64,000 nt of DNA, taken from positions 1-64,000 of the forward strand of contig NZ_BCQQ01000006.1 of assembly GCF_001552155.1 (NCBI RefSeq), given 5' to 3'. The notes beneath the pieces are model-generated. The model had not been told where the DNA came from. It saw only the letters and a program-made list of their open reading frames with translations, and ran no database searches. The translations under genes and the position numbers were made by a program. Origin of the DNA: Actinomadura formosensis NBRC 14204. Lineage in GTDB: Bacteria > Actinomycetota > Actinomycetes > Streptosporangiales > Streptosporangiaceae. Below are positions 1 to 64,000 of the stretch, piece by piece. Position 1 is the stretch's first letter. Every line of letters starts with the position of its first letter.

Positions 1-398
1 TTGCCGGAGCAGTTCATCCGCATCCGCGAGGGCCCGCCGCCCACCCGCGCGACCTCCTGCTGCACCTCGGGGTCGATCGGCCAGCCGGCCGGGCAGCGCA
101 GGTCGCCGGCCACGAGCCCGGCACCCGCGAGGATCTTCTCGGTTCCCTCGACGTGGAAGTCCTCCCCCGAATGGCTGCCCGCGGCCAGCGCGAGCAGCTC
201 GTCGTCCAGGTCGAGCCCGGACCGCAGCATCGCGACCGCCTGCATCGGCTTGTTCGCCGACCGCGGGAAGATCACCGCCTCCGGCTCCCCCGCCCGCACG
301 GTGACGCCCCCGTCCGCGGCGATCCCGATCGCCGCCCCACGGTGCCGGGACTCCACGAACCCGGACCGTTCCACCTCCACCAGCACAGGATTGATCAT
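1..398 (-). CDS. L-asparaginase II family protein (3' end outside window)
   Basis: Translation from ATG at 398 begins MINPVLVEVERSGFVESRHR and contains FPRSANKPMQAVAM and LALAAGSHSGEDFHVEG, typical of the Rhizobium-type asparaginase II family (PF06089), which hydrolyses L-asparagine to aspartate and ammonia in the cytoplasm. The SANKP and GSHSGE segments are family hallmarks. About 132 residues are visible of a family near 320 residues; the rest runs off the left edge. It lies 17 bp downstream of the BKACE gene on the same strand and is probably co-transcribed. The family is clear; the exact substrate is inferred. Confidence 0.85.
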   Translation of the reverse strand, partial: MINPVLVEVERSGFVESRHRGAAIGIAADGGVTVRAGEPEAVIFPRSANKPMQAVAMLRSGLDLDDELLALAAGSHSGEDFHVEGTEKILAGAGLVAGDLRCPAGWPIDPEVQQEVARVGGGPSRMRMNCSG

Positions 399-415
399 GC
401 CCGCATCCTCCCCGG

Positions 416-1243
416 TCAGCGGGGCTTGATGCCTAGCAGGGTGCGGGCCTCCGCAGAAGGCATGGGCGGACGCTGCGCCAGGTGCGCGGCCTGCACGGCG
501 CGCTCCACCAGCTGGACGTTCGCCGTCACCGGACGGCCCTTCGCCAGGGTGAGCGTGTCCTCCATGCCCACGCGCAGATGGCCGCCGGCCGACAGGGCCG
601 CGAACAGGACGGGCAGGGACGTCCGGCCCACGCCCGTCGCCGACCATGTGGCCCCGTCCGGCAGCGCCTCCACGGCGGCGACGAGCGTCCGGGCGTCGCC
701 CGGCATACCGCCCGGCACGCCCATCACCAGGTCGCAGTGGACGTGGCCGCCGTAGGGAAGGCCGTGCTTGTCCAGCAGCCGGTTCAGCGCGGCCACCTGG
801 CCCAGATCGAACAGCTCGAACTCTGGGACGACCTCAAGTTCCTGGGTGCGCTGGTAGAGCTCCACCATGAACGGCCACGGGTTCATGAAGACGTCGTCGC
901 CGAAGTTGACCGTCCCGCAGGTGAGCGAGCACATGTCGGGTTCGGCGTCCAGGACGCGCAACCGGTCCTCGTACGGGTCGGTGACCGCACCGCCCGTGGA
1001 CAACTGGACGATCAGTCCCGTGCTCTCCCGCAGCGCCGCCACCGTGTCCCGCAGCCGGGACGGGTCGAGCGTGGGCCGCGCGTCGTCGTCGCGGATGTGC
1101 ACGTGGATCACGGCCGCGCCGGCCGCCTCGCACTCCTTGGCCGTCTGGACCAGTTCATCCAGGGTGACGGGCAGGGCCGGGACGTCCGCCTTGGCGGACT
1201 CCGCGCCCGTGGGCGCCACCGTGATGAGCGTCGTTGCTCCCAT
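416..1243 (-). CDS. BKACE (DUF849) 3-keto-acid cleavage family enzyme
   Basis: This 275-residue protein has the BKACE signature: HVHIRD at residues 47-52 and GGHVHCDLVMGVPGGMP near 165-180, supplying the His/Glu ligands of the catalytic zinc, then GVGR and LRVGMEDTL. Family members condense a beta-keto acid with acetyl-CoA and cleave it to acetoacetate and a CoA ester. Length matches the family. The start at 1243 lies about 20 bp from the divergent dtd start, so both promoters are compressed into that gap. The keto-acid substrate cannot be read from sequence. Confidence 0.88.
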   Translation of the reverse strand: MGATTLITVAPTGAESAKADVPALPVTLDELVQTAKECEAAGAAVIHVHIRDDDARPTLDPSRLRDTVAALRESTGLIVQLSTGGAVTDPYEDRLRVLDAEPDMCSLTCGTVNFGDDVFMNPWPFMVELYQRTQELEVVPEFELFDLGQVAALNRLLDKHGLPYGGHVHCDLVMGVPGGMPGDARTLVAAVEALPDGATWSATGVGRTSLPVLFAALSAGGHLRVGMEDTLTLAKGRPVTANVQLVERAVQAAHLAQRPPMPSAEARTLLGIKPR

Positions 1244-1263
1244 AAGCGGCAGAATGCATGGTC

Positions 1264-1689
1264 ATGCGTGCAGTAGTCCAGAGGGTGAGCCAGGCCGGCG
1301 TGTCCGTGGCGGGACGTGTCGTGGGCGAGATCGAGGGGCCGGGGCTCCTGGTTCTCGTGGGCGTGACACACGACGACGGCCCGGAAAAGGCCCGCAGGCT
1401 GGCCGCGAAGCTGTGGGGGCTGCGCATCCTGGAGGACGAGAAGTCGTGCTCGGACGTGAACGCGCCGCTCCTCGTCGTGAGCCAATTCACTCTCTACGGG
1501 GACGCCCGCAAGGGCCGCCGCCCGTCGTGGACGGCCGCCGCGCCCGGGGACGTCGCCGAGCCCCTCGTGGACGCCGTCGTCCGCGAGTTGCGCGCCCTCG
1601 GCGCCAAGGTCGAGACGGGCGAGTTCGGTGCGGACATGAAGGTCGCGCTCGTCAACGACGGCCCGATCACGCTGATCGTCGAGGTCTAG
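1264..1689 (+). CDS. dtd: D-aminoacyl-tRNA deacylase
   Basis: The product (141 residues from ATG 1264) begins [15 protein letters not shown] and carries the DTD active-site motif SQFTLYGD at about residues 73-80 and NDGPITL near the C terminus, where the Gly-Pro pair enforces D-chirality selection. It hydrolyses D-aminoacyl-tRNAs and glycyl-tRNA(Ala). ATG 1258 is in frame two codons upstream, but MRAVVQRV is the usual family N terminus. The stop overlaps the stop of the convergent membrane-protein gene at a shared CTAG (1686-1689). Confidence 0.95.
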
Positions 1690-2165
1690 CGGAATCCGTG
1701 CACGAGGCCGGCCAGGACGGCGATCGTCCCGGCGGCGGCGAGAAGGATCAGGAGCCGGTCGGGCAGGGCGAGGCGACCGCGGACGTCCGGGGGAACGGCG
1801 CCGGTCTCGTTCTCGTCCCGCGGAGACCGCTTCCGGAAGGGGGCGCGGAGACCGGCGAGCCGCCACAGCGCGTCGTTCCTGAGCCGCTGATGGCCGGGGC
1901 CGCAGGCGAACAGCCGTCCCCTGGTGCGTTCGGTGCAGCCGGCGCCCCGCCGTGTCGACACCCGGCACACGGTCGGGACGAACGCGAACTGGTAGAAGCA
2001 CCAGCCGAGCAGGACGAGCAGCGCGACCCGCCACGAGTGCAGCCACCAGGCGACCCCGCCCAGCGCCGCGAACAGGGCCCACCACACCAGCGCGGACTCC
2101 CGGCGCGGGCGGCGCCGGGTCCCCCTCCTGGCCGCCCTGTCCCGCTTCCCAAGGTTCGCGACCAT
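1686..2165 (-). CDS. Small membrane protein of unknown function
   Basis: This 159-residue protein has a very basic N terminus (about residues 8-22, many Arg), a hydrophobic block at about 27-65 that fits two transmembrane helices, a basic loop with several Cys, and a third hydrophobic helix at about 135-155. I do not recognise a named family. ATG 2165 is preceded by a GGTGGAAT stretch that could act as ribosome binding site. It is convergent with dtd and the two stops overlap. The coding bias supports a real gene. Confidence 0.7.
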
Positions 2166-2264
2166 AGGTAGGATTCCACCTTCCCCGGGCGGCGGCCGTC
2201 ATAAATCGTCTATGTCCGACGATATTCGCCCAGAGGGGTGCGTTGCTACCCGTGTGCCGTGGGG

Positions 2265-3245
2265 CTACCCGTGTGCCGCGGGACGCCGCCGCAACGCGAT
2301 CTGCGCGTTCGCCCCGGTGTCCGGCGACACGACGACCTCCTGCGCCGCCGCGACCCCGCCGGCCAGCAGTTCCGCGTCCACCGGAACGTTCCGCTTCACC
2401 GTCGCCAGCGCGATCGGCCCCAGCTCGTGGTGCCGGGCCGCGGAGCCGACGAAGCCGATCGTCCGGCCGCCGGGAATCTCGACCGGGTCGCCGTGCGCGG
2501 GCAGCCGGTCCACGCTGCCGTCCAGGTGCAGGAACACCAGGCGGCGCGGGGGCCGGCCGAGGTTGTGGACGCGCGCCACCGTCTCCTGCCCCCGGTAGCA
2601 GCCCTTGTTCAGATGGACGGCCGTCTCGACATAACCCGCCTCGTGCGGGATCGTCCGCGCGTCGGTGTCGCGGCCGAACCGCGGCCTGTGCTCGGCGATC
2701 CGCAGCGCCTCGTACGCCCAGATGCCGGCCGGCCCGAGCCCCTCGGGGAACTCGCCGCGCGGCACGATCCGCGTCGCCGTCCCGGCGACGTCGGGCCAGG
2801 CCAGGCCGCCGGCACCGGACGGCCCGGTGACGACCATGTACGCGTCCGACACGTCGGCGACCTCGACGCGCAGCATGAACCGCATCCGGTCGAGGAACTC
2901 CACCAGGGACGGCGCGGCGCCCGGCTCCACGTGCGCCCACGTGGCCTCGCCGTCGTCGATGACGAAGAGATGGTGCTCGATGTGGCCCTTCGGGTCCAGC
3001 AGCAGCGCCTCGGTCGGCTCGAACGGCTTCAGCGACTCCAGGTGCTGGCTGAGGAGGCTGTGCAGCCAGCGCAGCCGGTCCGGGCCGCAGACGCGGACGA
3101 CGCCCCGGTTGCTCCGGTCGACGAACGCCGTCCCCGCTTCCAGTGCGCGTTGCTCCCGCGTCGGATCCCCGTAGTGCGCGGCGACCTCCTGATCGGGCGC
3201 ATCGGCGGCGACGGCTCCGGGCGACTGCAGCAGCGGGCTCTCCAT
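2265..3245 (-). CDS. ygfZ: Folate-binding protein YgfZ (CAF17-like)
   Basis: The 326-residue product has the family motif KGCYRGQE at residues 214-221 (consensus K-G-C-Y-x-G-Q-E) within a GcvT-like fold. YgfZ/CAF17 proteins bind tetrahydrofolate and help maintain or repair certain Fe-S enzymes in the cytoplasm. The reading frame is open far upstream, but ATG 3245 gives the usual N terminus leading into AAHYGDPTREQR. The gene starts 10 bp after the stop of the Fur-family gene on the same strand, so the two are probably one transcript. Confidence 0.92.
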   Translation of the reverse strand: MESPLLQSPGAVAADAPDQEVAAHYGDPTREQRALEAGTAFVDRSNRGVVRVCGPDRLRWLHSLLSQHLESLKPFEPTEALLLDPKGHIEHHLFVIDDGEATWAHVEPGAAPSLVEFLDRMRFMLRVEVADVSDAYMVVTGPSGAGGLAWPDVAGTATRIVPRGEFPEGLGPAGIWAYEALRIAEHRPRFGRDTDARTIPHEAGYVETAVHLNKGCYRGQETVARVHNLGRPPRRLVFLHLDGSVDRLPAHGDPVEIPGGRTIGFVGSAARHHELGPIALATVKRNVPVDAELLAGGVAAAQEVVVSPDTGANAQIALRRRPAAHG

Positions 3246-3255
3246 GCCGTCCAGA

Positions 3256-3672
3256 CTATGTGGAGCGGCACTCCTTGCACCGCCCGTACACGGTGAGGTG
3301 GTGCACGTCCGTTTCGAAGCCGAAGTCGCGCCGCAGGACGTCCGCGAGCCCGGCCGCCGCGCGCGGGTCGACGTCCTCCACGGTGTGGCAGCCACGGCAG
3401 ACGAGGTGGATGTGCTCCGCTTCGGCGGCGAGATGATAGTTCGGCGGGCCGTGCCCGAGATGGGCGTGCTTGACCAGCCCGAGCTCTTCGAGGAGTTCGA
3501 GCGTCCGGTACACGGTGGAGATATTGACGCCGCGGGCGGTGCGCTGCACCTCGGTGCAGATCTCCTCGGGGGTCCCGTGCTCCAGGTTGGTGACCGCCTC
3601 AAGGACCAGCTGGCGCTGAGGGGTGACCCGGTACCCCTTGGCCCTCAGCTCCTCCTGCCACGACTCGACCAT
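3256..3672 (-). CDS. nur: Fur-family metalloregulator, Nur (nickel) type
   Basis: This 138-residue Fur protein has an N-terminal winged helix (GYRVTPQRQLVLEAV, then NISTVYRTLELLEELGLV) and a metal-binding C-terminal half. His32, His69, His71, His87, His89 and His125 fall at or within one residue of the positions I recall for the Ni and M sites of Streptomyces Nur, and HAHLGHGPPNYH and HIHLVCRGC resemble Nur more than Zur or FurA. Two CxxC pairs are present (92/95 and 132/135). Nur represses nickel uptake and the Fe-superoxide dismutase in Streptomyces. Fur family membership is certain; the Nur assignment is by motif memory. Confidence 0.82.
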   Translation of the reverse strand: MVESWQEELRAKGYRVTPQRQLVLEAVTNLEHGTPEEICTEVQRTARGVNISTVYRTLELLEELGLVKHAHLGHGPPNYHLAAEAEHIHLVCRGCHTVEDVDPRAAAGLADVLRRDFGFETDVHHLTVYGRCKECRST

Positions 3673-3719
3673 GCATCGAGTCTAGATCCCGGCCGCGTGT
3701 GCCCACGGAGAAAAACTGC

Positions 3720-3748
3720 TTGCCTCACCGGCCGCGCTCGCATACGTT
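3720..3748 (+). promoter_or_regulatory. Putative housekeeping promoter for the 12-codon ORF
   Basis: A -35-like TTGCCT (3720-3725) is separated by 17 bp from a -10-like TACGTT (3743-3748). Transcription would start near 3755, just before the strong Shine-Dalgarno at 3761-3770. The divergent nur promoter must lie in the same interval. Confidence 0.45.
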
Positions 3749-3780
3749 GCGAGTACGCGCGAAAGGAGGTGGTCCAAGAA

Positions 3781-3819
3781 ATGGTTGATTCTAGGACTCG
3801 CGAGGTGGCTGTCCGCTAG
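3781..3819 (+). CDS. Candidate 12-residue peptide with very strong Shine-Dalgarno
   Basis: ATG 3781 to TAG 3819 encodes MVDSRTREVAVR. It is preceded by GAAAGGAGGTGG (3761-3772), almost fully complementary to the anti-Shine-Dalgarno end of 16S rRNA, with a core-to-ATG spacing of 11 nt. A promoter-like pair lies just upstream and an 8-bp hairpin (3838-3856) just downstream. The next protein gene on this side is on the opposite strand, so this is not an obvious attenuator for a neighbour. It may be a small protein, a regulatory leader, or part of a structured RNA. No family recognised. Confidence 0.45.
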   Translation: MVDSRTREVAVR

Positions 3820-3837
3820 TCGCCATCCCGCCTCGGC

Positions 3838-3856
3838 GCCGCCGCCCTGCGGCGGC
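3838..3856 (+). terminator. GC hairpin after the small ORF
   Basis: GCCGCCGC and GCGGCGGC form a perfect 8-bp stem with a CCT loop, 18 nt after the TAG of the 12-codon ORF. There is no T-run, as is common in actinomycete terminators. Confidence 0.45.
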
Positions 3857-3897
3857 CTCCGGTCGCGACGGTGACCGGCGAATACCAGGCAGTTACC

Positions 3898-3963
3898 CGA
3901 TCCCCGGACCGATGGACCCGTCCTGTCCATCGCCCCGCCATCCGGCGGGAGGTCCGGGGATCG
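3898..3963. ncRNA. Perfect three-way-junction inverted repeat (structured RNA or bidirectional terminator)
   Basis: A 13-bp perfect outer stem (CGATCCCCGGACC at 3898-3910 with GGTCCGGGGATCG at 3951-3963) encloses two perfect hairpins: GATGGAC/GTCCATC (3911-3917 and 3925-3931) and CCCGCC/GGCGGG (3934-3939 and 3944-3949). Only three bases are unpaired at the junction. The element begins 30 bp beyond the stop of the minus-strand nitrobindin gene and follows the plus-strand small ORF, so it could terminate both transcripts or be a processed RNA. No Rfam family is recognised by eye. Confidence 0.5.
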
Positions 3964-3992
3964 TTCATTTCCAGGGGCTGTGCCCGGGGCCG

Positions 3993-4481
3993 TCAGGACA
4001 CCTTCTTGAGCTGCGCCGACAGATGCGACTGGAGCTTGTGGCCGACGGCCGCCATGTCGTACGCCCAGCCGAGGTCCTCCCCGATCAGCCCGTACAGGCG
4101 GTGGCCGCCGGTGACCTCCTTGGCCGACTCCGTCCGCGCGACGACGTCGGTGTGCAGTTCCACCCGGTTGAACGCCACGTTGCCGACGTAGATCTCGATG
4201 ATGCCGGTCGGGTGCGCCAGCGTCACCTCGACCTGGTGGTCCGGACGCGGCCGCCAGTACCCGGTCTCCATGGCGAGCGGACGGCCGAGCGTGCCGTCCT
4301 CCTCGATCATCCAGGACCGGCTCGCATAGATCAGAAAAGGCTTCCCGACATGGGTGAAGGACAGTTCCTGGCCGAAGTTGAACGACTCGATCGTGGGATA
4401 GCCGCCCACGCCGGCGCCCTCCCAGGTGCCGAGCAGGAACTTCAGAGGCTCAAGGTCCGGGTGCAGCTCAGGAACATCCAT
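3993..4481 (-). CDS. Nitrobindin-like heme-binding beta-barrel (FABP/DUF1794)
   Basis: The 162-residue product opens with MDVPELHPDLEPLKFLLGTW and has the nitrobindin motif GTWEGAGVGGYP at residues 18-29 and a C-terminal GHKLQSHLSAQL. His153 in SHLSA is the expected axial heme ligand. Nitrobindins bind ferric heme in a 10-stranded barrel and can isomerise peroxynitrite. An upstream in-frame start at 4535 would add 18 basic residues; ATG 4481 matches the family. A 29-codon membrane-peptide ORF lies 76 bp upstream on the same strand. Confidence 0.85.
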   Translation of the reverse strand: MDVPELHPDLEPLKFLLGTWEGAGVGGYPTIESFNFGQELSFTHVGKPFLIYASRSWMIEEDGTLGRPLAMETGYWRPRPDHQVEVTLAHPTGIIEIYVGNVAFNRVELHTDVVARTESAKEVTGGHRLYGLIGEDLGWAYDMAAVGHKLQSHLSAQLKKVS

Positions 4482-4557
4482 GGAAACCGAGCGTAGCGGC
4501 GTCCCGGAGGCCGCGCGTCCCCGCCGGGCGATCACCGGACCCGTGACCGGGGCCGTC

Positions 4558-4647
4558 CTATTTCAGCCGGCTCAGCCGGATCACGAGGAGGACGGCGGCG
4601 ACCGCCATGAGTCCGAGGGCGAGGACGAGGATCCCCGCGTTCACCAT
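4558..4647 (-). CDS. Possible 29-residue single-pass membrane peptide
   Basis: ATG 4647 to TAG 4558 encodes MVNAGILVLALGLMAVAAVL followed by LVIRLSRLK: one transmembrane helix with a short basic tail. The composition is what small actinobacterial membrane peptides look like, and it sits between the nitrobindin and DsrE genes where no other coding frame is good. The ribosome binding site is weak (GGTGTGGG), so confidence is low. Confidence 0.4.
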   Translation of the reverse strand: MVNAGILVLALGLMAVAAVLLVIRLSRLK

Positions 4648-4697
4648 GCCACCCACACCGCAGGATGCTACGGGCATCGGCGGGTTAGAGTGCGGCT

Positions 4698-5060
4698 ATG
4701 GCCAGACCGCTGGTGATCAAGGTGACGGTGGGGGCGGACGCCCCCGAACGATGCAACCAGGCGTTCACCGTGGCGGCGGCCGCCGCGGCGAGCGGCGTAC
4801 CGGTCTCGCTGTGGCTGACCGGGGAGTCGGCGTGGTTCGCGCTGCCGGGGCGGGCCGCCGAGTTCTCACTGCCGCACGCCACCCCCCTGGACGACCTGCT
4901 CACCGTGATCCTCACCACCGGGCGCGTCACCCTCTGCACCCAGTGCGCTGCCCGCCGGGACATCGGCCCGGACGACGTCCTGCCCGGTGTCCGCATCGCC
5001 GGCGCCCCGACCTTCGTCGAAGAGGTCACCATGGACGATGTCCAGGCGCTGGTGTACTGA
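4698..5060 (+). CDS. DsrE/DsrF-like small protein
   Basis: The 120-residue product begins MARPLVIKVTVGADAPERCN and has the alpha/beta layout of DsrE/DsrF proteins: beta-strand, long Ala-rich helix (residues 20-32), VSLWLTGES, then CTQCAARR near residue 80 and a C-terminal GAPTFVEEVTMDDVQAL. DsrE-like proteins carry sulfur on a cysteine or act as uncharacterised redox proteins. Cys80 and Cys83 are the candidate active cysteines. The 3' 195 bp overlap the 3' end of the opposing DUF2238 frame. Confidence 0.82.
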   Translation: MARPLVIKVTVGADAPERCNQAFTVAAAAAASGVPVSLWLTGESAWFALPGRAAEFSLPHATPLDDLLTVILTTGRVTLCTQCAARRDIGPDDVLPGVRIAGAPTFVEEVTMDDVQALVY

Positions 5061-5699
5061 GACGTCCAGGAGGTGGACGACGGCCTCCAGGCCCGTGTCC
5101 TGGCCGAGGCCCCGCCAAGCCTCGGGCGTTCGCCGGTCCCGGCGGGCGAGAGCCGCGACGGCCAGGCCCGCGACGGTGGAGCCGGCCAGGCCGAGCATGA
5201 GGTCGCCGATCGTGTCGCGGTAGATCGTGACGGTTTCCGGCGTGTCGAGGATGAACACCCCGTACTCGGCGAACTCCCAGAGGATGGCCGCGATGGCGCC
5301 CGCCCCCGCGCAGGTCAGGGCCAACACCCACGGCTTGAGGCCGCCCCGGCGGCCAAGCGCGACACCGGCGCCGGCGCTCAGCAGTGCCCAGTTCCCGAAG
5401 TGGCAGGCGTCGTCGAACCAGGCGACCGTGTCGTAGAGGTCGGCGGCGTTCCCGGCGACGTCCACGACGAAGGGGAGCGTCACGAGGAGATCGACGTCCC
5501 AGGGGAAGGGCCGGGCCCGGCCGCGCAGCGCCCAGATCAGGGTGACGAGCATGACGGCGGCGGGGTAGGCGGCCACCCGGACGCCCATCGCCTTGTCCGC
5601 GAACCGGTCCCAGTCGGGGAAGGCCACGGCGAGCCCCAGCAGCACGGCCAGGGCCGCCTTGGCGGCGAGTGCGAGCGGTCGCCATCGGGATGTGTCCAT
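4866..5699 (-). CDS. DUF2238/YjdF-like membrane protein with antisense-overlapping tail
   Basis: From ATG 5699 the 277-residue frame has five or six hydrophobic helices and the segment HFGNWALLSAGAGVA ... LWEFAEYGVFI ... IYRDTIGDLMLGL, resembling the DUF2238 (YjdF) family of inner-membrane proteins. The recognisable domain ends near residue 195. The following polar tail to the stop at 4866 runs antisense through the last 195 bp of the DsrE gene. Either the overlap is real or a frameshift has moved the true stop. An alternative start lies at 5711. Confidence 0.7.
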   Translation of the reverse strand: MDTSRWRPLALAAKAALAVLLGLAVAFPDWDRFADKAMGVRVAAYPAAVMLVTLIWALRGRARPFPWDVDLLVTLPFVVDVAGNAADLYDTVAWFDDACHFGNWALLSAGAGVALGRRGGLKPWVLALTCAGAGAIAAILWEFAEYGVFILDTPETVTIYRDTIGDLMLGLAGSTVAGLAVAALARRDRRTPEAWRGLGQDTGLEAVVHLLDVSVHQRLDIVHGDLFDEGRGAGDADTGQDVVRADVPAGSALGAEGDAPGGEDHGEQVVQGGGVRQ

Positions 5700-5876
5700 G
5701 CCGGTCAGCATGGCGTTTCGCCCGGCGTGGGCACATCCGTCCGCCTACTCAGACCCGCCTGAGCACCTTCCCCGATCCGGCCCGGGGACGGCGGGACCAC
5801 GCGTCCCGGGCGGTAGAAGGGCCACAGAATGGATATATAGCTCAGCCGACGCCCCCATCCAGGAGGAACCGGCCGG

Positions 5877-6896
5877 ATGCTCGACATACCCCTGTGGGCC
5901 TGGGGTGCGACGATCGGTCTGATCACCGCGCTCTTCGTCCTCGATTTCTTCGTCGCCGTGCGGCGGCCGCACGCGGTGGGGTTGCGGGAGGCCGCCTCCT
6001 GGTCGGTCTTCTATGTCGCCGTCTCGGTCCTGTTCGGCGGCGCGCTCTGGCTGCTCGGCGGGTCGACGGCGGGGACGGAGTTCTTCTCCGGCTACATCGT
6101 CGAGAAGAGCCTGTCGGTCGACAACCTCTTCGTCTTCGTGATCATCATGGCCCGGTTCGCGGTGCCGGCGGAGTACCAGCAGAAGACGCTGCTGTTCGGC
6201 ATCGCCGCCGCGCTGGCGCTGCGCAGCGTCCTCATCGCGATCGGCGCGGCGGCGATCAACCTGTTCTCCTTCACCTTCCTGGTCTTCGGTCTCGTGCTGA
6301 TCTGGACGGCGGTGCAGCTCATCCGGCACCGCAACGAGGAACCCGACGTCGAGGACACCTTCCTCGTCCGCCGCGCCCGCGCGCTGCTGCCGCTGAGCGA
6401 GGGTTTCCACGGCGGGCGGATGCTCGCCCGCGAGGACGGGCAGCGCGTCATGACGCCGCTGCTGCTGGTGTTCGTCGCCATCGGCAGCACGGACGTCCTT
6501 TTCGCGCTCGACTCCATTCCCGCCGTGTTCGGGGTGACCCGGGACGCGTTCCTGGTCTTCACCGCCAACGCGTTCGCGCTGCTCGGGTTGCGCGCCCTCT
6601 ACTTCCTCGTCAAAGGGCTCCTGGAACGCCTGGTCTACCTGTCGATCGGCCTTTCGGTGGTGCTGGCGTTCATCGGCGTGAAGCTGATCCTGCAGTTCCT
6701 GCACGAGGACGTCACCGGGTCGATCCCCGAGATCCCGACCATGTTCTCACTGGGCGTGATCCTGGCGATTCTGCTGTTCACCACCGCCGCCAGCCTGGTC
6801 CGCGTCCACGCCCACCCGGAGGAGAAGGCCAAGGCCGGCGCTCTGCGCGGACACCGCGAAAGGCGGCCCCGCGAAGAAGAACCCGCCGCCCGCTGA
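5877..6896 (+). CDS. TerC-family integral membrane protein
   Basis: This 339-residue protein has about eight transmembrane helices and TerC/Alx motifs: EKSLSVDNLFVFVII near residues 76-90 and AIGSTDVLFALDSIPAVFGVT near 200-220, whose conserved Asp residues lie in the membrane. TerC/Alx/YkoY proteins are linked to manganese export and metal homeostasis. ATG 5877 has a good ribosome binding site (AGGAGGAACC). No riboswitch of the yybP-ykoY type was evident upstream. The C terminus is a charged cytoplasmic tail. It converges with the SDR gene. Confidence 0.92.
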   Translation: MLDIPLWAWGATIGLITALFVLDFFVAVRRPHAVGLREAASWSVFYVAVSVLFGGALWLLGGSTAGTEFFSGYIVEKSLSVDNLFVFVIIMARFAVPAEYQQKTLLFGIAAALALRSVLIAIGAAAINLFSFTFLVFGLVLIWTAVQLIRHRNEEPDVEDTFLVRRARALLPLSEGFHGGRMLAREDGQRVMTPLLLVFVAIGSTDVLFALDSIPAVFGVTRDAFLVFTANAFALLGLRALYFLVKGLLERLVYLSIGLSVVLAFIGVKLILQFLHEDVTGSIPEIPTMFSLGVILAILLFTTAASLVRVHAHPEEKAKAGALRGHRERRPREEEPAAR

Positions 6897-6923
6897 CCGA
6901 TGGCCCGCTGACCGCCCGCCGTC

Positions 6924-7643
6924 CTAGAGGAGCAGGCCGCCGGTGGCGCGGATGTTCTGCCCGGTGATCCAGCGGGCGTCGGGGCCGGCGAGGAAGGCGA
7001 CCACGTCGGCGATGTCGCCGGGCTCGCCCAGGCGGCCCAGCGCGGTGAACTCCGTGGTGCGCTCCAGCGCCTCCGGGGTGTTGGTGGCGCGCAGCATGCC
7101 GGTGTCGGTCGCACCCGGCGAGACGGTGTTGACCGTGATGCCCCGGCCGCCGAACTCGCGGGCGGCGACCGCGGTGAACTGCTCCAGCGCGGCCTTGCTC
7201 GCGCAGTACAGCACCAGGCCCTGGACCGGGAGGACGGTGTTGAGCGTCGAGATGTTGACGATCCGCCCGCCGTCGCGCAGCAGCGGCTCCGCCCGGCGCA
7301 TGGCCAGCAGCGGGAACTTCGCGTTCACCGTCATCACCTGGTCGAACAACTCGGCGGTGACGTCGCGGATCGGGGTGGGCGGATTGATGGCGGCGTTGTT
7401 GACCAGGACGTCCAGCCCGCCCGCGACGGGTTCGAACAGCGCCTCGATGCTCGCCAGATCCGCCTGGTCGGCGCGGACCGCCTCGGTGCCCGGGACCTCC
7501 CGCATGAGCGCGCCCGCGGCGGCCTCGTCCTCCCGGAAGCTGAACACCACCCGCGCGCCGTCCCGGGCGAGCCGCCGGACGATGGCCCGCCCGATCCCCC
7601 GCGAACCCCCCGTCACCAGCGCCGTCTTTCCGTTGAGCGTCAT
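6924..7643 (-). CDS. Short-chain dehydrogenase/reductase (classical)
   Basis: The 239-residue protein from ATG 7643 has the Rossmann motif TGGSRGIG, the NNAA motif, the catalytic Ser in VNISTLNT, and the YCASK catalytic Tyr/Lys followed by NTVSPGATDTGM. It ends with the GQNIRATGGL tail typical of the FabG-like group. NAD(P)(H)-dependent; substrate unknown. An in-frame extension to 7676 is less likely because MTLNGKTALVTG is the usual start. A strong hairpin (7707-7739) separates it from the DinB gene. Confidence 0.9.
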   Translation of the reverse strand: MTLNGKTALVTGGSRGIGRAIVRRLARDGARVVFSFREDEAAAGALMREVPGTEAVRADQADLASIEALFEPVAGGLDVLVNNAAINPPTPIRDVTAELFDQVMTVNAKFPLLAMRRAEPLLRDGGRIVNISTLNTVLPVQGLVLYCASKAALEQFTAVAAREFGGRGITVNTVSPGATDTGMLRATNTPEALERTTEFTALGRLGEPGDIADVVAFLAGPDARWITGQNIRATGGLLL

Positions 7644-7706
7644 GGTTACCGACGGTAGCCGATGAGGCGGTCGCATCAGGCGACGGTCCGCCGTGCGGTC
7701 GGGTTT

Positions 7707-7739
7707 CGTGGCGGGGGACGAGCGCCGTCCCCCGCCACG
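7707..7739 (-). terminator. 14-bp perfect hairpin downstream of the DinB gene
   Basis: CGTGGCGGGGGACG (7707-7720) pairs perfectly with CGTCCCCCGCCACG (7726-7739) around a 5-nt loop. It lies 42 bp past the stop of the DinB gene and before the next minus-strand gene, so it is the likely terminator of the DinB transcript. No T-run. Confidence 0.65.
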
Positions 7740-7781
7740 CGGGTCAGCCGCCGGAGTCGGCCCTGATGCGCTTCGGGGTGG

Positions 7782-8306
7782 TCAGCCCATGCTCTTGGCA
7801 CCGTCCAGGGACTCGCGGATGATGTCGGCGTGGCCGGCGTGCTGGGCCGTCTCGGTGATGATGTGCATGAACACCCGGCGGGCCGACCAGTGCGTTTCGG
7901 TGAACCACGGGGCCTTCGGCAGCGGCTGGACGGCGTCCAGGTCGGGCAGGCTCGCGACCAGGTCGTCCGTCCGGCGGGCCACCTCGGCATAGGCGTCCAG
8001 GACACCGGCCAGCGTCTCGCCGGGGAGCATCCGGAACTCGTCCGCCCGCCGCTGCCAGTCCTCCTCGGTCATCTCGGTGAAGTCGCCCATCGCGGACGGG
8101 CCGTCCAGGATGAAGTTCGCCCAGTTCCGCTCGCCCGAGGTGACGTGCTTGATGAGGCCGCCCAGGCACAGCTCGCTGGCGGTGGTCCGCAGCCCGGCCT
8201 GCTCGTCGGTGAGGTCGCGGGTGGTGAAGCGCAGGAAGTGCCGGTGCTTCGCGAGCATCGCCAGCAGGTCGGTGCGCTCGCCCGTCATCTGCTCGTTCAC
8301 GGTCAT
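7782..8306 (-). CDS. DinB-family (DUF664) protein
   Basis: The 174-residue protein is a four-helix-bundle DinB/DUF664 member: residues 15-45 hold the first helix (LLAMLAKHRHFLRFTT), followed by LIKHVTSGERNWANF and HIITETAQHAGHADIIRE. The conserved His of HVTSGE and two His of AQHAGHAD are the expected metal ligands. Many actinobacterial members are thiol-dependent transferases, but activity cannot be assigned. It is divergent from a WYL regulator, a recurrent pairing, and may be its target. Confidence 0.88.
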   Translation of the reverse strand: MTVNEQMTGERTDLLAMLAKHRHFLRFTTRDLTDEQAGLRTTASELCLGGLIKHVTSGERNWANFILDGPSAMGDFTEMTEEDWQRRADEFRMLPGETLAGVLDAYAEVARRTDDLVASLPDLDAVQPLPKAPWFTETHWSARRVFMHIITETAQHAGHADIIRESLDGAKSMG

Positions 8307-8404
8307 GTCCGCCGCCCTTCGTCGTTTCCCGCCTCGTCGGTCAACGACCACGCTAGGAACCATTGCGGCCACTTTCCGGCCTGAATTACCGGAGAATCGG
8401 GACC

Positions 8405-9367
8405 ATGGCGAACACGAGCTCCCGGACGCTGCGGCTCCTGTCGTTGTTGCAGACCCATCGGTACTGGTCCGGGACGGAGCTGGCCGATCGGCTGGGCGTC
8501 TCCGTCCGCACCCTGCGCCGGGACGTCGACCGGCTGCGTGAGCTGGGCTATCCGGTCGAGGCGCAGCGCGGCGTCGACGGCGGCTACCAGTTGGCCGCCG
8601 GCGCGGCCCTGCCGCCGCTGGTGATCGACGATGAGGAGGCGGTCGCGCTGGCCGTGGGCCTGCAGGCCGCGGCGCAGGGCGCGGTGGAGGGCATCGCCGA
8701 GTCGTCGGTGCGGGCGCTGGCGAAGGTGGTGCAGGTGATGCCGGTCCGGCTGCGCCGCCAGGTGGAGGCGCTGCGTGCGATGACGGTGCCCGCCGGCTGG
8801 GGAGGGTCCGCCGCGCCGGACATCGACCCGGCCGTCCTCACCGTGATCGCGCTCGCCTGCCGGGACAGTGAACGGCTCCGCTTCCGCTACACCGCCGCTC
8901 AAGGTCACCGGACCGACCGGCAGGTCGAGCCGTACCGCCTCGTTCCGCTCGGCCGCCGCTGGTATCTGGTCGCCTACGACCTCGACCGGCACGACTGGCG
9001 CACCTTCCGGGTCGACCGGCTCACCGGACCGGAGGCCACCGGCGCCCGGTTCCGGCCCCGCGACCTGCCCGCCGCCGACGCCGCCGAGTTCGTCCGCGGC
9101 GCCCTGAGGGAGATACCGCACCCGCACCGGGTGGAGGCACTGATCGACGCCCCGGCCGCGGTCGTGCGCGAACGGATCGGCCGATGGAGCACGGTCGAGG
9201 AGGTGGACGCCGAGCAGTGCCGCGTCACCCTCACCACCGACTCCCTGAACTGGGCGATCATGGCCCTGGGCGTGGCCGGAGCCGACTTCCGCGTCCTGGA
9301 ACCCCCCGAACTGCGAGCCCGGCTGCACGACTGGGGCACCCGTTTCATCCGCGCATGCTCACGCTGA
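8405..9367 (+). CDS. HTH/WYL-domain transcriptional regulator
   Basis: The 320-residue regulator has an N-terminal winged helix (RTLRLLSLLQTHRYW, then LADRLGVSVRTLRRDVDRLR at about residues 25-45) and a WYL domain in which the W-Y-L triad reads RRWYLVAYDLDRHDWRTFRV. WYL regulators sense nucleotides or other small ligands. The start at 8405 is preceded by a short leader, and the intergenic gap to the divergent DinB gene is about 100 bp. It probably controls that gene and itself. Confidence 0.92.
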   Translation: MANTSSRTLRLLSLLQTHRYWSGTELADRLGVSVRTLRRDVDRLRELGYPVEAQRGVDGGYQLAAGAALPPLVIDDEEAVALAVGLQAAAQGAVEGIAESSVRALAKVVQVMPVRLRRQVEALRAMTVPAGWGGSAAPDIDPAVLTVIALACRDSERLRFRYTAAQGHRTDRQVEPYRLVPLGRRWYLVAYDLDRHDWRTFRVDRLTGPEATGARFRPRDLPAADAAEFVRGALREIPHPHRVEALIDAPAAVVRERIGRWSTVEEVDAEQCRVTLTTDSLNWAIMALGVAGADFRVLEPPELRARLHDWGTRFIRACSR

Positions 9368-9624
9368 ACGGCTCTGAGCCCGGCCGCCGAAATGATCTGA
9401 AACGCCGTCACCGCGGGCCGAGATCAAACTTGGGATCGGCATTGCCACCGTGCTTGCAACGTGACAAATGGATCTCCACCACGGCCGTTTGCTCTTGATC
9501 CCGAAATCCGGACGCACAGAGGTCTCCGAAACAGCAGATTCGGCCACCACAAAAATGGTCGTCGCTGGAAATCTCCCGCATATATGGTACCAATGCGGAG
9601 GGGGACCAGCAGCCCGGAGGCGCC

Positions 9625-10590
9625 GTGCAGGTCTGTGCGATCGGATGCGGAAACGTCGGATTCAACACACTGAAAGCCTTCCAAATCAGGGGGCACTCCG
9701 TCTTCGGCGTCGATATCAGCAAAGCCGCCCGGGGCAATGTCGCCGATTCTTTTGGCGCACATGCCGTCATCGACCGGCTTGCAGAGCTCAGCGGCATGGA
9801 CATCGTCTTCATCTGCGTTCCCACCGATCCTGACGAGGTGACCGGTCATGCCGACCTCAGCATCATGGAAGAGGTCGTCCGCGGGCTTTCATCACTGGAA
9901 TCCCGCCCCGCCTGGAGACGTCATCCGCCGGTGATCGTCCAGCGAAGCACCTGCCCACCGGGTTCGGCGGCCAGGTTTTCGGCGGAGTTCGAACACACGC
10001 CGTATGCCGTCAACCCGAGTTTCTTATCCAAGGCCACCCAGTGGGAGGACAGCGACCGCCCGCCCAGAATCGCCTATGCGGGCCCGAGCGAGGCAACTGA
10101 GGTCCTGGACGAGGTCTACAAGGAGTTCACCGGCGCCCCGAGGTATGTGTCCACGTCGTACGAGGCCGTGGAGCTGCTGAAATATATCGAGAACTCGATC
10201 GACGCCGTGCTCATCAGCCTGTGGAACGAGTATCTGCAACTGTCCGACGCGCTGGGGATGCAGCGCCGGTTCTTCGTTGAGCTCGCCAGGGAGATCACCT
10301 CGCGGGATAGATTCGCCACCACGCTGCGCGTGCCCGGCGGTTCCTTCGGAAAGTGGTGCCTCCCCAAAGACCTGTCGGCGCTCCTCGGCATGTGCGCGGA
10401 TCTCGGTGTCGCCGGTCATGTGCTCAGGGGCGCGCAGCTCACCAACCAGCAGATGAAGGACCATGGGGAGAACCTCGCCGCGACGAGCGAGTTACTGGCC
10501 TTGTCGGGCGGGCGCACGGTTCCGACGGACACCGCCGCAACCGCGCTGCTGGGCGGCTGCCAGGGCGTCCCGGGGGCGGATGGATGCTAG
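9625..10590 (+). CDS. Short UDP-glucose/GDP-mannose dehydrogenase-like protein lacking the C-terminal domain
   Basis: GTG 9625 (GGAGG 4 nt upstream) starts a 321-residue protein with a GCGNVG dinucleotide motif (7-12), CVPTDP (64-69), QRSTCPPG (106-113), the central-helix Lys in LLKYIENS (184-191) and a catalytic-Cys segment GGSFGKWCLPKDLSAL with Cys245. It ends right after this central domain; ordinary UDP-sugar dehydrogenases (about 430 residues) add a C-terminal nucleotide-sugar domain. The Cys motif has extra residues compared with FGGSCFPKD. The stop overlaps the next start (ATGCTAG). Substrate unknown. Confidence 0.82.
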   Translation: MQVCAIGCGNVGFNTLKAFQIRGHSVFGVDISKAARGNVADSFGAHAVIDRLAELSGMDIVFICVPTDPDEVTGHADLSIMEEVVRGLSSLESRPAWRRHPPVIVQRSTCPPGSAARFSAEFEHTPYAVNPSFLSKATQWEDSDRPPRIAYAGPSEATEVLDEVYKEFTGAPRYVSTSYEAVELLKYIENSIDAVLISLWNEYLQLSDALGMQRRFFVELAREITSRDRFATTLRVPGGSFGKWCLPKDLSALLGMCADLGVAGHVLRGAQLTNQQMKDHGENLAATSELLALSGGRTVPTDTAATALLGGCQGVPGADGC

Positions 10591-11795
10591 GAGAGCGCGG
10601 CGAGAAATGGTGGCAAAAGGTATTCCACGACACCTTTGTCCAGATCTTGGCTGGAATTCTCATAGCCGCCGTTCTCGCACTATCTCCGCATCTGATCGAA
10701 AGTTTGACGTGGCACATTGCAGCCTATATAGTTTGCGGATTCGCCGGTCTCGGGATATGTGCAGGTGGCATCAGGACTGTGATCAGCAGAAGAGTCATCG
10801 ACCGTGCAGGTTCACATAATACGGCGAATGAGATCGAGCAGCCGGTTTCCGGACGCGGCGACCTGGAGATACTGGCGCGCGAGGCGATCGGGGCCCTCGG
10901 GTTGAAGGTCACGGTCCGGGACGCCGAACTCCAGGCGACACCGCAGGTGGTATCGACCTTCGTCGACCTGAACATGCGGCGCGAAGCCACCGGTCTCATG
11001 GGCTACTACGACGCGGTCCGTTTTCTTCCCGTCACCCTGCCCAAGCAGAGGCATCCGGGCGGCCCCTACGAGATGGAGGTCGTCCGGGTCGACTATTCCC
11101 TGATCGCTCTCGTCAGCGATCCCGTTTCGCCCGCGACCGTCCGGGAGTCGGTCATGCGGCGGATCAGCCGCTTACCCAACGTCGACCCGGCGATACGCAG
11201 CGAATGGCGGGAAGGCCGCGTGGGGCTGCTGGGAACACAGCTCTGCCTCATCACCTCGGACCGGAAGATCCTGCTCAGAAGGCGGGGAGTCAACGTCCTC
11301 TTCGCCCGGAACCGCTGGGACGTCTCGGTCAGCGGTTTCTGCGGCACCGTCGATCTCGACGGTGAGTCGATACTGAACCCCTGCCTGACGGCGGAGCACG
11401 AGACGCTCAGAGAGATCGGCCATGTGCGCGCCGACCCGCGCAATCTGCGCATGCTGGGCGTGGTTCGCAACACGAACACGGGTGCCTTCGACATCCTCCT
11501 GGCCTGGGAGACCGACTCGGACTCCAGAGCCATCATGAAACTCCTGACGGCCAAGAACGCCCGGGAGAACACGGTTTTCGACACCGGCGTCCGGGCGATC
11601 GAACGCTACGTCTGGGACTCCAAGAACCTCCTCGTCAACCTGGACGCCGAGGACATGGAGTTCGCCTGGGACAGGTGCGGCGTCAAGGCCGAGGACTTCG
11701 AACCCCAGTCCCTGCTGTGCCTTGACCTGACCTTACGGATGTTCGCGAGCGACCGGGAACACGGGTTCCTGCGGCAAGGAGGTCCGGAAAATTGA
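10584..11795 (+). CDS. Membrane-anchored protein with degenerate Nudix-like domain
   Basis: ATG 10584 overlaps the stop of the dehydrogenase-like gene. The 403-residue protein has two N-terminal transmembrane helices (about 17-36 and 42-64), a linker, and a cytoplasmic region. Residues 210-310 look Nudix-like (LCLITSDRKILLRRRG, WDVSVSGFCGTVD, then MLGVVRNTNTGAFDILL), but the Nudix box is reduced to AEHETLREIG around 270-279 without the REUxEE glutamates, so hydrolysis is doubtful. I know no named family for the whole protein. A decayed homologue lies at 19818-20198. The stop overlaps the TTG start of the Nudix hydrolase. Confidence 0.75.
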   Translation: MLGERGEKWWQKVFHDTFVQILAGILIAAVLALSPHLIESLTWHIAAYIVCGFAGLGICAGGIRTVISRRVIDRAGSHNTANEIEQPVSGRGDLEILAREAIGALGLKVTVRDAELQATPQVVSTFVDLNMRREATGLMGYYDAVRFLPVTLPKQRHPGGPYEMEVVRVDYSLIALVSDPVSPATVRESVMRRISRLPNVDPAIRSEWREGRVGLLGTQLCLITSDRKILLRRRGVNVLFARNRWDVSVSGFCGTVDLDGESILNPCLTAEHETLREIGHVRADPRNLRMLGVVRNTNTGAFDILLAWETDSDSRAIMKLLTAKNARENTVFDTGVRAIERYVWDSKNLLVNLDAEDMEFAWDRCGVKAEDFEPQSLLCLDLTLRMFASDREHGFLRQGGPEN

Positions 11796-12331
11796 GCGCA
11801 CTCACCCGGGTGTCTCGGAAAGTCGTCTACACCAACCCCTGGCTCACCGTCTACGAGGACAGGATCAACCGCAGCGGAAAGCCCGGGATCTACGGTGTCG
11901 TCGAACGCCCGGACTCGGTCGTCATCAGCGTGAAGTCCCCCGGCGGGAACCTCCTGATGCTCAACAGCTTCCGCTACCCGACCGGCGAATGGTCCCTTGA
12001 GCTTCCGATGGGCGGGATCGACGGCGGCGAGTCCCCCGCCGGCGCGGCGCGGCGCGAACTGCGCGAGGAGACCGGTGTCCGATGCGACGATCTCCAAGAG
12101 CGCGGCTGGTTCTACGCCCTGCCCGGCCTGAGCGACCAGAAGGTCTACGTGTTCTCCGGCTCGGCCCCCGACGGGACCTTCGGGGGCGACATCGCCGAGC
12201 ACAGCGAAGAAGACCTGGGCAGTACCGCGTCGGTCGCCGCGAACCGCCTGGGCGAGATATACCGGCAGGGCCGGATCACCGACAGCCTGACCCTGTGCGG
12301 CCTGCTCATCGCCGGTTTCCACTTCACCTGA
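11792..12331 (+). CDS. Nudix hydrolase (ADP-ribose/nucleotide-sugar pyrophosphatase-like)
   Basis: A TTG start at 11792 is set by the perfect AAGGAGGT at 11775-11782 and by overlap with the previous stop (TTGA). The 179-residue product has an intact Nudix box at residues 74-96 (G-x5-E-x7-REL-x-EE-x-GV) after the upstream LELPMGG that is usual in ADP-ribose pyrophosphatases. Such enzymes split X-linked nucleoside diphosphates such as ADP-ribose or UDP-sugars. Coupling to a nucleotide-sugar dehydrogenase-like gene suggests nucleotide-sugar turnover (inference). Confidence 0.88.
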   Translation: MSALTRVSRKVVYTNPWLTVYEDRINRSGKPGIYGVVERPDSVVISVKSPGGNLLMLNSFRYPTGEWSLELPMGGIDGGESPAGAARRELREETGVRCDDLQERGWFYALPGLSDQKVYVFSGSAPDGTFGGDIAEHSEEDLGSTASVAANRLGEIYRQGRITDSLTLCGLLIAGFHFT

Positions 12332-12358
12332 CCGCGGTCTTGGGCGACAGGCCGCAAG

Positions 12359-13144
12359 TCAACGCAGTGGGTGGACGCGCAGGGCCGTGAACTCGAACTC
12401 GCAGTTGTCGGCACGCAGGCCGATCGAACCGGAGCGGGCGATCGGCGGGCCGTGCTCGCCGCCGTCCACGGCCTCCAGCAGTTCGCGGCCGTTCCGGGAG
12501 ACGGCGATGGTGACCAGTGAGCGGCCGTTGGAGGTGATCCGGACGCCGAACGACTGCCACGCACCGAACCGGAACGGGGCCCGGACCTGGCCGAGTGTGA
12601 CGTAGGTGCCGCCGTTCTCGGTGCCGCCGGTCAGCTTCTTCTTCACCACCAGCAGCCCGTCCCGCCGGTTCAGCGAAGCCACGTAGAGCTCGGTCTGGTC
12701 CTGGCGGCGCAGCATCAGGTGGACGCCGTCGCTCGGCCTGGTCGGTGCGCGCCCGCCGCCGGCCACGAACCGCAGGGTGCGGATCCTCAGCGTGACCTGG
12801 ACGTCGTCGAAGTCGGTACGGCGCGTGTTCATCCGGAACACGCTCGACCCCGTGCCGGTGGACGACCGGGCGTCGGGGGTGGCGCCGTCGGGCGGACCCG
12901 ACCAGCCGACGCCGTTCCGGGCGAAGAAGGATCCGCTGGTCACGTCCCAGTCCGGGGAGCGGCGCGCGTCGGAGGCGCGGGGGTTCCAGTGCGCGTACTC
13001 GTTGGTGATCAGCCGGTCGCGTCCGGACGTCGCGGGCGCGAAGTCCGCGCCGCCGGAGCCGAGGCCACCGGTCACCGACCAGACGGCCGGGGGGATCGCG
13101 GCGACGGCGAGGGCCCCCGCGATGATGGCCTGCCGGGAGGGCAT
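12359..13144 (-). CDS. Secreted LamG/concanavalin-fold-like protein of the polysaccharide operon
   Basis: The 261-residue product starts with a signal peptide or anchor (MPSRQAIIAGALAVAAIPPA) and continues as a beta-rich extracellular domain with DFDDVQVTLRIRTLRF, LMLRRQDQTELYVASLNRR, SFGVRITSNGRSLVTIAV and FEFTALRVHPLR, the pattern of LamG/DUF1080-like jelly rolls that bind or cleave glycans. The C-terminal domain of the 15268-16809 deacetylase has a similar ending (FEIAARDQSTLIFHEPTLDP). Last gene of the six-gene operon, 3 bp after the preceding stop. Function not known. Confidence 0.75.
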   Translation of the reverse strand: MPSRQAIIAGALAVAAIPPAVWSVTGGLGSGGADFAPATSGRDRLITNEYAHWNPRASDARRSPDWDVTSGSFFARNGVGWSGPPDGATPDARSSTGTGSSVFRMNTRRTDFDDVQVTLRIRTLRFVAGGGRAPTRPSDGVHLMLRRQDQTELYVASLNRRDGLLVVKKKLTGGTENGGTYVTLGQVRAPFRFGAWQSFGVRITSNGRSLVTIAVSRNGRELLEAVDGGEHGPPIARSGSIGLRADNCEFEFTALRVHPLR

Positions 13145-13147
13145 CGG

Positions 13148-13954
13148 CTACCCCGTGTCGAGCGCCGTGCAGAAACCGCGCGCGCGAAGCCCGCTGATGA
13201 TCGTCGGGAGGGCCTCGATGGTGGTGGCGGAGTTGGCGACGCCGTCGTGCATCAGCACCACCGAGCCGGGGACCGCCTGGTCGAGGACGGTGGCGGCGAT
13301 GTCGGCGGGACGCCGCCCGCGCCAGTCGGTGGTATCGACCGACCAGCGGACGACTCGCAACCCGAGCGCGCGGGCCTGGCCGTCCACGATGCCGTCGGTG
13401 TCGCCGAACGGCGGCCGGAACTGGGTGGGGCGCGGCGCACCCGCGCGGGTGATCGCGGCGTTGGTGTCGGCGAGCTGGCGGCGGACGGCGGCGGTGTCGA
13501 GGTCGGTCATGTGCGGGTGGTCCCAGCTGTGGTTCTGGGCGAGATGCCCGCCGGCGACGACCGCGCGGACCAGGTCCGGATGCGCGGTGGCCTTCTCGCC
13601 CATCATGAAGAACGTGGCGCGGACGTTGTAGGCGCGCAGGACCTCAAGGATCTGCGGCGTGTAGACGTCGGGGCCGTCGTCGAAGGTGAGAGCGACCCGT
13701 CCGCGCCTGCACACGTTGCTCGTGTCGGCGTTCTGGAGCATGGCGCGGGAGACGACGGTCTTGGCGCGGGCGGTGTCACCACCGCTGGGCTGCGGGAACA
13801 GCGCGTCCTGGGCGAGTGGAGTGATCGCGGCGAGTGCGAGGGCGCCGAAGCCCAGTTCGAGCAGGTGGCGGCGCAGCTGTCGGCGCGGGTGCCGTTCGCG
13901 GCGGGTGGGACGGCCGGGCCGCGTGGGCCCGGCCGTCCTCTTCTTCCTCGTCAT
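13148..13954 (-). CDS. Membrane-anchored polysaccharide deacetylase (NodB/CE4)
   Basis: From ATG 13954 the 268-residue protein has a basic N terminus, one transmembrane helix (about 35-52), and a complete NodB domain: TFDDGPD (motif 1, metal and base Asp), HSWDHPHM (motif 2, His-x3-His), RPPFGD (motif 3), WSVDTTDW (motif 4) and VLMHDG (motif 5). CE4 enzymes remove N- or O-acetyl groups from chitin-like polymers or peptidoglycan outside the membrane. The start overlaps the preceding stop (ATGA), showing translational coupling. Confidence 0.92.
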   Translation of the reverse strand: MTRKKRTAGPTRPGRPTRRERHPRRQLRRHLLELGFGALALAAITPLAQDALFPQPSGGDTARAKTVVSRAMLQNADTSNVCRRGRVALTFDDGPDVYTPQILEVLRAYNVRATFFMMGEKATAHPDLVRAVVAGGHLAQNHSWDHPHMTDLDTAAVRRQLADTNAAITRAGAPRPTQFRPPFGDTDGIVDGQARALGLRVVRWSVDTTDWRGRRPADIAATVLDQAVPGSVVLMHDGVANSATTIEALPTIISGLRARGFCTALDTG

Positions 13955-15249
13955 AGGCCCTGATCCATAAGGGAGAAGTCGTCGACGATGAGGGTGCCGA
14001 CGCCGGGCAGCGCGACGCCGAAGCTGATGTTGGTGGCGCCCGAGGGCACGGCGGGAGTCGTGACGAGCGTCTGCTGCCAGGTGTTCGTCTGCGTGAGGGT
14101 GGGACCGTTCGTCCAGAACGTCCATACTCCGGTGGCGCTGCGGTAGTAGATGCTCATCTTGGCGTGCACCGCCGACGACCAGGTGCCCTTGTACCAGACC
14201 CCGAGCCGGTATGCGTGGCCTGGTGTCGCGGCGGGCGCGCAGGTGCCGGCGTCCTGTTTCGTGACGAGCTTCCGGTCGCCGTCGGTGTACGCGGTGACGT
14301 CGACCCGCTCGGCGTACTGCCCGGTATGCGAGGCGCTCGTCCGCGACCAGGTGTAGGTGTTACTCCCGTATCCGCCGAGCTGGAAGCAGTCGGGGACGTT
14401 GCCGGTCGCGGTCTCCAGCGACGGGTTCTGAACGCTCGTCGGCGACGGCGGCCCGTCGACGGGTGGTTGCAGGCTTCCGCCGATGACCTGGTCGACCGTC
14501 TTCACCTGCGTCCCGTTCGCCGATCTCGGCGCCAGCCAGTCGAGGAACGATGAGAGGGTGGACGGGCTGATGGCATAGGTGTTGTCGCAGCCGTTGCAGA
14601 CGTGGTGGATGACGAGCTGCACCCATCCCCCGCCGTGCGTTTCCGCCTGGGTGACGTAGCCCTGGAGCTGGGCGAGCGTCGTGTCCGTTTTGACCGAGTC
14701 GGGGGTCTGGGTGAAGTAGGCGTCGGCGGGCGGGATCGTCTCGGCGTAGCCGCACCCGTTGCAGCTGCCGGGCGAGACGACCCCGCCGACCGTCCGGGCG
14801 CTGTTGTAGCCGCAGTCGTGCACCACCTGCTCGGACGTACCGTCGGCGTTCCCGTACGGGTAGGCGAAGTTCTTGATGGTGAAGCCCATGTTCAGTAACG
14901 CGACGCGGTCGTCGCAGACCTGCCGCTGCTGCTCGGCGACGGACAGCGTGGGCAGGTCGGCGTGCGTGATGGTGTGCCCGGCGATCTCGTTCCCGGCGGA
15001 CTCCAGCGACTCGATCTCCGCCTGCGTCATGTAGCCGGACGTCCCGACCCGCGCGCTGTTGATGAAGAACGTCCCTTTCATTCCGTGGCCGGCGAGCACC
15101 GGACGGGCGTTGTCGTACTGGTCCTGCGACCCGTCGTCGAACGTCAGCGACACGACCGTGCCGGTTTCGGCGCGTGCGGGCGCCGGGACGAGGACGAACG
15201 CGGTGACCAGCGTCGTGGCGAAGAGGAGAAGGATTCGTGGATGCATCAT
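13951..15249 (-). CDS. Secreted polysaccharide deacetylase with C-terminal carbohydrate-binding-like domain
   Basis: A signal peptide (residues 1-27, ending PAPARAE) leads to a NodB-like domain with SLTFDDGS, HTITHADL and FAYPYGNAD, then a Pro-rich linker near 265-275 and a roughly 150-residue beta-sandwich (VQNPSLET ... GTLIVDDFSLMDQ) typical of CBM-like modules. Six Cys in CDD, HDCGY, CNGCGY and CNGCDN segments suggest disulfides. Probably acts on a secreted N-acetylated polysaccharide. 432 residues; 18 bp downstream of the previous gene and coupled to the next. Confidence 0.9.
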   Translation of the reverse strand: MMHPRILLLFATTLVTAFVLVPAPARAETGTVVSLTFDDGSQDQYDNARPVLAGHGMKGTFFINSARVGTSGYMTQAEIESLESAGNEIAGHTITHADLPTLSVAEQQRQVCDDRVALLNMGFTIKNFAYPYGNADGTSEQVVHDCGYNSARTVGGVVSPGSCNGCGYAETIPPADAYFTQTPDSVKTDTTLAQLQGYVTQAETHGGGWVQLVIHHVCNGCDNTYAISPSTLSSFLDWLAPRSANGTQVKTVDQVIGGSLQPPVDGPPSPTSVQNPSLETATGNVPDCFQLGGYGSNTYTWSRTSASHTGQYAERVDVTAYTDGDRKLVTKQDAGTCAPAATPGHAYRLGVWYKGTWSSAVHAKMSIYYRSATGVWTFWTNGPTLTQTNTWQQTLVTTPAVPSGATNISFGVALPGVGTLIVDDFSLMDQGL

Positions 15250-15267
15250 CGGACTCCAGGAAATCGC

Positions 15268-16809
15268 TCAGCCCGCGCGGAGCGGGTCGAGCGTCGGTTC
15301 GTGGAAGATCAGGGTGCTCTGGTCGCGCGCCGCGATCTCGAACTTCAGGCCTCCTTTGCCGAGCCGCGGGTCGATCGTGGCGTGCAGCGGCGCGCCGCCC
15401 GCCACGGCGACGGTGAGCCGGGTGCCGCGCACCTCGATCCGGACGTCCCGCGCTCCCGCGCGCGACGCGATCGGCCGCCGGCCGAGCACGACCGGGTCCC
15501 GGTCGTCGACCCGCTGCCTGACCAGGACGGACGCGGTGCCGACGACGACCTCGACGCGGCCGCGGCGGTCCACGGCCGCGCCGTCCCGGACCGCGATCAC
15601 CGCGCTGGTGCGCGGGTCGATCCCGAAGACCGACGTGGTCACCCGGTAGTCCGTCCACCGGCTGGTGTTGACGCCGCCGAGCAGGCAACTCCCGTAGACA
15701 TCGCTGGTCACCCGCAGGTCGGAGGCGTGGCGCCGGCAGGTCGCCAGGTCGCCCGTCCACGGCAGCGCCCACAGGTCGTGCGGCGGCGGGGTGGGGACGG
15801 CGCCGCGGATCATCTCCAGCAGATCGGACACCGACGTGGTGGCGCGGACGCCGATCCGGCCGAGCGCCCAGCGCGGTGAATCCGCCGTCAGCGCGTCCAC
15901 ATGGCCGGTCGGGACGTTCTCGCCCACGAACGCCTCAGCGAACCCCGCGTGCCGGAGCAGTGCGGGCAGTTCCGCCGCGATCCGCGGGTCGTTGCCGGAC
16001 CCTCCCGGCCGACCGAACGGGTAGGAGAACGCCGTCACCCGGTGCCCGAGCGTCTTGCGGAAGAAGCGCTGGCTGCGGGCCAGATCACGGCGGACGCGGG
16101 CACGCCAATGCCCGATCGTCTCCCGCTTTCCGTCCACGAGGATCAGGTTCGGCATCGGCGCAGCGACGTCCCCGGGGATCCGGGCGAGGTCGTGCAGGCC
16201 GTCACTGTGCGAGCCGAATTCCCAGCGCCCGGTCGCGGCGAGGTCCTCGACCTGCCGGGTCGACAGGTAGTAGGACGGCGTGCCCGGCTGGACGATCTTC
16301 CCGGTGGTGAGGAAGCCTGCCGCGGTGAAGCCGTGCTCCTTCAGCACCGGGTCGGCGGTCGTCCAGTCGGTGAGCCGGCCGTCGTCGAAGGTGATCAGCA
16401 GGGCGCGGGGCGGCAGGTCGACGGGCCGGCGCGCGAGCAGGTCCTCCACGTCCCGCAGCCGGACCGTCCGGTACCCGGCCGCCGCCAGCGCCGCCATGTG
16501 CTCACCGAACAGTTCGCGTGACAGCGTGCTGCCGGTGTGGCCGGTGCCGGACACCCCGTGATACGTCAGGACGAGCACTGATCCCGGATAGCGGGGAAGC
16601 GCCGCCGCGGTTCGCGCCGTCCCCGGATCCAGCCGGACGGCCAGCGCCTCCTTCTGTCCCGGGTCGAATGGACGGCTCAACGTCACCCACGTGGTGAGCG
16701 CGAGACCGAGCGCGCACAGGAACACCAGGCCGGTGAACGCCCGGAACAGCCGGGTGGACCGGGCGGGCGGCGGCCTGTCCCACGGCGCGGGCTCCACCCG
16801 CTCAGCCAT
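15268..16809 (-). CDS. Membrane-anchored polysaccharide deacetylase with LamG-like C-terminal domain
   Basis: ATG 16809 overlaps the end of the glycosyltransferase gene by 8 bp. The 513-residue protein has one N-terminal transmembrane helix (about 22-44), a NodB domain of the PgaB/IcaB type (LVLTYHGVSG, LLITFDDGR, FGSHSDGLHDL, FSYPFGRPGG), then a C-terminal beta-rich domain from about residue 350 ending KFEIAARDQSTLIFHEP. The YHG plus FDDG pattern fits deacetylases that act on nascent poly-N-acetylhexosamine at the cell surface. The context supports processing of the polymer made by the adjacent GT2. Confidence 0.9.
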   Translation of the reverse strand: MAERVEPAPWDRPPPARSTRLFRAFTGLVFLCALGLALTTWVTLSRPFDPGQKEALAVRLDPGTARTAAALPRYPGSVLVLTYHGVSGTGHTGSTLSRELFGEHMAALAAAGYRTVRLRDVEDLLARRPVDLPPRALLITFDDGRLTDWTTADPVLKEHGFTAAGFLTTGKIVQPGTPSYYLSTRQVEDLAATGRWEFGSHSDGLHDLARIPGDVAAPMPNLILVDGKRETIGHWRARVRRDLARSQRFFRKTLGHRVTAFSYPFGRPGGSGNDPRIAAELPALLRHAGFAEAFVGENVPTGHVDALTADSPRWALGRIGVRATTSVSDLLEMIRGAVPTPPPHDLWALPWTGDLATCRRHASDLRVTSDVYGSCLLGGVNTSRWTDYRVTTSVFGIDPRTSAVIAVRDGAAVDRRGRVEVVVGTASVLVRQRVDDRDPVVLGRRPIASRAGARDVRIEVRGTRLTVAVAGGAPLHATIDPRLGKGGLKFEIAARDQSTLIFHEPTLDPLRAG

Positions 16810-18166
16810 CGCTCGCCGCCGCGCTGTAGACCTGGACCGGACGCGGCGCGGCCGGCGACGCGGGTGTCGTCGTGTCCCGCGTGCCCCACTTCCCGTCCCG
16901 GATCCGCGCGATCGCCCACAACAGCTGGGGCGAGAACGCGACATAGAAGAACGTCCCGATGAACGCGTAGATCCACATGCCGTCGTCGCGCAGCATCCGG
17001 TACGTCAGCGCGTAGCCCATCGACACCAGGTACAGGCCGAGGAAGTAGATCATCGGGAAGCGGCCGCCGGCGATCGGTGTCGCCAGGCTGTACAGCACCA
17101 CGATCGGGCTGAGCAGCCCCGCGATCGTCTGCACGGCGATCGACGGCAGGGCCCGCGTCCGGCTCCGCCACACGTGAGCCAGCAGCAGCGGCCCCTCCCG
17201 GCTCCACGACTTCTTCCACCGCAACTGCTGCCGGAAGAACTTGCGGTACCGGTCCGGCGCGTCCGTCCACGCCTCCGCCCGGGCGTCGTAGCGGGTCGTC
17301 CAGCCGGCCTTGATGACCCGGTTGGTGAGCGCCCGGTCGTCCCCGTAGGTGCACTCGACGCCGAGGAACCGCTGATGCTCCCACGCGTTCAGCAGCGGCG
17401 CGATCGCCGTCCGCCGGTACGCCGCGAAGCAGCCGGAGCAGCACGTGACCGCGCCCAGCACCGACTCGGCGCTCTTGAGCAACTGGAACGACACGTAGTA
17501 GCGCGCCGCCTGCATCCTGGTCAGCACGTTGCTCTCGGCGTTGCGGACGTAGGTGAGCCCGGAGATCGCGCCGACCTTCTCGTCGGCGAACCCCTGCACC
17601 AGCAACCGGACCGAGTCCGGCGCCGGCATCGAGTCGGAGTCGACGAACACCAGGATCTCCGCCGACGTCGCCCGGATCCCGGCCGCCATCGCCGCGCGCT
17701 TCCCCTTGTTGCCGCCAAGGTCGACGCACCGCACCTGCCCCTCCGGATACTGCGCGGCGGCCTCCTGCATGCGCTCCCACGTGTCGTCGGTGGACCCGTC
17801 GTTCACCACGACGATCTCCAGCCTGTCCCCGGGATAGTTCAGCCCGATGCAGGAGTGGATCGTCCGGGCGACGGCCTCGCCCTCGTTGTAGGCGGGCACC
17901 ACGATCGCGACGGACGGGGCGATGCCCGCGTCACGCGGCGGCCGGTAGAACACCGCGAGCACGAACCGGCTGATCACATAGCTGCTGACCAGCACCGTGT
18001 ACGTCGGCAGCAGCAGGTTGCCGCGCATGTACGCGACCTTCACGCCGACATGCCAGATGATGACGCCGCAGATCGCGGCCACACCGGCCAGCGCTCCGAG
18101 CGGCACCGGGCGTGCTGTCCGGGGCAGGCCGCCGAAGGGGATCCGCGGCCTTCGGCGGCGGCTCAC
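16802..18166 (-). CDS. Processive GT2 glycosyltransferase, hyaluronan/chitin-synthase-like
   Basis: The 454-residue protein has two N-terminal transmembrane helices (about 20-46 and 50-74), a GT2 domain and several C-terminal helices. Catalytic motifs are present: VPAYNE (90-95), DGS (123-125), the DxD in VDSDS (175-179), SGCFAAYRR (244-252), GDDR (275-278) and the processivity motif QQLRW (313-317). The GDDR...QQLRWKKSW block resembles HasA and NodC more than CesA. It should polymerise and export a beta-linked hexosamine-containing polysaccharide. The start overlaps the upstream dehydrogenase stop (ATGA). Confidence 0.9.
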   Translation of the reverse strand: MSRRRRPRIPFGGLPRTARPVPLGALAGVAAICGVIIWHVGVKVAYMRGNLLLPTYTVLVSSYVISRFVLAVFYRPPRDAGIAPSVAIVVPAYNEGEAVARTIHSCIGLNYPGDRLEIVVVNDGSTDDTWERMQEAAAQYPEGQVRCVDLGGNKGKRAAMAAGIRATSAEILVFVDSDSMPAPDSVRLLVQGFADEKVGAISGLTYVRNAESNVLTRMQAARYYVSFQLLKSAESVLGAVTCCSGCFAAYRRTAIAPLLNAWEHQRFLGVECTYGDDRALTNRVIKAGWTTRYDARAEAWTDAPDRYRKFFRQQLRWKKSWSREGPLLLAHVWRSRTRALPSIAVQTIAGLLSPIVVLYSLATPIAGGRFPMIYFLGLYLVSMGYALTYRMLRDDGMWIYAFIGTFFYVAFSPQLLWAIARIRDGKWGTRDTTTPASPAAPRPVQVYSAAASDG

Positions 18167-19449
18167 AGCGCCACGCGCCGGGCGCGGCCGGAGAAGCGGT
18201 ACGTCGCGTCCAGCAGCAACTGGTCCTCGTGCAGCCAGCCCAGGTCGAGGGCCTGGTGCGGGGTGTGCGCGATCACTAAGTCCGCCGAGCCCGGTTCGAC
18301 GCTCGCCAGCTTCGTCCCGCCCTCGGTGACCAGCTCAGGCACGTGCGGATCGTGGTATCTGACCCGCGCGCCCGCCGCGAGCAGCCTGTCGATGATCTCC
18401 AGCGCGGGCGACTCGCGCAGATCCTCGACCTCCGGCTTGTAGGCGACGCCGAGGATCAGCACGTCCGCGCCCGCCAGACCGCGCCCCTGGTCCGACAGCA
18501 CCTGCCGGGCCCGCTCCACCACCCGCCCCGGACGCATCGCGATGGCGTTCATCGCCGCCGACACCAGCGGCGTGTCCAGCCGGTCCCGCTTCAGCTGCCA
18601 CAGCAGGTAGTGCGGATCGCACGGGATGCAGTGCCCGCCCGCCCCCGGACCGGGAAAGAACGGCATGTACCCGTACGGTTTCGTCGCCGCCGCCTCGATG
18701 ACCTCCGTCACGTCAAGCTCCAGCAGCCGGCTCGCGTCCGCGAACTCGTTGACCAGCGCGATGTTCACGGCCCGGAACGTGTTCTCCAGCAGCTTGGTCA
18801 TCTCGGCGGCCTCCGCCGACGACACCGTGTGCAGCTTCCCCGCGTACCGTCCGAGCAGCCCGGCGGCCCGCTCCGCGCACCGTGGCGTCATGCCCCCGAC
18901 CACCCGCGGCACGTCCTCGTGCGCGTGCCGGTCGTTGCCCGGGTCGATCCGTTCCGGGCTGAACGCGACGAACACGTCCGTCCCCACCCGCAACCCCCGC
19001 GCGGTCAGCGGCCGGGCGAGCAGTTCCTTCGTCGACCCCACGTAGCTGGTCGAGGTCAGCACGATCGTCTGCCCTGTCCGGGCGTGCGCGGCAGCGGTGG
19101 CGCACGCCCCTGCCAGCGCCCTGAGGTCCGGGACGAGATGCCGGTTCACCGGCGTCGGGACGCAAATGATCACCGCGTCCGCCCGGGACGCGTCGGCGGG
19201 CTCGGCGGTCACCGCGAACCCGTCCCGCGCCGCCCGCAGCCGTTCATGGTCGTTGTCCAGCAGGTCGACGCGTCCGGACCGGATGGCCTCCAGCCGGCCC
19301 GGGTCCAGATCGACGCCGAGCACGCGCAGCCCGGCGGCGTGGAAGGCGAGCGCGGTCGGCAGCCCGACATAACCCAGCCCGATGACCGCGACATCGTATG
19401 TCGATGAATCGGCGGATCGCGCCCTAACAGGCGAAGCAGCGAAGGACAT
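18163..19449 (-). CDS. Nucleotide-sugar 6-dehydrogenase (UDP-GlcNAc/UDP-Glc type)
   Basis: Full-length 428-residue enzyme: NAD-binding GLGYVG (24-29), CVPTPVN (96-102), STSYVGST, SPERIDPGND, and the catalytic PGPGAGGHCIPCDPHYL with Cys274, followed by the C-terminal nucleotide-sugar domain. The GAGGHCIPxDPxYL form is more usual in UDP-N-acetylhexosamine dehydrogenases (WbpA/WecC-like) than in UDP-glucose dehydrogenase, so the product may be UDP-GlcNAcA or UDP-GlcA. First gene of the six-gene operon, supplying the acidic precursor to the GT2 (inference). Confidence 0.9.
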   Translation of the reverse strand: MSFAASPVRARSADSSTYDVAVIGLGYVGLPTALAFHAAGLRVLGVDLDPGRLEAIRSGRVDLLDNDHERLRAARDGFAVTAEPADASRADAVIICVPTPVNRHLVPDLRALAGACATAAAHARTGQTIVLTSTSYVGSTKELLARPLTARGLRVGTDVFVAFSPERIDPGNDRHAHEDVPRVVGGMTPRCAERAAGLLGRYAGKLHTVSSAEAAEMTKLLENTFRAVNIALVNEFADASRLLELDVTEVIEAAATKPYGYMPFFPGPGAGGHCIPCDPHYLLWQLKRDRLDTPLVSAAMNAIAMRPGRVVERARQVLSDQGRGLAGADVLILGVAYKPEVEDLRESPALEIIDRLLAAGARVRYHDPHVPELVTEGGTKLASVEPGSADLVIAHTPHQALDLGWLHEDQLLLDATYRFSGRARRVAL

Positions 19450-19817
19450 GGCTCATTGATCTCCCGCGTGAGGTCCAGATGAACTGGACTCTCTCCACTA
19501 TCTGCCGCCCATATCTTGGAGCAGCGAAAGATAACCAGGACCCACCCGAAAGTCAGACCTATCATGATCACTGGCCATAGATTCTTATCCGACTTTTCCT
19601 GACAGGCATCCTGGATTTTAATCCCTTGGAACCGGGTCCAGCCCAGGCAAGCTGAAACCCGATTCCCGCGTTCCGCGTAATTTGACGTTTTTAGAGGTGT
19701 GGTGCCGACCTGAAAGGTTCAGCGCGACGATTCGATGGGCCGGCCCGGCGATGCCGGAGGCGCAGATCGTTGGTTCTCGGCGGCCTGGAGGGCACCGCGC
19801 GAGCGGAGGATATTGGC
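19450..19817. other. Operon promoter region and non-coding sequence
   Basis: This stretch is more AT-rich than its neighbours, especially 19480-19700, and should contain the minus-strand promoter of the polysaccharide operon. No convincing coding frame was found. A minus-strand frame starting near 19571 opens with a hydrophobic helix but only runs antiparallel into the dehydrogenase gene in another frame. I see no clear -35/-10 pair that I would defend. Confidence 0.5.
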
Positions 19818-20198
19818 CGGGCTGCCCTATGGGTGGAGTTCGTCCGGGTCGGCTATTCCCTGATCGCCCCTGTCGGCACGTCTCACCCGCGAATGCCCGA
19901 GAGTCGGTTATGCGGCGGATCAGCCGCTTGGCAACGCCGACCCGGCGATACGCAGCAAATGACAGGAAGGCCGCGCGGGGTTGTCGAGGACGCAATTCTT
20001 CCTCATCACCTCAGACCGGAAGATCCCACTCAGAAGGCGGGGCGTTGTCCTCTTCGCCCGAACCGCTGGGACGTCTCGGTCAGCGGTTTCTGCGGCACCT
20101 CCGATCTCGACGGCGAGTCGATACCGACCTCCTGCCCGCCGGCGGAGCATGAGACGCCCGGCGAGATCGGCCATGCGCGGGCCGACTCCGCGCAATTC
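19818..20198 (+). pseudogene. Decayed copy of the membrane Nudix-like gene
   Basis: The DNA aligns by eye with 11051-11447, the central and Nudix-like part of the intact gene at 10584-11795. Matching segments include CGTCCGGGTCG.CTATTCCC, TCATGCGGCGGATCAGCCGC (one mismatch), TCACCTC.GACCGGAAGATC and CTGGGACGTCTCGGTCAGCG. It has single-base indels that break the frame (for example after LLFAR and at the AATGACAGG stop) and lacks the transmembrane part and the C terminus. Same orientation as the intact gene, on the other side of the polysaccharide operon. Confidence 0.85.
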
Positions 20199-20370
20199 AC
20201 CCGCGCGAGCCGTCCAGGCGGCGGCCACGGGGGCCGGCGGAGAGCAGACCGCCAGTGGCACACCCTCGGGATGGTTGCCCATTTCACCGAGGGGAGAGGG
20301 GTCGGGACAGCGGCCAGGTTCCAGCGAGCGCGGACCGCACCGACCCGGCCGTCCGGGAGAGAACGACGCG

Positions 20371-20667
20371 ATGAGAGTCATGCTGAGAGCGCACATGGAC
20401 ACCAAGGCTTCAAACGAGGCGCTCAAAAGCGGAAAACTTCCGGAGATCCTCAATTCAATGATGGATCGGCTCAATCCTGAAGCGGTCTACTTCGGCCCCG
20501 GCGAGGGCGGACGCGCCTGCACCGTGGTCTTCGACATGCAGGACAGCTCAATGCTGCCGAGCATCGCCGAGCCGCTTTTCCAGGAGCTGGGCGCGAAGGT
20601 CGAGATCCAGCCGGTGATGACCCGAGAAGATCTGGAGAAGGGTCTCACGGCGCTGCGGCAAAGCTGA
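20371..20667 (+). CDS. DUF3303-family small protein
   Basis: ATG 20371 gives 98 residues beginning MRVMLRAHMDTKASNEALKS and containing LNPEAVYFGPGEGGR, FDMQDSSMLPSIAEPLFQ and VEIQPVMTREDLEKGL, the layout of DUF3303 (a dimeric alpha/beta-barrel, ABM-like fold). Function unknown. The frame is open far upstream, but that part is the pseudogene and non-coding sequence. A GGGAGAG purine stretch lies about 10 nt upstream. It lies 290 bp ahead of the YCII/sigma-factor pair on the same strand. Confidence 0.85.
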   Translation: MRVMLRAHMDTKASNEALKSGKLPEILNSMMDRLNPEAVYFGPGEGGRACTVVFDMQDSSMLPSIAEPLFQELGAKVEIQPVMTREDLEKGLTALRQS

Positions 20668-20675
20668 CCAAGGCC

Positions 20676-20721
20676 CCGGCCCGCCCGCACGGCCGTCCCC
20701 CGGATGGTTCGAGCGGGCCGG
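20676..20721 (+). terminator. Possible terminator after the DUF3303 gene
   Basis: CCGGCCCGC (20676-20684) pairs perfectly with GCGGGCCGG (20713-20721), with a long 28-nt loop, just past the DUF3303 stop at 20667. The loop is long, so this is tentative. The rest of 20722-20957 shows nothing recognisable beyond the ribosome binding site of the next gene. Confidence 0.3.
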
Positions 20722-20957
20722 CCGGGGGTGGGGCTGGTGGCGGTGCAGATCGAGCAGCCGCGCACGCAGACGCCGGTCAGGGGCGCAGGCGAGGTCGAGA
20801 GGTGCATGCCCTCCACGCCGGACAGCTCATCGGTCCGAGGCTCATCTACGAGAGCCCCAAAAAAAATCGGGGCGGCGATGTCGAGAACCCGGAACCGGCT
20901 CCGTCCCCGGTGTGAACGCGACCAGAATGGGTCGCACCAGCATCGAGGAGAGACCCG

Positions 20958-21365
20958 ATGGCCAAGTACCTGCTGCTCAAGCACTACCGCGGCGCCCCGG
21001 CTTCGGTCAACAACGTGCCGATGGACCGGTGGACGCCGGAGGAGATCTCGGCCCACGTCCAGTACATGAACGACTTCGCGGCCCGGCTGGAGGAGACCGG
21101 CGAGTTCGTCGACGGTCAGGCGCTCGCACCCGAGGGGACGTGGGTCCGGTACGACGGCGAGGGCCGCCCGCCGGTCACCGACGGCCCGTTCGCCGAGACC
21201 AAGGACCTCATCGCCGGCTGGATGGTGATCGACGTCGACGGCTACGAGCGCGCCGTCGAGCTGGCCGGGGAGCTGTCGGCCGCCCCCGGGGCGGGCGGCA
21301 GGCCGATCCACGAGTGGCTGGAGGTGCGCCCGTTCCTGACCGCGCCGCCCACCATCACGGAGTGA
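20958..21365 (+). CDS. YCII-related (DGPF-domain) protein
   Basis: The 135-residue protein begins MAKYLLLKHYRGAPASVNNV and contains the DGPF signature VTDGPFAETKDLIAGWMVID, placing it in the YCII-related DGPF family (PF03795). The start follows GGAGAGACCCG. The last codon overlaps the GTG start of the sigma-factor gene (GTGA). DGPF genes are the usual partners of ECF42-group sigma factors, and in studied cases are among their targets. Confidence 0.93.
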   Translation: MAKYLLLKHYRGAPASVNNVPMDRWTPEEISAHVQYMNDFAARLEETGEFVDGQALAPEGTWVRYDGEGRPPVTDGPFAETKDLIAGWMVIDVDGYERAVELAGELSAAPGAGGRPIHEWLEVRPFLTAPPTITE

Positions 21366-22519
21366 CATCTCAGGTGAACGAGGTCCTGCTCCGGAGCCTC
21401 ACGCCGAACGTCCTGGCGATCCTCGTCCGCCGCGGAGCCGACTTCGCGGCGGCCGAGGACGCCGTGCAGGACGCGCTGGTCGAGGCGGTCCGCGTCTGGC
21501 CGGCCGACCCGCCCCGGGACCCGAAGGGCTGGCTGGTCACCGTGGCCTGGCGCCGGTTCCTCGACACGACCCGGGCGGACGCCGCCCGCCGCCGACGCGA
21601 GGACCTCGTGGACGAGGAGCCTGCCCCCGGGCCCGCGCCCGCGGTGGACGACACGCTCCAGCTCTACTTCCTGTGCGCCCACCCGTCGCTGACGCCGTCG
21701 TCCGCGGTCGCGCTCACGCTGCGCGCCGTCGGCGGGCTGACCACCCGCCAGATCGCCCAGGCCTACCTGGTGCCCGAGGCGACCATGGCGCAGCGCATCA
21801 GCCGGGCCAAACGCACCGTCTCCGGCGTGCGGTTCGACCAGCCCGGCGACGTCGCCACCGTGCTGCGCGTCCTCTACCTGGTCTTCAACGAGGGCTACTC
21901 CGGCGACGTCGACCTGGCCGCCGAGGCCATCCGGCTCACCCGGCGGCTCGCCGCCGCGATCGACCATCCCGAGGTGGCGGGGCTGCTCGCCCTCATGCTG
22001 CTCCACCACGCCCGGCGCGCCGCCCGGACCGCGCCCGACGGCAGCCTGGTACCGCTCGCCGAGCAGGACCGCGGCCGGTGGGACACCACGTTGATCGCCG
22101 AGGGCGTCGAAATCCTGCAGGCGGCCCTCGCCCGCGACCGGCTGGGCGAGTTCCAGGCCCAGGCCGCCATCGCGGCACTGCACGCCGACGCGCCCACCGC
22201 CGAGGAGACCGACTGGGTACAGATCGTCGAGTGGTACGACGAGCTCGCGCGCCTGACCGACAGCCCGGTCGTCCGGCTCAACCGCGCGGTGGCCGTCGGC
22301 GAGGCCGACGGACCACGCGCCGGCCTGGCGGCGCTCGCGGCGCTGGACGCCTCACTACCCCGATACGCCGCGGTGGCGGCGTATCTCCACGAGCGCGACG
22401 GCGACCTGGCGACGGCGGCACGGCTGTACGCCGAGGCGGCCCAGAAGGCACCCAACCTCACCGAACGCGACCACCTGACGCGCCAGGCCGCCCGCCTCAA
22501 CACCCACCGGCACCGCTGA
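21362..22519 (+). CDS. ECF sigma factor, ECF42-like, with C-terminal TPR-like extension
   Basis: GTG 21362 overlaps the YCII stop (GTGA); GTG 21374 is an alternative. The 385-residue protein has region 2 (AEDAVQDALVEAVRVWP, DPKGWLVTVAWRRFLD), region 4 (LTLRAVGGLTTRQIAQAYLVPEATMAQRISRAK) and a long helical C-terminal extension (DUF6596/TPR-like) with LVFNEGYSG, LLHHARRAAR and RAVAVGEADGP. This architecture plus the DGPF neighbour defines ECF42. These sigmas have no dedicated anti-sigma factor; the extension controls activity. Confidence 0.92.
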   Translation: MTSQVNEVLLRSLTPNVLAILVRRGADFAAAEDAVQDALVEAVRVWPADPPRDPKGWLVTVAWRRFLDTTRADAARRRREDLVDEEPAPGPAPAVDDTLQLYFLCAHPSLTPSSAVALTLRAVGGLTTRQIAQAYLVPEATMAQRISRAKRTVSGVRFDQPGDVATVLRVLYLVFNEGYSGDVDLAAEAIRLTRRLAAAIDHPEVAGLLALMLLHHARRAARTAPDGSLVPLAEQDRGRWDTTLIAEGVEILQAALARDRLGEFQAQAAIAALHADAPTAEETDWVQIVEWYDELARLTDSPVVRLNRAVAVGEADGPRAGLAALAALDASLPRYAAVAAYLHERDGDLATAARLYAEAAQKAPNLTERDHLTRQAARLNTHRHR

Positions 22520-22539
22520 CGAGCCGCACCCGAAGCCCG

Positions 22540-22670
22540 CCCGGTCGGCGCAGGCCGTGGCCGCGCGCAGGACCGTGGACGTGCGTCACCGACGTCGCGG
22601 CGACTCACCATGAGCTTCGGTCCGTGTGGGTCTTCGCTGTTACGGACGGCGACGACATTGGAAATCAGCG
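22540..22670 (-). pseudogene. DUF397 gene remnant fused to a dispersed repeat
   Basis: On the minus strand, about 22605-22668 encodes VVAVRNSEDPHGPKLMVSRR, matching the DUF397 core (QIAVRDSKDPDGPKVIMSRD at 27271-27456), but both ends of the gene are gone. It runs directly into 22540-22605, which is similar to 27136-27205, the sequence 65 bp downstream of the intact DUF397 gene. It therefore looks like an internally deleted copy of the DUF397 plus flank unit. Confidence 0.65.
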
Positions 22671-22819
22671 CCCGTGCCACAGCCGTAGATCGCGCCGGTG
22701 ACCTGCGGTGACGCTGGACGCGGGGCGGCCACCCGACTTGGACGCGTTCTGTGATCTATTGTGAGCGGGGAGTGCCGGTGCGGTGTCCCTGCCCGGTGGC
22801 GTGAGTAGGGCACCGTGCT

Positions 22820-22915
22820 GCGCGCTTCAAGATCGGTCGGAATGTGCTGTTCGAGGAATCGGACGTGCGGGCCTGGATCAAGGCGCACGGCATACCTGCC
22901 GAGCCCTGCTGCCGG
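22820..22915 (+). pseudogene. Excisionase/MerR-like helix-turn-helix remnant
   Basis: The frame RFKIGRNVLFEESDVRAWIK followed by AHGIPAE (22823-22900) reads like the wing and C terminus of an excisionase-family (AlpA/Xis, HTH_17) protein, in which RRxGRxxRFxxxDVxAWL is characteristic. No intact upstream helix-turn-helix or start is present. It may be a vestige of an integrated element. The remainder of 22671-23010 has no convincing gene. Confidence 0.5.
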
Positions 22916-23010
22916 GCATCGCAAGGATTGGGTGCCGTCGCAGCAATGAGTCTGCCGGCGTCCACAGGTCTACCTCCCGACCGAGACGACCAACTCATCG
23001 GGAGTAAGGC

Positions 23011-23655
23011 ATGGGCCTCATCCATATCGCGATGTTCGCAACCCTCGACCTCGTCGGACAGTCGCCCGGCGGCCCCGACGAGGACCCGGTGGGGTTCCCG
23101 TTCGGCGGCTGGCAGGCGCCCCTGCTGGACGAGGTCACCGGGGCGCAGATCGGCGCCGCGTACGAGGGCACCGACGCCCTCCTGCTCGGCCGGCGGACGT
23201 ATGACATCTTCGCCGCCTACTGGCCGCACCAGGAGGGCGGCGAGGACAACGAGATCGCCGTGCTCTTCAACAGCGTCCCCAAGTACGTGGCCTCCCGCGG
23301 CAAGCCCGACCTGTCGTGGGCCGGGTCCACGCAGCTCGGCCCGGATCTGGCCGGCGCGGTGCGCGAGATCCGCGACCGGCACGAGCACGTGAAGGTCGTC
23401 GGGAGCCTGAACCTGGTGCAGACCCTCCTGCACGAGAAGCTCTTCGACCGCCTCGACCTCTGGGTGCACCCGATCGTGCTCGGCGTCGGGAAGAAGGTGT
23501 TCGACGGCGGCGAGGTGCCCACGAACCTCACACTCCTCAAACCACCGGCAGCCAGTCCGAAGGGCACCGTGTACCTGTGCTACGGACTCGCCGGCGGCAC
23601 GCCCGGGACAGGGGACATGAGCGCACCCGATCACGGTGTCGGCCACGACAGCTGA
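23011..23655 (+). CDS. RibD C-terminal-domain / dihydrofolate-reductase-like protein
   Basis: The 214-residue protein begins MGLIHIAMFATLDLVGQSPG and has the RibD_C fold signatures: GTDALLLGRRTYDIFAAYWP, VKVVGSLNLVQTLLHEKLFD and LDLWVHPIVLGVGKKVFDGG. Actinobacterial members are NADPH-dependent reductases of unknown substrate related to RibD and DHFR. A GGGAG sequence sits about 8 nt before the ATG. It converges with the NB-ARC gene, with a strong palindrome in between. Confidence 0.92.
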   Translation: MGLIHIAMFATLDLVGQSPGGPDEDPVGFPFGGWQAPLLDEVTGAQIGAAYEGTDALLLGRRTYDIFAAYWPHQEGGEDNEIAVLFNSVPKYVASRGKPDLSWAGSTQLGPDLAGAVREIRDRHEHVKVVGSLNLVQTLLHEKLFDRLDLWVHPIVLGVGKKVFDGGEVPTNLTLLKPPAASPKGTVYLCYGLAGGTPGTGDMSAPDHGVGHDS

Positions 23656-23713
23656 AGCCGCCCCGTGCCAGGTGGGTCCGTATCGTCGGCGGTGCATCCG
23701 CCAGGTCGCATTC

Positions 23714-23753
23714 CGTCACGGCGTCGGCAGTTCGAAGTGCCGACGCCGTGACG
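23714..23753. terminator. 16-bp perfect inverted repeat between convergent genes
   Basis: CGTCACGGCGTCGGCA (23714-23729) pairs perfectly with TGCCGACGCCGTGACG (23738-23753) around an 8-nt loop that itself contains TTCGAA. It lies between the ends of the RibD-like (+) and NB-ARC (-) genes and probably terminates both. The rest of 23656-23976 shows no gene. Confidence 0.65.
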
Positions 23754-23976
23754 ACATGCCTCGCCAGAGAGTCACCGCCGTCACGCAATGGTCCGGCAGG
23801 CCCCGTGGTAGCCAGGTCCGTTGGGTGCGTGCACGATGAACGGCGGGTCGGCAGTGGCCGAGCATGCTCGCGGACCGCACGTCACATTGGCCGTCCACCA
23901 TCGCGGACGTCGCCCAAGCCGTTCAGACCTGTGTCGGCGGACGGCCGTCATGCATCCCACGCCTGGCCGTCCAGGC

Positions 23977-26091
23977 TCAGGTCAGGTCTTCGAGGCGGCG
24001 CTCGATCTCCGTGTGGCGGGGGTTCGCCAGGGCTTCGTAGAGTTCCGCCGCGCGACGCCGGCAGTTGAGTGCTTCCGCTGTTCGGTCGGCCTGGTGAAGT
24101 GCTTCCGCGAGTGATTCCAGGGCCAGGGCCTCGCTGCGGCGGTCACGGAAGGCAGCGAAGGACTCGGCAGCCTGACGGAGGTGGGAGATGGCCTCTTCGG
24201 TTCGACCGGCTTCAAGGAGGCTCGTGGCCAGCGGTAGTTTTCCGTAGGCGAGCGTCCATTGGTCGTCAATGACTTCGAAGATGAGGGCCGCTTGTTCCAG
24301 GAGTTCAATCGAGCGCGGCAGGTCATGGAGTGCCCGTGCGCACTTGCCCAGACTCAGCAGGGACATGCCTTCACCGCGCCGAGGACCGGCCGCGCGGAAG
24401 ACACGCAGCGCCTGTTGGAAGTACTCCTGCGCTGAGATGAAGTCCGCGCGCTCTTCCCGGAGAAGTCCCAGTCCGCGTAGCGCGAACCCTCGCATCCAGC
24501 CTGCCGAGATCACATCCGCCATGCTCGCCGTTACCTGGTAGTGCGTCGCGGCCTCGTCGGGTCGGCCGGCGCGCCAGACGGCATCGGCGAGGATGAGGTT
24601 GCAGACGGCCTCGCCATAGGTATCTCCGATGGTTCGAGCGGCCCGCAACCCCAGTCGCATTCCCTCTTCCCAGTCAGTCCAGTAGGACTGCAACTCTAGA
24701 AGGCCGCTTGCAACCGTGGCCAGTTTCCAGGTTATGTCGAACTGGCCGTATTCTATTGATTGATTCAAAGCCGCGACGATGTTCGCCCGTTCCTCCGCGA
24801 ACCAGCGTGTTGCGTCGGCGGAACTTCCGACTTTCTCTGCAACCTCGATATCGTCATCTGGAACGAGTGGAACCATCGCGGAATGGGGTAGCGCCGCCCG
24901 TCGCCGGGCATCGGTGGAGAGGAGATACCACGTCAGCCCTCGCCGTACGGTCTGTGTACGTTCCTCTCGAGTGTCCTCCTCCTGGGCGAGTTCCAGTACG
25001 TACGACTTCAAAAGATCGTGCATGTGGAATCGATTGGGCTGCACCTCCTGAAGAAGATGAACACCGGTCAGCGTGTGCAGCCGCCTTTTTGCGGTTACGA
25101 CGGTCGTGCCGATCAACGCGGCGGCCGCGCCGGGGCCGATATCCGGGCCGGCGTGCAGGCCGATCCTCCGGAAGGATTGTCGCAACTCGGGCGTCAACGC
25201 ACGGTAGGACCATGAGAACGCGGTCCGAGTGTCGCTTAGCTCATCCTCGAGGGAGGCGAGGGCATCAAGCCTGTTCTGTTCGTTGACTAACTCACCGACG
25301 ACTTCCGGCAGAGAGATATGAGGTCTGGCGGAAATACGCTCTCCGACTATCCGCAACGCCAGCGGCAGATGACCGCACAACTCGGCGATCTGAAAAGCCG
25401 CCGACAACTCGGGTTCTACACGTGACCGTCCTACGATCTGAGATAGAAGCTCAACTGATTCTTCTGAAGAGAGGAAGCCCAGGGTCACGCGCAGCGCTCC
25501 TTCTCGCGCTACCAGTCCAGGGAGTGTGCTACGGCTGGTTACGACGGTGAAACAATCCGGTGACGCAGGCAAGAGGGGACGAACCTGCTTGGAGGAAGAC
25601 GCGTTGTCTATGAATACGAGAACGCGCTTGCCGTTCAAGGTCGATCGGTAGAGCGACGCGCGCTCTTCAAGAGTCTCCGGAACCCTGTCAGCGGGGATTC
25701 CCAGTGCACGAAGAAAGGCATCGAGTGCATGTAGCGGAGCGATCGAGGAAACCGGCCCGTATCCCTGAAGATCCATATAAAGATCGCCGTCGGGAAAGCG
25801 GTCGCGAACTTGATGAGCCCAGTGCAGAGCCAGTGCCGTCTTACCGATGCCCGGCGATCCGATTAACGCGTAGACCCTCGCCAAGGCGGTGCGCTCGTCG
25901 TCCCCTGTACGATTTCTCTCCAGGACCTCATGCAGCACCCGAAACTCAACGGCTCGGTTGACGAAGCAATTTGGTCTCACAGGCAACTGCCGAGGCACTG
26001 GAAAATTATCAGCACCCTTGCGCACAAATATGTCACCGTGCACAGTGTCGACCTGTAAGACCGTCCTGGCGTCACCAGTGAAGTCGTTCAT
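23977..26091 (-). CDS. NB-ARC ATPase with TPR repeats (STAND-type)
   Basis: ATG 26091 overlaps the DUF6879 stop (TGATG). The 704-residue protein has an NB-ARC core: P-loop GSPGIGKT (78-85), Walker B in RVLVFIDNA, the sensor VVTSRSTL and GHLPLALRI (GLPLA-like), then a winged helix and about six TPR-like helices from residue 400 (repeated A-x-x-x-G-x-x-x-E pattern). The first 25 residues (NDFTGDARTVLQVDTVHGDI) resemble short Gly/Val/His leader motifs seen before actinobacterial NB-ARC and NACHT proteins. No SARP domain is present, so it is not a typical antibiotic regulator. Signal or conflict ATPase; target unknown. Confidence 0.88.
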   Translation of the reverse strand: MNDFTGDARTVLQVDTVHGDIFVRKGADNFPVPRQLPVRPNCFVNRAVEFRVLHEVLERNRTGDDERTALARVYALIGSPGIGKTALALHWAHQVRDRFPDGDLYMDLQGYGPVSSIAPLHALDAFLRALGIPADRVPETLEERASLYRSTLNGKRVLVFIDNASSSKQVRPLLPASPDCFTVVTSRSTLPGLVAREGALRVTLGFLSSEESVELLSQIVGRSRVEPELSAAFQIAELCGHLPLALRIVGERISARPHISLPEVVGELVNEQNRLDALASLEDELSDTRTAFSWSYRALTPELRQSFRRIGLHAGPDIGPGAAAALIGTTVVTAKRRLHTLTGVHLLQEVQPNRFHMHDLLKSYVLELAQEEDTREERTQTVRRGLTWYLLSTDARRRAALPHSAMVPLVPDDDIEVAEKVGSSADATRWFAEERANIVAALNQSIEYGQFDITWKLATVASGLLELQSYWTDWEEGMRLGLRAARTIGDTYGEAVCNLILADAVWRAGRPDEAATHYQVTASMADVISAGWMRGFALRGLGLLREERADFISAQEYFQQALRVFRAAGPRRGEGMSLLSLGKCARALHDLPRSIELLEQAALIFEVIDDQWTLAYGKLPLATSLLEAGRTEEAISHLRQAAESFAAFRDRRSEALALESLAEALHQADRTAEALNCRRRAAELYEALANPRHTEIERRLEDLT

Positions 26092-26606
26092 CACATCGGC
26101 TGGTAGGACCCGTGCTCCGTTGCGCGCTCCCATACCGATTCAAAGGCGCTGGAACACGACTTCACGATGGCCGGGTCTTCGGTTATTTCGTGGCCGAGGT
26201 AGGTGCCGTCTCCGGCAAAGAAACCGAAGCGGACAAGCTTGTCATCGAACACCCAGAAGTCGTTGCCGGGCAGCGCGAGGTCTGATGCTCGTCTCCGAGG
26301 CAACCACCGGACCTTCTCTCCTGCGGGAATGTTCAGTACGGGCGTGACCTCGTACTCGTGCCGGATGAAGTCGGTGATCGGTTCTGAAACGACGCGGGCC
26401 CGGCGTATGTCGACTCCACGTGCGACCGTCGCGACTACCAGATCATACCAGTCACGGAACCGCTCGACGGGATCGAACTTGACTCCGGCTTTCCAATCGA
26501 GATACGTCTCATCATCAGGCGTGTACATGTCTCGCATTTCCAGATGCACGGCCGAATACCGGCATCCGGCGAAGAGTTCGTCAAAGGTTGGCCGCTCCGC
26601 CACCAC
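26091..26606 (-). CDS. DUF6879-family protein
   Basis: The 171-residue protein starts with a GTG (GTG-GTG-GCG; the second GTG is equally possible) and has AVHLEMRDMYTPDDETYLDW, GVDIRRARVVSEPITDFIR, VRWLPRRRASDLALPGNDFW and a C-terminal AFESVWERA, the conserved pattern of DUF6879. These occur beside XRE/DUF397 and NB-ARC genes in actinomycetes; function unknown. It overlaps the upstream small gene by 26 bp and the NB-ARC start by 1 nt, so the three are one translational unit. Confidence 0.88.
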   Translation of the reverse strand: MVAERPTFDELFAGCRYSAVHLEMRDMYTPDDETYLDWKAGVKFDPVERFRDWYDLVVATVARGVDIRRARVVSEPITDFIRHEYEVTPVLNIPAGEKVRWLPRRRASDLALPGNDFWVFDDKLVRFGFFAGDGTYLGHEITEDPAIVKSCSSAFESVWERATEHGSYQPM

Positions 26607-26820
26607 ACGCCTCCTGAATGATCATCTTCATACGCGCGGGAAGCCTTACAACCTTCTCGTTCTCCGCGACCGGGCTCCGCGCCGCCACTTCGGCCAGCGT
26701 AGCGTGATCAGTCACTTCCCACCCCTGAAACACGAGGTCCCCAGTTGCCTCGTCCACCCATACGGACGGGCAGTTACCGCCGTTAGTGTCAGGGTCGATA
26801 CCGATGAACACGAGTGCCAT
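26581..26820 (-). CDS. Small hypothetical protein upstream of DUF6879
   Basis: ATG 26820 has a good ribosome binding site (GGAGGATG, about 5 nt spacing). The 79-residue product begins MALVFIGIDPDTNGGNCPSV and includes a short beta-hairpin-like GDLVFQGWEV and a C-terminal RLPARMKMIIQEA. Proteins of this size and pattern (IDPxTxGxNCPxVxVD) sit directly ahead of DUF6879 genes in other actinomycetes, to my recollection. Function unknown. Overlaps the next gene by 26 bp. Confidence 0.75.
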   Translation of the reverse strand: MALVFIGIDPDTNGGNCPSVWVDEATGDLVFQGWEVTDHATLAEVAARSPVAENEKVVRLPARMKMIIQEACGGGAANL

Positions 26821-27270
26821 GACATCCTCCGCGAGGCTACTCACACTGCCTGCTTAAAGACTCGCCCGCGCCGGGCATCCAGTCAACGGTACGATATAAA
26901 TATCGACCTTCGGGATGCCTACCTTACAGCCCCCGGTCGTCCATACCAATAAGGTGAACGGAAATTGGAGTTTGATGCCGGTTATATTGGCTCGCTTCAA
27001 GATACCGGCGCACTGGCAGGGGGGCGCGGTGTGGGCGGATGGATGAGGAAGGGGCGGCGGCACGCCCCAGCGTTTGCGCCAGCTGTCGCGTTCGGCGCCC
27101 TTGGTGGTGTAGGCAGAGCCATCTGGTCGGGTGGCGGCTCGCCCAGCCGACGCAGGCCGTGACCGCACGCGGGACCGTAGGCGTGCGTCATCGACGTGGC
27201 GACATGCAAGCGAGGGCGGCCGAACGTCCAGCATGCAGAGTCGCTGCCAGCCGTCCGGCCACTGCGTCCG
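26821..27270. other. Intergenic region with palindrome and dispersed repeat
   Basis: No supportable gene. It contains the perfect palindrome CGATAT-AA-ATATCG (26892-26905), a possible operator about 72-85 bp upstream of the small-ORF/DUF6879/NB-ARC operon. At 27136-27205 there is a segment similar to 22540-22605. The 26900-27000 part is noticeably AT-rich. Short open frames here show neither coding bias nor ribosome binding sites. Confidence 0.5.
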
Positions 27271-27456
27271 TCAGAGGTTCTTGAGGGTCACTGCGAAGTG
27301 GCGGAAGTCATCGCGACTCATGATGACCTTGGGACCGTCGGGGTCCTTGCTGTCGCGGACAGCGATCTGGTCTCCCGCAGATGCAAGTTCCACACAATTT
27401 CCACCGTTCTCTGTGCTCAAACTTGCCTTGCACCAGACGGCCCTACTCAGGTCCAT
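27271..27456 (-). CDS. DUF397 protein, copy 3 of tandem array
   Basis: 61 residues from ATG 27456: MDLSRAVWCKASLSTENGGN, then CVELASAGDQIAVRDSKDPD and GPKVIMSRDDFRHFAVTLKN. This is the DUF397 pattern (W-x-KSS-x-S...CVEVA...VAVRDSKDP-GP-L-x-F). DUF397 proteins partner XRE/DUF5753 regulators; BldB-type regulators belong to this group. Most diverged of the three copies (Cys in WCKAS, no Pro in ASAGD). An in-frame ATG at 27477 is less likely. Confidence 0.9.
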   Translation of the reverse strand: MDLSRAVWCKASLSTENGGNCVELASAGDQIAVRDSKDPDGPKVIMSRDDFRHFAVTLKNL

Positions 27457-27488
27457 CTCGTCGTTCCTCCGGAGCACGCAGTTTAATT

Positions 27489-27674
27489 TCAGAGGTTCTT
27501 GAGAGTCATGGCGAGTCGCTGGAAATCTTTGTGGTTCATGATGAGTTTGGGACCAGAGGGATCCTTGCTGTCACGGATGGCAACGGTACCGGGAACGCTG
27601 GCAACTTCTACGCACTCGCCGCCGTTGGAGGTGCTGCGGCTGGCCTTGCGCCAGACGGCCTTACTCAGATCCAT
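27489..27674 (-). CDS. DUF397 protein, copy 2 of tandem array
   Basis: 61 residues from ATG 27674, same length and layout as its neighbours: WRKASRSTSNGGECVEVASV, VAIRDSKDPSGPKLIMNHKD, ending FQRLAMTLKNL. It is most like copy 1 in its second half. It lies exactly 218 bp from each neighbour. Function: small partner of the adjacent XRE regulator (family knowledge), likely same transcript. Confidence 0.92.
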   Translation of the reverse strand: MDLSKAVWRKASRSTSNGGECVEVASVPGTVAIRDSKDPSGPKLIMNHKDFQRLAMTLKNL

Positions 27675-27706
27675 CTCATCGTCCATCCGGTGCGCACAGC
27701 TTAATC

Positions 27707-27892
27707 TCAGCGGTTCTTGAGAGTTGCGGCGAGGCGTTGGAAGTCTTTGTGGTTCATGGTGAGTTTGGGGCCAGAGGGGTCCTTGCTATCGCGAATGGCA
27801 ACGGCACCCGGAACGCTAGCGACTTCCACACATTCTCCGCCGTTAGCGCCACTATAGGACGACTTTCGCCACGCAACCTTGCTCAAGTCCAT
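27707..27892 (-). CDS. DUF397 protein, copy 1 of tandem array
   Basis: 61 residues from ATG 27892: WRKSSYSGANGGECVEVASV and VAIRDSKDPSGPKLTMNHKD, ending LAATLKNR. The WRKSSYSGxxGGxCVEVA form is the canonical DUF397 N terminus, so this is probably the ancestral copy. Its start overlaps the 3' end of the XRE/DUF5753 gene by 10 bp, indicating translational coupling and joint function. Confidence 0.94.
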   Translation of the reverse strand: MDLSKVAWRKSSYSGANGGECVEVASVPGAVAIRDSKDPSGPKLTMNHKDFQRLAATLKNR

Positions 27893-28689
27893 TTTTTCTC
27901 AACAACTTCCCTGATGCGTGCGGTAGATTCGGCTACCGAGTAGGCGAGACCGCGAATCTCTGCAAGTGCCTGGTGTATGAGTTTCAGATGATGGGGCTCC
28001 TCTATGGTAACCCCGTGGGGGATGGTCTCGGCATAAGCGACCTCAGATAGATCGTCCATCTTCGCGAGCGTTACCGAGCCGACGTTGCCCAGGTGCTCAC
28101 CTCGAGATGGCACCACGTGGACCATGAGCCTGTCCGAGACACACGCGATGAGGTGATTGAGTTGTTCTCGCATGATGCCAGGGTTGCCGACTTCGCGGTA
28201 TAGGACCCCTTCATCCAGGTAGAGGCTGAAAATCGGGGGCGGCGGGACGTCCCTGGTCAGGACGGCCTGACGGGCCATCCGTGCTTCGATCGCTTCTTCG
28301 TTGCCTCGCAGGATCGCACCCGCGTACGACCGGATCTGCACCAGGCCGTGCACTGTAGTCGGCTGCCATGAGGTGAGCATGGCCGCCTCGCCCTCGATTG
28401 TGGGCCAGTCGAACCAGCTCGGGAAGGCGACAGCTTCGTCGTTGGTGAGGTCGTCATGAAGGCTGAGGAGGACGCCCCCAGCTCTCAACTCTGGATCCAT
28501 GATCTCGACGAAGTCGCGTTTGCACCGTTTCTTCCCGCTCTCGACCTGCGAGACGAAGGACGCGGTCTTGCCGGTGCGCTGGGCGACGCGCGCCTGGCTT
28601 AACCCTGCACGCTCCCGGTACCGCCGGAACTGCCGGCCGAACGCGGCCAGCGCGGGGGACGTCACTGCACGTCGTCGGGGGGATGCCAT
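27883..28689 (-). CDS. XRE-family regulator with DUF5753 domain
   Basis: The 268-residue protein has an N-terminal helix-turn-helix (FGRQFRRYRERAGLSQARVA, then TGKTASFVSQVESGKKR at about residues 17-55) and a C-terminal DUF5753 domain (TVHGLVQIRSYAGAIL, EARMARQAVLTRD, LYREVGNPGIMREQLNHLI, LMVHVVPSRGEH). This is the standard actinomycete regulator that works with DUF397 partners, often in developmental or antibiotic control. It is divergent from the RsbW-like ATPase gene and coupled to DUF397 copy 1. Confidence 0.95.
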   Translation of the reverse strand: MASPRRRAVTSPALAAFGRQFRRYRERAGLSQARVAQRTGKTASFVSQVESGKKRCKRDFVEIMDPELRAGGVLLSLHDDLTNDEAVAFPSWFDWPTIEGEAAMLTSWQPTTVHGLVQIRSYAGAILRGNEEAIEARMARQAVLTRDVPPPPIFSLYLDEGVLYREVGNPGIMREQLNHLIACVSDRLMVHVVPSRGEHLGNVGSVTLAKMDDLSEVAYAETIPHGVTIEEPHHLKLIHQALAEIRGLAYSVAESTARIREVVEKKWT

Positions 28690-28842
28690 GCTCGTCGCTC
28701 CTTAACCAGACGGAACCACGTATAACCGGGGAGTGGAAGCCAGCAATGAGATGTTGCGTCTTTCTGGATGTTAACAGTGACTCTGCGTTGATGGGTGTCT
28801 TACTGACAGATACGAGAACCCGCATGACCAGAGGTCGTACTG

Positions 28843-29241
28843 ATGCCAACCATTGCTTTCGCGCCGGAGAGACCGGCGCTCGTGCTGGAGCCGACTGATC
28901 GGGCGCCCGCCATGGCGCGGCGCTATCTCACCGAGCGGTTCCGGGAACTGGGGCACGCCGACGACTTCGTCGGGCGGCTCGTGGTTACCGAGTTGGTTAC
29001 CAATTCCTACAAGCACGTCGGTATCGGGCACATCGTGGTCCGGGTCCTCCCGGACGTGCGCGAGCCGCTCACCGTCATCGAGGTCTGGGACGAGAGCACC
29101 GCCCCTCCCCTGGTCGGGGGCGGGGACCACGACGCCACCAGCGGGCGGGGGTTGCTGCTGATGTCCGAACTCGTCCACGACTGGGGCGTCCGCCCGCTCT
29201 ACGAGGAGGGAAAGATCGTATGGGCTCGATGCGCCCGCTGA
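28843..29241 (+). CDS. RsbW-like ATP-binding anti-sigma-type protein
   Basis: The 132-residue protein is a HATPase_c_2 (GHKL) domain: N-box VTELVTNSYKH at about residues 46-56, G1-box VWDES near 84, and G2-box SGRGLLLMSELVHDWG at about 99-114. Such proteins act as serine kinase/anti-sigma factors or small ATP-binding partners in the XRE/DUF397 neighbourhood of actinomycetes. Its 3' end overlaps the next gene by 22 bp. Divergent from the XRE regulator. Confidence 0.92.
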   Translation: MPTIAFAPERPALVLEPTDRAPAMARRYLTERFRELGHADDFVGRLVVTELVTNSYKHVGIGHIVVRVLPDVREPLTVIEVWDESTAPPLVGGGDHDATSGRGLLLMSELVHDWGVRPLYEEGKIVWARCAR

Positions 29242-29597
29242 GGATCCGGGCGGGCCGCCACCTGCTGCGGTGGCGGACCTGGCTGGGCCGCAGGACTGCC
29301 ATCCGGCACCTGAACCTGCTCGCCGACGCGGTCAAGGCCAAGGGGTACCGGTACGTCAAGCTCTACCAGGCCGACGAGTTCCCCACCCATCCGCCGGTGC
29401 TGTGGGTGTTCGCCTTCAGCCCCGACGACCACGTCCGCCTCCCGGTGGAAGTCCAGGCCACGCCCGGCAGGACCTGGGGCTACTACGAGGCCGGACGCGG
29501 GAGGCACGGCTACCTGTGTCCCTGCGACGACGTCGAGCACGCCGCCGGCCAGGTGGACGCGCTCCTCAGGCACCGCATGTTCCCCTCCACCTGGTAG
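29220..29597 (+). CDS. Hypothetical protein coupled to the RsbW-like gene
   Basis: The 125-residue product starts inside the preceding gene (ATG 29220; ATG 29229 possible). It has a very basic N terminus (residues 4-28), then an alpha/beta segment with GYRYVKLYQADEFPTHPPVLWVF, a run of hydrophilic loops and WGYYEAGRGRHGYLCPCDD. I do not recognise a family. Coupling to an anti-sigma-type ATPase suggests a joint role. Confidence 0.75.
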   Translation: MGSMRPLRIRAGRHLLRWRTWLGRRTAIRHLNLLADAVKAKGYRYVKLYQADEFPTHPPVLWVFAFSPDDHVRLPVEVQATPGRTWGYYEAGRGRHGYLCPCDDVEHAAGQVDALLRHRMFPSTW

Positions 29598-29658
29598 CCC
29601 GCCGGAGAGTCGGCACGACGACAACAGGGGAGGGTGTCGCCCGGCGCAAGGCGGGTGA

Positions 29659-30624
29659 TCAGCGGGTCTGTGCGGCTACGAGGACCTCGCCGGCCGGGGT
29701 GCGGTCGTACAGCACGGACCGTCCGGCACGCCGCCGCCGGATGAGCCGGGCGTCGAGCAGGATCTTGAGGTGGCGGCCCACCGACCCCAGTCCCTGACCG
29801 GTCAGGGCGACCAGCTGGGTCGTGCTCTTGGGCGTGTCCAGGAGAACGAGGACGCGCGCCCGCGCGGGTCCCAGCAGCGCGCCGAGCGCGTCGGACACCG
29901 GGACCGGATCCCGCTCCGCGAGCACGCCCGAGCACGGGTAGATCACCGCGTACCGGTCGGCCGTCCAGCACAGCCAGCCCACGACGGGGGTGACCGGGAC
30001 GAACAGCAGGCGTTTGCCCGCGAGGTCCCGGGGCGGGTAGTCGTACTGGTTGGTCTGGAGGCGGCCCTCCCCCAGCCAGCGCATCCCCGGGCTCATCGTG
30101 CCGAGTGCGGTGACCCAGCCGCCCTGGCCGAGCAGCCCGGTCCGCGCGACGATGTCGGCCTCGATGATCCGCCTGCGACGGTCCCAGTCCGGCCGGACCG
30201 CCGTCGTCCAGATCCACTCCAGCAGGTCGGCGATGCGCTCGGCCAGGTCCGGCCGGTGCAGCCGGTCAGGGACCGGGCCGTCCAGCGCGACCTCCAGGTC
30301 CGTGTGCACCTGATCGGCCGGCCATTCGCGGACCTGCGCCAGTTCGTCGTGGAAGGCGGGATTCATCTCGCCGGTGGGCGCCGGCGTGACGAAATCGGCG
30401 AGATAGCGGGGACGCAGCGCCGACCGCACCAGCAGCGCGGTGATCGGGTCACCGGCCAGCCGTGCCCGGTAGGCGGGCAGGTGAGCGGCCAGCCACTGGC
30501 GCTCCCCGGGGTGCGCGGCCGTCCCCTTCGCCAGGACGATGAGGCACGCGGTGGTCTCCGACAGCGCCGAGACGACGAACCGGCTCTCCGCCAGGGTGTC
30601 CGTGCTGATCTGCCACCAGCCCAT
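29659..30624 (-). CDS. ArsR-type winged-helix regulator with long N-terminal domain
   Basis: The 321-residue protein has a large N-terminal region (DUF5937-like; PADQVHTDLEVALDGPVPDR, LLEWIWTTAVRPDWDRRRRI) and a C-terminal ArsR winged helix (ARVLVLLDTPKSTTQLVAL, GSVGRHLKILLDARLIRRRR, SVLYDRTPAGEVL). Its start codon lies inside a 10-bp-arm palindrome at 30623-30646 that also precedes the divergent MFS gene, so autorepression together with control of the transporter is likely. Confidence 0.9.
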   Translation of the reverse strand: MGWWQISTDTLAESRFVVSALSETTACLIVLAKGTAAHPGERQWLAAHLPAYRARLAGDPITALLVRSALRPRYLADFVTPAPTGEMNPAFHDELAQVREWPADQVHTDLEVALDGPVPDRLHRPDLAERIADLLEWIWTTAVRPDWDRRRRIIEADIVARTGLLGQGGWVTALGTMSPGMRWLGEGRLQTNQYDYPPRDLAGKRLLFVPVTPVVGWLCWTADRYAVIYPCSGVLAERDPVPVSDALGALLGPARARVLVLLDTPKSTTQLVALTGQGLGSVGRHLKILLDARLIRRRRAGRSVLYDRTPAGEVLVAAQTR

Positions 30625-30646
30625 GTTTCGCCTCCCGGCGAAACAT
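30623..30646. promoter_or_regulatory. Palindromic operator between ArsR-type regulator and MFS genes
   Basis: ATGTTTCGCC (30623-30632), TCCC, GGCGAAACAT (30637-30646): a perfect 10-bp inverted repeat. Its left arm overlaps the regulator start codon and the right arm ends 38 bp before the MFS ATG. Position and symmetry fit the binding site of the divergently encoded regulator. Confidence 0.6.
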
Positions 30647-30683
30647 TAACGTGCGCGCCGCCGGGACGGTGAGACTCCCGATC

Positions 30684-31934
30684 ATGCCCAGCACCTATCG
30701 AGGGCTGTTCCGCACGCCCGAATTCACCCCGCTGTTCGCCACCGCGTCGACGCATGTGGCGGCGTCGACCGTCAGTGGCCTGGCCCTCGGCACGCTCGTC
30801 TACACCGCCACCGGCTCACCGCTGCTGGCCGCGTTCAGCATGTTCGGCCCGTCCCTGGCCCAGGTGGTCGGGGCGACGGCGCTGCTGTCGGCGGCCGACC
30901 GGCTGCCGCCGCGCGCCGCGATGACGAGCCTGTCGGTCACCTTCGGGCTGGGCACCGCCGTGCTGGCCGTCCCCGGCCTGCCGCTGTGGGCCGTCTTCGC
31001 GGTGATCATGTTTCTCGGGCTGGCCGGTTCGGTGGGCGGCGGCGTACGGTTCGGGCTGCTCAGCGAGCTCCTCTCCGGTGAGGGCTACCTGCTCGGCCGC
31101 TCGGTGCTGAACATGTCCGTCGGAGTGATGCAGATCGGCGGGTTCGCCGCGGGCGGCGCCCTGGTGGCGGTCCTGTCCCCGCGCGGAACGCTGCTGGCCG
31201 GCGCCGCCCTCTACCTCGCCACGGCGCTCGTCGCCCGGTTCGGGCTGAGCCGCCGCCCCGCACGCGCCGCCGGGCGGCCGTCCATCACCGCGACCTGGCG
31301 GACCAACGCGTGGCTCTGGTCCTCGCCGCCCCGCCGGTACATCTACCTGGCCCTGTGGGTGCCCAACGGCCTGATCGTCGGCTGCGAGGCGCTGTTCGTC
31401 CCCTACTCGCCGCAGCACGCGGGCCTGCTGTTCGCGTTCGCCGGCGCGGGGATGCTCCTCGGAGACACCGCGACCGGCCGGTTCGTCCCGCCGGCGTGGA
31501 GGCGGCGGCTGGCCGCCCCGCTGCTCCTGCTGCTCGCCGCGCCGTACCTCGTCTTCGCGGCGCACCCGCCGTTCGGCCTCGCCGTGGCCGTCATCACCCT
31601 CGCGTCGATCGGCTACTCCGCCTCCCTGCTCCTCCAGGACCACCTCATGGCCCTCACGCCCAGGGACGTCCACGGGCAGGCACTGGGGCTGCACTCCGCC
31701 GGCATGGTCACCATGCAGGGCGTCGGCGCCACCCTCGCCGGAACGGTCGCCCAGTACGTCTCGTCCGCCACCGCGATGGCCGTCATGGCGGCGGGCTCCA
31801 TCACGGTCACCCTGCTGCTGACCCCTGGGCTGCGCGGTAAGCCCCGGACCATCCCGGAGCAGCCGTCCGGGGCCGACCGAGAGGAATACCACGCGCGAAC
31901 AAGTGCCCCCGAGATGCCGCCGAGTGTTTCCTAG
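30684..31934 (+). CDS. Major facilitator superfamily transporter
   Basis: From ATG 30684 the 416-residue protein has about 12 transmembrane helices (for example VSGLALGTLVYTATGSPLLA, LWAVFAVIMFLGLAGSVGGG, LLFAFAGAGMLLGDTATGRF) and MFS-style loop motifs (LSAADRLPPR after helix 2). Its divergent partner is an ArsR-type regulator, a common arrangement for drug or metabolite exporters. Substrate unknown. An in-frame start at 30651 would fall against the operator and is less likely. Confidence 0.9.
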   Translation: MPSTYRGLFRTPEFTPLFATASTHVAASTVSGLALGTLVYTATGSPLLAAFSMFGPSLAQVVGATALLSAADRLPPRAAMTSLSVTFGLGTAVLAVPGLPLWAVFAVIMFLGLAGSVGGGVRFGLLSELLSGEGYLLGRSVLNMSVGVMQIGGFAAGGALVAVLSPRGTLLAGAALYLATALVARFGLSRRPARAAGRPSITATWRTNAWLWSSPPRRYIYLALWVPNGLIVGCEALFVPYSPQHAGLLFAFAGAGMLLGDTATGRFVPPAWRRRLAAPLLLLLAAPYLVFAAHPPFGLAVAVITLASIGYSASLLLQDHLMALTPRDVHGQALGLHSAGMVTMQGVGATLAGTVAQYVSSATAMAVMAAGSITVTLLLTPGLRGKPRTIPEQPSGADREEYHARTSAPEMPPSVS

Positions 31935-32040
31935 GTGATGGACTGGGTGTTCGGCCTCGCGCGGCGCCGCCTGGGGCGGACGAACGCACCGTGCGGCTCG
32001 GGAGAATGCTCACAGCGGTCTTCGGAAGGCAGGAGTCGAT

Positions 32041-32697
32041 ATGTCCACACCCGTGTGCGTCGTTCTTGGGGCCGGGCCCGGTTTGGGGCTCGCCGTCGCC
32101 CGGCGGTTCGCCGCCGAGGGGTATCACGCGGTGCTGGCCGCGCGGCTGAGCGAACATGCCGAACCGCTGGCCGCCATGCTGCGGGACGAGGGGCACGGCG
32201 CGGAAGGGGCGGGTGTCGACCTGACCGACCCCGCGGCCGTCCACGACGTGATCGGCGGAATCGGGGAACGGCACGGCCGGATCGACCTTCTGCACTTCAA
32301 CCCCAGCGTGTGGCGGGAGAAGGACCCGCTGCACCTCACCGTCCCCGAACTCCTTGAGGACGTGGCGCTCGGGGCCGGGGCGCTGCTGCCCGCCGTGCAG
32401 GCCGCGCGGCCGTTCATGCGGGCCGGTGCCCGGGTGCTCGTCACCGGGTCCGCCGCGGCGGACACGCCGTTCCACGGCGCCGCGTCGCTGGGCGTCCAGA
32501 AGGCCGCCGTGCGCAACCTCGTCACCAGCCTGGACGCCACCCTGGCGCCGGACGGGATCCGCGCGGTCGCGGTGCAGGTCAACGGTGTGCTCGGCAAGGA
32601 GGGCCCGTTCTCGCCGGCCCCGATCGCCGACGCCATGTGGCGGGCCGTCGCCAGGCCCGACGGCGAATGGACCCCGCACGTCCCCTACGACGGCTGA
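32041..32697 (+). CDS. SDR-family protein with Leu in place of the catalytic Tyr
   Basis: The 218-residue protein has a cofactor motif LGAGPGLG (about 9-16) and a strand-4 segment LLHFNPSVWR where classical SDRs have NNAG. The Ser is present in VTGSAAAD, but the YxxxK position reads LGVQK, so the catalytic Tyr is absent while the Lys remains. This subfamily may be a non-classical reductase or a binding protein. Purines (GGAAGGCAGGAG) precede the ATG. It is followed by a P450 remnant on the other strand. Confidence 0.85.
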   Translation: MSTPVCVVLGAGPGLGLAVARRFAAEGYHAVLAARLSEHAEPLAAMLRDEGHGAEGAGVDLTDPAAVHDVIGGIGERHGRIDLLHFNPSVWREKDPLHLTVPELLEDVALGAGALLPAVQAARPFMRAGARVLVTGSAAADTPFHGAASLGVQKAAVRNLVTSLDATLAPDGIRAVAVQVNGVLGKEGPFSPAPIADAMWRAVARPDGEWTPHVPYDG

Positions 32698-32834
32698 CGC
32701 GGGGTGCCGGCCGCCGCCTCCGGGGTGAACCGGTCCGGGTCGAACCTCTGCGAGTCGGGCCAGTACTCGGGGTTCATGTGGACGGCCCAGAACGGGTAGA
32801 AGATCGTGCTACGCGGCGTGGCCCGCAAAGCCGG
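32698..32834 (-). pseudogene. Cytochrome P450 fragment (ExxR to meander region)
   Basis: On the minus strand this stretch reads ALRATPRSTIFYPFWAVHMN followed by PEYWPDSQRFDPDRFTPE. That is the segment just after the ExxR helix and the WxxPxxFxPxRF meander motif of cytochromes P450. The N-terminal 250 or more residues and the heme-binding FxxGxRxC loop are missing, and the frame then runs antisense into the SDR gene. A remnant only. Confidence 0.75.
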
Positions 32835-32901
32835 CTAGCCCCACCCGGTCCCGGTCGGCGGCGGGTTGTCGCGTCCGCCGCCGTCCGGGCGCGGGCCGGG
32901 G

Positions 32902-33618
32902 TCAGCTGAGGACGGCGTTCAGGCGCTCCTCGCGCAGGCGGTCGGCCCACGAGTTGTCCAGCGGCTGCAGCTCCGAGCCGACCGCCCAGCCGAGCAGCAG
33001 GTCGGCGAGGCCCGGGTTGCGGACGAGGGCCGGGCCGTGCATGTAGGTGCCAAGGACGCGTCCGCTGTAGGCGCCCTCGAAGCCGTCACCGGAACCGTTT
33101 CCGACGCCGTGCACGACCTTCGCGAACGGGCGGACGTTCTGGCCGAGGTGGGTGACGCCCTGGTGGTTCTCGAAGCCGGTGATGCGCGGGACGTTCAGCT
33201 CGGCCGCGACATCGCCGACGATCTCGCCGACGGCGCGCTGCTCGCCGCGTCCCGAGCGGATGTCGAGGAGGCCGAGGCCGGGGACGGGCTGGCCCTCCTC
33301 GCCGCCGAACTCGTGGCCGAGCAGCTGGTAGCCGGCGCAGACGGCGAACACGACCGCGCCCGACTGGACGGCGCGGGCCAGCCCGCCGTCGCCCCGCAGC
33401 CGCTGCGCCGCGAGGATCTGCGGGCGGTCCTCGCCGCCGCCGAGGAGATAGATGTCACCGTCGGCGGGGACGGGCTCGTCGGAGCGCAGGTGCACGGTCT
33501 CGGTCGGGATGCCGCGCAGCGCCGCGCGCCGCTCCAGGACGATCGTGTTGCCCTGGTCGCCGTAGGTGCTGAGGAGGTCCGGGTAGATCCAGACGATTTT
33601 GATGCGGTCAGACGACAC
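32902..33618 (-). CDS. gatD: Lipid II isoglutaminyl synthase, glutaminase subunit GatD
   Basis: The 238-residue class I glutamine amidotransferase has the nucleophile Cys94 in FAVCAGYQLLG and His194 in GTYMHGP, as in GatD. It frees ammonia from glutamine for MurT, which amidates the D-Glu of lipid II to D-isoglutamine. DIYLLGGGEDRPQ and ENHQGVTHLG are family segments. The start overlaps the end of murT by 11 bp, so the two subunits are co-translated. Confidence 0.95.
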   Translation of the reverse strand: MSSDRIKIVWIYPDLLSTYGDQGNTIVLERRAALRGIPTETVHLRSDEPVPADGDIYLLGGGEDRPQILAAQRLRGDGGLARAVQSGAVVFAVCAGYQLLGHEFGGEEGQPVPGLGLLDIRSGRGEQRAVGEIVGDVAAELNVPRITGFENHQGVTHLGQNVRPFAKVVHGVGNGSGDGFEGAYSGRVLGTYMHGPALVRNPGLADLLLGWAVGSELQPLDNSWADRLREERLNAVLS

Positions 33619-34858
33619 GGCCGTACCTCGTTCGGATGGTCTGGAAGGCGGTGTAGTTGGCGATCACGTCCAGGTGTCCGGGCGGGACGGCCATGACCGC
33701 CTGGTCGATGTCGTCCACGACGGTGAAGGACACCTCGGCGGCCTCCAGCCGGGCGGCGAGGTCGATGCGGCGTTCGCCGGTGACCCACACGGGACGGCCC
33801 CGCAGGATGCGGTAGTCGACGTCCCACAGCCAGGACGTGTCGCGGCCGTCGGGGCCCTGCGCGTTGACCGACAGGGCGACGGGGCCGGGCGCGGGCTGCA
33901 GGACGTCGAACGCCTCCAGCCACCCGGCCGGGTTCTTCGACAGCAGCAGCCGGATGGAGCGCCCCTCGTGCTCGACCGTGGTGTACCGGCCGGCGACGGA
34001 CGTGACCTGCGACAGCAGCGGAAGCGCCTGCTCGGGCGGGACGCCGAACTGCGCGACGACCGCGAGCGCGATCAGCGCGTTCGAGCGGTTCGCGCGGCCC
34101 GGCAGGGACAGGCCGGTGAGCGAGTAGGACCGCCCGTCGGGGGCGGTGATCGTGTCGCCCCTCAGCGTCCAGTCGGGCCGGGGACGGGCGAACGTGCACT
34201 GGCGGCAGCGCCAGTCGCTGTCCTCGTCGGTGTCCTGCCGGTCGAGGGGGCCGCCGCACTCGGGGCAGCACCAGGAGTCCTCGCGCCAGTGCTGGCCCGC
34301 GGCGACCCACGTGACGCTCTTGGCGGTGGACGCGCCCCAGGTGACGAGCGGGTCGTCGCAGTTGGCGATGACGTGGCTGGTCGGGGACGCCTCCAGGGCG
34401 CGGCGCCACTTGCCGGCCAGCAGCCAGATCTCGGCGGCACGGTCCATCTGGTCGCGGCTCAGGTTCATCAGCGCGACGACGTTCGCCCCGGTCTCCTTCA
34501 GGACCATCGGGACGTACTTCTCGTCACACTCCAGCACGCCGTAGCGGGCGGACGGCGCGGACGCGAGCGCGGACACGTGCCCGGTCGGCATGTTCGCGCC
34601 GAACGCGTTCGTGGCGACCTCGCCCAGCGGCGTCATCGCCGAGGTGATCAGCCGGGTCGTCGTCGTCTTGCCGTTGGTCGCGCTGACGAGGACGAGCTTG
34701 CGGTCCTTCGCGAGCCTGGTCAGCAGTTCGGGGTCGAGCCGCAGGCCGACCCGACCGCCGATCACCGAGCCGTCCCCGCGGCCCGCCATTCGGGACATCT
34801 TGGCGGCCGTACGACCGAGCGCGACGGCCAGCTGCGAACGCAGCGGAAGATCGCTCAT
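33608..34858 (-). CDS. murT: Lipid II isoglutaminyl synthase, Mur-ligase subunit MurT
   Basis: The 416-residue protein has the Mur-ligase P-loop VSATNGKTTTTRL (about 57-69), the ECDEKYVP segment, a four-Cys zinc ribbon (CPECGGPLD then CRQC near 200-225) characteristic of MurT, and the C-terminal DUF1727 domain ending IRTRYGRVV. It activates the D-Glu carboxylate of lipid II with ATP for amidation by GatD-derived ammonia on the cytoplasmic face. Confidence 0.95.
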   Translation of the reverse strand: MSDLPLRSQLAVALGRTAAKMSRMAGRGDGSVIGGRVGLRLDPELLTRLAKDRKLVLVSATNGKTTTTRLITSAMTPLGEVATNAFGANMPTGHVSALASAPSARYGVLECDEKYVPMVLKETGANVVALMNLSRDQMDRAAEIWLLAGKWRRALEASPTSHVIANCDDPLVTWGASTAKSVTWVAAGQHWREDSWCCPECGGPLDRQDTDEDSDWRCRQCTFARPRPDWTLRGDTITAPDGRSYSLTGLSLPGRANRSNALIALAVVAQFGVPPEQALPLLSQVTSVAGRYTTVEHEGRSIRLLLSKNPAGWLEAFDVLQPAPGPVALSVNAQGPDGRDTSWLWDVDYRILRGRPVWVTGERRIDLAARLEAAEVSFTVVDDIDQAVMAVPPGHLDVIANYTAFQTIRTRYGRVV

Positions 34859-35213
34859 GGACTCCGTCTTCTCTGGATGCGCCGGGAAACCGCTCCGAGC
34901 CTAGCCGCTGAGCGCCCCGCTCGCGGCGCGCCCGCCGGGTTCGGGGGCGTCCCGCGGCGGCGCGGCGTCCAATGTGTGCATCATCACAAGGAGTCCGGTA
35001 AACCACCCGGAGGAATCTTGACCGATACCGACATGTCGTGATTCGGTGCGACCTCCGACTGCGGGGTGCCAGATTTCCAGCCACGCCTCCGAGAACGGCG
35101 GCACCCACTACTTTTGTCGGTAGCCCTGCTGGTTCGCGGGGAAACGAGCCCGTCTCTGCCGGCGGGCCTGGATCGCAAGCGTGGCATAGCGGCTATAAGG
35201 CGAGGTCTGAGCG
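34859..35213. other. Divergent promoter region, murT and zinc-ribbon gene
   Basis: 355 bp without a supportable gene. TATAAG about 20 bp before the ATG at 35214 may be a -10 element for the plus-strand gene, with GGCGAGG as its ribosome binding site. A 7-codon frame starting TTG after GGAGGAATC (near 35019-35042) is present, but I would not call it. Confidence 0.4.
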
Positions 35214-36791
35214 ATGCAGTGTCCGACGTGCGGTAATGACACGCCTGGGACGCTCGGCAAGTGTTCACACTGCGAGGCGCCGATCGACGTGTACTCGATC
35301 GGGCCCGCCGTTCCACTGGCGGCACCCCTCGCGGACCCGGCCACGTTCGGCACCGCCGAGGCGCTCGGCGAGCAGACGATGATGGTGCCGCCGCCCACAC
35401 CGTCCTGGGCACCCGGCCCGCAGCCGCCCGTGCCGCCGGATCTCGCGATGCCGCCCCTGCCCGCGGCACCCCCGCCCGCCGCGTCCCAGCTCCCGGTGTC
35501 CCAGCCCGCGGCGTTCCAGCAGCCGTCACCGCAGTCGGCGGCGACCGGGCCGCAGGCGCCGCCTCCCTTCCCGCCGTCCGCGGAGCCGTCGGCGGCGACG
35601 CCCGGCACCGCGTCCCCGCTGCCGCCCGTCGATCCCGACGACACCGCGGCATGGACGTTCAACCCCGACGAGGACGATTCCGGCTCGTTCGGGACCGTTC
35701 CGCCGCCGGCGCCCGCGTGGGGGAACGGGCGGCCGGCGCTGCCCGCGAACGAGCGGCCCGCGCTGCCGGCGCCCGCGGACCCCGCGCCCCCGTCGTTCGG
35801 CCTCGCCCCGCAGCCCGAGCCGAGGGAGTCGATCGTCCCGGATTCGTGGTTCGCACAGCCCCGCAAGCCCGACGAACCGGACGCAGACGCGACCCAGGTG
35901 TGGGGGCAGCAGGGCGCCGCGCAGCCGCCCGCCTTCCAGGACGCGGACGCCACCCAGATCGCCCCCGGCCCGATGATGGGCCCCGGTCCCGGCCCGCAGG
36001 GCTTCGGCGGCGACCTCGACCAGACGCGGATGGATCCCGGCGCCCCCATGGGCGCTCCCCCGATGGGCGGGCCCGGCATGGCGCCGATGGGCGCTCCGAT
36101 GGGCGGCGCTCCGATGGGGCCGGGTGACCCCGCGTACGGCGGCTTCCCGCCGGCGCAGCGGCCGCCGAAGAGCGGCGGGACGAGCAAGCCGCTCATCGCC
36201 GCCGTCGCCGCACTCGTCACCGTCGCGGCCGGGGCCGTGGTGTTCGTCGCGTGGCCGTCCGGTGACGGCTCGTCCGCGGGCACGACACCGACGCCGTCGG
36301 CGTCCAGCACTCAGGTCGCGCAGAAGAACACGATCCCGGCCGCGACGAAGCAGCAGGCCGCGGCAATGAACGCGCTCCTGAACGACAGCGTCGACACCCG
36401 CCGCATCCTCGCCGGCGCGCTCGGCCGGGCCGGCAAGTGCAAGACGCTGCCGCAGGCCATCCAGGGATTCCAGACGGTCGCGCAGCGCCGCCAGAACCAG
36501 TTGCGCCGCACCAGCCGGCTCCAGCTCGACAAGCTGGCGAACGGGGAGCGGCTGCGCGGCTCGCTGGCCCAGGCGCTGACCGCGTCACTCCAGGTCGACC
36601 AGGTTCTGCTGCAGTGGGCGCAGGCGAACCAGCGCAACTGCCACGGCAAGCCGCGGCCGAGCGCCGCGCAGGTGCCCGGCCGAGCCGCCATCGAACAGCG
36701 CGCGACGACGGCGAAGAAGCAGTTCGTCGTGCTGTGGAACCCGGTCGCGAGGAAGACGGGCCAGCCGCAGCGGAGCTGGAAGCGGGTGTAA
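35214..36791 (+). CDS. Zinc-ribbon, proline-rich, single-TM protein (paralogue 1)
   Basis: The 525-residue protein has an N-terminal zinc ribbon (CPTCGND at 3-9, CSHCEAP near 17-23), a 280-residue disordered Pro/Ala/Gly-rich region with DADATQ repeats and a Met-Gly-Ala-Pro repeat block (about 255-305), one transmembrane helix (about 325-346) and an extracellular helical domain of about 160 residues with two Cys. It resembles the shorter protein encoded next and probably arose by duplication. No named family; likely a membrane protein with a cytoplasmic zinc ribbon. Confidence 0.8.
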   Translation: MQCPTCGNDTPGTLGKCSHCEAPIDVYSIGPAVPLAAPLADPATFGTAEALGEQTMMVPPPTPSWAPGPQPPVPPDLAMPPLPAAPPPAASQLPVSQPAAFQQPSPQSAATGPQAPPPFPPSAEPSAATPGTASPLPPVDPDDTAAWTFNPDEDDSGSFGTVPPPAPAWGNGRPALPANERPALPAPADPAPPSFGLAPQPEPRESIVPDSWFAQPRKPDEPDADATQVWGQQGAAQPPAFQDADATQIAPGPMMGPGPGPQGFGGDLDQTRMDPGAPMGAPPMGGPGMAPMGAPMGGAPMGPGDPAYGGFPPAQRPPKSGGTSKPLIAAVAALVTVAAGAVVFVAWPSGDGSSAGTTPTPSASSTQVAQKNTIPAATKQQAAAMNALLNDSVDTRRILAGALGRAGKCKTLPQAIQGFQTVAQRRQNQLRRTSRLQLDKLANGERLRGSLAQALTASLQVDQVLLQWAQANQRNCHGKPRPSAAQVPGRAAIEQRATTAKKQFVVLWNPVARKTGQPQRSWKRV

Positions 36792-36807
36792 CGGCCGATT
36801 ACGGTCG

Positions 36808-36843
36808 GGTTCCAAGCCACGTGGAACCGCCCCGGCGCCGGGG
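36808..36843 (+). terminator. Double hairpin between the zinc-ribbon genes
   Basis: GGTTCCA/TGGAACC (36808-36814 with 36822-36828) is followed at once by the perfect palindrome CCCCGGC-GCCGGGG (36830-36843). Located 17 bp after the first gene and ahead of the second, it could end the first transcript or attenuate into the second. Confidence 0.45.
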
Positions 36844-36891
36844 TCACGAAGTATCTTGTGAGCGTTCGAAATCACGGGGTCAGGGAGCGTC

Positions 36892-37758
36892 ATGCGGTGT
36901 CCGAACTGCGGGACCGACACCGGCACGTCGTCGCCTCGCTGCATGCGCTGCAACGCACCCCTCCCGCCGCCCGGTGCGCCCCCACCCGGCGGTGACGCGA
37001 CGGCCCGCGACCCGCTCGGCGAGGTGCCCGTCCCGCGCGATCCGCTGCCGCCGCCATGGGAGAACCCCGTCCCCTGGGATGTGCCGTCCGACTACACGAC
37101 GCCCATGCCGCCGTCGGAACAGCGGTCCACTCCGCTGTCCCCCGAGCCGTGGTCGGAACCGGCGATCTGGCAGCCGCCCGTGCAGCCGAAGAAGAGCCGC
37201 CTCCCGTACTTCCTGGGCACGGCGGGCGTCGTCCTCCTCATCGGGGTGGCGCTCGGGATCGTGTTCTGGCCGAGCGGGTCGAACACCCCCACGCCGCCGC
37301 CCGCGGCCACCCAGCCGTCCACCCGGCCGGTGGAGACCGCCGGGACGCAGACCGAGGACACCGGTGACTTCGACACCCAGGCCAAGGCCGTGAACGACCT
37401 GCTGGACGACATGCACTCGACCCGCACCGACCTCGGCACGGTCGTCACCGAGGACTGCCCGGTCAGCGGGCTGGAGAGCGTCCTCGACGCGCGCCAGAGC
37501 CAGTTGGAGAAGGCCCGCGAGCTGGAGGTGGGCGCGCTCGACAACGGCACCCAGATGAGGGACGCGCTGGTCCGCGCGCTGGAGGCGTCGACCGAGTCGA
37601 ACCGGCGCTACCTGGACGTCGCGCCCGGCTGCCCGTCCGAGGGCGAGGTCGCGGACGTCAACCAGCGGGCGAGCAGCGCCAAGAGCGAGTTCATCGGCTA
37701 CTGGACGCCGATCGCCGAGCGGGCCGGCCTCCCCGCCCGCGGCGAAAGCGACATCTGA
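36892..37758 (+). CDS. Zinc-ribbon single-TM protein (paralogue 2)
   Basis: The 288-residue protein repeats the plan of its neighbour: zinc ribbon (CPNCGTD at 3-9, CMRCNAP near 17-23), a Pro-rich linker, one transmembrane helix (about 105-125) and an extracellular helical domain with paired Cys (TEDCPVSGLESVLDARQSQL, APGCPSEGEV). The extracellular domain lines up with that of paralogue 1 (KCKTLPQAIQGFQTVAQRRQ). Function unknown. It ends 5 bp before the convergent DUF5955-like gene. Confidence 0.8.
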   Translation: MRCPNCGTDTGTSSPRCMRCNAPLPPPGAPPPGGDATARDPLGEVPVPRDPLPPPWENPVPWDVPSDYTTPMPPSEQRSTPLSPEPWSEPAIWQPPVQPKKSRLPYFLGTAGVVLLIGVALGIVFWPSGSNTPTPPPAATQPSTRPVETAGTQTEDTGDFDTQAKAVNDLLDDMHSTRTDLGTVVTEDCPVSGLESVLDARQSQLEKARELEVGALDNGTQMRDALVRALEASTESNRRYLDVAPGCPSEGEVADVNQRASSAKSEFIGYWTPIAERAGLPARGESDI

Positions 37759-37763
37759 CCGGG

Positions 37764-38117
37764 TCAGCCCAGGCCGAGGGCGGTTCCGAGCGCACGGACG
37801 GCCTCGGCCAGCGCGGCCACGCCGCCGACCCGGCGTCCGAGGCGCGCGAGCGCGCCCTCCATCCGCTCGGGGTCGGGGTCGCCGGAATCCGCCTCCTCGC
37901 GGACGTCGGCGAGGTCGCGGCGCGCCCTGGCGGGCTCGGCGAGTTCGGCGGCGTGCGCCTCCAGCAGCCGCTCGACGCGGGCGAGGGCGTCCGCGGCGTC
38001 GCCGGGCGGCCCGGCGCCGATCCGCTGGTTCTGCGTGACGTTCTCGCCCGCCGCGACCTGCCCGGAGACGCGGGCGTTGCCGCCGATCCTGATGCCCCGG
38101 TCACCGTGCTCGCTCAT
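37764..38117 (-). CDS. DUF5955-like small protein
   Basis: The 117-residue product starts with a Gly-rich motif (IRIGGNARVSGQVAAGENVT followed by QNQR) and continues as a charged helical domain rich in Ala, Glu and Arg (two long helices, possible coiled coil). The leader motif is what I associate with DUF5955. A similar tail (ITGGTVNGQVAGGKRIDQRQ) ends the 620-residue membrane protein encoded 34 bp upstream, so the two probably act together. Function unknown. Confidence 0.7.
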   Translation of the reverse strand: MSEHGDRGIRIGGNARVSGQVAAGENVTQNQRIGAGPPGDAADALARVERLLEAHAAELAEPARARRDLADVREEADSGDPDPERMEGALARLGRRVGGVAALAEAVRALGTALGLG

Positions 38118-38151
38118 GCGCCCTCCAGATGCCGTCGGGGGTTGACGCGGT

Positions 38152-40014
38152 TCATGGGTTGACGCGGCCGGGGCCGCCCTGCCGCTGGTCGATGCGCTTG
38201 CCCCCGGCGACCTGACCGTTCACGGTCCCGCCGGTGATGATGACGCCCTCGTTCATGATGACGCCGGCCTGCGTCCGGTACGCCGACACGTCGATGCCGC
38301 ACTCGTCCCCCAGGTAGTCGAGCAGCGCCTCGTTGACGCGCCACTCGATCAGCCGCGTGTACTTGTCGGCGTCCATCTCCTGGACGTAGGTGTCGAAGTC
38401 GGCGGCGGCGCACAGCTCCCGGACGCTGATCCGCGCGCCGTAGTCGTGCACCATCCGGCGCGCGGAGTCGTGCGCGGACGCCGCCGCGATCACGCTGCGG
38501 ACCGTCGCCCAGCAGGTCGCGACCGTCCGGACGCCGGGCAGCAGCATCCCGCTGAGGACGGTGCGCCACCCGTGCTTGAAGGCGTAGAAGAGCTGGGTCG
38601 CGGTGCTCCAGGTGGGCAGCAGGTCCACGATGCGGAACTCGCGCCGGACGGGCGGCAGCACGGTCGCCGCGAAATTCCCGTACAGCATCCGGCCCTCGAC
38701 CGCGAGATACACGAAGGCGGTGAGGGAGATGTCCTGTTCCTCGGCGGCCGCGACGACGCGGCCGTCCCGGCTGAGGACGGCCTGCCCGTGGGCGCCGACC
38801 GTGATGCGCTGGAAGCAGCGGATGTGCGACTGCGGATGCCGGACGAGCGCGTCGACGGCCTCCGGCGTGGCCATCGAGAACGGGCATCCGTGCGCCGGGT
38901 CGATCAGCGGGTGCGGCGGCATCGAGGTGGCGATCGCCGGGTCGGCGGGACGCATCCGCTGCACGCTCTCGCCACGCCCGGCGATGTGCATGCCGGTGAG
39001 GAGCGCGGTGATCCGCTCGTTCGGCGGCAGGTCCTCCAGGCCGGCGGTGTGCTCCCCGGTCGGGCGCTCGTCCCGCATGGCGTGGAGCCGGTCCCGCACC
39101 CGCATGTGCATGACCATCGGGTCGACGCGGGACGGCCCCGCGGCGTCGTCCCCGTGCTTGACGAGGTCGACCCGGCCGGAGGCGGGACGGTCCAGTTCCA
39201 GCACGATCGACCATGCCCGCGCCCACGGCGAGGTGAGGTCGCCCGCGCCGATGAACGGGTTCGTCCCCGAGTGCAGCGTCACGTTGCCGCGCTGGGCGGA
39301 GCGGACCCGCGTCACGACCTTCCCCGCGCGTTCGCCGAACGCGCGCGGGCCCGGCCCGGTCGCGCCGGGTGCGAGGTCGCGCGCGAGGACGGCGTAGACG
39401 GCGGCGAGATGGCCGATGACCGTCATGCTCAGGGCGAGGGTCAGCATGATCAGGCTGGGGACGGCCAGATCCGTCTGGAGCAGTTCCAGGGCTCCCTTGT
39501 CCTGCTCCAGTTCGTGGGTGGTGTAGCCCGCATTTTCGACCAGCTGTGCACCGACCACGGGGACCACGGCGGCGGCGACGACCACCCCGACCGCGTTGAC
39601 CGCCACCCAGCCGACGAGCAGCCGCATCCCCGGGGAGAGCCGCCGCCATGGGATCGCGTAGAAGGCGGAGAGGACCAGCGCGAACATGAAGAGGCCGACG
39701 GCGATGAGCGGCAGGAGGATGAGCGCGACCGTCCAGATCCCGCAAAGGACGAGGTCGCGGATCAGCCGGTAGCGGCGTGCCCGCAGCGCGTGCAGGATCA
39801 CCGGTTCCAGGTCGAACCCGAAGGACGGGACGACGGCGCGGTTCTCGTCGTCGAGGAACTCGGAGATGACCCGATCGCAGATCCGCCGGTCCAGGTAGAC
39901 GGCGGCGCACAGGTAGCGGGTGGTGTTCTGCAGCGGCTGCTGCGCGGCCTCCGCGGCCGTCTGCGCGTGGTGGAAGAACGGCGCGCCGCCCGGAGTGTCC
40001 TGCTCCACGGTCAT
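38152..40014 (-). CDS. Polytopic membrane protein of the HerA-ATPase operon
   Basis: ATG 40014 starts a 620-residue protein. An N-terminal cytoplasmic segment (about 1-80, RYLCAAVYLDRRICDRVISE) is followed by about four transmembrane helices (LVLCGIWTVALILLPLIAVG; two near 110-160; LIMLTLALSMTVIGHLAAVY), a large polar domain from about 235 and a Gly-rich C terminus (GVIITGGTVNGQVAGG) like the start of the DUF5955-like protein. No family recognised. It follows the HerA-like ATPase gene by 74 bp on the same strand. Confidence 0.7.
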   Translation of the reverse strand: MTVEQDTPGGAPFFHHAQTAAEAAQQPLQNTTRYLCAAVYLDRRICDRVISEFLDDENRAVVPSFGFDLEPVILHALRARRYRLIRDLVLCGIWTVALILLPLIAVGLFMFALVLSAFYAIPWRRLSPGMRLLVGWVAVNAVGVVVAAAVVPVVGAQLVENAGYTTHELEQDKGALELLQTDLAVPSLIMLTLALSMTVIGHLAAVYAVLARDLAPGATGPGPRAFGERAGKVVTRVRSAQRGNVTLHSGTNPFIGAGDLTSPWARAWSIVLELDRPASGRVDLVKHGDDAAGPSRVDPMVMHMRVRDRLHAMRDERPTGEHTAGLEDLPPNERITALLTGMHIAGRGESVQRMRPADPAIATSMPPHPLIDPAHGCPFSMATPEAVDALVRHPQSHIRCFQRITVGAHGQAVLSRDGRVVAAAEEQDISLTAFVYLAVEGRMLYGNFAATVLPPVRREFRIVDLLPTWSTATQLFYAFKHGWRTVLSGMLLPGVRTVATCWATVRSVIAAASAHDSARRMVHDYGARISVRELCAAADFDTYVQEMDADKYTRLIEWRVNEALLDYLGDECGIDVSAYRTQAGVIMNEGVIITGGTVNGQVAGGKRIDQRQGGPGRVNP

Positions 40015-40088
40015 GACGACGAAAATATCCGGATGATCACCCTGACAGGTGGAACGGAACCGAGTTGTGATCCGCTGGCCACACCCGG

Positions 40089-43000
40089 TCACGGCTCGGC
40101 GGGCTCTCCGGGGGTGCGGGGCTGGCCGAGGAAGGGGAGCCCGGCGGAGGGGTCCTCGAAGGGGGCCACGAAACGCTCGAACCAGCTCAGGACGGGTTCG
40201 AGCCATTCGGTGACGCGCATCGTCCCGGCGACGTGCTCCACCTGCTCGTCCTCCTCGAAGCCGATCGTGACGACGGTGAGGTCCTGGTAGAAGCCCGCGT
40301 GCTCGTCGTCGCCGTAGAGGGCGGTGAGGGCGATCGGACGGTTGCGCTCCAGTTCCATCGACAGCGGATGGCGGCGCAGGGCGCGCAGGCGGTGGCCGAG
40401 CTTGGCGCCCGGCGGCTGCTTGAGACCGGGAAGCGGGTAGTCGAGCGGCGGCGCGGGGGCGTGCTTGTCGGGGACGCCGCCGCCGTAGGGGAACAGGCGG
40501 TCCAGCTCGTGCAGCCACTTGACCTGCGGGATCACCCAGGCCGGGCCGGGCGCGGCACCGGGGGCGGCGCCGCCGAGGAGGCGCCCGGCGACCTCGGCGA
40601 CGGCGGCGGTGAGCTCGGCCGGCGGGTACGCGGTGCGCAGCGACCGGGACCGCCGGGTCACCGAACGTTCCAGGACGGTCGCCAGCGCGCACTCGCGCAG
40701 CCGCGGCGCCAGCCGGGACCAGGCACGCCCCAGTTCGGGCGGGACGGCGGGCAGCGGACGGTTCACGACATGCGCCAGCACGAGCGTGTCCGCCCACAGG
40801 CGCAGCCAGGTCCAGTCGGGGCCGCCCGCGATGAGGTCGGCCTCGCGCAGCTCGAACAGGGTGCAGGCGCGCCCCGACCGGCATTCGCAGCCGCAGGCGG
40901 CCGAGCGGCGGCCGTCCACGGGCGGCGGCGGCCCCGCCAGCTCCGCCTCCCGGCCCTCGCCCAGCGGGACGCGGACGCGCAGCGGGCGGTCCATGCCGTC
41001 GGCGAACACGGCCGCGACACCCGGACGCAGCGACACCACCTCGCGGGACTGGTCGCCGTCCAGGTTCATCGCCGCGCCGACCTGGTGCCGGTCGTCGTAG
41101 GCGGGCAGCCGGTGCACGACCTTCAGCGCGGTGTTCTTGATGACGTCCGGGACGAGCTTCGTCGGGATCTGCTCGGCGACGATGATGCCCTCGCCGTACG
41201 CGCGGATCTCGGCGAGCATCCCGGCGAACAGCTCGACCGCGTGGGAGCTGCCGCGTTCCGGGCCGCGGTTGCGCAGCAGCCGGTGCGCCTCCTCGATCAC
41301 GATGACGTGCCGCAGCGCCGGACCCGTCGCGCGGTCGCGTTTGCGTTCCCGCATCCGCAGGTGCTCGACGATGCGGATGATGAGCGTCCCCATGAGGAAC
41401 GCCTTGTCCTCGTCGTTCGCGACGTCCTCGATGGCGAGGACGATGTTGTCGCGGAGCATCCCGCCGATGTCGGCCGGGTGGCCGCCCTCGAAGAACCGTC
41501 CCGCCGACCCGATGCGCAGGGACCGGAGCCGGACGTCCACGAACCCCTGCACGTCCGCCATCAGCTCACGCCCGTAGCCGACGTCCTGGATGACCTGCAA
41601 CGCCGCGTTCTGGAGCTGCTCCAGCGTCGGCACGGCCGGCTCGATGAGCGAACCGGGCACGCCCCCGCCCGTCACGACGTCCCACCCGTTGTTCTCGTAG
41701 ACGCGCTGCAACGCCTGCGCCATGATCTGCGGGAACGGCTCCTCGGCGTCGAACGCGGCCTGGAACAGCGCCCGCACCATGTCGATGTGCGCCTGCACCG
41801 GATAACCGGGCTCGGGCGCGAGCGGGTTCACCGACAGCGGCACCGCCCCCGGATCGGACGGGTTGACGACCGTGACCGGCCCGCCGAGGTCCTGGATGCG
41901 TCCCGCCATCGCCGCGTACTCCGACTTGGCGGGCTCGATCGCCAGCCACGGGATGCCCGCGCGGGTCAGCTGCTCCAGCAGATGCCGGACGGTCTGCGAC
42001 TTGCCGGCGCCCGTCGCGCCGGTCACGAACACATGCCGGTTGATGGTGGAGCGCGGCACGGCGAACCGGCCGACCTCCCGGTCCTGCCCGTCCAGGATGG
42101 CGCCCAGCTCGATCTGCGGCTCCCCGCTCACCGGCACCGTCTCGGACGTCACATCGAAGTACCCGGCGTCCAGCACCCGCAGCCCGGGAACCTCGCGCCG
42201 CGGCAGCCCGGCGAGCGCCGCCAGCGCCCCGGCCGTCGCGACGAACGGGAACCGCTGCTCCGGCTCGGCCATCGAACGGGCCGGCGCGGGCACCGCCCCC
42301 GGAGTCAGCATCTCCGCGAACGACCCGCTCCCATGCCCCGACCTGAGCCGATAGGGATGGTGCCCCAGCTCCATCGACCCGACCAGCACCGGGGCGATCT
42401 GCCCGAGCTCGTCCTGCGAAGCGGCGCCCGCGACGACCCGCACCTGCCACAGCCCCGCCTCACGGAACGCGTCCAGCTCGGCGAGCCGCCGCCCGGCCCG
42501 GTCGACGGCGAGCCGGGCCTGCTCGTCCTCGCCGCGCCGCAGCATCCGCAGCTCGTGGTGCAGCTCGCGCATCTCGGTGTCGATCTGCCGCTCATCGCAC
42601 GGGTCGGCGACCACGAACCACCCGAACGGCCGCTCCATCAGCGTGACGAGCGTCGCCTCGAACAGCCCGGGCCCGCCGCCCGCCCCGGCGTGCTGCGGGG
42701 CGAGCCGGCCGGGGCAGCGCGTCCACGCCATCCGCTCCGCCCGGCGCAGCCAGCCGTCCCCGATCGGGACACCGCGCGCCCCGCCGGGGAACAGCAACCC
42801 GTGCGTCTCCGCCCCCGGCTCCGGGGTGCCGATCGACCCCGCATTGGTGATCAGCTCAAGCGGCGCGCCGCCGCCCGCCGACAACCACCCCACCACGAAC
42901 GGCCTGCCCAGTCGCGCCGCCGACAGCGCGGCGGGCAGCACGCTGACGAAATCCCACTCGGCGGACGCGACCCGCTCCGGCACCGGGATCGCCTGGATCC

Positions 43001-43109
43001 GGTACCACGGCCCCGGCAGCACGAACGGCTCCGCCGGGGCGGCACCCATGCTCGGCGGTATACCGGGATTCATCCGGTACGGCGGTCTCGAACCAGACGG
43101 CGGAGTCAC
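40089..43109 (-). CDS. HerA-like/DUF87 ATPase
   Basis: From GTG 43109 (AAGGA upstream; ATG 43073 and GTG 43133 also possible) the protein has about 1006 residues. The N-terminal domain is uncharacterised. The ATPase core has Walker A GATGAGKS at about 364-371, FLAIEPAKSEY-like residues after strand 2, and Walker B HVIVIEEAH near 600, the HerA/VirB4/FtsK-superfamily layout with DUF87. A Cys cluster (CGCECRSGRAC) lies C-terminal to the core. HerA-like motors translocate DNA or protein, but no NurA nuclease gene is nearby. Co-directional with a membrane protein and a DUF5955-like gene. Confidence 0.82.
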   Translation of the reverse strand: MTPPSGSRPPYRMNPGIPPSMGAAPAEPFVLPGPWYRIQAIPVPERVASAEWDFVSVLPAALSAARLGRPFVVGWLSAGGGAPLELITNAGSIGTPEPGAETHGLLFPGGARGVPIGDGWLRRAERMAWTRCPGRLAPQHAGAGGGPGLFEATLVTLMERPFGWFVVADPCDERQIDTEMRELHHELRMLRRGEDEQARLAVDRAGRRLAELDAFREAGLWQVRVVAGAASQDELGQIAPVLVGSMELGHHPYRLRSGHGSGSFAEMLTPGAVPAPARSMAEPEQRFPFVATAGALAALAGLPRREVPGLRVLDAGYFDVTSETVPVSGEPQIELGAILDGQDREVGRFAVPRSTINRHVFVTGATGAGKSQTVRHLLEQLTRAGIPWLAIEPAKSEYAAMAGRIQDLGGPVTVVNPSDPGAVPLSVNPLAPEPGYPVQAHIDMVRALFQAAFDAEEPFPQIMAQALQRVYENNGWDVVTGGGVPGSLIEPAVPTLEQLQNAALQVIQDVGYGRELMADVQGFVDVRLRSLRIGSAGRFFEGGHPADIGGMLRDNIVLAIEDVANDEDKAFLMGTLIIRIVEHLRMRERKRDRATGPALRHVIVIEEAHRLLRNRGPERGSSHAVELFAGMLAEIRAYGEGIIVAEQIPTKLVPDVIKNTALKVVHRLPAYDDRHQVGAAMNLDGDQSREVVSLRPGVAAVFADGMDRPLRVRVPLGEGREAELAGPPPPVDGRRSAACGCECRSGRACTLFELREADLIAGGPDWTWLRLWADTLVLAHVVNRPLPAVPPELGRAWSRLAPRLRECALATVLERSVTRRSRSLRTAYPPAELTAAVAEVAGRLLGGAAPGAAPGPAWVIPQVKWLHELDRLFPYGGGVPDKHAPAPPLDYPLPGLKQPPGAKLGHRLRALRRHPLSMELERNRPIALTALYGDDEHAGFYQDLTVVTIGFEEDEQVEHVAGTMRVTEWLEPVLSWFERFVAPFEDPSAGLPFLGQPRTPGEPAEP

Positions 43110-43380
43110 CCCAGCATCCTTACCAGCCCCCACCGCTCACGCCAACGCCCCGTTAAGAAGACCCCAAATGCCCACCTTTACGCCCCCCACCCGTCCTCAA
43201 CGCCCCCACAGCCCTTACCGCCCGCCCTCCACCCCGCGGCAACGCATGCCGAGCCGCGGCCCCCGCGATACCCACTCGGCACGGAGCTGCTGAGGCAGGC
43301 CAGTCTCTCCAGTGCCTTGTTGCAGCAAATTAAAGCCCTTGACATTAGCGCCGATCCACACACGCTCCGGGACTTTCTTA

Positions 43381-43791
43381 TCACCGATCACTCAAAATGG
43401 ATTTCAATATATTGACCACACTCTCCGCTTCGCGCCTCTCCTCAATATCCACCCAGCTTTGCCAGAACCATCCGTTAACCGGCAGGGCGACATCCAAGGC
43501 GCGCCTGGCCAAGACAGTGAGATCGAAAGCAATGGGCTTAGGCAACCACTCGGAAATACCTGGATAATCTTCATTCCAGGACAGAGACGCACCTGATGGC
43601 AGGTTTGCCGCAACCACTGCGGCGGCAGCCACAACTTCCGCAGGAAGCTTCTCAGATTCTGCGGCATCGATGGCGCGATGAAATACACGCTCCAGCACCG
43701 CCAAGCGCTGCAGTGAAGCCAGCCGTTCCAGGTCGTCCACAAAATCTTCCGCCGTATCACTGTCAAATGGCCCAGAGCCCCATGCCCCCAT
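43381..43791 (-). CDS. DUF4259 protein, probable immunity protein
   Basis: The 136-residue protein starts MGAWGSGPFDSDTAEDFVDD, the hallmark of DUF4259. Its GC content is well below that of the core genes. It begins 20 bp after the end of the decayed GIY-YIG toxin cassette, the position expected for the cognate immunity gene; DUF4259 proteins occur beside polymorphic toxins. Immunity function is inference. Confidence 0.85.
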   Translation of the reverse strand: MGAWGSGPFDSDTAEDFVDDLERLASLQRLAVLERVFHRAIDAAESEKLPAEVVAAAAVVAANLPSGASLSWNEDYPGISEWLPKPIAFDLTVLARRALDVALPVNGWFWQSWVDIEERREAESVVNILKSILSDR

Positions 43792-43811
43792 CTCGCCCCC
43801 TCTATTCTATC

Positions 43812-44510
43812 TCACTGAAAATATCCACCAAATGGAACCACGATTTCCGGATCACGCCGATTAATCAGCGTGACACCTCGACTCTTGAGCCCTTCCATTA
43901 CAGTCCGCTCGGTTCGACGTGCGACTACCGGGTCATTCACACCAGGAAGTGAAATTCATGTGACATTAACAACGTTTCCCGGACCATATTCAGCCTTCCT
44001 GACTGCATGCTTCGATCGCATTTACTTATTAACTCTCGTCCTCATACTATCGACGCTACTTCCGACATATTTACTTCCGTCATCCATGTGAATCGTATAT
44101 ACACCGGCTTCATCTGGAACATCAAATCTCGTGCCAGGGTTACTAACCTTCCCTGAAGACGGGGTCCCACAAGTCTGATTGTGGACGAGGACTGGCCTAG
44201 CCCCTGCCACGACATAGTACGTGTGGGTGTCGGCGATGGTGAGGTTGTGGACGCGCCGGTGGTGGGTGCTCCGGTGCTGGGTGGCGGTTACCTGGACGTA
44301 GGTGCCGGCGCTGGTGCGGAGCCACATGCCGGGCTTCAGGTCAGCCGCCTCGCCCCACGCGTTGATGTCACCGGCGACCCAGAAGGGGTGGTTGTCGGTG
44401 GCGATGAGCACGCCGCTCTTGGGGCCCTTGGGGTTGAGAAGCTTGGGGCTGCTGGGCTTGGGAGCTTGGCTGGTCACCCAGCCGAGGGTGCCGCCGACTA
44501 CCACACCCAC
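43812..44510 (-). pseudogene. Displaced Rhs toxin cassette: HINT C-terminal half plus GIY-YIG-like toxin, two in-frame stops
   Basis: From about 44510 the frame encodes the second half of a HINT domain (SGVLIATDNHPFWVAGDINA ... VRPVLVHN-like end) and then a GIY-YIG-like toxin: AGVYTIHMDDGSKYVGSS. It is interrupted by TAA at 44022-44024 and TGA at 43956-43958, yet the same frame continues with MRSKHAVRKAEYGPGNVVNV, then ISLPGVNDPVVARRTERTVM and EGLKSRGVTLINRRDPEIVV up to TGA at 43812. TGG-to-TGA would explain the second stop. The HINT N-terminal half is absent, as in orphan cassettes. Confidence 0.8.
44181..44422 (-). repeat. HINT direct repeat, orphan copy
   Basis: Same length and register as 45546-45787 (offset 1365 bp, no indel). 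In 44213-44422 I count nine mismatches by eye. It encodes the HINT C-terminal half. This near-identity permits recombination that swaps toxin tips. Confidence 0.9.
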
Positions 44511-44758
44511 TCACGAATTGCGGCACGCACCGCCCCGTCCTCCGTAGATAAAACAGCCGAGACCGTAACGGTTGCCGGGGTGGCTATGCGCCGCATGGGC
44601 TTAGGCTATCGCCTGCCGCCCGGCTTTATAAGAATCTTGAAGAGCTCTGTGTAACCAACCAGGCTTTGACCGCAACCGGCTGCGCACCTGATGAGACCAG
44701 ATACCGCAGATGCGACTACTCAGTTACCGAGCAAAGCTTCACTCTCCCCTCGTTACAC

Positions 44759-45199
44759 CTACACCCGAAAGGTTATCTTAGAGTTGCCATCGAACTCAGC
44801 AAAGTCCTCATACCTTGGCATGGGCCGACCATCCACAATATCGACGCCACAGAAGTAGCGAGCTCCAGGACTTGCCGAATAAATCAAGTCGATATCCCGA
44901 AGTGCGTCCTCTTTGAAGCTGAGCAGCGAAGGCTCAGCACCGCTATACATAAGCATCAGATGACCATGATGCCCCAAGGGCGTCTGATCGGAAAACTCAA
45001 CGATGTTATTTTCCCAGGAATCGGTCATTACAAACTCGACGTGACCGACAGATCTCCAATCGAGTCGACTCGGAGCCCACGGCTGACTGTTCAGATATTG
45101 CTCGAATTCGGCCGAGTAAGACGCGTCCAACTGCAGCGACTCGTGCTCTGACATCCACTGCCTGATGTGAGCTTCTTTGATCTTTGTCTTTTTTTTCAT
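44759..45199 (-). CDS. Probable immunity protein for the Rhs toxin
   Basis: ATG 45199 lies 7 bp after the Rhs stop. The 146-residue protein is acidic and AT-rich at the DNA level: MKKKTKIKEAHIRQWMSEHE, WRSVGHVEFVMTDSWENNIV, GHHGHLMLMYSGAEPSLLSF, DIVDGRPMPRYEDFAEFDG. I do not recognise a named immunity family. The position, directly after the toxin tip and before the next cassette, is the basis for the call. Confidence 0.75.
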   Translation of the reverse strand: MKKKTKIKEAHIRQWMSEHESLQLDASYSAEFEQYLNSQPWAPSRLDWRSVGHVEFVMTDSWENNIVEFSDQTPLGHHGHLMLMYSGAEPSLLSFKEDALRDIDLIYSASPGARYFCGVDIVDGRPMPRYEDFAEFDGNSKITFRV

Positions 45200-45206
45200 C
45201 AAATCA

Positions 45207-48200
45207 TCATGACTGTGGGAAGTGGCTGATAAGACTGAGGTAATCGTCATAGGTGCCACCCCTAACGACGTTAGCCCCGCTCCGCCAGCCACCTGCCGAA
45301 CGCTTAGCAGCGTCCCTCACCCACCAGTTGAAATGAAAGCCTTTCTCCGGATCATTCGGGTCGAAGTCGATACGCCACCCTCTCAGGCCGTCCGGACTCT
45401 GCATACCCGTCACCCGACCCTTCATTGGGCCGATTTCTTGAATGAACGGAACAGCATCGTCCCCCAAGCCGGCCGAATTTCGAGCGGCGTTACGCGCCGC
45501 ACTTACGCCATCGAAGTGCGCCATGACTTCGCCACAACCGCTGTTGTGGACGAGTACGGATGCGGTGCCCGCCTCCACATAGTACGTGTGGGTGTTGGCG
45601 ATGGTGAGGTTGTGGACGCGTTGGTGGTGGGTGATCCGGTGTTGGGTGGCGGTGACCTGGACGTAGGTGCCGGCGCTGGTGCGGAGCCACATGCCGGGCT
45701 TGAGGTCGGCCGCCTCGACCCACGCGTTGATGTCACCGGCGACCCAGAAGGGGTGGTTGTCGGTGGCGATGAGCACGCCGCTCTTGGAGAACTTGAGGCC
45801 ATGGAACTTGGGAGAGACACGCTTTGCCGTCTGGTTGGTCATCCACGCCAGGGCGGGAGCATCGCCGTCGACGGTGATTTGGACGAGGTTCTTATCGTCC
45901 TTGCTCGTGATCGTTCCCAGGACTGGTTGGGCCCGGGTTTCGCCCGTCTCAGGGTCGGTGGCAAGGACCTTGTCGCCAACCTTGACGTCTTCGATGGGCT
46001 TCCGGCCACCGTCGGCCATGAGGACCGTTGTTCCCGGCACGAAACTGCTGCATCCCCCGAGCTTGGAGGGGCCGCTCCTTGGCCCGCCCGCCGGTCGGCG
46101 GCCACCGCTGACGCCCGTGATACCGCCTTCCGGCCCCAACGCGGCAAGCTCTGGGAAGCTGCGCATTCCTGCGGAGAGGAACTCCATGCCTGACATGCGT
46201 TCGCATGTGAAGCCGCCGATTTTGCAGAGCAGTCTTGCGAAGTTGCCCAGTCTGCCCAGGTCCCCTGGGAAACAGGCATTGCCGTTGGTACCGCAGGTTG
46301 GCATGAGTTGCGGGTCCAGAGGGCCTAGGGTGCCTGCATATTTCGTGTACACGAGCCGCAGCATCTTTTGCAGGGCACCGGTGTATGCGATGGAATCCCT
46401 GGCGCGAACCACGGTGTCGCCCCACCGGACATTCACTGGCCTGTTGGGTGATGAGGTGAATCCCCGAGGGGGGCTTCCGCAGTCGTGCCCACATCCACCG
46501 GTCATCAATGGCTTCTTGTGGCCGACAGGGACGTAGCCCGCGCCGCAGATGTCCGGCGGGCATAGGCCATCGGGGTCGGCGTGGGTGGCCGGGTTGCTGT
46601 TGGCATAGGTGTAGCCGTTCATCTGCTGGGGGTCGGCCTGGTCCATGAGGGGGTCGACGGAGACGAAGCGGCCGGTTTCGGGGTCGTATTCGCGGGCGCC
46701 GAGGTGGGTGAGGCCGGTGGGGTCCTGGGTGCCGCCGACGAAGCCCTTGTCGTTCGGCCAGGTGGCGTTCTCGTCCATGCCGCGGATGGAGCCGAAGGGG
46801 GTGAAGCGGCGGACGGTGGCGGCCTGGGTGGTGGCGTTGACGGCGACTTGGCCGCTGCCCTGGTGGTCGGCGGTGAGGTAGGTGACGGTGCCGTCGGAGG
46901 TGCGCATCGCGACGGTCTGGTCGCCGAAGGTGTAGTAGCGGGTGCCGGTGGCGGTGGTGGCGCCGGTCAGGGCGCGTAGCTCGGTGCCGCCGGGCAGGTA
47001 GAGGGTGGAGCCGGCGGGGTCGGTGCGGATGAGGCGGTTGCCGTCGGTGTCGTAGATGAAGGTTTCGTCGTTGCCGTTCTCGGTGACCTTGGCCAGCTCA
47101 CCCTCGGTATCCCACTGCAGGGTCTGGCCGGTGGTGCCTTGGCTGGTTGTGGTGGTCCGGGTGGTGGTATTGCCGGTGGCGTCGTAGCCGTAGGTGTCGG
47201 TGCGGTCTCCGGTGGGGCCGCTCTGGGTGACCTGGGTGAGACGGTTTCCCTGACCGGGAGTGGCGTAGCTGTAGGTGCGGGTGGTGTCGGCGACGCCGGC
47301 GATGCCGTGGCGGGTTTCGCTGGTGCGGTTACCGGCGGTGTCGTAGCCGAAGGTGTGCCAGTAGGGGGCCGGGCCACCGACCACCGAGGCCGTGGGGTCG
47401 GCGGCACAGGGGTCGGTGGTGGCCTGGGTCCAGGCTTGGGTGAGGCGTTGCAGGTGGTCGTAAGTGAAGCATTGGTTGTCGACGCCATCACGGGAGGTGT
47501 CGGCAATGGAGGTGATGACGCCAGAGTCGGTGTAGTGGTAGGTGGCGTTGCGGTCGGAGCCGTTGATGCCCTCGCGGAGGGTTTCGGCGGTGGAAAGGCG
47601 CTGGGGGCCGTACTGGTAGGAGAAGGTCTGCCAAGCGCGTTTGGGTGCAACTCCGAGTTCGAGGATGGTGGGCTTGCCGGTGGGGGTGTAGACGGTGTCG
47701 TTGACGTAGGTCGCGGTGCTGCTGGTCAGGCGGGTAGGCCGCAGCCAGGTGTCGTAGGACTGCACGACGCTTTCGGCGGGCAGCCCGCCGATGCCGGGCA
47801 GGCTGTTGCTTTGGACGGTGCCGTCGAGGTTGTAGCGGGTCGAGAAGGTGTAGGCGCCGGCCAGCGCGCCCTGCTGCGTGGGGATGTTGATGGTGGTGGC
47901 CTGCACGCGGCCGAGGGTGTCGTAGCCGCGGATCTGGCTGGTGTACTCGGCACCGTCGACATGGCGGGTCGCGGTCGCCGGTTTGCCCTTGCCGCGGGTC
48001 ACGGTGTCGTAGGTGAAGGACGTCAGCAGCGGCCCGTCGGCCGTGCCCTCGTGAGTGGCGGTCTTGCGGTCCAATCCGTCGTAGGTGGTGAACACCTTCT
48101 TGCCGCGGGCGTCGGTGGTGGAGGTGAGGCGGTCCAGGTCGTCGTAGGTGAAGGTGGTGGTGCCCTTGTCGGGGTCGGTCGTCTGGACCTTGCGACCGCG

Positions 48201-51200
48201 CAAATCGTAGGTGGTGGTGAAGGTGTTGCCGGACGGGTCGGTGACCGAGGCGATCTGCCCGGCGGGGGTGTAGGTGTAGCGGGTGGCGTCGTAGTCACCG
48301 GTCGGGGTGGACGCCTTGTACTGGCGACGTTCGATCACCTGGCCATGGGCGTTGGTGATCTGCGCGGTGGGGGTGCCGCCGTCGGGTGGGGTGACCGAGA
48401 TCCGGTCACCGCCGCCGTAGGCGTAGGTGGTGCGCCACAGTTCCTGCTCGGGCTGCGACCCGTTGCCCTTGGTGAGCTTCTCGACGGTCTTGCGTCCCAG
48501 CCCGTCATATTCGGTGCGGGTCTGGGTCTCCACGTTGCCGGGGGTTCCGACCCCGAACAGGGTCGGCTCGGGGGCGCCGGTCGCCGGGTAAGCGGCGTAG
48601 GACTTGATGACCTGACCGCGGTCGTCGTAGAAGGTGTCGGCGATCAGGCGGCCGTCCGGGGCGGGGACCTGGGTCTGCCGGGATCGCAGCCACCCGTCCA
48701 GCAACTCGATCCCGGCCACGCGTTGCCCGCCGGTGGCGGTGAGTGCCTTGGTGGTGACCGTGACGATCTGCCCGTCGGTCACCTGGTACTGGAACTCGTG
48801 GTTGGGGCTCTGGCCGTTGGCCTTGGACCGGTCAGGTAGCCACACCTTCCGCAGCCGGCCCAGCCCGTCATACACCAGGTCGGTGTTCAGCCCGTTGGCG
48901 TCGGTGGTGCGGGTCGGCTGCCCCCATGCCGGATCCAGCTCTTCGGTGGTGGTCAGCGCCGTGGACACGTCACCGGACGTGGCGGGCGGCGTGGTGGTCT
49001 GCACCTTGGTGGCCAGACCCTGGGTGTCGGTGTAGGCGGTGGTGGTGGCCTGTCCCAGCGCATTCGTCACCTGTGTGACCCGGCCGAAGGCGTCGTAGAC
49101 GGTGGCGGCCTGCGTCACATACTGCGGCGTGGTCCCGTCATAGTCGGCCAGGTTTTCGACCTTGGTGATGTTGCCCTTGGACGGGCCGTCACCGAAGGCG
49201 CCGTTGTCGTAGTAGGTGCGCGCGTCGGAGAGGACCTGCGCGGGCCGGTCGGGGGTGACGGTGCAGGCGACTGCGACGGTCTCCACACGGGAGGGGAAGT
49301 TCACCATCCACGCAGCGGTGTTGTCGGCGTAACTGGTGCGCGTGCACTTGTCATCGGCGCCGGTGGCGGTATCACCGAGGTCGTTGATGGAGGTGACCCG
49401 GCCGACGCCCGGGCCAGAACCGGCGTACTCGGTGTCGGTCTTGGTCTCGGTCCATCCGCCGCCGTCCTTGGCCGTCCAGGTACGGGTGGTGTCGGTGTGG
49501 ACCACGTTGGCGGCGGTGGTGCCCCAGGAACGGGTCCGTGAGGCGGTCTGGACCCGCCACGGCGTATTCACCGTCTTGCTGTGGACGCTGCCGCCGGGTT
49601 CGGTGTACTGGACGGTTTTGAGGGTGAACCCGGCCAGCGCGTCATGGTCGGTGTAGGTACCGCCCTCACCGTCGGAGACGGTGACAGACTTGGTTCCGCC
49701 GGCCTTGGACTCGCGGTCCCCGTCCATCCCGCGCATGAAGTACGCGTCCGCCTGGGTGGCGGGAGCGGCGGGGTCTCCGGTGAAGGTGCGGACGTGGCCG
49801 TATCCGCGCCACTGCGACCAGGTCTTGTTCTTCTCCTTGGTTAGCCCGTCATCATCGTCGAAATGCCAGGCCGCACCACCCACGTACTCGTACTTGGTGG
49901 CCATGTCGGGGGCCAGCCCGGTGCGGTCTGTCTGGATCACCGACGTCACCACGTACTTGTGGAACCAGTCGGTGATCGGGTCTTCCCTGCCGGGCGGCGT
50001 CCAGATCACCGGCATGCAGCGGGTGGTGTTGGTCTCCGGTGTCGGCAGATTCGACAGGGAGCAGTCCGGGTCGGAATAGGCGACGTCGATCTGGCCGCCA
50101 GACTCGTCGTAGATGGCGCCGAGCCGGTAACGGATATAGGGCAGGATGTCGTCACCGGTCTTGTCGAGCCGGTTCGGCAACTGGACATGGTTGAACGTCA
50201 CCTTCGGCAACGTCACCGCACCGCCGTCATCGGTGGCGGCGTGGCCGGTGTGGACGATCTCTTTCAGCAGCAGATCCCGCTCGACGTCCGCCAGCCCCCA
50301 TTCGTGGTCCATCGACCACGAGTCCACCGGCCGGTACCCTGACCCGTCCGCCGTCAGGATCTGGGTCGTGACCTTGGTGAGGCGTTTGCGGGACCAGAAC
50401 GTCGGAGCGACCGTCCCGTGAGTGTCCTTGCACTCCTGCCCGGCGTCGCAGTTCAGGTCCCAGGGGACGTCCCACCAGTAGTCCGGGTTGGTTCCGATTT
50501 TGGACGGGTCGCAGTCGAAGGTCGCGTCCGGGATACAGCGCTCGGAGGTGGTGAAGGAGACCTGCGCGGGTGCCTTGGCGAACAGCGCGTCCTTGCGCAG
50601 CCCATAGGAGATCGTCTTCAGATAGCCGCCGCGGACGTACGGGGTCTCGTCCTCGGGTTTGAGGTTGCGGCCGTAGTGGTTGATCTCCTTGCCGTAGGTG
50701 TAGTTGACGGCGTTGCCGGACGGGTCGACGACATAGTCCAGGTTCCAGCGGTATGCCTGCTGGCACCACGAGTCGGCGAAGCTCGCCTCGTGGCACGGTT
50801 CACCGGAGTCGTCACCGAACACCGGCGTAGTCCACGTCGAATCGGTCTCCGGCTTCCCGCTCGTCCAGCCCGGCAGCCGGTTCAGCCCGAAGAAGTACTG
50901 CGTGCCGTCGGTCGTGGTGACCTTCCAGTACTCCCCGTCGTTGTCGCCGTTGCCGGTGGAGGAGCTGGTGAGCTTCTCGAACTTGGTGCCGTCGTCTCCC
51001 TTCATCCGCCACGTGCCGTCGGAAGCCTCGATCAGCTCCCCGCCCTTGCCGTTCCACGTGACCGTCGCGTTGTCGTACCCCCAGCACTGATCGCCTGGCG
51101 AGTTGCCATACGCGTCCTTGGGTGCCCCGTCGTCCTCACAGGACTTGTAACGCCGCTCGATGTAGCCGGGCCACAGATCGAAGCCCTCACCGACCCACGA

Positions 51201-52172
51201 CGGCTGGCCGTTGGTGTTGGCGGTCCGGCCGTCCACACTCGCCGAGGAGTAGGAGAGCGCGACCTCCGGAGCCAGCTCACCGGGTACCGGCGGCACCCGC
51301 ATCGGGTACGACCAGGTGAAATCTCCGGAATTGCCACCGGCGTTCCATGTCGCCGACGCCTCCAAAGAAGTGGCCTCGTAGTCACCCTGGGAACTGCCGG
51401 AGCCGGCGGTGGCGACCAGCAAAGTCGCACTCTGACCCGTCGCGGCCGTCGGGGAACCCGACGGGGCGGCCTCGACGTCGGCGGTCAGCGTCTTGGCCGC
51501 CGCGTCATTGCCTGCCGTCACGGGCTTGCCCGCCCGGCATTCCGGCTTGTCCGGCGTGGTCAGGGCGCATTGCGGCAGTTGCGTGAGCCGTAGCCGCGCA
51601 CCGAAGGCACCACCGAACGCCTGCGCGAACCCCGAATAGTCCAGCCGTACCTTCACCCGGCCCGGTGCGACGGTGTCCGTGCGGGCCACGGTGAACGCCA
51701 GACCGTCCACTCCGAGCGTGCGGCTGGTCTGCTGGTCCAGCACCTGAACCCGCACCCGTCCCGCTGCCGGCACGGCCCTAGCGGATCGTGGCTGCTTGCC
51801 GGGCGGCAACACCTGCACAGGCAGCTTGCCCACCCGCGTCCCAGCGCCCTTCCCATCGGACGGGACGTCGACCTCGGCGGCCCCCGGCTTCGGCCATGCC
51901 GCCTTGGCGGCGGGCCCGGGCTTGACGGGGTCAGCCTTGCGCTGCCGGACCTTCAGATCACGACCCGGAACCTGCTTCTCATGGTTCGCGACCTTCGGGC
52001 GATGCGAGTTCGGCGGGTCGGCAAGCGCCGGTGGGACCGACACCAGCCCGGCCGGCATCGCAACCGCCAGCACGGCCGCGACCAGAGTCACGGCCCGACG
52101 CGACCCCAGCACCAGCCTCCTGCGTCCGGTCCGACCCGAGACCTTCCGGCCTGCGTTCACGACGTCCTCCAT
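45207..52172 (-). CDS. Rhs-repeat polymorphic toxin with HINT pretoxin domain
   Basis: This 2321-residue protein has a signal peptide (SRRAVTLVAAVLAVAMPAG near 24-42), an N-terminal beta-rich domain, about 1500 residues of Rhs/YD repeats (YDGLGRLRKV, YDALGR-like units), the Rhs core (FTPFGSIRG ... LGAREYDPETGRFVSVDPLM, DPDGL near 1865), a HINT domain from Cys about 2040 (CSSFVPGTTVLMADGG) to the HN of VLVHNSGC near 2209, and a roughly 110-residue C-terminal toxin (PMKGRVTGMQSPDG, RGWRIDFDPNDPEKGFHFNW). HINT autocleavage should free the toxin. The toxin family is not identified. Upstream is a frameshifted surface-protein gene; downstream its immunity gene. Confidence 0.93.
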   Translation of the reverse strand: MEDVVNAGRKVSGRTGRRRLVLGSRRAVTLVAAVLAVAMPAGLVSVPPALADPPNSHRPKVANHEKQVPGRDLKVRQRKADPVKPGPAAKAAWPKPGAAEVDVPSDGKGAGTRVGKLPVQVLPPGKQPRSARAVPAAGRVRVQVLDQQTSRTLGVDGLAFTVARTDTVAPGRVKVRLDYSGFAQAFGGAFGARLRLTQLPQCALTTPDKPECRAGKPVTAGNDAAAKTLTADVEAAPSGSPTAATGQSATLLVATAGSGSSQGDYEATSLEASATWNAGGNSGDFTWSYPMRVPPVPGELAPEVALSYSSASVDGRTANTNGQPSWVGEGFDLWPGYIERRYKSCEDDGAPKDAYGNSPGDQCWGYDNATVTWNGKGGELIEASDGTWRMKGDDGTKFEKLTSSSTGNGDNDGEYWKVTTTDGTQYFFGLNRLPGWTSGKPETDSTWTTPVFGDDSGEPCHEASFADSWCQQAYRWNLDYVVDPSGNAVNYTYGKEINHYGRNLKPEDETPYVRGGYLKTISYGLRKDALFAKAPAQVSFTTSERCIPDATFDCDPSKIGTNPDYWWDVPWDLNCDAGQECKDTHGTVAPTFWSRKRLTKVTTQILTADGSGYRPVDSWSMDHEWGLADVERDLLLKEIVHTGHAATDDGGAVTLPKVTFNHVQLPNRLDKTGDDILPYIRYRLGAIYDESGGQIDVAYSDPDCSLSNLPTPETNTTRCMPVIWTPPGREDPITDWFHKYVVTSVIQTDRTGLAPDMATKYEYVGGAAWHFDDDDGLTKEKNKTWSQWRGYGHVRTFTGDPAAPATQADAYFMRGMDGDRESKAGGTKSVTVSDGEGGTYTDHDALAGFTLKTVQYTEPGGSVHSKTVNTPWRVQTASRTRSWGTTAANVVHTDTTRTWTAKDGGGWTETKTDTEYAGSGPGVGRVTSINDLGDTATGADDKCTRTSYADNTAAWMVNFPSRVETVAVACTVTPDRPAQVLSDARTYYDNGAFGDGPSKGNITKVENLADYDGTTPQYVTQAATVYDAFGRVTQVTNALGQATTTAYTDTQGLATKVQTTTPPATSGDVSTALTTTEELDPAWGQPTRTTDANGLNTDLVYDGLGRLRKVWLPDRSKANGQSPNHEFQYQVTDGQIVTVTTKALTATGGQRVAGIELLDGWLRSRQTQVPAPDGRLIADTFYDDRGQVIKSYAAYPATGAPEPTLFGVGTPGNVETQTRTEYDGLGRKTVEKLTKGNGSQPEQELWRTTYAYGGGDRISVTPPDGGTPTAQITNAHGQVIERRQYKASTPTGDYDATRYTYTPAGQIASVTDPSGNTFTTTYDLRGRKVQTTDPDKGTTTFTYDDLDRLTSTTDARGKKVFTTYDGLDRKTATHEGTADGPLLTSFTYDTVTRGKGKPATATRHVDGAEYTSQIRGYDTLGRVQATTINIPTQQGALAGAYTFSTRYNLDGTVQSNSLPGIGGLPAESVVQSYDTWLRPTRLTSSTATYVNDTVYTPTGKPTILELGVAPKRAWQTFSYQYGPQRLSTAETLREGINGSDRNATYHYTDSGVITSIADTSRDGVDNQCFTYDHLQRLTQAWTQATTDPCAADPTASVVGGPAPYWHTFGYDTAGNRTSETRHGIAGVADTTRTYSYATPGQGNRLTQVTQSGPTGDRTDTYGYDATGNTTTRTTTTSQGTTGQTLQWDTEGELAKVTENGNDETFIYDTDGNRLIRTDPAGSTLYLPGGTELRALTGATTATGTRYYTFGDQTVAMRTSDGTVTYLTADHQGSGQVAVNATTQAATVRRFTPFGSIRGMDENATWPNDKGFVGGTQDPTGLTHLGAREYDPETGRFVSVDPLMDQADPQQMNGYTYANSNPATHADPDGLCPPDICGAGYVPVGHKKPLMTGGCGHDCGSPPRGFTSSPNRPVNVRWGDTVVRARDSIAYTGALQKMLRLVYTKYAGTLGPLDPQLMPTCGTNGNACFPGDLGRLGNFARLLCKIGGFTCERMSGMEFLSAGMRSFPELAALGPEGGITGVSGGRRPAGGPRSGPSKLGGCSSFVPGTTVLMADGGRKPIEDVKVGDKVLATDPETGETRAQPVLGTITSKDDKNLVQITVDGDAPALAWMTNQTAKRVSPKFHGLKFSKSGVLIATDNHPFWVAGDINAWVEAADLKPGMWLRTSAGTYVQVTATQHRITHHQRVHNLTIANTHTYYVEAGTASVLVHNSGCGEVMAHFDGVSAARNAARNSAGLGDDAVPFIQEIGPMKGRVTGMQSPDGLRGWRIDFDPNDPEKGFHFNWWVRDAAKRSAGGWRSGANVVRGGTYDDYLSLISHFPQS
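45546..45787 (-). repeat. HINT direct repeat, Rhs copy
   Basis: Partner of 44181-44422; lies within the HINT domain of the Rhs gene. Same direction, so recombination between the copies would delete the current toxin tip and its immunity gene and place the GIY-YIG cassette behind the Rhs body. Confidence 0.9.
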
Positions 52173-52277
52173 CGCCGCACCCCGCCGCGGGGCGCCTCAC
52201 GAGATCACGAAGAGAAGAGGGCAGGGATGTGATGGTCCGCCGCCCGGCCTCACCGGCGCGGGCGGCGGACCTGGCGG

Positions 52278-53934
52278 CTAGGGACCGTCTGCGGTCGGAA
52301 GCTCGATATCGCCGGCCAGGGACTGGATCTGCTCGGTGGTCAGAGCACCTTGGTAGGCCCAGATGTCGTCGAGGGCGTCGGTCCAGAATTCGGTGCCGTC
52401 GGTCGCGCCGAACTTGTTGCGGCCCACCTGCAGACCGCCGTTGCCCGCCGCGTTGAAACCGAGGATCTGGTCCTGTTGCGACACCCCGTCGGCGGTTTCC
52501 TCCAGTTGCCCGTCGACGTACAGGCTGACGCGGTCACGCAACGCGTCGTACACCACAGCCACATGCGACCAGTCCCACGGGACGAAACCCGAATGCGAGG
52601 CGGTCAATACCGGAGCGGCCGCATCGTCGGAGTTGTGCATCACGACCTGCCAGCCGCCCTGCTCGGCCGGATCCTCACCCGGTACGTACCGCAACGCGAA
52701 GGCGTTCGTGGCGGCGCCCGGTTGGGAGAACACGGTGGCCGGCTGCTGGGGTCGGCCACCGTTGCGGACCCACCCGGTGATGGTGAAGCTCTCATCGGTG
52801 TCGACCACGGGTTCAGTGGTCTCGGCGAACTGCTTCTGGGCGGGGTCGAGCTTCAGGCCCGCCGGTGACGCCCACTCCCGGAACCCGGCCGTCGGGTCGA
52901 TGGCCGCGCCGTTCTGCAGTACCAACGCAGGGGCGCCCGCAGGCTCACCCGAACCATTCTCATTCAGCTTCCACCGAGCCTTGAGCACCGGATGCTGAGT
53001 GACCATTTCCTCGGCCTCCTGCTGGCCGACGATCCGGTCGTAAACTCGCACGTCGTCGATCTGACCGGGCCAGTGATCTGCCGGGTTGCCAAGCCAAAGG
53101 CTGCGCCCGACCTGGAACCCGCCCGTGGCGTTCCATACGGAAGTCACTTCGGGACTGGGGGTCCCTGGTTGACCGTTGACATAGATCTGCAGCCTTCTGG
53201 TCGTGTCGTCATAGACACCGACCAGATGGGTCCAGGTGTTCAGCTCCGCCATGCTCGCGGAGAAGGATTGATAGGTTCCCGTCTCGGCTGAGTCGGACTT
53301 GACCTTGGACAGTGCCCACTTACGGTACGCGCCATCGTATTTGAAGTAGAACCCGCTCTTGCTCGTCCCGTCCTGGCTGAGCATCGTGCGGGTGCGGCCA
53401 TCAGGGTCGTCAAGACGAACCCAGGCCGACACCGCGAAACTCTTGCTGGTGTCGATCAACGGGGCGCTGGTGGAGGCGTAGCCGGTCGAACCGTCTAGTT
53501 GTAGTGCCCCATCGATCTGGCCGGTCGTGCCAGTGGTCACTCCTCCGTGCACGGTCGCGGAGACGGCCGGTTCACCGTTGCGGGTCACCGCCTGCAAAGT
53601 CGTGGCACCGGACGGCTCGTCCAGCTTGAACCTGGCCACCGGATCCGAACCCGTGTTCGCGCGGAACTCATAGGAGACCGCTGGTCCGTTCTGGTTGGAC
53701 GGCGCGAACGCCTGCACCGTCAAGATGTTGGGGCCCGAGCGGGTCGGCGCGATCTGCACCTGCTGCACCGCGCCGGCGGTAGTGGTCACCATCCGCGCCG
53801 GCTCGTCATTCAAGGTGATCTCGTACCGGTCGGCGACGCCCTCGGAATCGGCAATGGTGAACGTGCCGGCTTGTCCCACGCCCCCATGCCAAGCATCGTC
53901 GGCGGGGTAGTCGGTCGAGGTGATGGTCGGGCCC
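52278..53934 (-). pseudogene. C-terminal part of frameshifted LamG surface-protein gene
   Basis: In a frame different from 53810-55825, the sequence continues without its own start: GPTITSTDYPADDAWHGGVG, an Ig-like segment, then two LamG/concanavalin domains (DGSTGYASTSAPLIDTSKSF ... LWLGNPADHWPGQIDDVRVY, and VDTDESFTITGWVRNGG ... DALDDIWAYQGALT). It completes the protein begun by the upstream reading frame. Such LamG proteins typically precede Rhs genes in actinomycetes. The stop is 105 bp before the Rhs start. Confidence 0.8.
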
Positions 53935-55825
53935 CGGGCACGGCGGGGTCGTAGTAGAAGTAGCAGCCGGTTTGGGCGCCTGCGTAGCTCCACGGGCCCC
54001 ACTGCTCGCCGTCCCAGGCCCGCACGCCCCAGCCGATTTTGGTCCGCTGCGGGATGGTGGACGGCAGCGTCACCGAGAACCGGCTGCCCGAGGTTTTGGC
54101 CGGGGTCAGCGCGGAGGTCCATTTGGGGCCCCAGTCCGACCCGTCGGCGTTGTTGGCCCAGTGCAGCGTGAACTGGCCCTGGACCTTGTTGGCGTCCTCG
54201 GTGTCGGGGTCCTTGAGGTAGGCGTACACCGTGGAGATGTCGTTGACCGTCTTGGCCTGCCCACTAGGCAGGCACTTGGTGCCCGGGTTGGCGAACATGG
54301 TGTCGGTGTCGGGCTGCAGCGGCGGGTTGTTGTACTGCACTTTCATGTAGGCGTCGTCGGCGAACCGCTTCCACCAGTCCATCGTCGACTCGCTGTAGGC
54401 CTTCAACCCGAACGTGATGGTCGAGTAGCCCTTGTTCACCGCGTCCTGCACATGCGAACGCAGCTTGGTCCCGCCGAACTCCACCGGCGTCTTGGAGCAG
54501 TACGCCACATCACGCGAGGTCAGCTGTTCCTGCCACACCGATGAGTTATTGGTGTTGTTCCAGGTCGCATACGACTGCAGCGTGGCGGTCCGCCACAACT
54601 GGATCGAGGTCGGGTTGCTGCAGTTGTAGGCGTAGGTCTCGTAGGCGACGAACTCCACGTTCTGGATGTAGCGGCCCTTGATCGCCGGCAGTGGCATCCG
54701 GAAGAACAGCCGCTTGGTCTGGTTCTTCACGCAGTTGGGGTCCTTGGCCACTTCACAGCGACCCACGCCCTCGGTCGAGTTGCCGGCGAACTTGTAATAC
54801 GACTCATCCGGCCAGCCCGACGACACCATCCCCCAACTGGTCGCCTTGCTCGTCGTCCACACCGGGTCGATGTACACCGGGAACCGGGTGTCAGGCGCGG
54901 TCAGCAGCCCCTGATCCGGGATCAGCGTCAGCTTGCCGGCTTCCACGGCCGCATCCAGCCGCGCCGTCTTGGCCCCGTCGGCGGGCCCCTTCGCCGGATC
55001 CTCTCCCGGGCCGGCCGCGCGGGCGCGGGCCTGCGGCGTGGTTGGCGCGGTCTGGGAGGAGTCCCACATTCTCGGGGACGGCGCCTCGAACACTCCCGCG
55101 CCCGAGCCGGTGTCGGTGGCCGTCAGCACCCCGCTGCCCCGCTCCTCGCGCACGGCGAGGCGGGTGGTCGACATCGCCAGCGCGAGCTTGGCCACTCGCG
55201 GGTCCTTGGCCGCCTGCGCCGTCTTGACCACCAGCACATGCGCGAACCCGTCCACCCGCGCCCGCAGCCGCAAGTCCACGGCCGGGCCGGCCACGCCCTC
55301 GTACACGGCGGTGTCGCCGTCCAGCATCGGTTCGGGCAACGCCTGCGGCCATGACAGGGCCAGCGCGTGACCGGCCCGGGTCATCCGCACCATCGGACCG
55401 TTCCCACCGGCGGAGAACTTCAGCCCGACCGTCGTCGCGGCCGGGACGATCGCGCCACCGGAACGGTGCAAGGTCGTGTCGATGTCGACCCACTTGCCAC
55501 CCTGGCGAGTGCGGATCGGCTGCACATGCTGCTCGATCTCGATCCGGCCGTTCGGCAGCGCCCGTACCGTGCTGTTCTCTCCGCGCCGGGAGGTGATCTC
55601 CACCGGCCGGCCCGTCCGTTTCGCCGCCGCCACCGCCTGCTGCTCGGTTGCCGCCGACTTCGGTTCATCGGCGTGGGCCAGGGGTTCTCGAATCGCCGAC
55701 CACAAAGGTACTTGGACCATTCCGGCGACCATTAACAGCGCCAGGAACCGGACCAACCAAACTGGGCGCCGCCATGGCGACGGCCAAGGAACAGAACCAC
55801 GACGACATGCTGCACGGCGACTCAT
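53810..55825 (-). CDS. DNRLRE-domain secreted protein, N-terminal part (frameshifted)
   Basis: From ATG 55825 (a TTG at 55855 is possible) there is a signal peptide (LVRFLALLMVAGMVQVPLWS near 24-43), an N-terminal beta domain, and a DNRLRE-type domain (FFRMPLPAIKGRYIQNVEFV, LWRTATLQSYATWNNTNNSS), then WGVRAWDGEQWGPWSYAG. The frame should continue into the LamG part, but at about 53935 (CCCGGGGCCC) it shifts and ends in a non-homologous tail at 53810. One missing C would restore a protein of roughly 1180 residues. Mutation or assembly error; cannot tell. Confidence 0.8.
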   Translation of the reverse strand: MSRRAACRRGSVPWPSPWRRPVWLVRFLALLMVAGMVQVPLWSAIREPLAHADEPKSAATEQQAVAAAKRTGRPVEITSRRGENSTVRALPNGRIEIEQHVQPIRTRQGGKWVDIDTTLHRSGGAIVPAATTVGLKFSAGGNGPMVRMTRAGHALALSWPQALPEPMLDGDTAVYEGVAGPAVDLRLRARVDGFAHVLVVKTAQAAKDPRVAKLALAMSTTRLAVREERGSGVLTATDTGSGAGVFEAPSPRMWDSSQTAPTTPQARARAAGPGEDPAKGPADGAKTARLDAAVEAGKLTLIPDQGLLTAPDTRFPVYIDPVWTTSKATSWGMVSSGWPDESYYKFAGNSTEGVGRCEVAKDPNCVKNQTKRLFFRMPLPAIKGRYIQNVEFVAYETYAYNCSNPTSIQLWRTATLQSYATWNNTNNSSVWQEQLTSRDVAYCSKTPVEFGGTKLRSHVQDAVNKGYSTITFGLKAYSESTMDWWKRFADDAYMKVQYNNPPLQPDTDTMFANPGTKCLPSGQAKTVNDISTVYAYLKDPDTEDANKVQGQFTLHWANNADGSDWGPKWTSALTPAKTSGSRFSVTLPSTIPQRTKIGWGVRAWDGEQWGPWSYAGAQTGCYFYYDPAVPGARPSPRPTTPPTMLGMGAWDKPARSPLPIPRASPTGTRSP

Positions 55826-56253
55826 AAAGAACCCCAATGCGCCCGGGTTGATCAAAGCCGCCTCAACGTAACCCGCAGATCATTAGGGAGAAAGACCCGG
55901 ATCGATCATGGCAATGTGATATACAACACAGTCAATTCAGTAAACCTGGCGAGACGTCTCCGGCGTCCCACTTCAATACCCCAACCAAGAATATTACGCT
56001 AGGTAACTAAACGCCTTCGAAATATCGACGTTTGCAGTGGCCTCATTCCGGGAAGGCGATGTAAATCGACGGCCGCACAACATCTAGCGCCGAAGGCATA
56101 AAACTTTGGCATTGACCTCTACAGTGGGTCGGTGTATGCGTTCTCCGAAGCGGGATCGGGCTGGATCGCTGCGAGTTTTCGAGTGGTCGCACAGCGTCGG
56201 CGGCTCTGGTTTCTGGATTGCGAAACCGCAGATGTCGCGAGCGGCGGGGCCGG
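55826..56253. other. AT-rich intergenic region upstream of the Rhs locus
   Basis: No gene seen. On the minus strand it contains TTGACT followed by AT-rich TGTATATCAC, possible promoter elements for the Rhs operon, with no spacing I would insist on. 55900-56060 is markedly AT-rich compared with both flanks, in keeping with a horizontally acquired locus. The neighbouring gene at 56254 is on the same strand and ends here. Confidence 0.4.
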
Positions 56254-58296
56254 TCAGGGAGAGGACGGCGGGTTCGCCTTGTGCCTGCCGTTGGGTTTCA
56301 GCGGCGAGCCGATCCGGACCGGGCGGGATCCGGCGCCGCGGGGCAGTGCGTGCCGGGTGTGCGGCACCAGCGGCGCGGGCGCGTCCGGTGGTTCCGGGTC
56401 GGGGGGCGCCGGCGGGGCGTCCTCGGCCTGGGCTAGCGACTCCTGCTCGCGGACGTACTCCTCGAACTCCATCGAGTGCGCGGTCGGCAGCGTGATGATG
56501 CCGGGGTTGGCGTCCACGAGGAGGATGCGGCGGCCGGCAGCGCCCGAATGGGTGAACACCATCGCGGTCGGGGGGAGCTCCTGGAGCTGCGGCGGTTCCA
56601 CCAGCAGTTCCCGGAAGCGCTGCTTGTTCGTCCGGAGGTCGGCGACCGTCCGGCCCCACGCGGTCGCGGAGCTGATGCCCTTCACCAGGACCGAGTCGTC
56701 GGCGGCGGGCGCGGGCAGCGGCGACCACACCGGGTCGGTGAGGCCGTCGCCGCGCGGCCGCGCGAACGCGACCGTGCTGGCGTAGCTCTCCCCCGCGACG
56801 TCGAACAGCGTCTCCCCCGCCGCGTCGGTGATCTCGGCGACGAGCAGCGGCTGGCCGGCGCCGATGTGCTCGGCGGCGACGCGGGCGTCCTCGGGGTTGC
56901 CGAGCCGCATGAACCCGACGGCGGCGTGGCCCCGGCGTCCGAGCCGTTCGCGGACGTGGCCGGGGATCGACCGGTACATCAGCACGAGCCCGGTCCCGGT
57001 GGCCTCGCACGCGTCGATGAGCCGGTCGAGGACGTCCCCGCGCAGCTTCTCGGCCCCGCACAGGAACAGGGTGTGGTCCCACTTGCCGCCGGGCGGGGCC
57101 TCGCGGATCCGGTGGGTGAGCGCGGTCGTGACGTAGGTGCCGAGGATCCGGTTGGTGAGGACGCCCGCGCGCCGGTCCATCGACACCACGTGCAGCCTGG
57201 ACGGCGGCAGCGTGACGGGCTCGGTGGCGAGCTTCTCCAGCTTGCGGAGCTGCGCTTCGAGCGCCCACGCCCGCCGGACGACGATCCGGTCGGTGGCGTC
57301 CCGGCCGAACAGCGTCGCGATGCGTTCGAGCTGCTCGTCGGTGAGGAGCCCCTTCCGCAGGTCGTCGCGCGGGTCGCCGACCTGGGCGAGGACGCGCAGC
57401 GCCGCGGTGATCCGCGGGATCGTCGCGTCCGGCCCGAGGACCTCGATGAGCCGTTCCAGGATCGCGTTGTCGAACGACAGATCCCGGGTGCCGCCCTCCT
57501 CCTCGCCCGCGCTGACCACGAGCGAGAGCACGTCGGCGAGCGCCTCCCGGTTCAGCCCCCGCGTGACGTCCAGCCGGGGCAGGTCGGCGGGCAGCACCCA
57601 GACGAGCGGGTCGTCCCCCCGGTCGGCCGCCAGCCGCAGCAGGTCGTGCGCGACCGCGCCCTCGGAAAGGTCGATGACGGTGAGCCGGGCGCCCACCGCC
57701 AGCCGCGCCGCCCCCATGGTGGTCACGGCCGCGGCCCATCCGGCGAGCGTCCCGCCGACGATGTCCACCCGGTCCACGCCGGGCGGCACCGCGACCGGGT
57801 ACCACTCGCGCTGGCTCTCGTACGCCGCCCGGCGGCTCTCCCATTCGGCGCGGGCCTTGGCGTACGCCTTCTCGGCCGCGTCCCGCTCCCGCTCACGGGC
57901 GGCCCTGCGGCGCTCCTCCTCGTCCCGCTCCAGCGCGAGCCGCTCCCGCACGCCCCGCTCGTCCCGCCACAGCCCGCCGCCGGTGATGCCCAGGACGATC
58001 GCGCACGCCAGCAGCGCCACCCCGGCGAACGCCCACGGGATCACGCCCACGATGCCGCACAGCAGGAACAGGCCGACGAACGCGACCGTCCCGCCGAACG
58101 CGATGCGCAGCGGCCGGCCGGCCATGTGCTCGGCGGGCCGCCGCCCCTGCGGCGGCAGCGGCGCCCGTTCGGGCTGCTCGGGCCGCTCCGGTGGCGGCCC
58201 CGGGTCGGGGTGCACCTGCACGTAACGCCAGCCCACATGAACGCGGTCGGCCTGTGTGAGCCGCGCCATCGCGGACCCGCTCGCCATGTCCGTCAC
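56254..58296 (-). CDS. Large membrane protein with FtsK/TraG-like layout but no intact P-loop
   Basis: Start uncertain: GTG 58296 has AGGGG about 9 nt upstream; ATG 58287 and ATG 58398 are alternatives. About 680 residues. After an N-terminal segment (MARLTQADRVHVGWRYVQVH) come two transmembrane helices (IAFGGTVAFVGLFLLCGIVG and FAGVALLACAIVLGITGGGL), a charged coiled-coil (ERDEEERRRAARERERDAAE) and a large cytoplasmic domain. Where a motor would have GKT the sequence is DIVGGTLAGWAAAVTTMG, so ATP hydrolysis is unlikely. DNPGIITLPTAHSMEFEEYV-like residues close the domain. No named family known to me. Confidence 0.7.
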   Translation of the reverse strand: MTDMASGSAMARLTQADRVHVGWRYVQVHPDPGPPPERPEQPERAPLPPQGRRPAEHMAGRPLRIAFGGTVAFVGLFLLCGIVGVIPWAFAGVALLACAIVLGITGGGLWRDERGVRERLALERDEEERRRAARERERDAAEKAYAKARAEWESRRAAYESQREWYPVAVPPGVDRVDIVGGTLAGWAAAVTTMGAARLAVGARLTVIDLSEGAVAHDLLRLAADRGDDPLVWVLPADLPRLDVTRGLNREALADVLSLVVSAGEEEGGTRDLSFDNAILERLIEVLGPDATIPRITAALRVLAQVGDPRDDLRKGLLTDEQLERIATLFGRDATDRIVVRRAWALEAQLRKLEKLATEPVTLPPSRLHVVSMDRRAGVLTNRILGTYVTTALTHRIREAPPGGKWDHTLFLCGAEKLRGDVLDRLIDACEATGTGLVLMYRSIPGHVRERLGRRGHAAVGFMRLGNPEDARVAAEHIGAGQPLLVAEITDAAGETLFDVAGESYASTVAFARPRGDGLTDPVWSPLPAPAADDSVLVKGISSATAWGRTVADLRTNKQRFRELLVEPPQLQELPPTAMVFTHSGAAGRRILLVDANPGIITLPTAHSMEFEEYVREQESLAQAEDAPPAPPDPEPPDAPAPLVPHTRHALPRGAGSRPVRIGSPLKPNGRHKANPPSSP

Positions 58297-58484
58297 GTCG
58301 AGAGACCCCTGGAGTCGCGGGAGTGCCTGGGGGTTGCCGGTCAGCTTGCCTACGCAGTCCAGGGTAAAGACCTTCCTGCGTCCCCGCGCGTCCTTCAACG
58401 TAACAGCACTACAGATAACCGATTAGCCCCACCATTTCGGGCACCCCACCTCACCTGCATGAAAGATCGGACAACCCGCCCCGC

Positions 58485-58505
58485 AAAACTGGCCGCACCC
58501 GGCCA
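58485..58505 (-). terminator. Terminator of the galactan/ABC operon
   Basis: On the minus strand TGGCCG-GGTG-CGGCCA (58490-58505) is followed by GTTTTG, giving a short stem with a T-run 31 bp past the stop of the ABC ATPase gene. Confidence 0.6.
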
Positions 58506-58535
58506 CTTTCCCCTCCCCACCGCACTGCGGAACGG

Positions 58536-59312
58536 TCAGGGCTTGCCCGCCTGTATCGCCGCGCGCTTGGCCTGGCGGTCCTGGCGCCACAGCTTGCCCG
58601 CCTCCGCCGGATCGCCGTCGAAGATGACCCTGCCCTGGCGCAGCGTGACGCCGCGGTCGCACAGCCGGGTGAGCATCTCGATGTCGTGCGCCACGATCAC
58701 CATGGTGCGTCCCTCTCCCCGCAGTTCCCGGATGCGCTTGAGGCACTTCTCCCGGAACGGCGGGTCGCCGACGGCCAGCGCCTCGTCAACGAGGAACACG
58801 TCCGGCTCGGTGTGCGCCGCGATGGAGAACGCGAGGCGCATGAACATGCCCGAGGAGTAGAACCGCACCTGGTTGTCCAGGAACCGCTCGACCCCGGAGA
58901 ACTCGACGATCGTGTCGAACTTTCGCTTGATCTCCGCCTCGGACATGCCCAGGATCGCCGCGTTCAGGTAGACGTTCTCGCGTCCGGTGAGATCGGGATG
59001 CAGCCCGGCACCGACGTCGATCAGCCCGGCGATCCGGCCGCGCACCCGGACCGAACCGGAGTCCGGGCGCATCACCCCGGAGATCAGCTTGAGCAGGGTG
59101 CTCTTACCGGAGCCGTTCAGCCCCATCAGCGCGACCGTCTCACCCTGGTAGATCGTCAGGCTCACGTCGTCCAGCGCGTTGAACGTCTCCGACAGGCTCT
59201 GCCGCCGGACGGCGCGGATCGTCATCTCCCGGATGGACCGGGCGTGCCGAAGCGTGAACTGCTTGCTCACCGCGTCGATGACGATGGACTCGGGGATCGG
59301 GGGGATGGCCAC
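58536..59312 (-). CDS. ABC-2 polysaccharide exporter ATPase (Wzt/TagH/RfbE-like)
   Basis: GTG 59312 with AGGAG about 10 nt upstream inside the end of the permease gene. 258 residues: Walker A GLNGSGKST (64-72), an ABC signature reading FYSSGM (151-156) as usual in this subfamily, Walker B DVFLVDEAL (171-179) and the switch His in VAHDIEML. There is no C-terminal substrate-recognition extension, so it probably exports a lipid-linked glycan without a modified-end requirement. Pairs with the permease 4 bp upstream. Confidence 0.93.
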   Translation of the reverse strand: MAIPPIPESIVIDAVSKQFTLRHARSIREMTIRAVRRQSLSETFNALDDVSLTIYQGETVALMGLNGSGKSTLLKLISGVMRPDSGSVRVRGRIAGLIDVGAGLHPDLTGRENVYLNAAILGMSEAEIKRKFDTIVEFSGVERFLDNQVRFYSSGMFMRLAFSIAAHTEPDVFLVDEALAVGDPPFREKCLKRIRELRGEGRTMVIVAHDIEMLTRLCDRGVTLRQGRVIFDGDPAEAGKLWRQDRQAKRAAIQAGKP

Positions 59313-59316
59313 GTCG

Positions 59317-60194
59317 CTACAACTCCTGGGCGAACCGCTGCTGGGCGCGCGCGAACACCAGACTGCCGGCGAGGAACACGAGCCCGGCCACCGCGAGCGA
59401 GATCGCGGCACGGCCGTACATGTCCGGGGGGAAGGTGAAGTCGCCCCGCGTGCCCGGGAACCAGAACGCGCGCTGGAACAGGCTGACCGCGGACACGAGC
59501 GGATTGGCCAGGTACGTCTCCAGCACCCAGCCCGGCGCCTGGTCTCGGACATGCCACCAGGGATAGATCATCGGCACCGACCAGGTGATGACGATCATCA
59601 TGATGTCCACGACCTGCTCCAGATCGCGGAAGAAGACGTTGATCCCGGCGAACAGCAGCCCGATCCCGAGCCCGAGGACGATGATGATCGCGAAGCCGAG
59701 CACCGCGCCGGCGAGCCCCGCCGGCGACGGCCGCCAGCCGTACGCGAGCGCGCCGCCCAGCATGATTCCGAACCCCGGCAGGAAGTGCACCAGCGACACC
59801 AGCAGCGACGCGACGGGAAACAGTTCGCGCGGCAGGAACACCTTCTTGATCAGCGGACCGTTGCCGGTGACCGAACGGGTGCAGGAGTGGATGGTCTCGG
59901 TGAACAGGTTCACCAGCACCATGCCGGAGAACAGGTAGATCGGGAAATGCTCGACGTGGCGGTCCATCCCGAGGAAGACCCCGACCACGAAGAAGTAGAC
60001 GGAGAAATGCACCGCCGGACGTACATAGGACCAACCGAGACCGAGGAGCGAGCCCTTGTAGCGGGCCTTGAGCTCCCGCCGCACGAGCAGACGCAGCAGG
60101 TAACGGTCCTTGAGGACGTGCCGCAGCCCACCGCCGGTGCCCGGCGCGACGAGCGGTGGGAGGCCGCCCGCGTGCGCCGGGACCGTCCGCTCGC

Positions 60195-60198
<4 letters not shown>
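59317..60198 (-). CDS. ABC-2 type polysaccharide export permease (Wzm-like)
   Basis: ATG 60198 overlaps the glycosyltransferase stop (ATGA). The 293-residue protein has a cytoplasmic N terminus with the ABC-2 motif LLVRRELKARYKGSLLGLGW, six transmembrane helices, and FFRDLEQVVDIMMIVITW and PLVSAVSLFQRAFWF typical of RfbA/TagG/Wzm. It moves the lipid-linked glycan across the membrane with the ATPase encoded next. Confidence 0.93.

Positions 60199-64000
<3,802 letters not shown>

Follow-up and report, generated by a model that had tools for sequence, protein, structure and literature searches.

A conserved six-gene cassette in Actinomadura and the acidic, partly de-N-acetylated amino-sugar exopolysaccharide that it may encode

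What polymer, if any, is made by an operon that joins a hyaluronan-synthase-like GT2 glycosyltransferase with a UDP-sugar dehydrogenase and three deacetylases? Such an operon lies in the 64,000-nucleotide stretch of Actinomadura formosensis NBRC 14204 analysed here (contig NZ_BCQQ01000006.1, positions 1 to 64,000; the window), and a first-pass annotation had read it as the source of an acidic, deacetylated and possibly zwitterionic exopolysaccharide. The comparative data still favor this reading over the others. Judging from sequence, we put at about one in two the probability that the cassette directs synthase-dependent production of an acidic amino-sugar exopolysaccharide that is partly de-N-acetylated and probably zwitterionic, through HexNAc oxidation and GT2 polymerisation.

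Layout, conservation and setting of the cassette

Six minus-strand genes, the first beginning at 19449 and the last ending at 12359, form the cassette. Three of their junctions are overlaps (4, 8 and 4 nt) and two are gaps (18 and 3 nt); the first-pass annotation had described just these coordinates, ATGA overlaps and short gaps. The first gene (18163..19449) encodes a UDP-sugar 6-dehydrogenase of 428 aa, assigned from Pfam, NCBIfam, PDB sequence matches (UDP-ManNAcA dehydrogenase, Cap5O) and a tree, and shares a 4-nt GTGA overlap (18163-18166) with the gene for a membrane GT2 polysaccharide synthase of 454 aa (16802..18166; profiles, AlphaFold model, trees). Three CE4 deacetylases, assigned from profiles and motifs, follow. 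DA1, a membrane-anchored PgaB/IcaB-type protein of 513 aa (15268..16809), overlaps the GT2 stop by 8 nt and most likely starts at the ATGGCTGA at 16809, in preference to the start of a longer mechanical ORF. An 18-nt gap separates it from DA2, which has a signal peptide and 432 aa (13951..15249) and is joined by a 4-nt ATGA overlap (13951-13954) to DA3, a membrane-anchored PgdA/chitooligosaccharide-type protein of 268 aa (13148..13954). After a gap of 3 nt, the cassette ends with LAMG (12359..13144), a 261-aa protein whose predicted fold suggests an exported ConA/LamG-like jelly roll. A promoter and terminator scan gave no signal above chance. The arrangement exceeds chance, because the genes occur in like order and orientation in other genera too.

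By a species-genome scan and gene-order comparison, the six-gene set was found in identical order in Actinomadura physcomitrii, A. montaniterrae, A. rifamycini, Actinomadura sp. OS1-43 and CNU-125 and in four Actinoallomurus species; the break-up of the operon in relatives, which the first-pass annotation had named as evidence against its reading, was thus not what we observed. The order is retained in Pilimelia terevasa, where the leading gene encodes a distantly related dehydrogenase and one additional jelly-roll gene is present, while in Amorphoplanes nipponensis parts are rearranged and DA2 is on the opposite strand. The GT2 is present in 10 of 65 Actinomadura genomes, and its distribution is therefore patchy. 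We found no literature on this six-gene set in open-access papers, and the first-pass annotation knew of no described actinomycete system with exactly these genes, but the set is no one-off: it is a family found in several genera, and a variant of the synthase-dependent exopolysaccharide kind.

DNA homology with operon-bearing relatives starts at 12345 and ends at 19476-19549, and the genes flanking the cassette vary among those relatives; these limits define the conserved cassette (12345..19549). In three relatives (G317, G310 and G340) a syntenic block comprising at least the part of the window up to 9354 is followed by 5-7 kb of other DNA and then by the sequence from 32871 onward, so that the cassette lies inside a 23.5-kb variable region (9355..32870). 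One of them, G310, has its own cassette at 6.20 Mb and the syntenic block at 0.92 Mb. The cassette therefore moves as one unit, by relocation or by transfer. Its GC content of 71.3% is at host level, that of the remainder of the variable region is 66.5%, and no tRNA was found that could mark the region.

The synthase and its dehydrogenase

The product of 16802..18166 matches GT2 families in Pfam. Its two N-terminal TM helices are followed by a GT-A domain, which carries GDDR and QQLRW, and by C-terminal TM helices, and it has a WGTR motif; GDDR, QQLRW and WGTR are invariant across 26 relatives. Its closest solved sequences are the hyaluronan synthases (HAS) of Xenopus (E 1e-35) and a chlorovirus (4e-27). 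In a fold search with the AlphaFold model (pLDDT 86), the top 13 PDB matches were all HAS, with TMq up to 0.70 and an rmsd of 3.6 for 8sne, followed by an archaeal GT2, BcsA and chitin synthases, and the predicted structure shows a HAS-type channel architecture. The best NCBIfam match was the NodC profile TIGR04242, at 188.9 bits against a cut-off of 550. A cellulose synthase is contradicted by the CelA profile (39.9 bits, cut-off 699) and by the ranking of HAS folds above BcsA. AU tests rejected grouping with PgaC (p 0.007), and with it a PgaC/IcaA-type PNAG synthase, and grouping with Mat (p 0.005). The cellulose or poly-GlcNAc affinity that the first-pass annotation had set against its own reading was therefore not found.

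In the trees the GT2 falls into a broad, uncharacterised clade that neighbours HAS and NodC and has members from Actinomycetota, Methylococcales, Nitrospirota, Elusimicrobia, Patescibacteria and others. Joining the GT2 with HAS alone (p 0.19) or with NodC alone (p 0.12) was not rejected, and one tree grouped HAS and NodC apart from the GT2 clade at 96/95; the HAS references are fragments from PDB alignments with long branches, so that the position of the GT2 clade relative to HAS and NodC is provisional. On sequence grounds we assign the GT2 to a cross-phylum clade of its own, adjoining HAS and NodC, and it is not a demonstrated HasA orthologue. Of the earlier label of hyaluronan-synthase-like, the processive HAS/NodC/chitin-synthase type stands.

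The dehydrogenase has the UDPG_MGDP_dh N, central and C domains (Pfam) and the active-site motif GAGGHCIPCDP; this motif, in the form GAGGHCIPxDP, and the GDDR and QQLRW of the GT2 had all been correctly noticed beforehand. GGHC is common to the cassette enzyme, WecC, Cap5O and the 4r16 enzyme, unlike the G-C-x-x-K-D form of CalS8 and of two canonical UDP-Glc dehydrogenase-like genes elsewhere in the host genome. NCBIfam scores were 210-211 bits for WecC/ManNAc dehydrogenase, 164 for TviB and 108-124 for UDP-Glc dehydrogenase, all below the curated equivalog cut-offs, so that the profiles do not fix the exact substrate. In the tree, all operon-linked dehydrogenases fall on the UDP-HexNAc side, with WecC, Cap5O and 4r16, apart from canonical UGD. 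Motif (not GGSCFPKD-like), profiles and tree thus reject assignment to the HasB/UDP-glucose 6-dehydrogenase type. The sub-family alone does not fix the substrate, which we infer to be a UDP-HexNAc. The linkage of the GT2 with a UDP-sugar dehydrogenase, which the first-pass annotation had compared with HasA/HasB pairs, stands, the enzyme being of UDP-HexNAc and not of HasB type.

These results bear directly on a hyaluronan- or heparosan-like polymer, for which the dehydrogenase would act on UDP-Glc, the GT2 would alternate GlcA and GlcNAc, and the deacetylases would expose GlcN amines. HAS are the GT2's closest solved enzymes in both sequence and fold, and chloroviruses offer a working parallel in their set of has, UDP-Glc-dehydrogenase and GFAT genes for hyaluronan (PMC5408694). 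The UDP-HexNAc character of the dehydrogenase speaks against such a polymer, as do the two canonical UDP-Glc dehydrogenase-like genes already present in the genome, and we consider it unlikely, at somewhat better than one chance in five.

Deacetylases, linked loci and the proposed polymer

Three separate Polysacc_deac_1 matches (E = 3e-14, 5e-23 and 1e-35, all over the Pfam cut-off) and D-D and H-x3/4-H metal-ligand motifs in all three window CE4 proteins bear out the earlier claim of three NodB-domain deacetylases of different make-up, and by sequence they can be assigned to three CE4 (NodB-fold) sub-types. DA1 has an N-terminal anchor, a beta-rich C-terminal domain and the metal-site motifs FDDG and HSDGLH, and in a PDB profile search it matched the PNAG deacetylases PgaB and BpsB (BpsB 1.5e-40). 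Some relatives have lost its metal ligands (TFDGG in Pilimelia, TFDTG in a MAG, the second His absent in others), and DA1 catalysis is therefore not universal. DA2 is a divergent CE4 protein with a signal peptide, TFDDG and HTITH motifs and a carbohydrate-binding-like C-terminal domain, and is found at full length, tail included, in methanotroph loci as well. DA3 is PgdA-type, with all classical CE4 motifs present, and matches GlcNAc deacetylases.

LAMG, predicted earlier to be a LamG-like secreted protein, had no match in Pfam, in NCBIfam or in a profile search of the PDB; AlphaFold modelled it as a ConA/LamG-like jelly roll (pLDDT 84). The fold search gave CBM66 first, along with ulvan lyase at low TM and generic lectins, and so no enzyme, and in particular no lyase, was assigned. 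Mycobacterial relatives carry a lipobox-like Cys, and at an Acidimicrobiia locus a DA1-type deacetylase is fused to a jelly-roll domain.

How far these enzyme types keep company elsewhere was scored by heuristic adjacency windows. Outside the home clade, a CE4 gene lies directly downstream of the GT2 in 54 of 63 testable loci from many phyla, and a dehydrogenase gene directly upstream in 20 of 59; the remaining 39 of the 59 lack an adjacent dehydrogenase, and the wider GT2 clade may therefore not need a uronate. Starting from the dehydrogenase, a class-wide search gave 11 other genomes. Eight larger regions around its relatives all contained a GT2, often of another sub-type, and seven contained a CE4 that was of DA1 type or of DA2 type, the latter with its tail; GlmS was present in three, and an SDR epimerase-like gene in five. 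Within the GT2 clade, GlmS also occurs at three loci of methanotrophs and at one of Omnitrophota, and its presence in several such clusters points to amino-sugar demand. These linkages, which do not depend on the window, connect the enzyme types with a single amino-sugar polymer.

That polymer might carry no uronate. With UDP-GlcNAc as its only donor, the GT2 could make a poly-GlcNAc or a chitin-/chitosan-like homopolymer that the deacetylases render cationic, leaving the dehydrogenase for decoration or for another glycan. The NodC profile as best NCBIfam match (below its cut-off), the match of DA1 to PgaB and the many wider-clade loci with GT2 and CE4 in the absence of an adjacent dehydrogenase all point this way. 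Against it, the dehydrogenase is adjacent within the home clade, as it is at 13 of 17 other testable loci from Actinomycetota, that position is taken in Pilimelia by another dehydrogenase from the same super-clade, and dehydrogenase relatives accompany other GT2-CE4 pairs; a homopolymer thus appears improbable, a little less than one chance in five. Quite improbable is a role in tailoring a short lipo-oligosaccharide (Nod-factor-like) or a cell-wall glycopolymer (teichuronic-like) in place of a free exopolysaccharide. The NodC-NodB similarity and the inclusion of peptidoglycan and oligosaccharide deacetylases in the CE4 family are in its favor, but the cassette is without an acyltransferase, a lipid-linked first glycosyltransferase or a ligase, and the GT2 model shows the channel-forming architecture of polymerising HAS.

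For an acidic amino-sugar exopolysaccharide, the reading that we prefer, the following route can be proposed. In the cytoplasm the dehydrogenase would oxidise a UDP-N-acetylhexosamine, going by its family most likely UDP-GlcNAc to UDP-GlcNAcA. The GT2 would build the polymer from this acidic sugar, with GlcNAc probably as the alternating residue, and could thread the growing chain across the membrane by a channel of its own, in the HAS-like manner that its predicted fold suggests. Outside the membrane, the anchored DA1, with its metal-site motifs, would strip N-acetyl groups from the emerging chain, and the anchored DA3 and secreted DA2, whose motifs are also present, may deacetylate other positions or act at later stages. 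The jelly-roll protein, from its fold, may bind the polymer, and the end product would be acidic, partly de-N-acetylated and probably zwitterionic. More tentatively, and with the odds somewhat against it, the whole cross-phylum synthase clade beside HAS and NodC could make a bacterial aminoglycan of HexNAc and HexNAc-uronate rendered zwitterionic by dedicated deacetylases, with the Actinomadura cassette, with its three deacetylase types, as the most elaborate form.

If the preferred reading is true, the cassette represents a further type of synthase-dependent exopolysaccharide, acidic with free amines and built by one HAS-fold enzyme. The type would occur in actinomycetes, its GT2-deacetylase core extending to methanotrophs, Nitrospirota, Elusimicrobia and Patescibacteria. 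As a small gene set complete in itself, the cassette would allow donor choice by membrane GT2 enzymes to be tested, and it could also be a source of zwitterionic glycosaminoglycan-like material.

Comparison with known systems

The imp, wps and gsf clusters of Actinoplanes missouriensis are Wzx/Wzy- or GtrA-type as described (PMC13390465, PMC12691653) and are therefore not the cassette's system, and a sporangium-matrix role was rejected on this ground. Like streptococcal hasABC and the chlorovirus has set, the cassette has a single HAS-fold membrane GT2 with a linked UDP-sugar dehydrogenase, and some of its relatives share GlmS/GFAT with chloroviruses. It differs from both in its UDP-HexNAc-type dehydrogenase, in the separate clade of its GT2 and in the addition of three deacetylases and a jelly-roll protein. 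Closer in logic than has are the CV-class chitin synthase clusters of chloroviruses and fungi, in which chitin synthase, UDP-GlcNAc 6-dehydrogenase and polysaccharide deacetylase occur together (PMC5122149). Their GT2 is a division 2 chitin synthase of algal viruses and fungi, their product is also unproven, and they do not form a six-gene operon.

With pgaABCD and icaADBC the cassette shares a GT2 and a PgaB/IcaB-type deacetylase acting on an exported chain; it departs from them in the rejected PgaC grouping, in its three CE4 sub-types and in having a dehydrogenase, which pga lacks. The combination of a chitin-type GT2 with a NodB-fold deacetylase recalls nodBC, from which the cassette is set apart by a GT2 below the NodC cut-off, the lack of a NodA-type acyltransferase and the presence of the dehydrogenase. 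Among actinomycetes, the Streptomyces-type Mat locus encodes a NodB-GT2 fusion for an extracellular amino-sugar polymer, and a copy is also present in the host genome, on contig C58. Both loci pair an actinomycete GT2 with NodB, but in the cassette these genes are separate, the GT2 belongs to a separate clade (grouping with Mat being rejected), and a dehydrogenase and additional deacetylases are present.

Variable region around the operon

The six-gene polysaccharide operon is surrounded by a 23.5-kb variable region (9355-32870) that three related genomes lack at the corresponding site, and whose low-GC stretches have a GC content of about 60-62% versus 71%. This region also encodes an NB-ARC/TPR protein, along with a regulator of the HTH_31/DUF5753 type. 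On either side of the operon lies one copy of an imperfect direct repeat (84-88%; 11074-11435 and 19834-20186). A degenerate partial copy of the NUDIX-like ORF at 10353-11795 is found immediately upstream of the operon, and this copy and the flanking repeat may be a scar left by duplication or insertion.

The window also holds a second, short nucleotide-sugar-dehydrogenase-like gene (9625-10590, plus strand), encoding a 321 aa protein that lacks the UDP-binding C-terminal domain and whose branch in the tree is very long.

DA1-like deacetylases in other genomes

Some metal-ligand residues are missing from the orthologues of DA1, the PgaB/IcaB-type membrane-anchored deacetylase, at two loci (L019 and L020; TFDGG, TFDTG), which suggests that these orthologues would have a non-catalytic role there. 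Very large open frames of about 4 kb or more were seen at six loci (L029, L034, L038, L041, L044 and L057) from several proteobacterial, Acidobacteria, Nitrospirota and Nitrospinota hosts; these frames, which contain a DA1-like deacetylase domain, follow the GT2-deacetylase pair on its downstream side, a few kb away.

Related actinomycete clusters

Three actinomycete clusters (L158, L160 and L162) combine a dehydrogenase, an SDR epimerase-like gene, GlmS, a DA2-type deacetylase and a GT2 whose sub-type differs from that of the operon GT2, and they probably represent a sister polymer system.
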